Assembly: GCA_025360865.1 (NCBI GenBank)
Contig: JANYBG010000212.1
Location: 1-32,711, forward strand
Direction: 5' to 3'
Source: Pseudomonadota bacterium
GTDB lineage: Bacteria > Pseudomonadota > Gammaproteobacteria > Steroidobacterales > Steroidobacteraceae
DNA: 32,711 nt
Shown: positions 1 through 32,711 of the stretch, piece after piece
Layout of the letters: each line of letters opens with the position of its first letter
Numbering within the stretch: position 1 is the first letter of the stretch
Program-made: the position numbers and the translations under genes
Notes under the pieces: model-generated
Databases searched by the model: none
Told to the model about the DNA's origin: nothing
Seen by the model: the letters and a program-made list of their open reading frames with translations, nothing else

Positions 1-438
1 CTCGCGGAATAGCGCGACGCCGATCACGCCCACGTTCGCCGGTCGCCCGGTGCGCTCGGCGTAGGCGCTCGGTGAGTCCGTGAAGGTGAACGCGGCGACC
101 TCGGCGTTGCTCTTGCGCCAGCCGGTGACCTGGTAGCTCTCGCCGGCGCCCAGGACGTATCCGGACTGCTCCCAGCCGGCGGTCTCGCCGGAGAGCACGT
201 TCACGCCATCGACGGAAGTCACGGCCAGGACGCGTCCACCGGAGGTATTGCGCAGTTCAATGGCGTAGCGCCTCCCGGGCCTGCCGGCGACCCAGTACTC
301 GCCCCGGGAATACTGAGCGCTCAGCAGCTCGCCGGTGTCCCGGTCGATCACCGCGACCGTGGCGAGGGAACCCAGCGCCGAGGCCTCGCAACTCGCGGCC
401 AGGGCGCTCAAGGTGGCCATCCAGAGCATCGTTTTCAT
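1..438 (-). CDS. Secreted hypothetical protein, 3' end outside window
   Basis: The reading frame is open from an ATG at 438 to the window edge, so 146 N-terminal residues are visible and the C-terminus is missing. It begins MKTMLWMATLSALAAS, a short hydrophobic signal peptide, followed by a mature part with beta-rich runs such as RYAIELRN, VLAVTSVDGVNV and ESYQVTGW. GGAAG lies about 7 bases before the ATG. From memory this resembles a conserved exported protein family of proteobacteria with no assigned function; I cannot name a domain. It is divergent from the oxidoreductase at 650, so the roughly 210 bases between them should hold both promoters. I see no strong promoter there. Confidence 0.75.
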   Translation of the reverse strand, partial: MKTMLWMATLSALAASCEASALGSLATVAVIDRDTGELLSAQYSRGEYWVAGRPGRRYAIELRNTSGGRVLAVTSVDGVNVLSGETAGWEQSGYVLGAGESYQVTGWRKSNAEVAAFTFTDSPSAYAERTGRPANVGVIGVALFRE

Positions 439-649
439 TCGCGACTTCCATTTTCAGGTGCTGAGGGTTTAAACGGCGCGGCGGGGCGAACGGGGTTAGC
501 CAAGGCGCGAAGTCCCGTTAGGTCAAGTCGCGCTTCCCACGGCCCCCGCGCCAGAGCGATCCGGCGGATCGACGGAATGAGTGCTTGCCATGCTTCCCGG
601 GCCGGATACTCTGGGACGCGGGCGGCGCATGAAAAACGAAGGCGGCAAC

Positions 650-1756
650 GTGACACGAACAAAGAAAGTCCTCGGCGTCATCGGCGGCTTGCTCGCCATC
701 GCGATCGCCGCCCTGGCGCTCGTGCTCAGCCATGACTCCCCGTGCCCCGCGAGCTCCGCGCCGCCGGCCGGCGCACCGGCGATGAAGGCTGTGGTCTACC
801 GCTGCTACGGATCACCGCAAGTTGTCAAGCTCGAGGAGATCGCCAAGCCGACGCCCGCGGATAGCGAGGTTCTCGTGCGGGTGCGTGCCGCCTCGGTGAA
901 TCCCTTGGACTGGCACTACATGAGCGGCAAGCCTTACGTCATGCGCCCGATGGTCGGCCTGGGCGCGCCTGAGGACATACGCCTGGGCGTGGATTTCGCC
1001 GGTACGGTCGAGGCGGTTGGAAAGAACGTCACGCGCTTCAAGCCGGGCGACGACGTGTTCGGCGGCGCCGATGGCTCCTTCGGTGAATACGTGACACCGC
1101 GCGCGGAAGGATCCGTGGCGCTGAAGCCCGCTAACATGAGTTTCGAGCAGGCCGCGGCGGTGCCGATCGCCGCGGTGACCGCGCTACAGGCCCTGCGCGA
1201 CAAGGGACAGCTCAAGGCGGGCCAGAAGGTGCTCATCAACGGCGCCTCCGGCGGGGTCGGGACATTCGCGGTGCAGATCGCGAGGAACATGGGCGCCGAG
1301 GTGACCGGGGTGTGCGGCACGCGGAACATCGACATGGTGCGCGCCATCGGCGCTGACCACGTGATCGACTACACGCATGAGGATTTCACGCGCGGCGCGG
1401 TGCGTTACGATCTGATCATCGACAATGTCGGCACTCATTCGATCTCCGACTACCGCCGCGTCCTCACCCCCGAAGGGATCCTGGTGATGGTGGGCGGCCC
1501 TAGCGAGGGGTCATGGATCGGGCCACTGTCCGGGTCGCTAAAGGCGATGATCGTCGCTCCATTCGTGCGCCAGAAGCTGATATTCATGCTCGCGGAGATA
1601 AACAAGGAGACCCTCGAATCACTGCGCGGGATGATGGCGGCCGGCAAGCTGGTTCCTGTCATCGATCGGCGCTACCCGCTGGCCGAGACCGGCGCGGCTC
1701 TGTCATATCTTCTGCAGGGCCACGCCCGCGGGAAGGTCGTCATCACGGTGGAGTAG
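650..1756 (+). CDS. Membrane-anchored NAD(P)-dependent MDR oxidoreductase
   Basis: Medium-chain dehydrogenase/reductase of the quinone-oxidoreductase/zinc-independent alcohol dehydrogenase type. From the chosen GTG (GAAGG, 7-base spacer) the protein has 368 residues. A hydrophobic helix (VLGVIGGLLAIAIAALALVL) covers about residues 7-26 and a Cys/Pro/Ala linker follows. The catalytic half starts at MKAVVYRCYG. The GroES-like domain contains SVNPLDWHYM and LGVDFAGTVEAVG. The Rossmann domain has the nucleotide loop INGASGGVGTFAVQIA, and the C-terminus ends HARGKVVITVE, as is usual in the family. The Cys/His cluster of the structural zinc of alcohol dehydrogenases is absent. An ATG at 629 in the same frame is the alternative start, with a poorer ribosome site. 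The substrate is unknown; NADPH-dependent reduction of quinones or enones is the family norm. Confidence 0.85.
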   Translation: MTRTKKVLGVIGGLLAIAIAALALVLSHDSPCPASSAPPAGAPAMKAVVYRCYGSPQVVKLEEIAKPTPADSEVLVRVRAASVNPLDWHYMSGKPYVMRPMVGLGAPEDIRLGVDFAGTVEAVGKNVTRFKPGDDVFGGADGSFGEYVTPRAEGSVALKPANMSFEQAAAVPIAAVTALQALRDKGQLKAGQKVLINGASGGVGTFAVQIARNMGAEVTGVCGTRNIDMVRAIGADHVIDYTHEDFTRGAVRYDLIIDNVGTHSISDYRRVLTPEGILVMVGGPSEGSWIGPLSGSLKAMIVAPFVRQKLIFMLAEINKETLESLRGMMAAGKLVPVIDRRYPLAETGAALSYLLQGHARGKVVITVE

Positions 1757-1883
1757 CGCAGGGCCGCGCCAGTCGGCCCGCGTCAGATCACGCGAGCCGC
1801 GGACCGGCGATGCGCGATCCCGCGGGCCGCGGTCGGATGGAGCTAGGCGGTAGAGCCCTTTCTGTGTTCACATCAGCGCCACA

Positions 1884-3404
1884 ATGAGAGTACGCGGCGC
1901 CGCCCTCGCCCTGGGCACGGTCCTGGTTTCCGGTCGGCTGCTGGCGGCGGACGTCCTGCTGTCGCACGTAACGCTTTACGACGGCTCGGGCGATGCCCCG
2001 CGGCGCGCGGATGTGCGCATCCACGGCGACCTCATCATCCAGGTGGCGCCACACCTTAAGTCAGTCGAGGGCGAGCCGGTACGCGAGGCGCAGGGGCTGG
2101 CGCTGGCGCCCGGTTTCATCGACATGCACAGCCACGGCGATCGCGGGCTCCTGGAGGACCTCGACGCGGCGACGATTTCGCGCCAGGGCGTCACCACGAT
2201 CCTCGTCGGCCAGGACGGGGAATCGAGTTTCCCGCTCGCCGAGTATTACGGCCAGCTCGCCGCCACGCCCGCGGCGATCAACGTCGCCAGCATGATTGGG
2301 CATGCCACGTTGCGCGAGCAGGTGATGGGGAAGGACCTCTACCGCCCCTCGACACCCGCGGAACTGGAGAAGATGAAGACGCTTCTTTCGAGCGAGCTCA
2401 AGTCCGGCGCCTTCGGCCTGTCCACCGGGCTTGAGTACGAGCAGGCGCACTTTTCGACCACGGAGGAGGTGGTGGAGCTTTCGAAGGTGGCCGCGGGCAC
2501 CGGCGGCTTCTACATCAGTCACGTGCGCGATGAGGCCGATCACGTGTTCGATTCCTTCGACGAGATCCTGCGCATCGGCCGCGAGGCGCATATTCCCGTC
2601 GAGATCACCCACATCAAGCTGGGGTCCACGGCCGTGTGGCACCAGGCCTCCACCCGCATGCCTGGGTACTTCGCCGCCGCCGCACGTGAGCACATCGACC
2701 TGAGCGCGGACGTCTACCCTTACACGTACTGGAATTCGACGATCCGGGTGATCGTCCCGGACCGGGATTTCTTCAACACGGTCAAGGTCGCCCGGGCGAT
2801 CGCCGACAACGGCGGCGCCGCGGCGATTCGCCTGGTGCGCTACACCCCGGAGCCAGCCGTCGTCGGCAAGAACCTCGGGGAGATCGCAGCCGGCTGGCGC
2901 GTGACGCCGGTCGAGGCCTACATGCGCATCGTCAGGGCCACCAGCGCTGAAAGCGAGCCGGGAGCGCAGCCGATGGAGGCGATCATCGCCGCCTCCATGA
3001 GCGAGGATGATGTGCGCTGGTTCGTGGCCCGCCCTGGCATCATGTTCTGCAGCGACGGGGAACTGCACGGCGCGCATCCGCGCGGGGCCGGCGCCTTTCC
3101 CCGGATCCTCGGTCACTACGTGCGCGAGGAGAAGGTGCTCACGCTTGAGGCGGCCATCCACAAGATGACCGAACTACCGGCGCGCCGCCTGGGACTCGCC
3201 GACCGCGGACGCATCGTGCCGGGCTATATCGCCGACCTGGTGCTGTTCGACCCGGCCACCGTGCTTGACCGCGCCACGATTCAGCATCCGCAGGAGCCGC
3301 CGGCCGGTATCCCGGCTGTCATGGTCGCCGGGGAGTGGGTAGTGGAGCAGGGGCACGCGACAGGTCGCCACCCGGGTCGTGTGCTCAGGCGCGTCGCGCC
3401 GTAA
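1884..3404 (+). CDS. N-acyl-D-amino-acid deacylase family amidohydrolase
   Basis: A 506-residue amidohydrolase-superfamily enzyme resembling D-aminoacylases, which remove the acyl group from N-acyl-D-amino acids. The first ~21 residues (MRVRGAALALGTVLVSGRLL) look like a signal peptide, so the protein is probably periplasmic. Metal-site motifs in order are FIDMHSHGD (His82, His84), VGQDG (Asp111), FYISHVRDE, EITHIKLG and CSDGELHGAHPRG with the late catalytic Asp. The C-terminal beta segment GRIVPGYIADLVLFDP is typical of the superfamily. Asp111 stands where classical D-aminoacylase has a metal-bridging Cys. Substrate specificity cannot be read from the sequence; other N-acyl or cyclic amides are possible. 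It lies 127 bases after the MDR gene on the same strand, and its ribosome site is weak. Confidence 0.85.
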   Translation: MRVRGAALALGTVLVSGRLLAADVLLSHVTLYDGSGDAPRRADVRIHGDLIIQVAPHLKSVEGEPVREAQGLALAPGFIDMHSHGDRGLLEDLDAATISRQGVTTILVGQDGESSFPLAEYYGQLAATPAAINVASMIGHATLREQVMGKDLYRPSTPAELEKMKTLLSSELKSGAFGLSTGLEYEQAHFSTTEEVVELSKVAAGTGGFYISHVRDEADHVFDSFDEILRIGREAHIPVEITHIKLGSTAVWHQASTRMPGYFAAAAREHIDLSADVYPYTYWNSTIRVIVPDRDFFNTVKVARAIADNGGAAAIRLVRYTPEPAVVGKNLGEIAAGWRVTPVEAYMRIVRATSAESEPGAQPMEAIIAASMSEDDVRWFVARPGIMFCSDGELHGAHPRGAGAFPRILGHYVREEKVLTLEAAIHKMTELPARRLGLADRGRIVPGYIADLVLFDPATVLDRATIQHPQEPPAGIPAVMVAGEWVVEQGHATGRHPGRVLRRVAP

Positions 3405-3946
3405 CCCCGCCGCATCCATGGCGCGCGGCCGTCGGCGCGGCGCGTCGGCCTGACGTCTCCCTTGATGAACACGTTGGGTTTCGTGAGCCGTCGGCAGCCC
3501 GTGAGCCTGGTGATGTAGCGGAATTCAGTTAATACCCAATCCAGGGCTCAGCGCTGAGCCCCACTGGGTCCGTCGGCAACGCGCTCTCATAGCCGGCATG
3601 GCGGCGCGCGACTGCTTGGCCACTCCCTACTCCCCGCAGGTAAGTTGATTACTCTCCGCTGCGATCGACGAAGAAACCATCAAGAACGAACTGACGCAAA
3701 GACTCGAAGACGTCGCGTGTCATTCCCGGACGGTATGACCGTCAGCCCCGGCACGCGGGTCTTTATGGACCCGGAACGGGCACCCCAGCGCCTCCCCAGT
3801 CATAAATCCTTCTCGCCGTGGGATTGCGCCTACGCGTTCGCGCGGCGGGTGCAGATAGCGCGCGCGTATAGGGCGAGTAGGCTGCTGGCTTGGTCTTGGC
3901 CTTGCCCCCAAGGCACTAATCAAAGCTGCCCACGGGAAAAGCCACG
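3405..3946. other. Gene-free spacer
   Basis: About 540 bases between the amidohydrolase and the transporter. A 101-codon frame (3645-3950) has Arg/Ser/Pro-rich composition and no ribosome site, so I do not accept it. The one clear structure is the perfect palindrome at 3544-3561. I found no tRNA or recognisable promoter. Confidence 0.5.
3544..3561. repeat. Perfect 18-bp palindrome
   Basis: GGGCTCAGCGCTGAGCCC reads the same on both strands. Partly matching outer arms flank it, ACCCA at 3534-3538 and TGGGT at 3565-3569, offset by two bases. No T-run follows on either strand, so a rho-independent terminator is unlikely in the strict sense. It starts 140 bases after the amidohydrolase stop and about 430 before the transporter. 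It could be a dimeric-regulator operator or a hairpin protecting mRNA ends. Confidence 0.5.
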
Positions 3947-3994
3947 ATGACACCGCCCCGCATGACCGCCCAATCCCGTCGGGCGGTTGCTTGA
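3947..3994 (+). other. 15-codon ORF overlapping the transporter start
   Basis: An ATG at 3947 (and another in the same frame at 3962) opens a reading frame ending at TGA 3992-3994. This TGA overlaps the TTG start of the next gene (TTGA). A GGGA lies about 10 bases before the first ATG. It could be a translationally coupled leader peptide. Alternatively it is the true N-terminus of the transporter, separated by one missing base: adding one base near 3990 would fuse the frames. Low confidence as a separate peptide. Confidence 0.3.
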
Positions 3995-5091
3995 AGAGCG
4001 CACCGGCTTTCGCGCGCGCATTGACCGGCCTGCTTTGGCTCGGCGTCGGCGCGGTGCTGTACTTTGGGCACGTCGCCTTCATCCCCATCGCCCTGGCGGG
4101 GCTGTTAGCGCTGGTCCTCTCCACCGTCGTTGAGGCTCTGCAGCGACGCGGGATACCGCGGGCACTGAGCGCGATCGTCATCGTCGGTGTTCTGCTGGGC
4201 GTTGTCGTCACGGCCGCGAACGCGCTGGTCGGCCCGGCGCAGCAATGGCTCTCCAACGCGCCCAAAGTCCTGCAAAGCATCGAGCGGAGGCTGCGACCGG
4301 CTGAAGGGGTCATGCATCGACTGCAGGCGGTGACAACGCAGGCCGGAACCCTCACCAACGCGCCTGCGACGGCGCCAGCGCCGACGCCCCCAGTGATTTC
4401 CGAAGCCGCCCTGGTCACCGCCACTGGGGCGACCATCACGAGCGTCATCGCCTGCCTCATTCTTACCGTCTTCCTGCTTTCCGGTGGTCCCCCCATGCTG
4501 GCGAGAATGGCCGCCTCGCTCGCGGCGAACCTGCATGCCGCACACGCGCTGCGGGTGATTGAGGCCATACGCAAGGAACTGGGCCGCTACTATGGGACGA
4601 TCGCCCTGATCAACGTCGGGCTGGGCGTGGCGACCGGGCTTGCGATGCTCGGACTGGGTGTGCCCAACCCCCTCCTCTGGGGCTGCGTCGCCGCGGTGCT
4701 CAACTTCATTCCCTACGTCGGTTCCGCGACTACGCTGGCCGTGCTGACCGTCGTCGCGTTCGTGACATTTGACGGGACGGGGAAGGTACTCGCGGTCGCC
4801 GGCACGTACCTCACCCTGGCCACCATCGAAGGACAGATCGTGCAACCTCTGCTGGTCGGGCGACGCCTGGATCTGAACCCGATCCTCGTCTTCGTCGCTG
4901 TGTGGTTCGGTGGGTGGTTCTGGGGGGTGGCGGGCATCGTCATCGCGATCCCGACGCTCGTCGCGCTGAAGGTTGCCGCCAGCCACAGCAGCACGGTCAG
5001 CCCGCTGGTGGAGTTCCTCAGTCCAACCGAGTCCACCCCCCTGAAGTCGATCCGCGGACGGGTCGGCAAGGATCGTCCGCGGTCCGCGTAG
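3991..5091 (+). CDS. AI-2E/PerM family membrane transporter
   Basis: A 366-residue polytopic inner-membrane protein of the AI-2E transporter (YdiK/PerM/TqsA) family, whose members export small molecules or act in ion-coupled transport. Hydrophobic segments occur near residues 6-50 (two), 61-80, 143-165, 200-225, 232-262, 270-285 and 300-330. The family signature is near the C-terminus: EGQIVQPLLVGRRLDLNPI, then GGWFWGVAGIVIAIPTLVALK. A Pro/Ala-rich linker (about 115-135) lies in the central soluble part. The TTG start is forced by the frame and has no good ribosome site, whereas an upstream ATG frame runs into it (see 3947-3994). The missing or displaced N-terminus is therefore a real question. 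The transported substrate is unknown. Confidence 0.85.
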   Translation: MKSAPAFARALTGLLWLGVGAVLYFGHVAFIPIALAGLLALVLSTVVEALQRRGIPRALSAIVIVGVLLGVVVTAANALVGPAQQWLSNAPKVLQSIERRLRPAEGVMHRLQAVTTQAGTLTNAPATAPAPTPPVISEAALVTATGATITSVIACLILTVFLLSGGPPMLARMAASLAANLHAAHALRVIEAIRKELGRYYGTIALINVGLGVATGLAMLGLGVPNPLLWGCVAAVLNFIPYVGSATTLAVLTVVAFVTFDGTGKVLAVAGTYLTLATIEGQIVQPLLVGRRLDLNPILVFVAVWFGGWFWGVAGIVIAIPTLVALKVAASHSSTVSPLVEFLSPTESTPLKSIRGRVGKDRPRSA

Positions 5092-5533
5092 CCATGGGAT
5101 CGGCGCAATACCCACAAGAGTGCCGGGTCCGCTGGTTCGCATCGCGTGAATTCCTTTCGCGTATTCCCGCCGGTGGCCGGGATGCATCCAATCCACCCCT
5201 CGGGAGCTTCCATGAGCAGGAAGCATTCGGCGCGCGCGCCGCGGGCAAGCACTCGAGGCAATGGCCCTCGGCGGCGGCCAGCCCGGACCGAGCGATGTCC
5301 CGATAGACAGGGCGATTTAAGGTGTCTGCCATCCGGACCCGAACCAGGTCCGCTCGGAGCGGAACCCGACGTGAGCCGTGCGTGCCAGCTGAAGCTCGTG
5401 GGATACGTGGCGCGGTCGACGCCAAGCTCACGAAGTTCAAGTTGCGCGCGGCCGCGGATGTGGACTGCGAACTGCCGGCACGCGACTGGCGCTACACTGC
5501 GATACCGCCGCCAGCTTTTCGGAACGCTCGCCG
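5092..5533. other. Gene-free spacer
   Basis: About 440 bases with open frames on both strands, but their translations are Arg/Pro/Ser-rich and match no family I know. I judge them composition artefacts. No hairpin followed by T-run and no clear promoter was seen. Confidence 0.45.
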
Positions 5534-6676
5534 ATGTTCACCAGTCGTCGCTCCTTCGTGGCCCTAGCCGCCGCGACGGCAGCCTCCACGCTTCCCAGAA
5601 CGACGGCGGCTTCCACCTGGGACAGGATCCTTGCGCAGGCCATCCTTATCAACACCCTCGGAGGCCTGGAGAACCCGAACGAGCCAAGCCCGTCGAATCC
5701 TGGCGACGCGACCGCCGCGGTGAACGCGCGGGCTATCGCCGATGCCCGTGCCTCGGGAATCACGGCCATCAACATGACGATCGGCTACGTTTTCGGCAAG
5801 GGCGACCCGCTCAAGCAAAGCCTCGATGCGATCAGCCAGTGGGACGAGCTGATCCGTGCCCATAGCGCGGATCTCACGAAGATACTCGCCGCGGCCGATA
5901 TCCGCCGCGCGAAGTGGCAGGGAAAGATCGGCCTGATCTACGGCTTCCAGAACGCGGCGATGATGGGTGACGACGCCGCGCTGGTGGATCGCTTCGCGGA
6001 TCTTGGCATGCGCGTCATTCAGCTCACCTACAACGGCCCGAACGAGATCGGAGGGGGTTCCATGGCCCCGGGAAATCCGGCGCTGAGCGCCTTCGGCCGC
6101 TCGGTCATCGAGCGCCTGAACACAAGGCGCGTCATCGTCGATCTTGCACACAGTGGGCAGCGGACCTGCATCGACGCCACGCACGCCTCCCGGCAGCCGG
6201 TGGCGATCAGCCATACCGGTTGCCGGGCCTTGGCGGACCTGCCGCGCAACAAGACTGACGCCGAACTGCGCCTGGTGGCCGAGCGTGGCGGGTACGTCGG
6301 TATCTACTTCATGCCGTTCCTCGCGGTTAACCGCAATGCCACCAGCGCGGATGTGGTGGCGCACATCGAGCACGCGGTTGAGGTTTGCGGTGAAGACCAC
6401 GTCGGCGTCGGGACCGACGGGTCCTTCACGACCGTGGACGATCTTGAAACCTACAAGGCAGCCCTCGCCAAGGAGAACGCCGAGCGACGCGCGGCGGGTA
6501 TCTCGGCGCCGGGTGAGGGACCGGACATCTACCCCTTCGTGGTCGACCTGCGTGGCCCGAACCAATACCGCGAACTCGCGGTGAAGCTCTCGGCGCGCGG
6601 CCACAGCGATAGCCGGATTGAGAAGTTGCTGGGCCGGAACTTCCTGCGCTACGCGCGGGAGGTCTGGGGTTCCTAG
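5534..6676 (+). CDS. Tat-exported M19 (membrane dipeptidase) homologue
   Basis: A 380-residue protein of the renal/membrane dipeptidase family (peptidase M19), normally zinc enzymes cleaving dipeptides including those with D-residues. It starts MFTSRRSFVALAAATAAS: the twin arginine followed by S-F and a hydrophobic stretch is a Tat signal, so it folds before export to the periplasm. Recognisable family blocks are IGLIYGFQNAAMMGDD, VIVDLAHSGQ, ISHTGCRAL, DLPRNKTDAELRLVAERGG and HVGVGTDGS. The two late His ligands, the Arg and the late Asp are kept. The usual N-terminal HxD motif is replaced by ILINTLGG, and the bridging Glu (GxEG) by Gln in GFQN. Catalysis is therefore doubtful, or uses a changed metal site. 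GGAA lies 9 bases before the ATG. It may work alongside the D-aminoacylase-like gene upstream, but this is only proximity. Confidence 0.85.
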   Translation: MFTSRRSFVALAAATAASTLPRTTAASTWDRILAQAILINTLGGLENPNEPSPSNPGDATAAVNARAIADARASGITAINMTIGYVFGKGDPLKQSLDAISQWDELIRAHSADLTKILAAADIRRAKWQGKIGLIYGFQNAAMMGDDAALVDRFADLGMRVIQLTYNGPNEIGGGSMAPGNPALSAFGRSVIERLNTRRVIVDLAHSGQRTCIDATHASRQPVAISHTGCRALADLPRNKTDAELRLVAERGGYVGIYFMPFLAVNRNATSADVVAHIEHAVEVCGEDHVGVGTDGSFTTVDDLETYKAALAKENAERRAAGISAPGEGPDIYPFVVDLRGPNQYRELAVKLSARGHSDSRIEKLLGRNFLRYAREVWGS

Positions 6677-7073
6677 ACCCAGCGACGAGCTGCCTCCGCG
6701 CGTCGACGCGCCGCAGCCGCATCACGTCGAAGCCCACGAGAGAAAGCAGTTAGCGCCCGGGACCGATCTTGTCGGCGCACCCTGGCTTTGATCACGCCGT
6801 GCGCTTCAACCACGGACATGACCGGACCGCGAAGTCGGAAGCGGTCCTGAGGACACTGGGCGCTCAGCTGCGCAGCCCGCGCGACGCTGTGTATGCGGCC
6901 CACCCTGTCAACAACTCATAAGAGGTAGGGCTCACCACCTCGATCCGCGGTGCCGCCCCATCGCGGTGCCGAGAACGGCGAATCGGGTCCTCGCGGACGC
7001 TCTGAATATCATCGGGGCAGTGGCTGAGGAGCCAATGTTCGTCCATCATCTTATGGATAGCCGGAGGATTTCC
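6677..7073. other. Spacer upstream of the RND operon
   Basis: About 400 bases. The region must contain the promoter of the efflux operon, but I cannot point to a convincing one. An in-frame GTG at 6966 lengthens the outer-membrane factor frame by 36 codons; that extension looks non-coding because the lipoprotein signal starts much later. No regulator gene is present. Confidence 0.45.
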
Positions 7074-8612
7074 GTGAGGTACCTGATGATGGCGCTTTCT
7101 GAGAATCACGCGCTGCGGATATCCCCGAACAACCCCATGCGCCTGGCGCTGTTGTTGTCCGCGATGGTTGCCGGGTCGCTTGGCGCTTGCGCGGTCGGTC
7201 CCAACTACAAGCGGCCGCCGCCGCCGCCGGCGAGCCGCTACACAGCGGAAGCGCTGCCGTCCCAAACCACCGCGAGCCCCGGTCCAGCGGGCGCCGCGCA
7301 GACTTACGTCTTCGGTGGCGACATCCCGGCGCAGTGGTGGACATTGTTCCATTCGGACAAGCTCGACTCACTCGTGGAGCAGGCTCTGAAGGGCAGCCCC
7401 GATGTGGCCGCCGCTCAGGCCGCGCTCCGCCAGGCCCACGAAAATGTGCTGGCGCAGGCAGGCGCGCTATATCCCTCGATCGACGCCCGCACATCCGCCG
7501 CGCGCCAGAAGATCTCGGGAGCGGCGTTCGGCCAGCCCGGCGCAGGTTCTAACATTTACAGCCTTTTCAACGCCACGGCCAACGTCAGTTACACACTGGA
7601 CGTCTGGGGAGGCACGCGCCGCACGGTCGAGGCACAGCGCGCGCAGGCTGAATATCAGAGCTACCAGCTCGAGGCGACCTACCTCTCGCTGTCATCGAAC
7701 GTGGTGACCACCGCCATCCAGGAGGCTTCGCTGCGGGCACAGGTCGCCGCGACCGCGCAGATCATCGACGCGGACCGCAAGCAGCTTGATACCGTGCGGC
7801 GTCAGCTTGCCCTCGGAGGTGTCTCCCGGCTGGACGTGCTCACGCAGGAGACGCAACTGGCGCACGAGATGGCGAGTCTCCCGCCCCTGACCAAGCAGTT
7901 GCAGCAGACTCGTGCCCTGCTGGCGGTGCTGTTAGGCCAGACGCCAGACCAGCCTCCGGAGGCGCAATTCCAGCTTGACGATCTGACGCTGCCAGAGAGC
8001 CTGCCCGTCAGCGTGCCTGCCAGCCTCGTGGCGCAACGCCCGGACGTGCGAGCTCAAGAGGCGCTCCTGCACCGGGCCAGCGCCGAGATCGGGATCGCCA
8101 CGGCCAACATGTTGCCGCAGCTCACGATCACGGGTGACTACGGCGGCACCAGCACCACCTTTTCGGACCTCTTCAAGAGCGGCAGCATCGTGTGGAGCGC
8201 GGGCGCGGCGCTGACGCAGCCGATCTTTCACGGCGGCGCGCTGCTGCACAAAAAGCGCGCGGCTGTTTCCGCCTACGATCAGGCGGCGGCCCAGTACCGG
8301 GGCACAGTGCTTAGTGCGATGCGCAACGTCGCCGATGCTTTGTACGCGCTGAACGCCGACGCTGAGACGCTCAGTCAGCAAAACCTGGCGACTCAGGCAG
8401 CGGCCGACACACTCAAAGTGTCACGCAGCCGCTACTCCACGGGTTCGATCAGTTCGCTCGACCTGCTGGTGGTCGAGCGAACCTATCAGCTGGCGCGCAT
8501 CGCGCAGCTGCAGGCACAGGCGGCCCGCTACGCCGACACAGCGGCGCTGTTCCAGTCCCTGGGCGGCGGCTGGTGGAACCGACAGAAACAAGACACGACG
8601 GCCGGTCGCTGA
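7074..8612 (+). CDS. RND efflux outer-membrane factor, NodT/OprM type lipoprotein
   Basis: Outer-membrane channel subunit of a tripartite efflux pump; it forms the TolC-like trimeric barrel and periplasmic tunnel. The GTG at 7074 has a perfect GGAGG with 6-base spacer and gives 512 residues. An ATG at 7137 would start directly with MRLALLLSAMVAGSLGAC. Both give the lipobox LGAC, followed by AVGPNYKRP, the hallmark start of the mature NodT/OprM family. Two OEP-type repeats follow, with WWTLFHSDKLDSLVEQAL at the start and SLVAQRPDVRAQEALLHRASAEIGIA opening the second half. LTQPIFHGG and YSTGSISSLDLLVVER are also typical. It is the first gene of the operon, 46 bases before the adaptor gene. The n-region is long if GTG 7074 is used. 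Confidence 0.9.
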   Translation: MRYLMMALSENHALRISPNNPMRLALLLSAMVAGSLGACAVGPNYKRPPPPPASRYTAEALPSQTTASPGPAGAAQTYVFGGDIPAQWWTLFHSDKLDSLVEQALKGSPDVAAAQAALRQAHENVLAQAGALYPSIDARTSAARQKISGAAFGQPGAGSNIYSLFNATANVSYTLDVWGGTRRTVEAQRAQAEYQSYQLEATYLSLSSNVVTTAIQEASLRAQVAATAQIIDADRKQLDTVRRQLALGGVSRLDVLTQETQLAHEMASLPPLTKQLQQTRALLAVLLGQTPDQPPEAQFQLDDLTLPESLPVSVPASLVAQRPDVRAQEALLHRASAEIGIATANMLPQLTITGDYGGTSTTFSDLFKSGSIVWSAGAALTQPIFHGGALLHKKRAAVSAYDQAAAQYRGTVLSAMRNVADALYALNADAETLSQQNLATQAAADTLKVSRSRYSTGSISSLDLLVVERTYQLARIAQLQAQAARYADTAALFQSLGGGWWNRQKQDTTAGR

Positions 8613-8658
8613 ACGCGAGCGACCGACGCTCCCCGGATACGTTAGCTATGGAGAACCG

Positions 8659-9825
8659 ATGAAACGCTGGTTGGTATTGGGTGCTGTGGTGGTCGGGCTG
8701 ACCCTGGTCATCGGCGGTGTCAAGGGCTACGGCATCTACAAGACGATCCAGGGCTTCAAGTCACAGGGAGCGCCGAAGTTCACGGTGAGCACGGCCAAGG
8801 TCGAATTCCAGGATTGGCTGCCACAGATGAGCGCGGTCGGCAGCCTGCGCGCCGAGCGCGGCGCCGACCTCAGCGCGGAAGTCGCTGGCACCGTCGACGC
8901 CATCGAGTTTCGATCCGGTGAGTCGGTCAAGGCTGGGCAGGTGCTGGTGCGCCTGCGCGCAGCGGATGAGGTCGCGCACCTGGAATCGCTCAAGGCTAAC
9001 GCCACCCTCGCCGAGATCACCTTTAAGCGTGACAAGGCCCAGTTCGAGGCGGAAGCGATCAGCCAGGCGGTGCTCGACACGGATGCCGCCACGCTGCGCG
9101 GCGCGAAGGCGCAGGTAGCCGAGCAGCAGGCATTGATCGATAAAAAGCTCGTCCGCGCCCCCTTCTCAGGGCAGATGGGCATCCGGGCCGTTGATGTCGG
9201 TCAATACCTGGCGGCCGGCACGAAGATCGTGACGCTGCAGCAGCTTGATCCGATTTTCGTGGACTTCTCCCTGCCGCAACAATCCTTGAGCCAGATCCGC
9301 GTCGGGCAGAAGATCAACGTCGTCTCCGATGCCTTTCCCGACAAGACCTTCAACGGCGTGATTAGCGCGCTGGACCCCCAGATCGACGCCGACACCCGCA
9401 ACGTGCGCATCCGCGCGGCCCTTACGAATCCGGGGCGCGAGTTGCTGCCGGGGATGTACGCAAACGTGCGTGTGGAAGTCGGCGCCCCGGTGCGCTATCT
9501 CACGCTGCCCCAAACCGCGGTTGCCTATAACCCGTACGGTGCCACCGTCTACATCGTCGGACCGCCGAGCGCCGTTCCCGCCAATCCCCACACGACCGCC
9601 CCCGCACAGAGCGCGTCCTCCTCCCCGCCCCCACTAATCGCCAAGCAGGTTTTCGTCACGACCGGGGCGACCCGCGGCGACCAGGTGGCGATCCTCAAGG
9701 GCATCAGTGAGGGCGACGAGGTGGTTACCAGCGGCCAGATCAAGCTGCGTAACGGCGCGCTCGTCACCATCAACAACAGCGTGCAGCCGTCCAGCGACCC
9801 CGACCCGGCGCCGCAGGACAAGTGA
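8659..9825 (+). CDS. RND efflux periplasmic adaptor (membrane fusion protein)
   Basis: A 388-residue adaptor that links the inner-membrane pump to the outer-membrane channel. It has an N-terminal hydrophobic anchor (WLVLGAVVVGLTLVIGGV). The lipoyl half-motif ADLSAEVAGTVDAIEFRSGESVKAGQVLVRL follows in parts, then an alpha-hairpin of about 60 residues rich in Ala/Glu/Lys. The second lipoyl half is KKLVRAPFSGQMGIRAVDVGQYL, and the beta-barrel segment contains PQIDADTRNVRIRAAL. A Pro/Ser/Ala-rich insertion (about residues 301-325) interrupts the membrane-proximal domain and is longer than I expect for the family. GGAG lies 8 bases before the ATG. It resembles MexH-type adaptors paired with MexI-like pumps, but the exported compounds are unknown. 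Confidence 0.9.
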   Translation: MKRWLVLGAVVVGLTLVIGGVKGYGIYKTIQGFKSQGAPKFTVSTAKVEFQDWLPQMSAVGSLRAERGADLSAEVAGTVDAIEFRSGESVKAGQVLVRLRAADEVAHLESLKANATLAEITFKRDKAQFEAEAISQAVLDTDAATLRGAKAQVAEQQALIDKKLVRAPFSGQMGIRAVDVGQYLAAGTKIVTLQQLDPIFVDFSLPQQSLSQIRVGQKINVVSDAFPDKTFNGVISALDPQIDADTRNVRIRAALTNPGRELLPGMYANVRVEVGAPVRYLTLPQTAVAYNPYGATVYIVGPPSAVPANPHTTAPAQSASSSPPPLIAKQVFVTTGATRGDQVAILKGISEGDEVVTSGQIKLRNGALVTINNSVQPSSDPDPAPQDK

Positions 9826-9899
9826 TACGACGCAACGCGCGATGCCCCCCGGACGACGGGTCTTGTCGGCGGCACGCCATGGACGACGCACGGGTTGAG

Positions 9900-9919
9900 A
9901 AGGACTGCTAAGGACTGCT
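9900..9919 (+). promoter_or_regulatory. Tandemly duplicated Shine-Dalgarno before the pump gene
   Basis: AAGGACTGCT occurs twice head-to-tail (9900-9909 and 9910-9919), and then G and the ATG of the pump follow. Each copy holds an AAGGA ribosome site; the second has a 6-base spacer. The duplication could raise ribosome loading on the pump relative to the adaptor. Confidence 0.55.
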
Positions 9920-9920
9920 G

Positions 9921-12900
9921 ATGAATTTCACCGACATCTTTATCCGAAGGCCCGTACTGGCCACCGTGGTGAGCCTGCTCGTCCTGGTGCTGGGCCTGCG
10001 GGCGCTCGTCAGCCTGCCAGTACGGCAGTTCCCGAAGACCGAGAACGCCACCATCACCGTCACCACGCAGTACTACGGCGCGAGCGCGGAGCTGGTGGCC
10101 GGCTTCATCACGACTCCCATCGAGTCCTCAGTCGCTGAGGCCCAGGGAATCGACTACCTGACATCGGCCAGCGTCACCGGCGCCTCGACGGTCACCGCGT
10201 ATCTGCGATTGAATTACGACTCCAACCGCGCGCAGTCTGAGATCAGCAGCAAGGTCAACGCCGTCCTCAATCAATTGCCCACGGGCACCCAGCAGCCGGT
10301 CATCACCGTGCAGGTCGGGGAGCAGACCGCTGGGATGTACATGGGCTTCAACAGCGAGACGCTACCCACCAACCAGATCACCGACTACGTCATCCGTGTC
10401 GTGCAGCCGCAACTGCAGGCCGTTCCCGGCGTGCAGCGCGCGCAGTTGCTGGGCGCGCGCCAGTACGCGCTGCGCGCCTGGCTCGACCCGGCCAAGCTTG
10501 CCGCCCACGGCGTGACCGCCGCGAACGTGTCAACCGCCCTGCAGAGCAACAACTACCTGTCCGCCCTGGGAACAACCAAGGGCCAGATGGTGAGTGTTGA
10601 TCTCACCGCGGACACCGACCTGCATTCGGCGGAGGAATTCAAGAAGCTCGTCGTCAAGCAGAAGAACGGCGCCCTGGTCCGCCTGGAGGACGTGGGCACG
10701 GTGTCGCTGGGAGCGGAGGACTACGAATCCGACGTCGCCTTCAAGGGCAAGAAGTCCGTGTTCATCGCCATCAACGTGGCCCCCGAGGCGAACATCCTCT
10801 CGGTGATGGAGGTCATCCGCAAGCTCTTCCCAGAGATCCAGGCGCAGCTGCCAGCGGGGCTGCACGCCCAGATCGGCTACGACGCCACCGGCTACATCAA
10901 CTCGGCCATCCGCGATGTGGTCAAGACGCTGCTCGAGACCCTCATCATCGTCACAGTCGTGATCTTCCTGTTCCTTGGAAGCGTGCGCTCCGTTCTGATT
11001 CCCGTGATCGCCATGCCGCTGTCGCTGATCGGCGCGTTCTTCATCATGCTGACGCTGGGTTACACCATAAATCTCCTAACGCTGCTGGCGTTGGTACTCG
11101 CCATTGGCCTGGTCGTCGACGATGCGATCATCGTGGTGGAGAACGTCGACCGGCACATGAAGCTCGGCCAGCCGCCGCGCGAGGCCGCGCTGTACGCGGC
11201 GCGTGAACTGGCCGGCCCGATCGTCGCGATCTCCGTGGTACTGATCGCCGTGTACATTCCGATCGGCTTCCAGGGCGGCCTCACCGGCTCGCTTTTCTCT
11301 GAGTTCGCCTTCACGCTCGCAGGAGCCGTTGCCGTCTCGGCGCTGGTCGCGCTCACGCTCTCGCCCATGATGTGCGCGCGCTTCTTCAGGATGGAGCACG
11401 CGGGCAACAACCGTCTGGTGGAGATGATCGACCACAACTTTGAGCGCTTCACCAACCTTTATCACCGCGTGCTGCGCTCGATGCTGGACTCCTGGAAGGT
11501 GGTCGTGGTGTTTGGCGGCATCGTGATCGCCCTCATCGCCGTCATGATGGCGTTCCCCCTGATGGGCGTAACGGCCAAGAGCGAACTCGCCCCGGCGGAA
11601 GACCAGAGCTTCATGTTCTACATCGGAACCGGATCTCCGAATGCCTCCATCGAGCAGATGGCCGGCTACCAGGCCCAGGCGTTCCAGGCCCTCAGCTCGA
11701 TTCCTGAGTACGACAATTCGTTTCAGTTCGCCGGCGCGGGCACCGGCTCCAGCAACAGCGGCTTCGGCGGCATCATCCTCAAGGACTATTCGAAGCGCAC
11801 CCGCAACGCGAAGGAAATCCAGCTCGACCTTCAGCAACGCGCCAGTCAGATCGCCGGTGCGAACATCTTCTGGATCAACCCGCCCTCGCTGCCCGGCTCG
11901 AACGGCGGCTACCCGGTGCAGTTCGTGATCCAGAGCGCCGCCCCCTTCCCCGAGCTCTATGAGGTCTCGCAGGCGATCGTCGCCAAAGCCCAGGCCACCG
12001 GCAAGTTCTACGTGCTGGACAACAGCCTGAAACTCGACAAGCCACAGGCCACGATGGTCGTGGATCGGGACAAGGTGGCCGCCCTCGGTATCACCATGAA
12101 GGACCTGGGTGGCGCGCTCAGCAGCATGCTCGGTGGTGGCTACGTCAACTACTTCAGCATCGCCGGCCGCTCTTACAAGGTGATCCCGCAGGTTCTGCAG
12201 CGGGACCGGCTGAACCCCGACCAGGTCGCCAACTACTACATCCCCACCGCCAGCGGCGGCGTGGTGCCAGCTTCCACCGTGGTCTCGTTCAAAACCCAGA
12301 CGGTCCCGGAATCGATCACGCACTTCCAGCGCTTGAACTCCGCGACCATCCAGGGTGTGTACGGCGGCACACAGGGAGAAGCGCTGGGAATGCTGCACAA
12401 GATCGCCGCTGAGACCATGCCGCAGGGCTACACGATCGACTATGGCGGCGAGTCACGGCAGTTCATGCAGGAATCCGGTGGATTCCTCGCCACGCTGAGC
12501 TTCGCCATCATCATCATCTTCCTGGTGCTCGCGGCGCAGTTCGAGAGCTTCCGCGATCCGCTGGTGGTCATGATGTCGGTACCGATGGCGATCTTCGGTG
12601 CGGTCGTGTTCCTGTTCCTGGGATTCGCCACGCTGAACGTCTATACGCAGGTGGGGCTCGTGACCCTGGTGGGCCTGATCGCCAAGCACGGCATCCTCAT
12701 CGTGCAGTTCGCGAACGAGCAGCAGCTCGAGGGCAGGTCCAAGCGCGATGCGATAGAGGCCGCCGCCACCATCCGGCTGCGACCAATCCTGATGACCACC
12801 GCGGCCATGGTCTTCGGCGTGGTCCCTCTCCTGATCGCCACTGGCGCCGGCGCGGTCGGCCGCAATCACATGGGACTGGTGATCTTCACGGGAGTCACCA

Positions 12901-13010
12901 TCGGCACGTTCTTCACCCTATTCGTGGTGCCCGCGATGTACATGTTCCTCGGCGCTGAGCACAACAAGGGACAATTGGCGCTTCCGCAGGTCGTGGAGTC
13001 CACCGGATAG
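9921..13010 (+). CDS. RND multidrug efflux pump, HAE1 family (MexI-like)
   Basis: A 1029-residue proton-driven inner-membrane transporter. It starts MNFTDIFIRRPVLATVVSLL, as in MexI/AcrB-type HAE1 pumps, and has the usual length (1020-1050). There is one helix, a large periplasmic porter domain, helices 2-6, a second porter domain and helices 8-12. Proton-relay residues are visible: AIGLVVDDAIIVVEN with Asp400-Asp401 in TM4, and LVGLIAKHGILIVQFAN with Lys922 in TM10. The PPAEDQ-like segment appears as LAPAEDQSFMF. It is transcribed with the outer-membrane factor and adaptor, after a 95-base gap and a duplicated ribosome site. Substrate range cannot be predicted. No local repressor accompanies the operon. 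Confidence 0.95.
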   Translation: MNFTDIFIRRPVLATVVSLLVLVLGLRALVSLPVRQFPKTENATITVTTQYYGASAELVAGFITTPIESSVAEAQGIDYLTSASVTGASTVTAYLRLNYDSNRAQSEISSKVNAVLNQLPTGTQQPVITVQVGEQTAGMYMGFNSETLPTNQITDYVIRVVQPQLQAVPGVQRAQLLGARQYALRAWLDPAKLAAHGVTAANVSTALQSNNYLSALGTTKGQMVSVDLTADTDLHSAEEFKKLVVKQKNGALVRLEDVGTVSLGAEDYESDVAFKGKKSVFIAINVAPEANILSVMEVIRKLFPEIQAQLPAGLHAQIGYDATGYINSAIRDVVKTLLETLIIVTVVIFLFLGSVRSVLIPVIAMPLSLIGAFFIMLTLGYTINLLTLLALVLAIGLVVDDAIIVVENVDRHMKLGQPPREAALYAARELAGPIVAISVVLIAVYIPIGFQGGLTGSLFSEFAFTLAGAVAVSALVALTLSPMMCARFFRMEHAGNNRLVEMIDHNFERFTNLYHRVLRSMLDSWKVVVVFGGIVIALIAVMMAFPLMGVTAKSELAPAEDQSFMFYIGTGSPNASIEQMAGYQAQAFQALSSIPEYDNSFQFAGAGTGSSNSGFGGIILKDYSKRTRNAKEIQLDLQQRASQIAGANIFWINPPSLPGSNGGYPVQFVIQSAAPFPELYEVSQAIVAKAQATGKFYVLDNSLKLDKPQATMVVDRDKVAALGITMKDLGGALSSMLGGGYVNYFSIAGRSYKVIPQVLQRDRLNPDQVANYYIPTASGGVVPASTVVSFKTQTVPESITHFQRLNSATIQGVYGGTQGEALGMLHKIAAETMPQGYTIDYGGESRQFMQESGGFLATLSFAIIIIFLVLAAQFESFRDPLVVMMSVPMAIFGAVVFLFLGFATLNVYTQVGLVTLVGLIAKHGILIVQFANEQQLEGRSKRDAIEAAATIRLRPILMTTAAMVFGVVPLLIATGAGAVGRNHMGLVIFTGVTIGTFFTLFVVPAMYMFLGAEHNKGQLALPQVVESTG

Positions 13011-13051
13011 CGCTCCCGCACCGGCGGCGGCGCGAGCCCCGATCCGAGGGA

Positions 13052-13069
13052 GGCGACCGCAGGGTCGCC
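13052..13069. terminator. Hairpin between convergent genes
   Basis: GGCGACC-GCAG-GGTCGCC, a 7-bp GC-rich stem with a 4-base loop, lies 41 bases after the pump stop and before the convergent aldehyde dehydrogenase end. No T-run follows on either strand, so it is at best a weak or factor-dependent terminator. Confidence 0.35.
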
Positions 13070-13089
13070 GACTTGGGCAGTTCGCCACA

Positions 13090-13107
13090 GCGGGCACCTA
13101 AGCCCGC
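13090..13107. terminator. Hairpin abutting the aldehyde dehydrogenase stop
   Basis: GCGGGC-ACCTAA-GCCCGC forms a 6-bp stem directly after the TAG of the minus-strand aldehyde dehydrogenase. It lacks a T-run. Together with the hairpin at 13052 it may separate the two converging transcripts. Confidence 0.35.
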
Positions 13108-14529
13108 CTATTCGTATCCCAGGACGGCCTTGACCTCCAGGAACTCGTGGAACCCGAACGCGCCCCACTCGCGCCCGTTGCCGCTTTTCTTGTAGCCACC
13201 GAACGGCGCGAGCATGTCGCCACCAGCGCCGTTGATGCCGACGCGACCGGCGCGTAACTTCGCGGACAGGGCGCGCAGCTGCGTCTTGTCAGTCCCCCAC
13301 GCGTAGGCGGCCAGACCGTACTCGGTGTCGTTGGCGATCTGGATGGCATCGTCCAGGTTCTCGTACCCGATGATCGTGAGGACCGGCCCGAAGATCTCCT
13401 CCTTGGCGATCTTCATCGAGTTCTTCACATTCGCGAAGATCGTCGGCCGGACGTAGTAGCCATGCTCCAGGCCATTGGGGCGCCCGACCCCACCGGTGAC
13501 CAGCGTCGCCCCTTCCGCGATCCCATCGGCGATCAAGCCCTGGATCTTCTTCCATTGCGTCATCGACACGACCGGACCCATGTCCACTTCCCCAGCCGGA
13601 TCCCCGACGCGGAGCGCCTCGGCCGCCCGCTTGGCGATGTCCGCCACCTTGTCCATCGCCTGGCGCGGCACGAGCATCCGGGTTGGGGCGTTGCATGACT
13701 GCCCCGAATTGCCCATCACGTTGCGGACGCTCGCGGTGACCGCCTTCTCCAGGTCGGCATCGGACAGTATGATGTTCGGCGACTTTCCCCCCAGCTCCTG
13801 CGCGACGCGCTTGACGCCCGGCGCCGCGGCTTTCGCCACCTCAACGCCCGCCCGCGTGGAACCAGTGAATGACATCATGTCCACCTCGGGGTGGCTGGAA
13901 AGCGCGTGTCCCGCGGTAGGTCCGTCGCCATTGACGAGATTGAAGACCCCCGCCGGCACGCGCGCGGCATCGATGATCTGCGCGAACAGGTAGCCCGAGA
14001 ACGGCGCGACCTCCGATGGCTTCAGCACGACGGTGCAGCCGGTCGCAAGCGCCGGGGCGACCTTGCATGTGATCTGGTTCATCGGCCAGTTCCACGGCGT
14101 GATCAGGCCGCAGACTCCGATGGGTTCCTTGACGATACGCGTGGCTCCCTGCTGCTCCTCGAATGTGAAGTCCTTCAGCACCGCGAGCGCGGTCTCAAGA
14201 TGCGCGAGCCCGCTGCCCGCCTGCGCCCGTAGCGCCAGAGACTTCGGCGCACCCATTTCCTCGGTGATGGCGCGCGCCATGTCCTCCATGCGCCGCTTGT
14301 ACTCGGCGATGATCCTTTCCAGTACCTCGGCGCGCTCCTCGCGGCTGGTCACCGACCAGGCCGGGAATGCCGCCCGCGCCGCGCGCACAGCCTTGTCGAT
14401 GTCAGCCGCCGTACCGAGCGAGATCCGGCCCGCGACGGCCTCATTCGCCGGGTTTGTCACGTCCAAGGTCGTGGCCTCTGCCGGCCGAACCCAGGCTCCA
14501 TTGATATAGAAATCAAGATATTCGCGCAT
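13108..14529 (-). CDS. Aldehyde dehydrogenase, NAD(P)+-dependent
   Basis: A 473-residue member of the aldehyde dehydrogenase superfamily, oxidising an aldehyde to a carboxylate in the cytoplasm. All hallmarks are present: TPWNWPMNQ with the oxyanion Asn, the cofactor-contact segment VVLKPSEVAPFS, the turn FTGSTRAG, general base Glu245 in QELGGKSPN, catalytic Cys279 in SGQSCNAPTRM, EEIFGPVLTI, and PFGGYKKSGNGREWG at the end. Length is normal. AGGGA lies about 6 bases before the ATG. It stands alone, convergent with the efflux operon. The class resembles broad-specificity DhaS-like enzymes; the true substrate is unknown. It shows no obvious link to the regulon further right. Confidence 0.92.
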   Translation of the reverse strand: MREYLDFYINGAWVRPAEATTLDVTNPANEAVAGRISLGTAADIDKAVRAARAAFPAWSVTSREERAEVLERIIAEYKRRMEDMARAITEEMGAPKSLALRAQAGSGLAHLETALAVLKDFTFEEQQGATRIVKEPIGVCGLITPWNWPMNQITCKVAPALATGCTVVLKPSEVAPFSGYLFAQIIDAARVPAGVFNLVNGDGPTAGHALSSHPEVDMMSFTGSTRAGVEVAKAAAPGVKRVAQELGGKSPNIILSDADLEKAVTASVRNVMGNSGQSCNAPTRMLVPRQAMDKVADIAKRAAEALRVGDPAGEVDMGPVVSMTQWKKIQGLIADGIAEGATLVTGGVGRPNGLEHGYYVRPTIFANVKNSMKIAKEEIFGPVLTIIGYENLDDAIQIANDTEYGLAAYAWGTDKTQLRALSAKLRAGRVGINGAGGDMLAPFGGYKKSGNGREWGAFGFHEFLEVKAVLGYE

Positions 14530-15007
14530 GCGGGGTCCCTAACCGTGGTTCTTAATCCACAAGAAAAGCACCGATTAGCCCCTTTGCGCAACCCTGGCGC
14601 CTCGGGGCCCGTCGCGGGGTGGCCAATCCGCGCTAATTAGGGGAATGAAGCGCGGCTGTATCGGCCGGCGATGGCAGCCTGTGGTGCCCTGAGAGTCGCC
14701 ACTGACCTTAGGCGAGCGGGCGCAACCCTGTCCCCCTGGCGTTGTATCTCGCGGTGCGCGGTTCGTCCGAGTTCTCCTGCCATCGTCGCGCTCGCGGTGG
14801 GTTGGCGGATCGACGCACTCACAGGCACACGGGAAAACCACCGCAGTGGCCGAATCGCGTGGGGCTATCGCCCCGGCTCGCGCGGGTGCGGCTCGAGTCG
14901 CGGTAGACCGCGGCAGCGCGCCTGGGCGGCTATGATCGCACCCGCGCGTCCCACTGGAACTACAATCAGCGGGTGCCAACGCGCAACCCAGCGCGGCGAG
15001 AACGTCC
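14530..15007. other. Divergent intergenic region
   Basis: About 480 bases between the divergently transcribed aldehyde dehydrogenase and MDR gene. Possible -10 boxes for the plus-strand gene are TATGAT (14931-14936) and TACAAT (14961-14966), but neither has a convincing -35. No copy of the 15-bp operator found further right occurs here, and I see no gene. Confidence 0.4.
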
Positions 15008-16132
15008 ATGCCACCTAAGCTAATGAGGGCGATCCTCCTGCTCGGCCACGGAGGCTTCGACCAGCTCGAATATCGCGATGACGTACGGACTCCGAATCCC
15101 GCGTCCGGCGAGGTCCTGATACAAATCGGCGCGGCGAGCATCAACAACACGGACGTCAACACCCGTATCGGCTGGTACTCAAAGTCAGTTCCAGGCGCGC
15201 CTCGACAGGCGGCCAATTCCCTCACCGCGCAGGGTTGCGGGGACTCAGCCTGGACTGGCCATGCGCTGCTATTTCCTAGGATCCAGGGAATCGACGCATG
15301 CGGGCGCATCGTCGCGGTGGGCGCTGGCATCGACACCGCTCGCATCGGTGAACGAGTGGTCGTCGACCCGGTGCTGCGCGCCGATCCGAGCGCTCCTTGG
15401 AGCGTCGGCTACCTCGGCTCGGAGCGCGACGGCGCATTCGCCGATTTCACCACCGTCCCCGCGGCGAACGCCCATGCGATCACGAGCTCCCTTACGGATA
15501 TCGAACTCGCCTCGTTTCCATGCGCCTACGGGACCGCCGAGAACATGCTGACGCGCGCCGGCGTGGGCGCCGGCGAGATTGTCTTGGTCACGGGCGCATC
15601 CGGGGGCGTCGGCTCCGCGGCCGTGCAGCTGGCCACGCGACGCGGTGCGCGGGTCATCGCCGTCGCAGCCCCCGCCAAAGGCGCGGTAGTCCAGTCGCTC
15701 GGTGCTTCGATGGTGCTGGCGCGCGAAGCCGACATACTTTCCGAGCTGGGAAGCGAATCCGTCGATGTCGTGGTAGATGTCGTGGGGGGAGAACGGTTCC
15801 CACCGCTTATTGAGGTCCTGCGGCGCGGCGGTCGCTATGCGGTGGCTGGCGCGATCGGCGGGCCCATGGTCGCGCTGGATCTGCGCACGCTCTACCTCAA
15901 GGATCTTCGGCTTCTTGGCTGCACCGTTCCGGAGCCGGGAGTATTCAAGAGCCTGATCGGCTACATAGAGCGCCGCGAGATCAGCCCCGTGGTGAGCGCG
16001 ACGTACCCCATGAGCGCGATCGTCGCCGCCCAGAAGGACTTCCTGGGGAAATCCCGTGTTGGAAAGATTGTACTGGCGCCGTCCGAGAGCAAGACGCAGC
16101 TGGCGCAGGAATCGGCCGCGCGCGAGGAATGA
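15008..16132 (+). CDS. Zinc-independent MDR alcohol dehydrogenase/quinone reductase
   Basis: A 374-residue medium-chain dehydrogenase/reductase. The N-terminal GroES-like domain starts MRAILLLGHGGFDQLEYRDD and has ASINNTDVNTRIGWYSK and FPRIQGIDACGRIVAVGAG. The Rossmann fold carries VLVTGASGGVGSAAVQLA for NADP(H), and later VVVDVVGGERFPPLIEVLRRGGRYAVAGA in parts. The C-terminus GKIVLAPSE resembles the family end, with a charged tail after it. A structural zinc Cys cluster is not seen. GGCGAGAA lies about 7 bases before the ATG; ATG 15023 is an alternative start. It is only distantly similar to the MDR gene at 650 and lacks its membrane anchor. The substrate is unknown. Confidence 0.85.
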   Translation: MPPKLMRAILLLGHGGFDQLEYRDDVRTPNPASGEVLIQIGAASINNTDVNTRIGWYSKSVPGAPRQAANSLTAQGCGDSAWTGHALLFPRIQGIDACGRIVAVGAGIDTARIGERVVVDPVLRADPSAPWSVGYLGSERDGAFADFTTVPAANAHAITSSLTDIELASFPCAYGTAENMLTRAGVGAGEIVLVTGASGGVGSAAVQLATRRGARVIAVAAPAKGAVVQSLGASMVLAREADILSELGSESVDVVVDVVGGERFPPLIEVLRRGGRYAVAGAIGGPMVALDLRTLYLKDLRLLGCTVPEPGVFKSLIGYIERREISPVVSATYPMSAIVAAQKDFLGKSRVGKIVLAPSESKTQLAQESAAREE

Positions 16133-16676
16133 CGGTACGAAATACCCAAGGGCGATGGTCGCTGGGGCGGCTCCGCGGTGATCGAAACGCCGCAAGCCTT
16201 GAATCCCGCGGTCCGACTCCGCAATACCAGCGAGCTGGAACATCGGCCCCGATGGTCTGACGCAGCGGCTGGCCATCGCCTGCCTAGGCAAGCTGGTGCG
16301 CCGTCGACCGCTATGAGAAGCCGGCCCGTGCGCTGCCGAGCGGACGGCGTGGCGCCAGTCACCAGCATGGGCGTTCTTGGGCAAAGACGGTGGGGAAGTC
16401 GTTCCGTCGTCATGACGGCGCCAACCACCTAACGCACGCCGGAGGCCGTCCTATTCCGCGTCGACTGACCGTGCGCTGACTGCGGAAACGATCTGTCCGA
16501 TCAGAATACCGACGCTGACCACAATTTCAATGGCTACGAGTTCCATGGGCCAAACAATGGGGGCCGAAAGCTGATATTCAAGCTCGTGCGCGCTGGCACC
16601 ACGCGCGGCCCAGGAACTCCCGATAGCGGGGGCGCTTATCATGGCGAATCGCCGATTGCCGCACCGCGCCGTGCGC
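16133..16676. other. Gene-poor spacer
   Basis: About 540 bases between an MDR gene and a convergent aldehyde dehydrogenase end. A minus-strand frame at 16451-16642 ends in a hydrophobic stretch (IEIVVSVGILIGQIV) but lacks a ribosome site and has third codon positions poorer in GC than neighbouring genes. It is possibly a decayed remnant. No terminator with T-run was found. Confidence 0.4.
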
Positions 16677-18071
16677 CTACGGCGCCAGCATCTGGTCGAC
16701 GAAGTCGAGCCCTTCCTTCGGGAACGGCGGGTACATCATGGGGGCACCCTTCTTTACATCGAGCGCATCCTCGACCACGGCGCGGGCATTGGAGAATTCG
16801 ATGAAGCCGGCCTGACCGCCCAGCCGGCCAATGCCACTGTGATTCGAGCCCCCGAACGGCAGTGACTGGATATTGGCCTGCACCACGGCGTTGTTGATTG
16901 CGCTCGTGCCGGCGCGGGTGTGATCGAGAAACCAGTCCGCCGCTGCGCGCTCCTGCGTGAAGATGTAGATAGCGAGAGGCTTGGGGCGTTTCGCGATTTC
17001 GGCAATCACCTGCTCGCGACTCGTAAAGCCCTGCACGAACAGCACCGGGCCGAACACCTCTTCGTCGAAAATAGCCATCGCGGGCGTGACGCCGAGCAGG
17101 ATGGTAGGTGATACAAAGCGGGAGGCGGGGTCGGCCTGCCCGCCCATCACGAGCGTCGCGCCCTTGGAGACCGCGTCGTCGATCAGCGCCTTGATCCGCC
17201 GGACATGGCGATCGTTGACGATCCGAGCCAGATCGGGGGACGCGGCGAAGCCCTCCCCCTTGGGATCGTAGAAGGCCCGAATCTTCTCCTGAAGGTGGCC
17301 AAGGAAGCGGGCCTTGACACTATTGTGAACCAGAATGTAGTCGGGGCTGAGGCACACCTGGCCGGAGATGATGTGGCGCGCGAAGGCGAGTTTCGCCGCG
17401 GCGTCCTCAAGATCGGCACTTGCATCGATCACGGCCGGGTTCTTGCCGCCCATCTCGAGCGTGACACTGGCGAAGTTCTGGGCCGCCGCTTCCATGATGA
17501 GCCGACCGATGCGGTTATTGCCCACGTAGCAGATGTGATCGAAGGGAAGTTTGAGTAGCGCCTCGGCGACTTCAGGCCCACCGGTGATCACGGCGACTTC
17601 CTCGCCCAGGCCGGCGCGCTCGATCACTTGCCGCACGAGCTCCGCAGACAGCGGCGCGACTTCCGAGGGTTTGAGCACGACGGCGTTGCCCGCCGCGATC
17701 ATGCTGATCACCGGAGACAGACTGATCAGGACCGGTGAATTCCAGGTTGCGAGGTGCAGTACTAGGCCTTTCGGCTCGTAATGAACATAGGCGTGACGAC
17801 CGAGCAGGCTTGGAACCGACTCGACATCCAGGCGCCTCATCCAGCCGGCGAGACGCTCACAGGCGTGAGACATCTCCGCCTTCAAAGGCAGGAGCGAGAG
17901 TCTTCCGTCCATGCCGAGTTCGGCATCCCCCGCGAGCCCGATCTCGCCCCGAAGGTCGTAGACGGCCCGGTATAGGCGCCGGATCTTGTCGACGCGCTCC
18001 GCGGTGGTCGAGCGCGCGATGCCCGCGCAACGCTGGAGAAGTTGCTCGAATACCTGGCGATAGTCCTGCAT
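16677..18071 (-). CDS. Aldehyde dehydrogenase, coniferyl-aldehyde-dehydrogenase-like
   Basis: A 464-residue member of the aldehyde dehydrogenase superfamily, closer in style to the class-3/coniferyl aldehyde dehydrogenase group than to the enzyme at 13108. The N-terminus is short, with LATWNSPVLISLSPVISMIAAGN in parts where others have TPWNxP. Glu206 in LEMGGKNPAV is the general base and Cys240 in SGQVCLSPDYIL the nucleophile. EEVFGPVLFV and LPFGGSNHSGIGRLGG follow. The C-terminal tail is hydrophobic (MMYPPFPKEG), as is common in this group. I prefer ATG 18071 over the upstream TTG 18113. It is divergent from the carbamoylase operon, and the 232 bases between them hold a 15-bp operator, so it may belong to that regulon. 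It is a candidate oxidiser of an amino- or guanidino-aldehyde, by inference only. Confidence 0.9.
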   Translation of the reverse strand: MQDYRQVFEQLLQRCAGIARSTTAERVDKIRRLYRAVYDLRGEIGLAGDAELGMDGRLSLLPLKAEMSHACERLAGWMRRLDVESVPSLLGRHAYVHYEPKGLVLHLATWNSPVLISLSPVISMIAAGNAVVLKPSEVAPLSAELVRQVIERAGLGEEVAVITGGPEVAEALLKLPFDHICYVGNNRIGRLIMEAAAQNFASVTLEMGGKNPAVIDASADLEDAAAKLAFARHIISGQVCLSPDYILVHNSVKARFLGHLQEKIRAFYDPKGEGFAASPDLARIVNDRHVRRIKALIDDAVSKGATLVMGGQADPASRFVSPTILLGVTPAMAIFDEEVFGPVLFVQGFTSREQVIAEIAKRPKPLAIYIFTQERAAADWFLDHTRAGTSAINNAVVQANIQSLPFGGSNHSGIGRLGGQAGFIEFSNARAVVEDALDVKKGAPMMYPPFPKEGLDFVDQMLAP

Positions 18072-18090
18072 CAGTGAACTCTCACAGCCG

Positions 18091-18107
18091 GTCCGGGCGA
18101 TCCGGAC
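18091..18107. promoter_or_regulatory. Inverted repeat upstream of aldehyde dehydrogenase
   Basis: GTCCGG-N5-CCGGAC, a perfect 6-bp inverted repeat, is centred about 28 bases upstream of the ATG at 18071. It differs from the GTTAAY operator, so it could bind a second regulator or form a hairpin in the mRNA leader. It is short and could be chance in GC-rich DNA. Confidence 0.3.
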
Positions 18108-18240
18108 TTCCAAGGATGATCTGTTTCATATCATATGCGTCACCTACGTGTGAACCCGCCGGCAGAACCGGCAACGCCGGCTCGCGAAGGCCTCTTCCCC
18201 CAGCCTCCCGTGTCTTGCAGCGCATTACGCGATCCGGTGC

Positions 18241-18269
18241 TTGCATGACCTCTTCGGCGCAGTTAACTT
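18241..18269 (+). promoter_or_regulatory. Candidate promoter of the carbamoylase operon
   Basis: TTGCAT (18241-18246), 17 bases, then TAACTT (18264-18269) is a moderate sigma-70 match. The -10 element lies inside the inverted repeat at 18262-18276, so a protein bound there would block RNA polymerase. Confidence 0.4.
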
Positions 18270-18276
18270 GATTAAC
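18262..18276. promoter_or_regulatory. Operator copy 1, GTTAAC-TTG-ATTAAC
   Basis: A 6-3-6 inverted repeat (one mismatch between the arms) 27 bases upstream of the carbamoylase ATG and 190 upstream of the divergent aldehyde dehydrogenase. It shares the GTTAAY-N3-ATTAAC pattern with the sites at 24493 and 25506, near the local TetR gene. It is AT-rich in a GC-rich neighbourhood. Probably the site of the TetR regulator at 24738-25394. Confidence 0.7.
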
Positions 18277-18303
18277 AATTTACGCGAGGTTGAACAGGAA
18301 AGC

Positions 18304-19548
18304 ATGACAGCCCTGCCTTCTGCCATCCGCATCCGGTCGGAACGGCTTTGGGACAGCCTCATGCGGATGGCCCAGATCGGCGCGACGGTCAAGGGAGGCT
18401 GCAACCGGCAGGCGCTGACGGTCGAAGACCGCGCGGGCCGCGATCTGTTTGCCGGCTGGGCTCGCGATGCTGGGTGCGCGGTGTCTGTTGATGAGATCGG
18501 TAACATATTCGCGGTGCGTGCCGGCACTGATGCGAATGCTGATCCCGTGCTTGTGGGCAGCCATCTGGACACGCAGGCGACGGGCGGCCGATTCGATGGT
18601 GTCTACGGCGTCCTGGCGGGACTTGAAGTGGTTCGGACTCTTAACGAAAGCTGCTTTGAGACGCGACGTCCGGTCGAAGTCGCCAGCTGGACCAATGAAG
18701 AGGGCTGCCGATTTGCGCCCGCGATGCTAGGTTCGGGCGTCATGGCCGGCGTCTACACGCTCGACTTCGCCTACAGCCGCATGGACAAGGACGGCGTTAG
18801 CCTGATTGAGGCGTTGAATCGCTCCGGTTACAAAGGTTCCGTCGCCGCGCGCCGGCGACCACTGAAGGCGGCGTTCGAGGTGCATATCGAGCAGGGACCC
18901 ATCCTTGAGGCTCTCGGCAAAACCGTCGGAGTGGTGACCGGCATCCAAGGAGCGTACTGGCTGGATGTGATTCTCGAGGGTATCGCCGCTCACGCGGGAC
19001 CGACGCCAATGGAAATGCGCCAAGACCCGTGGCGCGCGGGCTGCCCGATTATTGACAGAGCCTTCGGCCTCGCGAAGCAGCATGCCCCATGGGGTCGCGC
19101 GACGATCGGCGACGTGCGTGCCTATCCCGGGTCCCGCAACACAGTGCCCGAACGGCTGGTACTGAGCGTGGACCTGCGCCATCCGGATCGTGACACTCTG
19201 GAGTCCATGACGGCAGCCTTCCGCGCCGCAGTCGACTCGATCGCGAAAGAAACCGCCATCCCGGCCAAGGTCGAGCAAGTGTGGCACATGCCGCCGACAC
19301 AGTTTGACGCGCACGTGATCGAGCTCGTGGCGAAGGCCGCGCAGCAACTCGGCTACAGCTGGCACCGCATGGTCAGCGGTGCAGGCCATGACTCCCTGCA
19401 CACGGCTCAATTCGCCCCGACAGCCATGATCTTCGTGCCCTGCGCAGGAGGCTTGAGCCACAATGAGGTGGAGCTCGCGACGGCGGCCGATCTGGCCGCC
19501 GGGGCCAATGTACTGCTGCATGCCGTGGCCGCTGCCGCCAACGAATGA
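18304..19548 (+). CDS. M20-family N-carbamoyl-L-amino-acid hydrolase / allantoate amidohydrolase-like
   Basis: A 414-residue binuclear-metal amidohydrolase of the group with L-carbamoylase (HyuC), beta-ureidopropionase and allantoate amidohydrolase, which split a ureido group into amine, CO2 and ammonia. Metal-site motifs are GSHLDTQATGGRFDGVYG (His87, Asp98), WTNEEGCRF (Glu132/Glu133), EVHIEQGP and LSHNEVE. The lid-domain signature AAHAGPTPM and the substrate-side SGAGHDS are present. Length matches carbamoylases (about 410). ATG 18304 is chosen because AGGAA sits 5 bases before it; an earlier ATG at 18241 would place the operator inside the gene. It is first in an operon with the guanidino enzyme 29 bases downstream. 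It plausibly removes the carbamoyl group produced by that enzyme. By eye I cannot decide among the three activities. Confidence 0.9.
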   Translation: MTALPSAIRIRSERLWDSLMRMAQIGATVKGGCNRQALTVEDRAGRDLFAGWARDAGCAVSVDEIGNIFAVRAGTDANADPVLVGSHLDTQATGGRFDGVYGVLAGLEVVRTLNESCFETRRPVEVASWTNEEGCRFAPAMLGSGVMAGVYTLDFAYSRMDKDGVSLIEALNRSGYKGSVAARRRPLKAAFEVHIEQGPILEALGKTVGVVTGIQGAYWLDVILEGIAAHAGPTPMEMRQDPWRAGCPIIDRAFGLAKQHAPWGRATIGDVRAYPGSRNTVPERLVLSVDLRHPDRDTLESMTAAFRAAVDSIAKETAIPAKVEQVWHMPPTQFDAHVIELVAKAAQQLGYSWHRMVSGAGHDSLHTAQFAPTAMIFVPCAGGLSHNEVELATAADLAAGANVLLHAVAAAANE

Positions 19549-19577
19549 ACTGACCTTTAAGTGAACTGAGAAGGCCT

Positions 19578-20489
19578 ATGCAACTGCGTACGCGAGTTCC
19601 GGGCGGGGGCACCCCCACTGCCAGTCGCTGGGGAATCGACAGCGAGTACGGTCGCTTGCGCGACGTACTGATCGGACCCATTGACCACTACACTTGGCAA
19701 GCCAAGAGCAACGCGGTGGCTGCGCGGTCGATGCGCGTGGGGCTGAAATTTGATCGCGAAGTGGCGCTGGCGCAGTACGAAGAAATGATAGCCGCCTACG
19801 GCCAGGCCGGCGTCGCCGTGCACCGGCTGCCAGCCCAGGAGGGCCTCCCCTACCAGCTGTTCGCGCGCGACAGCAGCGTGATGACGCCCTGGGGAGCGGT
19901 GATCACGCAGCTCACCAAGTCCTACCGACGTGGTGAATACGCGGCCTGCCTGCGCTTCTACCTGGAGGCCGAGATTCCGATCTACGACCTGGTTACGTGC
20001 GGCAACCTTGAAGGCGGCGACTTCATGGTGCTGCAGCCGGGGGTGGCCCTGTGCGGCTTTTCAGGTGACCGCTCGATCGAGCCAGCCGTGCGAGAAGTTG
20101 GCGCCTGGCTCAAGGCCGAGGGATGGGAATTCAAGACCTACGCCTACGACCCGTACTTCCTGCATCTCGATGTGCAGATGAGCATGCTCGCGGAGGGACT
20201 CGCGGCGGTGTGTGTCGAGGCAGTCGAGCCGGAACTGGTCACGTGGCTGAAGTCCAAGCGCATCCGTATTCTTGAGGTCTCGTACCACGAGGCGATGAAT
20301 ATGGGCTGCAACTTGGTCTCGTTGGGTGCGGAACGGGTGCTGATACCCGCGTCCAATCGTGACCTGATCGAGCGCTGCCGCTCCGAGGGGCTGACAGTGT
20401 TTGACCCGGACGTTTCCATGATCGCCAATGGCGGCGGTTCAATTCACTGTATGTGTCAGGCGCTTCGGCGCGACCCGGTGCAGCGCTGA
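19578..20489 (+). CDS. Guanidino-group-modifying enzyme (DDAH/arginine deiminase/amidinotransferase superfamily)
   Basis: A 303-residue beta/alpha-propeller (pentein) enzyme. Members use a Cys nucleophile on a guanidinium carbon to deiminate, remove an alkylamine, or transfer an amidino group. Visible active-site residues are Asp98 in FARDSSV, Glu145 and Asp148 in NLEGGDF, His196 in FLHLDVQ and Cys291 in GGGSIHCMCQ. This is the order expected for the Cys-His-Glu/Asp arrangement, with Asp residues gripping the guanidinium. Length fits the DDAH/ADI-like group (about 250-420). It sits between the carbamoylase (29-base gap) and the sulfotransferase (37-base overlap), clearly one transcript. Deimination would yield a ureido compound, the natural substrate class of the upstream carbamoylase; that coupling is inference. 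A transferase or dimethylamine-releasing activity remains possible. Confidence 0.85.
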   Translation: MQLRTRVPGGGTPTASRWGIDSEYGRLRDVLIGPIDHYTWQAKSNAVAARSMRVGLKFDREVALAQYEEMIAAYGQAGVAVHRLPAQEGLPYQLFARDSSVMTPWGAVITQLTKSYRRGEYAACLRFYLEAEIPIYDLVTCGNLEGGDFMVLQPGVALCGFSGDRSIEPAVREVGAWLKAEGWEFKTYAYDPYFLHLDVQMSMLAEGLAAVCVEAVEPELVTWLKSKRIRILEVSYHEAMNMGCNLVSLGAERVLIPASNRDLIERCRSEGLTVFDPDVSMIANGGGSIHCMCQALRRDPVQR

Positions 20490-21913
20490 ACACTCCCGCA
20501 CTTAAGCAAGCGCGGCCTTCCGCGGCCGGGGCCATCGTTGCGCTGCGGCAGTCTGTACGCTTGGCGCTGCGCCAACGCGACCTTGCCGCGGCCGGGGCCG
20601 CAGTGTGGGAACTCGCGAGACTTCAGGCCGAGTCAGCCGGCCTGCCGGCTGCGCGCGCGCAGGCGGAAGCAGAAATTGGAGATTTCTGGTCACTGTTGGG
20701 AGACCCGGCGGCCGCCTATCGCTGCTATTCGCGCGCGTCAGACCTGGCACCCTCAGAGCCGCGCTATTGGTTCAATCGGGCGACGGCCGCCTGTCACGTG
20801 GGGGAGCTCGAGGCGGCCGAGGCAGCCTACGACCAAGTTATCTCACTGCGTGCCGATGACGCGCAGGCCTACCTCAATCGGTCCGAGCTTCGCGTACAGA
20901 CGGCCGCCGCCAACCACGTCGCCGAGCTGGAGAGGGAACTGGCGCGATCCCCCGGAGACTGGCGCCACAAGGTTCCCCTGCTGTACGCGCTGGCAAAGGA
21001 GTACGAGGACGTGGGTGAATACGCCCGCTCTTGGCAGTGCCTTTCGGCCGGCGCGCGGCTGCGCAGACGCCATCTGCAGTACGACCCGCGGATCGACCGC
21101 GCCACGGTCGATTGGATCAGGGAATCGTTCCCCGCCGGCTCCGCGGCCGTCGCCGGCGAGACAAGCGGCGAGCCGATATTCATTCTGGGAATGCCGCGCA
21201 CCGGATCCACGCTCGTCGACCGGATTCTCGGCTCACACCACACGGTGTTCAGCGCCGGGGAACTGCCGGATTTCGGCGCCGCCGTCGTGGCAGGCGTCCA
21301 GCGGGCCCGGGGAAGCGCCACCGGGCGTCGTGAGCTCATCGTCGGATCCGCCCAGCTCGATACCGCAGCTCTCGGTCGCGACTACCTACGACGCACCCGG
21401 CCGCGCACAGGGCACACGCCCCACTTCACCGACAAGCTGCCGCTCAACTATCTGTACATCGGACTGATCGCGCGGGCGTTGCCCCAGGCGCGCATCGTTC
21501 ACGTCACGCGCGGCCCGCTGGCGAGCTGTTATGCGATGTACAAGGTGCTGTTCGACCGCGGCTACCCGTTCTCCTATGACCTTAACGAACTGGGCGACTA
21601 TTACATGGCGTATCGGCGTCTCATGAACCACTGGCACGACACGCTACCGGGACGCATCATCGAGGTGGCATACGAGCGTCTAGTGGCCGATCTTCCGGGC
21701 GAGGCTCGTTCACTTTTTGAACGTCTGGGCTTGCCCTGGGAAGCCCACTGCCTCGCCTTCAATGAAAACCCGTCACCGGTCACCACCGCGAGCGCCGCTC
21801 AGGTACGACGGCCGTTGTACACGGGCGCAGTTGCCGCATGGCGGCAATACGCGCCCGAACTGGCTCCCCTGGCGCAACGTCTTCGCGAGGGTGGCATAGC
21901 TCCCGAGCGTTGA
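20453..21913 (+). CDS. TPR-containing sulfotransferase
   Basis: A 486-residue fusion. Residues about 30-205 are helical, with TPR-like units such as AAAYRCYSRASDLAPSEPRY and LEAAEAAYDQVISLRADDAQ. The C-terminal half is a PAPS-dependent sulfotransferase. The 5'-phosphosulfate loop is FILGMPRTGSTLVDRILGS (about 243-261), and the 3'-phosphate segment is RIVHVTRGPLASCYAMYK. FTDKLPLNY and EVAYERLV are usual for the Sulfotransfer_3 type. The GTG start lies inside the preceding gene, two bases after the start of its Met292 codon, giving a 37-base overlap and probable translational coupling. A sulfuryl-transfer step in a catabolic operon is unexpected. The acceptor could be a peptide, a lipid or the pathway substrate. 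TPR-sulfotransferases of this type often lie near TonB receptors in my recollection, as here. Confidence 0.85.
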   Translation: MSGASARPGAALNTPALKQARPSAAGAIVALRQSVRLALRQRDLAAAGAAVWELARLQAESAGLPAARAQAEAEIGDFWSLLGDPAAAYRCYSRASDLAPSEPRYWFNRATAACHVGELEAAEAAYDQVISLRADDAQAYLNRSELRVQTAAANHVAELERELARSPGDWRHKVPLLYALAKEYEDVGEYARSWQCLSAGARLRRRHLQYDPRIDRATVDWIRESFPAGSAAVAGETSGEPIFILGMPRTGSTLVDRILGSHHTVFSAGELPDFGAAVVAGVQRARGSATGRRELIVGSAQLDTAALGRDYLRRTRPRTGHTPHFTDKLPLNYLYIGLIARALPQARIVHVTRGPLASCYAMYKVLFDRGYPFSYDLNELGDYYMAYRRLMNHWHDTLPGRIIEVAYERLVADLPGEARSLFERLGLPWEAHCLAFNENPSPVTTASAAQVRRPLYTGAVAAWRQYAPELAPLAQRLREGGIAPER

Positions 21914-21955
21914 GGACAGCCCGCCGACCGAAGGCACACATCCGCTTCGCGAAGG

Positions 21956-24415
21956 TCAGTGCTCGTTGTACGAGTAGCTCAGGGTCAGACCCACCGTGCG
22001 CGGTCGCGAAACCAAGGCCTGGTAATACTGACCCCACTGCACCGGGTCGGTGTAGGAATTCACGCCCAACTGGTTCGTGAGGTTGTCCACGTAAACCGTG
22101 GTCACCCAGTGCGGCAGAGAGTAGCCGATGCGGGCACCCACGAGCGTGTACCCAGGCGGGGCCGGTATGGTCGCCGAAAGCGCTGGGAGGAGCGAGCTGC
22201 GGTAGTAGGCGTTGACGGCAAAGCGCAGGTCACCGCTACCGATAGGAACGTGTCCGTACTCGATCGAGACAGTCGCGGTGCTCTTGGGCGTGCCCGGCAG
22301 CGGCGCGCCCAAGGGGGGCGGGGGCACAGTTAAGCCTGCGAGCGCCAATGCGAGGTAGGAAGTGATTTTGGTCTGGTCGTAGGTGTAGTTGAGCTGCACG
22401 GCCAGATGATCGCTCACCCGCGCGAATAGCTCGCTCTCGATACCGCGGCTGTAGGCGTCGCCCACATTGACAGCGCCCGGCAAAGCAAGCGGAGTGAGGA
22501 AGGCGCTTTGCTGCACGTTGTGCCACTGGATATCGTACACGGCCACTGAATAGCGATAGCGGTTGTTCAGCGTCCCCTTGACGCCGATTTCATAGTTGTC
22601 CGCCGTATCGGGACTTACTTTAAATATCGCCGGCGGGGTCACGTAGCCCACGGCCGCCTCGTTTGGCGGCAGTGCGTTCACCGCGCCGCGGCGAAAGCCC
22701 TGAGACCAAGTGGCGTAGGCCAGGTTCAAGTCGCCTATCCGGTATGCTAGGTTGGCCTTCCACAACGCCTTGCGCCAGGAATCGCCAAGGGTCTCGTTGG
22801 CGATGTAGGCAGGTCCGTCAAATAACAGGCCTGTCTGCTGCGACTGCGTGACTGTCTGCCGGAATAACCGCGCCCCCCCCGTCACGCTCCACTGCGGCGC
22901 GAAATGCCAAGTGAACTCGCCGAATGCCGCGAGGTCCGTGTACTTCGTCTGGAAATCGCCGATATAGGCTTGGTCCTTGATGATCGGTATGCCGTCGATA
23001 TAGGTAGGTGGCGCCCCCGGGGTGTACGCCGTCTCACCAATCCCGCATTGCGACGGATTGATCCCGTCGCCGGCGCCATAGACGGGCACACAGGCGTTGT
23101 AGTAATCCAGATATCCGGGATAGAAGTCGTGTTCGCGGATGGTGGTTTTCTCGCTTTTGTAGAAAAGCCCCGCAACCCAGTCGTACGCCCCCCCGGACTT
23201 CGACGCCAGCCTGATTTCCTCCGCCCACGGCCTGTCGGTAAAACCCTGGTCTCCGGTAATGAGTACGCGGGGGTTCTGACCGTAGAGCGAAGCGTAGAAC
23301 GGAAAACTTTCGTACAGCTGCGTCACATCCCCGGCCGCACCATTTCTGTGATCCGCCCAGGAGCTGTTCGAGGTCAGCGTGGCGAACCCAAAGTCGTAAT
23401 CGAGGGTGAGCGCCAAGAGATCGACTTTATCCTCGCTGGTGGCCCTGGTGTAATCGGATGATTGCAGCGAGCTCAGCCCATAGGCCGGTGCGGCATACGG
23501 GTAGCCGTCGGCGCCGGAGGACTGATGGTAATAAGACAGCTGCGCTCGCAGCACATCGCTCGGCTTCCAGAGGGCCGCGACGCGGACCGTGCGGTAGATG
23601 TACGAGTTGGTTCCATCACCTGAGTAGGTCTTGGGTGCACTTAAGAGATTTCCGGACGTCACCGGTATCGGCGCACCCTGTGCGTCGAGCGCGTACAGCT
23701 TAGGTTGGTCAATAAAGCCGGCCTGGCGGGTGTAGCCCGCGTTCAGCCGGATCGCCATGGTTTCCGACAGCGGAATGTTGAGCATGCCGTTGATGTCTTC
23801 GTTCGCGCCATGGCTGTGTGCGGTGGTGCTCAGTCCTGCCTCGGCCTTCGCGTCGAAGGCGGAAGGGTCCGGCGGGTTCTGCACGAACCGAATAGTGCCA
23901 CCGAGCGAACCGGAACCGTACAAGGTGCCCTGCGGCCCGCGCAAGATCTCTACCCGGTCAAGATCCTGAAGGCGGAGGTTGAAGAACAGCGGAGTATCGT
24001 CCAGGTAGATCGCGACCGGCTGTACGATGGGGGAGGACTGGATGAATTCACCCGCCGTAGGATCACTGTTGAGGCCGCGGATAATGAGTGTCGAGCCGTT
24101 GACTCCTCCGAAGGCGCCCTTGTCGGTCACGTTGATGCCTGCGAGGGAATGCCCGAGGTCAACGGTATCCACGATACCGGCACGCTCAAGGGTTGCCCCG
24201 GTGATCGCGGTGATACTCGCAGGGATGCTCTGCGCCGACTCCGAACGGCGTGTCGCGGTCACGATGACTTCCTGCAACCCCTCCTGCGCGACGGTGGCAG
24301 TGCCGTACAGGGCCGCGCACACCGCCAGAGCCACTGGTGATCTTCTGCGATTTATCGCCAGCGCCCTCCCCGTGCGGGCTGACGCTCTTTGCTGCATGCG
24401 CACACTATCGGCCAC
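21956..24415 (-). CDS. TonB-dependent outer-membrane receptor
   Basis: An 819-residue energy-coupled outer-membrane transporter. GTG 24415 is chosen because GGAGGA (rc of 24423-24428) stands 7 bases upstream. Starts further upstream in the frame lack such a site. The signal peptide is RRRSPVALAVCAALYGTATVAQ, in parts. A TonB-box-like LQEVIVTATRR follows, and then the plug domain with SIPASITAITG, LIIRGLNSDP and DRVEILRGPQGTLYGSGSLGG. The rest is a 22-strand barrel with alternating aromatic residues, ending VGLTLSYSYNEH. It resembles the receptor family common in sphingomonads and steroidobacters, not the siderophore type specifically. It is convergent with the sulfotransferase operon and has its own strong promoter and operator. 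It probably imports the substrate of the surrounding enzymes. Confidence 0.93.
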   Translation of the reverse strand: MADSVRMQQRASARTGRALAINRRRSPVALAVCAALYGTATVAQEGLQEVIVTATRRSESAQSIPASITAITGATLERAGIVDTVDLGHSLAGINVTDKGAFGGVNGSTLIIRGLNSDPTAGEFIQSSPIVQPVAIYLDDTPLFFNLRLQDLDRVEILRGPQGTLYGSGSLGGTIRFVQNPPDPSAFDAKAEAGLSTTAHSHGANEDINGMLNIPLSETMAIRLNAGYTRQAGFIDQPKLYALDAQGAPIPVTSGNLLSAPKTYSGDGTNSYIYRTVRVAALWKPSDVLRAQLSYYHQSSGADGYPYAAPAYGLSSLQSSDYTRATSEDKVDLLALTLDYDFGFATLTSNSSWADHRNGAAGDVTQLYESFPFYASLYGQNPRVLITGDQGFTDRPWAEEIRLASKSGGAYDWVAGLFYKSEKTTIREHDFYPGYLDYYNACVPVYGAGDGINPSQCGIGETAYTPGAPPTYIDGIPIIKDQAYIGDFQTKYTDLAAFGEFTWHFAPQWSVTGGARLFRQTVTQSQQTGLLFDGPAYIANETLGDSWRKALWKANLAYRIGDLNLAYATWSQGFRRGAVNALPPNEAAVGYVTPPAIFKVSPDTADNYEIGVKGTLNNRYRYSVAVYDIQWHNVQQSAFLTPLALPGAVNVGDAYSRGIESELFARVSDHLAVQLNYTYDQTKITSYLALALAGLTVPPPPLGAPLPGTPKSTATVSIEYGHVPIGSGDLRFAVNAYYRSSLLPALSATIPAPPGYTLVGARIGYSLPHWVTTVYVDNLTNQLGVNSYTDPVQWGQYYQALVSRPRTVGLTLSYSYNEH

Positions 24416-24492
24416 TTGATGTTCCTCCCCGTGAGAACCCGCCGCCGGCAGGGGTCTTGCGTCGAGCCGCTTCATGTCCGCGCCGCACCAGT

Positions 24493-24509
24493 GGTTAATC
24501 GAATTAACC
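24493..24509. promoter_or_regulatory. Operator copy 2, GGTTAAT-CGA-ATTAACC
   Basis: A perfect 7-3-7 inverted repeat. On the receptor strand it starts 8 bases after the -10 box, so it covers the predicted transcription start, and a bound repressor would block initiation. The core is the same as at 18262 and 25506. A further ATTTAAC half-like sequence at 24518-24524 overlaps the -10. Confidence 0.75.
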
Positions 24510-24517
24510 CACCCGGA

Positions 24518-24546
24518 ATTTAACTACCCCCACGGACGGGTGTCAA
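24518..24546 (-). promoter_or_regulatory. Sigma-70 promoter of the TonB receptor
   Basis: Read on the minus strand: TTGACA (24541-24546, perfect -35), a 17-base spacer, then TTAAAT (24518-24523, 4 of 6). The predicted start is near 24511, at the edge of the operator. The leader before GTG 24415 is about 95 bases. Confidence 0.65.
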
Positions 24547-24737
24547 TGCGACCGGTCGACGCCGAATCGCCGCGCCGCGCCGGCCGCACCAAAAGAACCG
24601 GGTACCCTGAGTTGCGCCCAATCTTAGGGCGGCAGGTGGAGGCGGCGGCTTTCGCGCGCACGATGTTGGCAGTGGCGGCAGTGGGTATCTGCGGGCGCGC
24701 TTCGGCGCACAAGTGCGGCTCACTGCGCGCGCCCGAG

Positions 24738-25394
24738 TTACCGGCGGTGCGCGGCTGGGGCAAGGTGCCGGCGGGCCGTATCCCAGAGCCAGCGCTTCAC
24801 CGCGCGGACCTCCGCCGCGCTTGCGCGACGGGACAACAGGTAGTCGTCCGGAAACACGAGTCGAATCAGTAGTTGCGCCTTCACCAGACGGTAAACGTCG
24901 GAGGCGTCGGTTCGACGGAAGTTTGCCGAACGCACCCCATCTTTCAACAGGCGGCGCAGCCGGGTATGCATGGCTGCAAGGGGTCCACCGACGAAGTTCT
25001 CCTTGAATTCGCCGCCTGCGGCCAGTTTCACGTACTCCATGCCCCCGCCTGGGGTGGCAAAATCCACCAGCGCGAGGCGCGCGTAGGCCGGATTCTCAAT
25101 CATCATGTCTACGAACGCATCGAGGGCTACGCGCAGAGCGTCCACGGGCGAGCGATGCGGGCTGAGCGCAAACTGGCTGGCGAGCAGGCCGATGTAGCGC
25201 CGCGACACCTCGACCAGCACGTCGTCACGGCTCTTGTAATGCTTGTAGATCGCCGGTATCTGTACATTCAGGGGGACGGCGATATCACGCAGGGTGAAAC
25301 CGTAGACACCCTTGACTGCTATAAGGCGCTCAGCCTGGTCGAGGATGCGCTGGCGCGTAGGTGCCATCACGCTGCGAGCGTCGGCCGCAGGCAT
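24738..25394 (-). CDS. TetR/AcrR family transcriptional regulator
   Basis: A 218-residue one-component regulator. The N-terminal helix-turn-helix is clear: QRILDQAERLIAVKGVYGF, then TLRDIAVPLNVQIPAIYKHYKSRDDVL, with recognition helix near residues 36-44. The C-terminal two-thirds is the all-helical ligand-binding and dimer domain, too variable to name a ligand. ATG 25394 is preceded by GGGAGG at 5 bases; the longer frame to 25484 is rejected. It is divergent from the serine hydrolase gene, and the 212 bases between them carry operator copy 3. Likely a repressor of itself, of the hydrolase-permease operon, of the TonB receptor and of the carbamoylase operon, through GTTAAY-N3-ATTAAC sites. The inducer is presumably the substrate or an intermediate. 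Confidence 0.9.
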   Translation of the reverse strand: MPAADARSVMAPTRQRILDQAERLIAVKGVYGFTLRDIAVPLNVQIPAIYKHYKSRDDVLVEVSRRYIGLLASQFALSPHRSPVDALRVALDAFVDMMIENPAYARLALVDFATPGGGMEYVKLAAGGEFKENFVGGPLAAMHTRLRRLLKDGVRSANFRRTDASDVYRLVKAQLLIRLVFPDDYLLSRRASAAEVRAVKRWLWDTARRHLAPAAHRR

Positions 25395-25467
25395 TGGAGC
25401 CTCCCTTCGGTTCAGATGCGTAGGACTGTGGCAGAGTTGAGGCGGACGGACAACTGCCGCAACGCTC

Positions 25468-25496
25468 TTGCCAGTGCGCGCCACCTCGTTTAAGTT
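25468..25496 (+). promoter_or_regulatory. Candidate promoter of the serine hydrolase-permease operon
   Basis: TTGCCA (25468-25473, 5 of 6), 17 bases, then TAAGTT (25491-25496, weak). The operator starts 9 bases after this -10, nearly the same geometry as at the receptor promoter, which supports the assignment. Confidence 0.45.
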
Positions 25497-25505
25497 TTAC
25501 GCTGG

Positions 25506-25520
25506 GTTAATTGCATTAAC
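25506..25520. promoter_or_regulatory. Operator copy 3, GTTAAT-TGC-ATTAAC
   Basis: A perfect 6-3-6 inverted repeat in the divergent region between the TetR gene and the serine hydrolase. It is placed to control both: 111 bases before the TetR ATG and 86 before the hydrolase TTG. It is the autoregulatory site expected of a TetR repressor. Confidence 0.75.
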
Positions 25521-25606
25521 TGAATGGCGAAGGCCGTCCCCGCGAGCTTAGTCGCTGCGCGGCACGCATCCAGTCAGTCACAACACTATCGCACACGGCA
25601 GGTAAC

Positions 25607-26755
25607 TTGACGGCCAAAACTCCCGGGTTCGACCCGCCGCTGGAATTGACTCTCGGCGCCCTGAACAAGGCTCAGTGGGACCAGCCCGCCGCACGCCGCT
25701 GCGGGCTGCGCGCCCTGCATCACTGGCATCGCTACGGCCTGTCCCTGCGGGCGGCGCGGGTGCAGCCGCTTCAAACCTGCATTGATTTCCGCCTGCACGA
25801 CCTGGATACGCTGCGCTGGTATCTCACCCATCCCTTCTTCTCGGGAATCCTGATGCTGCAAGGGAGCAAAGTTGTGCTCGAGCACTATGCTCACGATAGT
25901 GGCCCGGAGGTAGTGCAATCGATCCAGTCAATCACCAAGACCACCGCTCACCTGCTGGCCGGACAACTGGTCGAGGCCGGTGCGCTTGATCCCGCACAGT
26001 CGATTACCCACTACCTTCCGGAGGTCCGCGGCGGCTATGGCCGCGCGAGCGTGCAGGACGCACTCGACATGGCGGTCGTCAACGACTACTCGGAAGACTT
26101 CTACGACCCCGGAGCGAGCGTAGGCAAGCTCGAAGAGACGCACGGCTGGCGCCTGCCCGAGACTGAACCACCCGTCGATATCCGCACGTTCCTCAGGCGC
26201 ATCGGAGGGGCCGCCTCGCCCCCGCCCGTGCGCCAGCTGCACTACAAGAGTGCCAATACGGACGTCATCGCCTGGATCTGCGAACGGGTGGCCCAGCGCT
26301 CGCTGCGGGAGACCTACCTGGATCTGGTCGAAGCCTTCGGACCGGAAGGCACCGTTTACTTGTCGACCGATCGGCTGGGGACACCCTTCGTCGGCGGCGG
26401 CTTGCATATGACCCTGCGGGACCTGGGTCGCTACGGGTTGCTGCTCGCCCGTGGCGGCCAGAGTGGCGGCAGGTCGCTCGGCAGCAAGATGTTCCGCGAC
26501 GCGACCCGCGCGCAGGCTGAGCTCGGTACGCCAAGCCTTCTCGGTCGCGGGTTCTATCGCAACTTTCTCGAAACCGACGGAACTTGGCTCGGACACAATG
26601 GCTACGGTGGGCAGTGGCTGATGGTGTTCCCGGAGTCTGAAATGGTAATCGCCTGCTTCAGTGCGATCAGCGATGACGGCGGACTGGACTGGCGGTTTAT
26701 CCGCCGACTGGCCGACCTTGGCGAACACTTGGCTGCGCTGGTGCTACGGGGTTGA
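25607..26755 (+). CDS. Serine hydrolase, beta-lactamase/NylB-like fold
   Basis: A 382-residue penicillin-binding-protein-like serine hydrolase. The nucleophile motif is Ser108-Ile-Thr-Lys111 (QSITK), the Tyr motif YKSANTD (Tyr213, Ser215, Asn217), and the third motif probably GHNGYGGQ. VVNDYSEDFYDPGAS resembles the segment around the second Tyr of 6-aminohexanoate-dimer hydrolase (NylB) and relatives. An amidase or esterase is therefore more likely than a beta-lactamase. I see no signal peptide, so it appears cytoplasmic. TTG start at 25607 with CAGGT nearby; no better start exists in frame before residue 83. The stop is 2 bases before the permease start, so the two are co-translated. Role inferred: release of an amide-linked part of the imported compound. 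Confidence 0.85.
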   Translation: MTAKTPGFDPPLELTLGALNKAQWDQPAARRCGLRALHHWHRYGLSLRAARVQPLQTCIDFRLHDLDTLRWYLTHPFFSGILMLQGSKVVLEHYAHDSGPEVVQSIQSITKTTAHLLAGQLVEAGALDPAQSITHYLPEVRGGYGRASVQDALDMAVVNDYSEDFYDPGASVGKLEETHGWRLPETEPPVDIRTFLRRIGGAASPPPVRQLHYKSANTDVIAWICERVAQRSLRETYLDLVEAFGPEGTVYLSTDRLGTPFVGGGLHMTLRDLGRYGLLLARGGQSGGRSLGSKMFRDATRAQAELGTPSLLGRGFYRNFLETDGTWLGHNGYGGQWLMVFPESEMVIACFSAISDDGGLDWRFIRRLADLGEHLAALVLRG

Positions 26756-26757
26756 GG

Positions 26758-28194
26758 GTGGCAATCGAACACAAATCCATCGATTACGTGGCCGAGCACG
26801 AGAGGCATGGGCGCGTCATTGATCAGGCGCCGTTTTGGTTTCTCGGAAACTTTCACTTCTTCACGATCGCGATCGGGTTCGTCGGTCCCACCATGGGGCT
26901 GAGCTTCGGCTATACCGCACTGGCCGGCGCGCTGGGAATCCTCTTTGGCACGATCTTCGTCGCCTTCCACGCCTCCCAGGGTGCCGAGCTCGGTCTTCCT
27001 CAGATGATCCAGTCGCGGGCGCAGTTCGGTTACCGCGGCGTGGTCGTTGTACTGATCGGAACTCTGTTCACGTTTGTGGGCTTTAACGTCGCCGATTCGG
27101 TTTTAATGGCGCACGGCCTGAATGGGATACTCGGCTGGAATGAAATCGCAGTGATCATGGTCGCCGCAGTTATGGCGACCGCGATCGCGATATACGGGCA
27201 CGACTGGCTGCACCGGATTTTTCGGTGGTGTTTCTGGCTCTGCCTGCCCCTCTACACCGGGCTTACATTGGCGATTTACACCGGTCACGTGCCCGCAACT
27301 CACTTTGTGCCGGGCGGCTTCAGCTGGGTGGCGTTGGTGGCGCAGTTCTCAGCGAGCGCGGCCTACAACATCACCTATGCTCCCTCCGTTTCCGACTATT
27401 CGCGCTATCTGCCGCGCACTTCTCGTCCGCTCCACATCATCGCGGCCGTGTTTCTGGGAGCGTCGTCCGCGGCGATCTGGTTGATTTCACTTGGTGCGTG
27501 GCTCGCCACGCGCATCGGTGCCTCAGACGGGCTAGTCGCGCTTCACGACGCGGGCAACGCCCTGATTCCCGGCTTCGGGGTTGTGATGTCCCTGGCATCC
27601 GTCGTAGCGCTCGTGGCGACCATGGGTCTGAACGCTTACAGCGGAATGCTAACCATCTTAACGGCGGCGAATTCCCTGTTTGACACTCGCCCGACGCCGC
27701 GCCTGCGGATGATTGCGATCTTGGCGATTGCGGCAAGCTGGGTAGCGCTAACCTTCGCGATCACTACGAACGCGATTGCGCTTCTGTTTGCGACACTAAC
27801 CATCATGCTGTACCTGCTAGTCCCGTGGACATCCGTGAACCTCGTCGATTATTTCTTCGTGCGTCGCGGCCGATACGCGATCACACATCTTTTTAGGCCG
27901 GACGGCATCTACCGGGCTTGGGGAAGACGGGGATTGATCGCTTACGTCGTTGGATTCCTGGCCACGTTGCCCTTTTTTGTGCTGCCCGATGTCTACACAG
28001 GCCCGGCAGCGCGGTTGCTCAACGGGGTGGACGTCGGTTGGCTCGTGGGCCTAGTCGTGTCCGGCGGCGTCTATTTTGCACTCAGCCGCGGATTCAAGAT
28101 TGCGGCCGAGAGCGGTGCTATTCAGGAAAGTGACCGGTACCTCAATCGCGTCGGCACTAAGCGTGACCGCAGGGAGCCCTGCAATGGCTGTTGA
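26758..28194 (+). CDS. NCS1 family nucleobase/hydantoin:cation symporter
   Basis: A 478-residue inner-membrane permease of the nucleobase:cation symporter-1 family (cytosine, purine, allantoin and hydantoin carriers), with about 12 hydrophobic segments. Family features are the N-terminal FWFLGNFHFFTIAIGFVGP, QMIQSRAQFGYRG, SASAAYNITYAPSVSDYSRYLP and a late TSVNLVDYFFVRRGRY. GTG 26758 has GGGG 6 bases upstream; TTG 26752 would overlap the previous stop (TTGA). Hydantoin-type members elsewhere pair with L-carbamoylases, which fits the M20 enzyme in this regulon. No hydantoinase or dihydropyrimidinase is present in the window, so an acyclic ureido or guanidino substrate should also be considered. 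The stop overlaps the SOUL gene start by 11 bases. Confidence 0.9.
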   Translation: MAIEHKSIDYVAEHERHGRVIDQAPFWFLGNFHFFTIAIGFVGPTMGLSFGYTALAGALGILFGTIFVAFHASQGAELGLPQMIQSRAQFGYRGVVVVLIGTLFTFVGFNVADSVLMAHGLNGILGWNEIAVIMVAAVMATAIAIYGHDWLHRIFRWCFWLCLPLYTGLTLAIYTGHVPATHFVPGGFSWVALVAQFSASAAYNITYAPSVSDYSRYLPRTSRPLHIIAAVFLGASSAAIWLISLGAWLATRIGASDGLVALHDAGNALIPGFGVVMSLASVVALVATMGLNAYSGMLTILTAANSLFDTRPTPRLRMIAILAIAASWVALTFAITTNAIALLFATLTIMLYLLVPWTSVNLVDYFFVRRGRYAITHLFRPDGIYRAWGRRGLIAYVVGFLATLPFFVLPDVYTGPAARLLNGVDVGWLVGLVVSGGVYFALSRGFKIAAESGAIQESDRYLNRVGTKRDRREPCNGC

Positions 28195-28741
28195 GGAACC
28201 CGCTTTTAAAGCAGTTCTGCACGATGGCAATTTCGAGATTCGCGACTATCCGGCCCTTGTTGTCGCCGAGGTCACCGTGGCCGGTGGACAGAAGAAAGCT
28301 GCCATTCAGGGTTTTCGTTTGCTCGCCCGTTACATCTTTGGCGCCAACAAGCAACGGGAGAGCATCGCCATGACGGCGCCGGTGGCGCAGGCACCGAGCA
28401 GCGACAGCATTTCGCTAACCGTGCCTGTCACTCAGATCGCGAACGCTAGGAATTGGATCGTCCGATTCACTATGCCTAGCGCCTATACGTTCGATACTCT
28501 GCCAGAGCCTACCGATCCCAAGGTCCAATTGAGACGTCTGCCGGCGGAACGCGTCGCCGTTATCCGTTTTTCGGGATTGGCACAGAAAGGCAAGGTGAAT
28601 GCGAAAGTCACTGAACTGGTCGCCAACCTCGACGCTCATCATCTGCGCGCTATTGGTCCCGTGTCCCTTGCCCAATACAACCCGCCTTGGACGCTATGGT
28701 TCATGAGGCGGAATGAAGTGATGATCCGCGTAGGGCCTTGA
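28184..28741 (+). CDS. SOUL family heme-binding protein
   Basis: A 185-residue protein of the SOUL/HBP family. Typical blocks are FEIRDYPALVVAEVTV at the start, then KAAIQGFRLLARYIFGANK, IAMTAPVAQ, FTMPSAYTFDTLPEP, VAVIRFSGLA and, at the end, YNPPWTLWFMRRNEV. Members bind heme or other tetrapyrroles; the physiological role in bacteria is unclear. ATG 28184 has GGGAG upstream and overlaps the NCS1 gene by 11 bases. A longer frame from 28076 would run inside the permease gene and is rejected. It may be transcribed with the permease, but the family is widespread and the link to the catabolic regulon may be accidental. Confidence 0.9.
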   Translation: MAVEEPAFKAVLHDGNFEIRDYPALVVAEVTVAGGQKKAAIQGFRLLARYIFGANKQRESIAMTAPVAQAPSSDSISLTVPVTQIANARNWIVRFTMPSAYTFDTLPEPTDPKVQLRRLPAERVAVIRFSGLAQKGKVNAKVTELVANLDAHHLRAIGPVSLAQYNPPWTLWFMRRNEVMIRVGP

Positions 28742-29067
28742 CGCCGCATGGTCCCCGCCGCCGCGCCAGGGCTTCACCACGTACCTCCCGGGCGCCCTAT
28801 AGCACGCGTAGGTGTTGATGCCAGTGCGCGAGGCACCGACCGAACCGGAGACTCCGGCTGTACCGACTCCTACGAATCCCCCGCTTCTCGCCTGTATATA
28901 GTTGCGTCCCGTAGCGGATCCGAGCCTCGCTACGTAAGGGCCTCGCTGTAGGCGGTGGCCTACCCGTGTTCAGGGACAAGTCGCACCGACAGCGCTGGGG
29001 CGGTCGGGTTACTCTTAAGCTCGAGCGTAGGGTCCAACGCTGCGCACACAGTCTTTAGGGGAAAACA
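28742..29067. other. Gene-free spacer
   Basis: About 325 bases. Short frames here (for example 28748-28951) have unlikely composition. It should contain the promoter of the DUF1328 gene; I see no good consensus. No hairpin with T-run follows the SOUL stop. Confidence 0.4.
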
Positions 29068-29238
29068 ATGCTTCATTACGCAGTCGTTTTTTTTGTCATA
29101 GCGCTGATCGCAGCTGTGTTGGGCTTTGGCGGCATTGCCGCGGGTGCTGCCGGAATCGCTAAAATCCTGTTCGTCGTATTTCTGGTAATCGCCATCCTTA
29201 CCTTCTTTATGGGGCGCGCGCGCGGACCACGTGTCTGA
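29068..29238 (+). CDS. DUF1328 (YtjA-like) small membrane protein
   Basis: A 56-residue protein with two hydrophobic helices, [19 protein letters not shown] and [19 protein letters not shown], joined by the Gly/Ala-rich turn GIAAGAAGI. It ends with a basic tail (RARGPRV). This is the DUF1328 pattern as I know it. AGGGGA lies about 6 bases before the ATG. Members are often stress-induced and of unknown function. It is followed on the same strand by a small lipoprotein gene. Confidence 0.9.
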
Positions 29239-29312
29239 GTTCTGCGTTCACACCCGCTAACCCAGAGTTCACTGGACCACTCCTGCCCATTTCCACATCC
29301 GTTGGAGATCAA

Positions 29313-29720
29313 ATGACCAAACTAAAGCCCTCATGGGTGCTGCTGATAATTCTGTCGCTCTGCGCGATTACCGCCTGCGACAAGGCGAAAAGTCCCGAGG
29401 AAGTGGCCAAAGAAACGGCCGCCGCTCGCCAGAGCGCTGCCGAAAACACGGCCAAAGCGGAACAGAACGCGGATGCCAAGGTATCCAGCGCAGAGTCGGA
29501 CGTCCGCGATAAGAAGATGGACGCGGAACATACGAGCGCTTTGGAGGCTGAAAAGGTCGCAGAAACGAAGGCTGAAGGAGCGCATAAGGTCGCCCTCGCT
29601 CAGTGCGAAAGGATGAGTGGCGACGCGCAGAAGAAGTGCAAAGATGAGGCCGACGCTGCGTATAAGACCGCAGTGGCGCAGGCTAATCAGATGAAGGCCA
29701 ATTCCGACCCCAAGCCGTGA
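29313..29720 (+). CDS. Small Ala/Lys-rich coiled-coil lipoprotein
   Basis: A 135-residue protein. The signal is SWVLLIILSLCAITAC with the lipobox ITAC, so it is a membrane lipoprotein; Asp follows the Cys (the +2 inner-membrane retention rule of enterics, uncertain in other groups). The mature part is almost purely helical, rich in Ala, Lys and Glu, with repeats such as VAKETAAARQSAAENTAKAE, and has two further Cys (CERMSGDAQKKC). GGAGA lies before the ATG. I recognise no named family; it resembles uncharacterised proteobacterial envelope proteins. It lies 74 bases after the DUF1328 gene, possibly in one transcript. Confidence 0.8.
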   Translation: MTKLKPSWVLLIILSLCAITACDKAKSPEEVAKETAAARQSAAENTAKAEQNADAKVSSAESDVRDKKMDAEHTSALEAEKVAETKAEGAHKVALAQCERMSGDAQKKCKDEADAAYKTAVAQANQMKANSDPKP

Positions 29721-30035
29721 CACGCACTGTTGCTTGAGCTTGGCCCGCCCGCGTCGACGGAGGCGCGGACCGGGCTGCGGCGCGACGATTTGACCGGACC
29801 AATCTCGCCAAACTGGTAGTAGGCGGTGAATTGCGGCTGCCAAGAGAAAAAGTTTTCCTGGGAACCGGTGGTTTGGGTCAGGCGCTGAGATCCCGCGTGG
29901 GTGCCTTCCCTCCGCAGGCGTTCCGCTTCGTGCGATAACAGTATGGCTCGAGACTGCAGGACGGGCGTCGCCGCGAATGCAGCGACAGGCGATGAATGAG
30001 TCGTGAGCGATTAAAGAACATCAGACGGCTAGCCA
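29721..30035. other. Gene-free spacer between convergent genes
   Basis: About 315 bases between the lipoprotein stop and the stop of the minus-strand PepSY-type gene. I see no gene and no clear hairpin with T-run. Confidence 0.4.
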
Positions 30036-30416
30036 TCAATGAGCTTTCTTTCCTGCCGCACGGTCCGCAGCGGCTTCAGCCCGCTGGGCATCTGCGGACT
30101 CATGCTTCTGCGAAAGAACCTTTCCGGTGCCCGCATCAACCGTCACTTCGATGATGGACTTTCTTCCCGGGAGCGCAATGTCGAAGCTATAGATTAGGCA
30201 TCCGCCTTCGGCCTCGAGCTCGCCACTGGCGACGGTCGCCCCGCTGACCTTGACGGCTTTCAAGGCGGTGCTCTGAGCCTCGGATTGAGTAATTTTGGTG
30301 AGTGCCGGAAGGGCGGAATCTGCGGTACCTTTTGGGGGATGAAGCGAGCAGTGTGGGCGGCCGGCACTGGCGAAGATCGGAACCCCTAGGATGGCTAAAG
30401 CGATAATGCGTTTCAT
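30036..30416 (-). CDS. PepSY-domain-like exported protein
   Basis: A 126-residue protein with a Sec signal peptide (MKRIIALAILGVPIFASAG). It has one PepSY-like unit: ITQSEAQSTALKAVKVSGAT, then YSFDIALPGRKSIIEVTVDAGTGKVL, which is the usual helix followed by beta hairpin. The tail is basic and Ala-rich (AQRAEAAADRAAGKKAH). Two Cys in the mature part (PHC and GGC) could form a disulfide. ATG 30416 is chosen over GTG 30449, which would put 11 extra residues before the signal. PepSY proteins are periplasmic and often linked to protease inhibition or metal and envelope stress; the specific role is unknown. Confidence 0.8.
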   Translation of the reverse strand: MKRIIALAILGVPIFASAGRPHCSLHPPKGTADSALPALTKITQSEAQSTALKAVKVSGATVASGELEAEGGCLIYSFDIALPGRKSIIEVTVDAGTGKVLSQKHESADAQRAEAAADRAAGKKAH

Positions 30417-30730
30417 TTGCGTTCGACCTTTAAACGGGAATGTGATCACTTATACGCGGTCACCCTGCCTTGGTATATTAATCTGTGCCGGGACGCGTCG
30501 GCCCGGATCTGCGCGCGAAGTGCGCCGTACGGTATCAGCACCTGAACAGTCTTGTAGGAACGGCGCAGCCTGAGGGTTCGCTGGCGCACAGTCGGGACCG
30601 TTGCCGCCGTGTCATAAGGTGGGTGAATGACGTCGCGTGACGGCGTTCAGCATCATAGGCGCGAGTCGCACCATGTGGCTCTGGGTCCCGTGCCTGTTCA
30701 GACGTAGGGTTCGTTCAGAGGTGACTTCCC
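30417..30730. other. Divergent intergenic region
   Basis: About 315 bases between the PepSY-type gene and the DUF3096 gene, transcribed apart. An AT-richer stretch at 30440-30485 may hold the PepSY promoter. No gene was seen. Confidence 0.4.
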
Positions 30731-30889
30731 ATGAATATGACGCTCAGCATCGGCCCTCTAGTCTCATTGCTCGCGGGCATCCTCATCCTGGTCGTGCCGC
30801 GGTTGCTCAACTATATCGTAGCCATTTACTTGATCATCATTGGTTTGCTTGGACTCTTCGGCGGAGGCGGTAATTTTCACATCAGGTAA
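30731..30889 (+). CDS. DUF3096 small membrane protein
   Basis: A 52-residue protein (MNMTLSIGPLVSLLAG at the start). It has two hydrophobic segments, PLVSLLAGILILVVP and NYIVAIYLIIIGLLGLFG, separated by RLLN, and ends GGNFHIR. It matches the DUF3096 family as I remember it, including the RLLNYIVAIYLI core. AGAGGTGA stands about 7 bases before the ATG. Function unknown. Confidence 0.88.
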   Translation: MNMTLSIGPLVSLLAGILILVVPRLLNYIVAIYLIIIGLLGLFGGGGNFHIR

Positions 30890-30993
30890 CGACACTCAGA
30901 TCGACGCGCTGTGTCGGGCTGCCTGACCTAGCTCTGACTACAGAGTGTTCGTGGCCACCCTCTGTTCCGCCGCAACGCACCGCGGGTATCACA

Positions 30994-31275
30994 ATGGACT
31001 TGGACGCTCACGAATTTGAACGCCTGAGAGTTGCCGCCACGGCACACGGCTATAAACTTGGCGTCTCCACGGAGCTACAAATGAAAGACCTGGAGGGGTC
31101 GTCCTTCGATCCCGCAGGCAAGAGAATTGTGCTCAGGGTGTTCCGGTGGATGCCCGGACAGCTACCCGTTGAGTATTCGGAGGGCTCAAGCTATGCCCTC
31201 GATGCGCTGGACTTGCGGTCGCGGCTCGAGAAAGATATCGAGACTGCCGCCGAGAAGCTCAACGCGGTTCCCTGA
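30994..31275 (+). CDS. Small hypothetical protein
   Basis: A 93-residue soluble protein starting MDLDAHEFERLRVAATAHGY. It has an Arg/Val-rich beta segment (RIVLRVFRWMPGQLPVEY) and a C-terminal helix (LRSRLEKDIETAAEKLNAVP). Composition and codon use look coding, but the ribosome site is weak and I recognise no family. No signal peptide or membrane segment. It lies between the DUF3096 gene and the insertion sequence. Confidence 0.5.
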   Translation: MDLDAHEFERLRVAATAHGYKLGVSTELQMKDLEGSSFDPAGKRIVLRVFRWMPGQLPVEYSEGSSYALDALDLRSRLEKDIETAAEKLNAVP

Positions 31276-31638
31276 GGGCCGCTCCTAGCGAGCTTACCGG
31301 CCGCGCTGAGTCGAGAGCTGGTTCTGCTGTCGTAGAAAGTCGTTACCTGCTCGGGGTAAGGGCAACCGGACGTTGCGGCGCCAGTGTTCTTACACAAGGG
31401 AGAGAACCGCAGTCCACCAGAATGCTCGTCTGGGGCCAGAGGGTCGAGAGTTGATGCTGATCGCCCGCAGGCGGGCCAGCGTCAGCAGGATGTGCCCCAG
31501 ACGATGAGGGTGTCATTGCGGCCTGAGGAACGGGCTGCGCCGTTATCAAGCCGAAGGGACTACAGGGCTACTGGCTCGTGTCGCGCTTCATGTCAAGTCG
31601 GACAAAATGTCTGAGGTAAGAGGAGAGACTTTCACCGC
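31276..31638. other. Gene-free spacer up to the insertion sequence
   Basis: About 360 bases. Short frames on both strands look non-coding, with scrambled Arg/Pro/Ser-rich translations. The stretch probably contains the IS end, near 31591. Confidence 0.4.
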
Positions 31639-32607
31639 TTAGGCCGCCTGTTTAAATCGCTGCTGGTTGATGGTTTTACGATTCGTCCGGGCCGCAGCTA
31701 TTCGCCTCGCACGTTCGTTTCGAACTTCCTCCGGCTGACCACGATGCCAGATGGCTGGTGTCATGTAACCCAACGCCGCATGTAATCGTTCTTCGTTGTA
31801 GTAATGCATGAGCTTGGAGATGATTGTCTGGGCTTGCAGATGGTTCTCGCCGTAGTCGTTGTTCGATTCATCGCGGATCGTGCCGTTGAAGCGCTCGACG
31901 ATGCCGTTGGATTCGGGGTGACGCGGCCGGGTTTTAATATCGATCAAGTTATGGGCCTTGACAACGGCGCTGACGTCGCGATTGACGAACTCCCCACCGT
32001 GATCGTGCACAACCCGGGGCTTGGCGTCCTGGATCGTCTCGAGAGCCGCTTGCAGTTCAGTGGCGACCGATTTGCCATCCAGGCTGATCAGCAGCTTGTG
32101 GTGCACGATGTAACGGCTGAAGGCGTCTACGAAGCTCAACAGGAAGTAGAAGCGTGCCGCCACCCATACGTACATGACGTCCGTATGCCATTGCTGGTTC
32201 GGCGCCTGGGGCCGAAAGTTATACTCGCCAGAAGACACGACCGAGCGTTTCCAGCGTGATAGCAGGTCCGCATCGCTCAACACCCGGTAAACAGTGCTTT
32301 CCCCGACGCACGCAACGCCCGCGTCGACCATCATCCAGGTCAATTTGCGATATCCGATCTTCGGAAACTGGAGTGCGTAGTCGCAAATGGCAAGCCGCTC
32401 CTCGGGCAGCAGTTCGTAGACCCGGCAGGGCTTGCCGCTTCGATCCTCCAAGCTCGCGCGCTTCTTCCACGCGTAGTAGACGCTCCTCGGGATCCCCAGG
32501 GTGGCGAGCGTCCGATACACTCGCCACCCTGATCGCTTCTTCGTTTGTTCGACAATCCGCATCACCGCCGCCTTGGTGTCCGCCGGTACTCGGGAAAAAT
32601 CTTCCAA
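31639..32607 (-). CDS. IS3-family transposase OrfB (DDE integrase)
   Basis: A 322-residue catalytic transposase half. An HTH-like region (SGWRVYRTLATLGIPRSVYY) leads to an IS3-type linker (KIGYRKLTWMMVDAGV) and the rve integrase core. The acidic triad is intact: Asp143 in WHTDVMYV, Asp202 in VHDHGGEF and Glu238 in SNGIVERF, with exactly 35 residues between the last two, the D-D-35-E pattern. The C-terminus ends YNEERLHAALGYMTPAIW and a basic tail, as usual. The TTG start is nominal; in IS3 elements OrfB is normally made as an OrfAB fusion by frameshifting. Here the fusion would need a +1 shift at an A7 run (see the orfA entry). Confidence 0.92.
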   Translation of the reverse strand: MEDFSRVPADTKAAVMRIVEQTKKRSGWRVYRTLATLGIPRSVYYAWKKRASLEDRSGKPCRVYELLPEERLAICDYALQFPKIGYRKLTWMMVDAGVACVGESTVYRVLSDADLLSRWKRSVVSSGEYNFRPQAPNQQWHTDVMYVWVAARFYFLLSFVDAFSRYIVHHKLLISLDGKSVATELQAALETIQDAKPRVVHDHGGEFVNRDVSAVVKAHNLIDIKTRPRHPESNGIVERFNGTIRDESNNDYGENHLQAQTIISKLMHYYNEERLHAALGYMTPAIWHRGQPEEVRNERARRIAAARTNRKTINQQRFKQAA

Positions 32608-32616
32608 CCTCAGATC

Positions 32617-32711
32617 TTTTTTTAAGCTCCAGGTTCTCCGCTGTGATCTCCGCGATCACTGCCCGCATCCGATCGATCTCCGCCTTGTGCCGAACCTCTG
32701 CATCGTCCTTG
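32617..32711 (-). CDS. IS3-family transposase OrfA, C-terminal end only
   Basis: About 31 codons from the window edge to the A7 run (rc of 32617-32623). They encode AEVRHKAEIDRMRAVIAEIT and then AENLELKK, a leucine-zipper-like coiled coil typical of the OrfA C-terminus. The N-terminal HTH lies outside the window. Beyond the A7 run the same frame stays open to 32219 with a nonsense-looking translation, whereas OrfB continues in the +1 frame. Removing one A would give an in-frame ELKKDLRLEDF fusion. Confidence 0.65.

Follow-up and report, generated by a model that had tools for sequence, protein, structure and literature searches.

A candidate TetR operator shared by uptake and catabolic genes in a Steroidobacteraceae genome

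Genes and palindromes of the cluster

The window, by which we mean the whole 32,711-nucleotide stretch that was analysed, comes from a gammaproteobacterium of the family Steroidobacteraceae and contains enzyme, transport and regulatory genes interspersed with three copies of a 15-bp palindrome; a search of the window for Rfam families and tRNA genes found none. The relevant features are:

18262..18276, no strand: candidate operator 1, GTTAACTTGATTAAC; the M20 start codon lies 28 bp downstream
18304..19548, + strand: M20-family hydantoinase/carbamoylase-type amidohydrolase (profile and PDB matches)
19578..20489, + strand: DDAH/arginine-deiminase-like guanidino-group-modifying enzyme (pentein; profile and conserved residues)
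20453..21913, + strand: TPR-sulfotransferase, third gene of the putative operon (Sulfotransfer_3, 1.1e-42)
21956..24415, - strand: TonB-dependent receptor; GTG start at 24415 picked by eye after GGGGAGG
24494..24508, no strand: candidate operator 2, upstream of the TonB-dependent receptor; begins 8 bp past the -10 box
24517..24546, - strand: putative TonB receptor promoter, TTGACA-18-TAAATT
24738..25394, - strand: TetR-family regulator, 218 aa, proposed repressor (TetR_N, 7.9e-10; best PDB match 3vpr, 3e-9)
25468..25496, + strand: putative promoter facing the serine hydrolase/NCS1 pair, TTGCCA-17-TAAGTT (1 of 500 shuffles as good)
25506..25520, no strand: candidate operator 3, in the divergent TetR/serine hydrolase region
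25607..26755, + strand: serine hydrolase of the beta-lactamase fold family; TTG start
26752..28194, + strand: NCS1-family cation symporter (Transp_cyt_pur)

Enzyme families and conserved residues were assigned computationally. The M20 protein exceeds the cut-offs of both NF006769, the allantoate amidohydrolase model (587.5 bits against 452), and TIGR01879 (427.6 against 204); its best PDB match is 5thw, a named deacylase (9.3e-140), and 8c46, an N-carbamoyl-beta-alanine amidohydrolase, is also matched (7.7e-124). The DDAH-like enzyme is recognized by PF19420 (67 bits over 23) and PF02274 (56.1 over 22.8), and falls below the curated scores for dimethylargininase (77.2 of 300 bits) and arginine deiminase (34.8 of 489.1 bits). 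Its E145, H196 and C291, which we take to be the catalytic Glu, His and Cys, are invariant together with D98 and D198 in all 15 aligned sequences and line up with Pseudomonas aeruginosa DDAH. The regulator has the N-terminal TetR_N helix-turn-helix (PF00440, 38.8 bits, cut-off 24); the search for a C-terminal ligand domain returned PF17938 at 23.8 bits, below its cut-off of 26.2.

A first-pass annotation had proposed that the palindromes define a local TetR regulon. All three match exactly at the positions listed, and each stands, as claimed, upstream of a gene or operon of the block: the M20 enzyme operon, the TonB receptor and the serine hydrolase/NCS1 permease pair, with operator 3 being the copy placed in the divergent region of the TetR gene. 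That all three are intergenic holds if the M20 gene begins at the ATG at 18304, which is preceded by AGGAAA (judged by eye), whereas a mechanically called TTG-started frame from 18241 would cover operator 1. In the related genome G044 a 15-mer identical to operator 1 occurs at the M20 start, the projected start lying 11 bp inside it. The aldehyde dehydrogenase at 16677-18071 was not retained as a target: it points away from operator 1 at a distance of 191 bp, and it did not turn up in the G044 flank examined.

The pattern given earlier, GTTAAY-N3-ATTAAC, matches all three sites, although the symmetric GTTAAY-N3-RTTAAC is the better consensus; likewise, the single half-site reported elsewhere in the window (3528) has a companion, GTTAAC at 6326. 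With up to two mismatches on both strands, the window has seven matches, as against a mean of 0.59 and a maximum of 3 in 100 shuffles. When the bacterium's own assembly (3,814,095 bp in 257 contigs, 96.4% complete) was scanned at up to one mismatch, a check that the annotation had named, no scattered copies away from the cluster appeared: the three window sites are the only places matching GTTAAY-N3-ATTAAC, and a control pattern read backward gives four forward and three reverse matches. Forward matches at up to two mismatches number 56 for the wider pattern and 70 for its control. The raw genome-wide number of matches is unremarkable; the three sites stand out in that all of them fall upstream of genes inside a 7.3-kb stretch and show conservation.

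Enzymes at the TetR loci and the candidate substrate

The enzyme operon of the window combines a DDAH-like deiminase with an M20 carbamoylase, and M20 adjoins the DDAH-like gene at 10 of 15 DDAH loci. Among 22 orthologous TetR loci, the window's included (gene content of the related loci by tblastn), seven carry a ureohydrolase and none carries it together with the deiminase/M20 pair. The ureohydrolase of G400, the one of the seven compared with the PDB, is closest to 3-guanidinopropionase (2.2e-83) and guanidinobutyrase; those of G232 (45%) and Osedax Rs1 (37 and 30%, in two pieces) have diverged from it. We claim this exclusion for the TetR loci only: a strict genome-wide version was rejected, as G387 has both enzyme types on other contigs, and is further weakened by G044, G353 and G384, which carry weaker ureohydrolase homologues (39 to 46%) elsewhere. 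Urease was also discarded as the cause of the swap: urease alpha is present in 2 of 20 genomes (G401 and G387), and because neither has a ureohydrolase at its TetR locus, urease does not explain the choice of enzyme.

As the targets are uptake genes along with either the DDAH-like/M20 pair or a ureohydrolase, we infer that the regulon would serve a guanidino compound. The residues of the pentein are consistent with this: in the part of the CtlX report drawn upon here (PMC9007349), guanidino-acting members have two aspartates and CtlX, a putative citrullinase, has asparagines in their place; the window protein, which like CtlX is a distant relative of the arginine deiminases, keeps both aspartates (FARD, HLD). 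The foremost alternative, to which we give a minor but real share of credence, holds that the regulon is real and that the NCS1 permease, the M20 amidohydrolase and the deiminase-like enzyme instead act on a substrate of the hydantoin, ureide or pyrimidine type. Pathways that degrade hydantoins, allantoin and pyrimidines typically draw on the NCS1 and M20 carbamoylase families, NCS1 members handle nucleobases and hydantoins, and the M20 family names here include allantoate amidohydrolase; nevertheless, the genes at the three sites include no ring-opening enzyme, a broad amidohydrolase-superfamily gene (1884-3404) that might speak for this substrate lying about 15 kb away. Further, the alternative enzyme of the relatives is an arginase-family ureohydrolase, and the DDAH-like enzyme retains the aspartates of the guanidino-acting members. 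The guanidino reading, for its part, leaves the sulfotransferase and the serine hydrolase unexplained.

Conservation with the TetR gene and promoter context

The occurrence of the motif beside orthologous TetR genes, by which the annotation had proposed to judge the regulon, is borne out: GTTAAY-N3-RTTAAC at up to one mismatch lies within 350 bp upstream of TetR at 16 of the 22 orthologous loci (window counted), and four further loci have a clade-specific operator variant. In G316 the upstream site appears only at two mismatches; the long-branch TetR of G387 has no site within 350 bp, an exact one being present in that genome away from the TetR locus. Together, the 22 loci (362,785 bp) contain 30 sites at up to one mismatch versus 3 for the reversed control, and 19 exact sites versus none; 29 of the 30 fall from 60 bp inside to 350 bp upstream of the projected start of a cluster gene. 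When half-sites 0-10 bases apart were scanned, only the 3-base spacer was enriched (the same 30 sites), all others giving 0 to 3 matches each, none exact. G063, G384, G388 and G394 form a clade (support 100/100) which alone carries DVI[VG]PLRM in the TetR helix-turn-helix, together with a changed operator.

Of the 19 genomes that have the TetR, 13 contain exact sites, against 78 of the 377 that lack it (Fisher p 1.9e-5); for the window's genus within the order draw, the corresponding figures are 3 of 3 and 0 of 38. At least 13 genomes outside the TetR set have, among the matches listed, a stray exact GTTAATCATGTTAAC or its complement: the one inspected in G133 lies within rpoD, adjoining dnaG, and a match in G085 falls within an SRAP gene. 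Conversely, G051, G005 and G407, which have the M20/DDAH pair and no TetR hit in the genome, show no site at up to two mismatches in stretches of 11.6 to 19.9 kb. Since these TetR-less enzyme loci have no site and the genus splits so completely, the motif follows the TetR gene and not the enzyme genes.

Exact distal sites precede TonB receptors in G275, G400 and G401. A wide unlinked regulon was considered and rejected, as distal sites are without promoter geometry and unlinked enzyme copies are without sites: none was seen at up to two mismatches by the DDAH copy on contig 39 of G353 or the ureohydrolase on contig 378 of G387. The upstream side of an unlinked ureohydrolase in G115 ends at the contig edge.

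Computation shows that the sites exist, are conserved with TetR and stand at putative promoters, and that the helix-turn-helix co-varies with them. Judging from these sequence data, and taking the TetR-operator part alone, it is highly probable that the linked TetR uses the palindromes as its operators; the local regulon first proposed thus gains support from genome-wide confinement and from conservation with TetR, with the binding presumed. Exact copies in the 78 genomes without TetR, and the indirect identification of the binder, might instead suggest another transcription factor, encoded elsewhere, with the TetR in the cluster by coincidence. We regard this as quite improbable: the G400 and bog1223 loci keep the site although little besides TetR is common with the window, the enzyme loci without TetR have no site, and operator and helix-turn-helix co-vary in one clade.

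In a geometry test whose offset window was set after inspection of initial promoter results, the operator lies just past a sigma-70-like -10 box at 18 of the 25 sites that face a target gene and at 1 of the 16 that face TetR; an operator behind the -10 box facing the target gene is as expected of a repressor. Both window sites tested are among the 18, their promoters being predictions; seven of the 25 are without this geometry, and G400, one of the 18, barely passes with a poor score. The putative TonB receptor promoter is the only promoter-like match in 16600-28800 (one found, shuffle average 2.6), and at its offset 0 of 500 shuffles were as good. Operator 3 begins 9 bp past the putative promoter facing the serine hydrolase, and operator 1 overlaps the -10 box of its best-scoring promoter, which is weak. 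There is slight room for a TetR that works by activation, or one whose control is confined to its own divergent promoter: some TetR proteins do activate, and the TetR-direction signal at the tested offset (that 1 of 16) may be read in this way, whereas an operator downstream of or over the -10 box suits repression, and in the window, G044 and G343 the same site precedes the M20 gene as well as that of the TonB receptor. Chance AT-rich palindromes can practically be dismissed, for although the reversed control is matched at least as often across the genome, all three copies share one 7.3-kb cluster and conservation at the orthologous loci, with its tenfold excess over the control at one spacing only, already contradicts chance.

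Proposed regulon and its relation to known systems

For the explanation as a whole, we think it reasonably likely on the sequence evidence that the cluster is a TetR regulon, induced by its substrate, through which a guanidino compound is taken up and broken down. Briefly, we advance the following scheme, in which binding, repression, inducer, substrate and reaction order are all proposals. In the absence of inducer, a TetR dimer would occupy each 15-bp site and exclude RNA polymerase; at the M20 operon the bound site would lie across the -10 box, and at the TonB receptor and the serine hydrolase/NCS1 pair it would lie close to where transcription begins. Once the C-terminal domain of the TetR had bound the substrate or one of its breakdown products, the repressor would leave the DNA and the uptake and breakdown genes would come on together. 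The substrate, most likely a guanidino compound and probably a guanidino acid, might enter via the TonB receptor and the NCS1 permease; the DDAH-like enzyme would deiminate it to a ureido acid, which the M20 carbamoylase would cleave to an amino acid, CO2 and ammonia.

More tentatively, the system could represent TetR-run scavenging of external guanidino acids, in which deiminase plus carbamoylase and a one-step ureohydrolase are interchanged under one regulator and operator; this possible reading includes a dedicated TonB receptor and takes the two chemistries to be unrelated. If true, it would define a deiminase route for guanidino acids, and the regulator might serve as a sensor of them. 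Systems of this kind are ordinary, and the interest lies in the operon content. The cluster supplies a candidate operator, a putative regulon and a small set of possible inducers for a TetR group that is so far uncharacterised and is represented here mainly by metagenome-assembled Gammaproteobacteria, and it hints at the cargo of some TonB receptors and NCS1 permeases; should the guanidino-acid reading hold, a second breakdown route for such compounds would be added. Among the best literature matches, including the best 15 of 643 papers for one query and 12 of 44 for another, taken by titles and abstract openings and with few subscription journals, no TetR regulon for guanidino acids was found.

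Several known systems share parts of this arrangement. GbuA and GpuA of Pseudomonas aeruginosa (guanidinobutyrase and guanidinopropionase) are arginase-family enzymes like the ureohydrolases at seven of the TetR loci; in contrast, the window has the deiminase-like and carbamoylase pair, and its regulator is TetR-type, GpuR being LysR-type. AguA and AguB (agmatine deiminase and N-carbamoylputrescine amidase) follow the two-step logic that is proposed for the window, first deiminating the guanidino group and then hydrolysing the carbamoyl group, although they differ from its DDAH-like pentein and M20 enzyme, AguB being nitrilase-type. RutR is a TetR-type regulator of nitrogen-compound breakdown (pyrimidine utilisation), as proposed for the window TetR; the latter scores 22.1 bits against a cut-off of 368 for the RutR family model, and its operator is presumably unlike RutR's.

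At the level of the operator, in the portions of the reports drawn upon, the mycobacterial protein BkaR, an established TetR repressor, binds as a dimer to GTTA(N)T(N4)A(N)TAAC (PMC3920632), and PccD of Mycolicibacterium protects a stretch containing GTTAAT-N4-ATTAAC (PMC11596240). The GTTAAT/ATTAAC half-sites are common to the window operators, whereas the spacer is four bases in these systems (a 16-bp core in BkaR) and three in the window; an N4-spaced site at up to one mismatch occurs at none of the 22 TetR loci. Their targets, as given in those portions, lie in branched-chain keto-acid and propionyl-CoA metabolism, unlike those of the window, and the likeness to BkaR is noted on the operator only. 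Finally, Escherichia coli TetR and tetO share with the window the TetR_N helix-turn-helix and a 15-bp palindrome, which is as long as the one that the consulted part of PMC4482099 describes for the model TetR; they differ in that the window protein scores 22.7 bits on the NCBIfam tetracycline TetR model, whose cut-off is 265, with a match over residues 13-62 only, and in that the candidate targets in the window are catabolic and uptake genes.

Operators and their neighbourhood

Pattern search recovers all three 15-bp palindromes that the first-pass annotation had assigned to a local TetR regulon, and they adjoin the genes listed below.

Putative operators and cluster genes (genes by profile search)
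18262-18276, site 1, 5' of the M20 gene
24494-24508, site 2, 5' of the TonB receptor gene
25506-25520, site 3, between the TetR and serine hydrolase genes
24738-25394, minus, TetR regulator
minus, TonB receptor
divergent, serine hydrolase and NCS1 permease pair
putative operon, M20 amidohydrolase (hydantoinase/carbamoylase type), DDAH-like enzyme (deiminase-like pentein) and TPR-sulfotransferase (third gene, 20453-21913)

The window further holds an RND efflux set comprising an outer membrane channel, an HlyD-type adaptor and an AcrB-type pump (6966-13010), and an integrase-core (rve) gene near the contig end, probably a transposase (31639-32607). Across the own genome (3.81 Mb, 257 contigs), the three window sites alone match GTTAAYNNNATTAAC at ≤1 mismatch; however, the raw match number by itself carries no weight, because the reversed control (the same pattern read backwards), searched likewise, has four matches on the forward and three on the reverse strand. 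The half-site at 3528, given in the first-pass annotation as the sole other one, is joined by a second at 6326. The weight of the case lies instead in the occurrence of three sites inside 7.3 kb and in their conservation.

Conservation with the regulator

A TetR orthologue occurs in 7 of 196 relatives (own genome counted in), in 19 of 396 genomes of the order draw and in 1 of 369 of the class draw, namely the own genome alone. The named genomes gave seven TetR loci, including one remote 29% match without a site; dropping this and duplicates left 22 loci with orthologues of 51 to 76% identity. The relatives named here are MAGs, and contig ends truncate some of the loci. The motif anticipated beside orthologous TetR genes is present at ≤1 mismatch in 16 of the 22: in the 350 bp preceding the TetR start, GTTAAYNNNRTTAAC is matched exactly at 13 loci, at best with one mismatch at 3 and with two at 4, and is not found at ≤2 mismatches at the other 2. 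The 22 loci, 362,785 bp in all, hold 19 exact sites (reversed control: 0) and 11 with one mismatch (reversed control: 3). Of these 30, 29 fall close to where a cluster gene is projected to start, the remaining one being in genome G387. Only the 3-base spacing is enriched: no other spacer from 0 to 10 gives an exact site, and one-mismatch sites number 0 to 3 for each. All three positions are kept in G044, and G343 has the window's three gene associations in a different order.

Of the 19 order-draw genomes with the TetR, 13 have an exact site (12 at the TetR locus), versus 78 of the 377 without it (p 1.9e-5); for the window's genus the figures are 3/3 versus 0/38 (p 9.4e-5). Both p-values are indicative only, since related genomes are not independent. 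Three genomes with M20 and DDAH but no TetR hit (G051, G005, G407) showed no site at ≤2 mismatches in the fetched stretches.

Four of the six loci lacking a GTTAAYNNNRTTAAC match at ≤1 mismatch (G063, G384, G388, G394) have a common variant, GTGAAATTGATTAAC, with 0, 0, 1 and 1 mismatches, respectively. Their TetRs form one clade (support 100/100), to which the helix-turn-helix DVIVPLRM or DVIGPLRM is confined; thus, operator and reader change together, which is the best computed evidence for this TetR as the probable binder.

On promoters, the sole match to a simple sigma-70-like consensus in 16600-28800, where shuffles average 2.6, is TTGACA-18-TAAATT (24546-24517), a putative promoter directly preceding operator 2. 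In a weight-matrix scan, 18 of 25 sites (G400 barely, with a poor score) have the operator beginning 6 to 13 bp past a -10 box that faces the target gene, the score being reached by no more than 25 of 500 shuffles. As the offset window was picked after the first scan's results, the fair control is the TetR direction, with this geometry at 1 of 16 sites. At all three M20 sites (G000, the own genome; G044; G343) the best-scoring -10 box falls inside the operator (scores 5.9, 8.8 and 4.7, two of them weak). Either layout, behind or overlapping the -10 box, would suit repression.

Three TetR genomes also carry an exact copy of the operator on a different contig (stretches L127:5360-5374, L128:5132-5146 and L129:3628-3642), each at a TonB receptor and two divergent from an amidase. 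GTTAATCATGTTAAC is a recurrent exact match in at least 13 genomes outside the TetR set; the one inspected (G133, L125:3415-3429) lies within rpoD beside dnaG.

The enzyme swap and a possible substrate

Nine of the 22 loci encode the DDAH-like enzyme, seven an arginase-family ureohydrolase and none both, with neither in the fetched stretch of six; the alternation is seen at window 18304-20489 and in stretches L075, L070, L072, L026, L027, L071 and L049. The one ureohydrolase of the seven compared with PDB, from G400, matches 3-guanidinopropionase (2.2e-83) and guanidinobutyrase (4.9e-72); the G033, G039, G417 and G316 enzymes share 74 to 81% identity with it, and diverged ones stand in G232 (45%) and Osedax Rs1 (two pieces, 37 and 30%). 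In G417 the ureohydrolase has orthologues of the permease (82%), the TonB receptor (75%) and the sulfotransferase (54%) nearby; the TetR of G417 nests among those of deiminase loci in the tree. The TPR-sulfotransferase is also present at the TetR loci of G044, G394, G384, G388, G353 and G417. Urease, present in 2 of the 20 genomes searched, leaves the swap unexplained. No operator site was found at an unlinked DDAH (G353) or an unlinked ureohydrolase (G387), so that not every enzyme copy would be under the regulator.

The DDAH-like enzyme is far from solved dimethylargininases and arginine deiminases, and E145, H196, C291, D98 and D198 are kept in 15 of 15 aligned sequences. In the excerpt of PMC9007349, guanidino-acting members keep the FTRD and HLD aspartates, whereas the putative citrullinase CtlX has asparagines; the window's enzyme has aspartates, in FARD and HLD. 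M20 adjoins DDAH at 10 of 15 DDAH loci. An amidase adjoins DDAH in G386, bog1223 and G353; in G115 and G387 one lies close to the ureohydrolase, that of G387 at 30% identity.

What these enzyme sets would have in common is a guanidino group; a guanidino acid is the simplest case, because the deiminase plus carbamoylase route and the ureohydrolase route would both finish at the amino acid. Candidates of different chain length would include guanidinoacetate and 3-guanidinopropionate. Taken together, the sequence comparisons make a local TetR regulon with putative operators well supported and highly probable; jointly with the guanidino reading, it is moderately probable.

Relation to known TetR systems

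According to excerpts of the respective papers, the model TetR operator is 15 bp and TetR genes next to divergent targets are common (PMC4482099); BkaR, a proven mycobacterial TetR repressor, binds as a dimer to GTTA(N)T(N4)A(N)TAAC, a core of 16 bp (PMC3920632), and the sequence that PccD protects resembles it (PMC11596240). The BkaR half-sites are those of the window, whose spacer is shorter by one base. This likeness strengthens the TetR-operator reading and makes the operator as such less novel. The type of system is already known; what is new and testable is that a guanidino acid would be the substrate, together with the enzyme swap.
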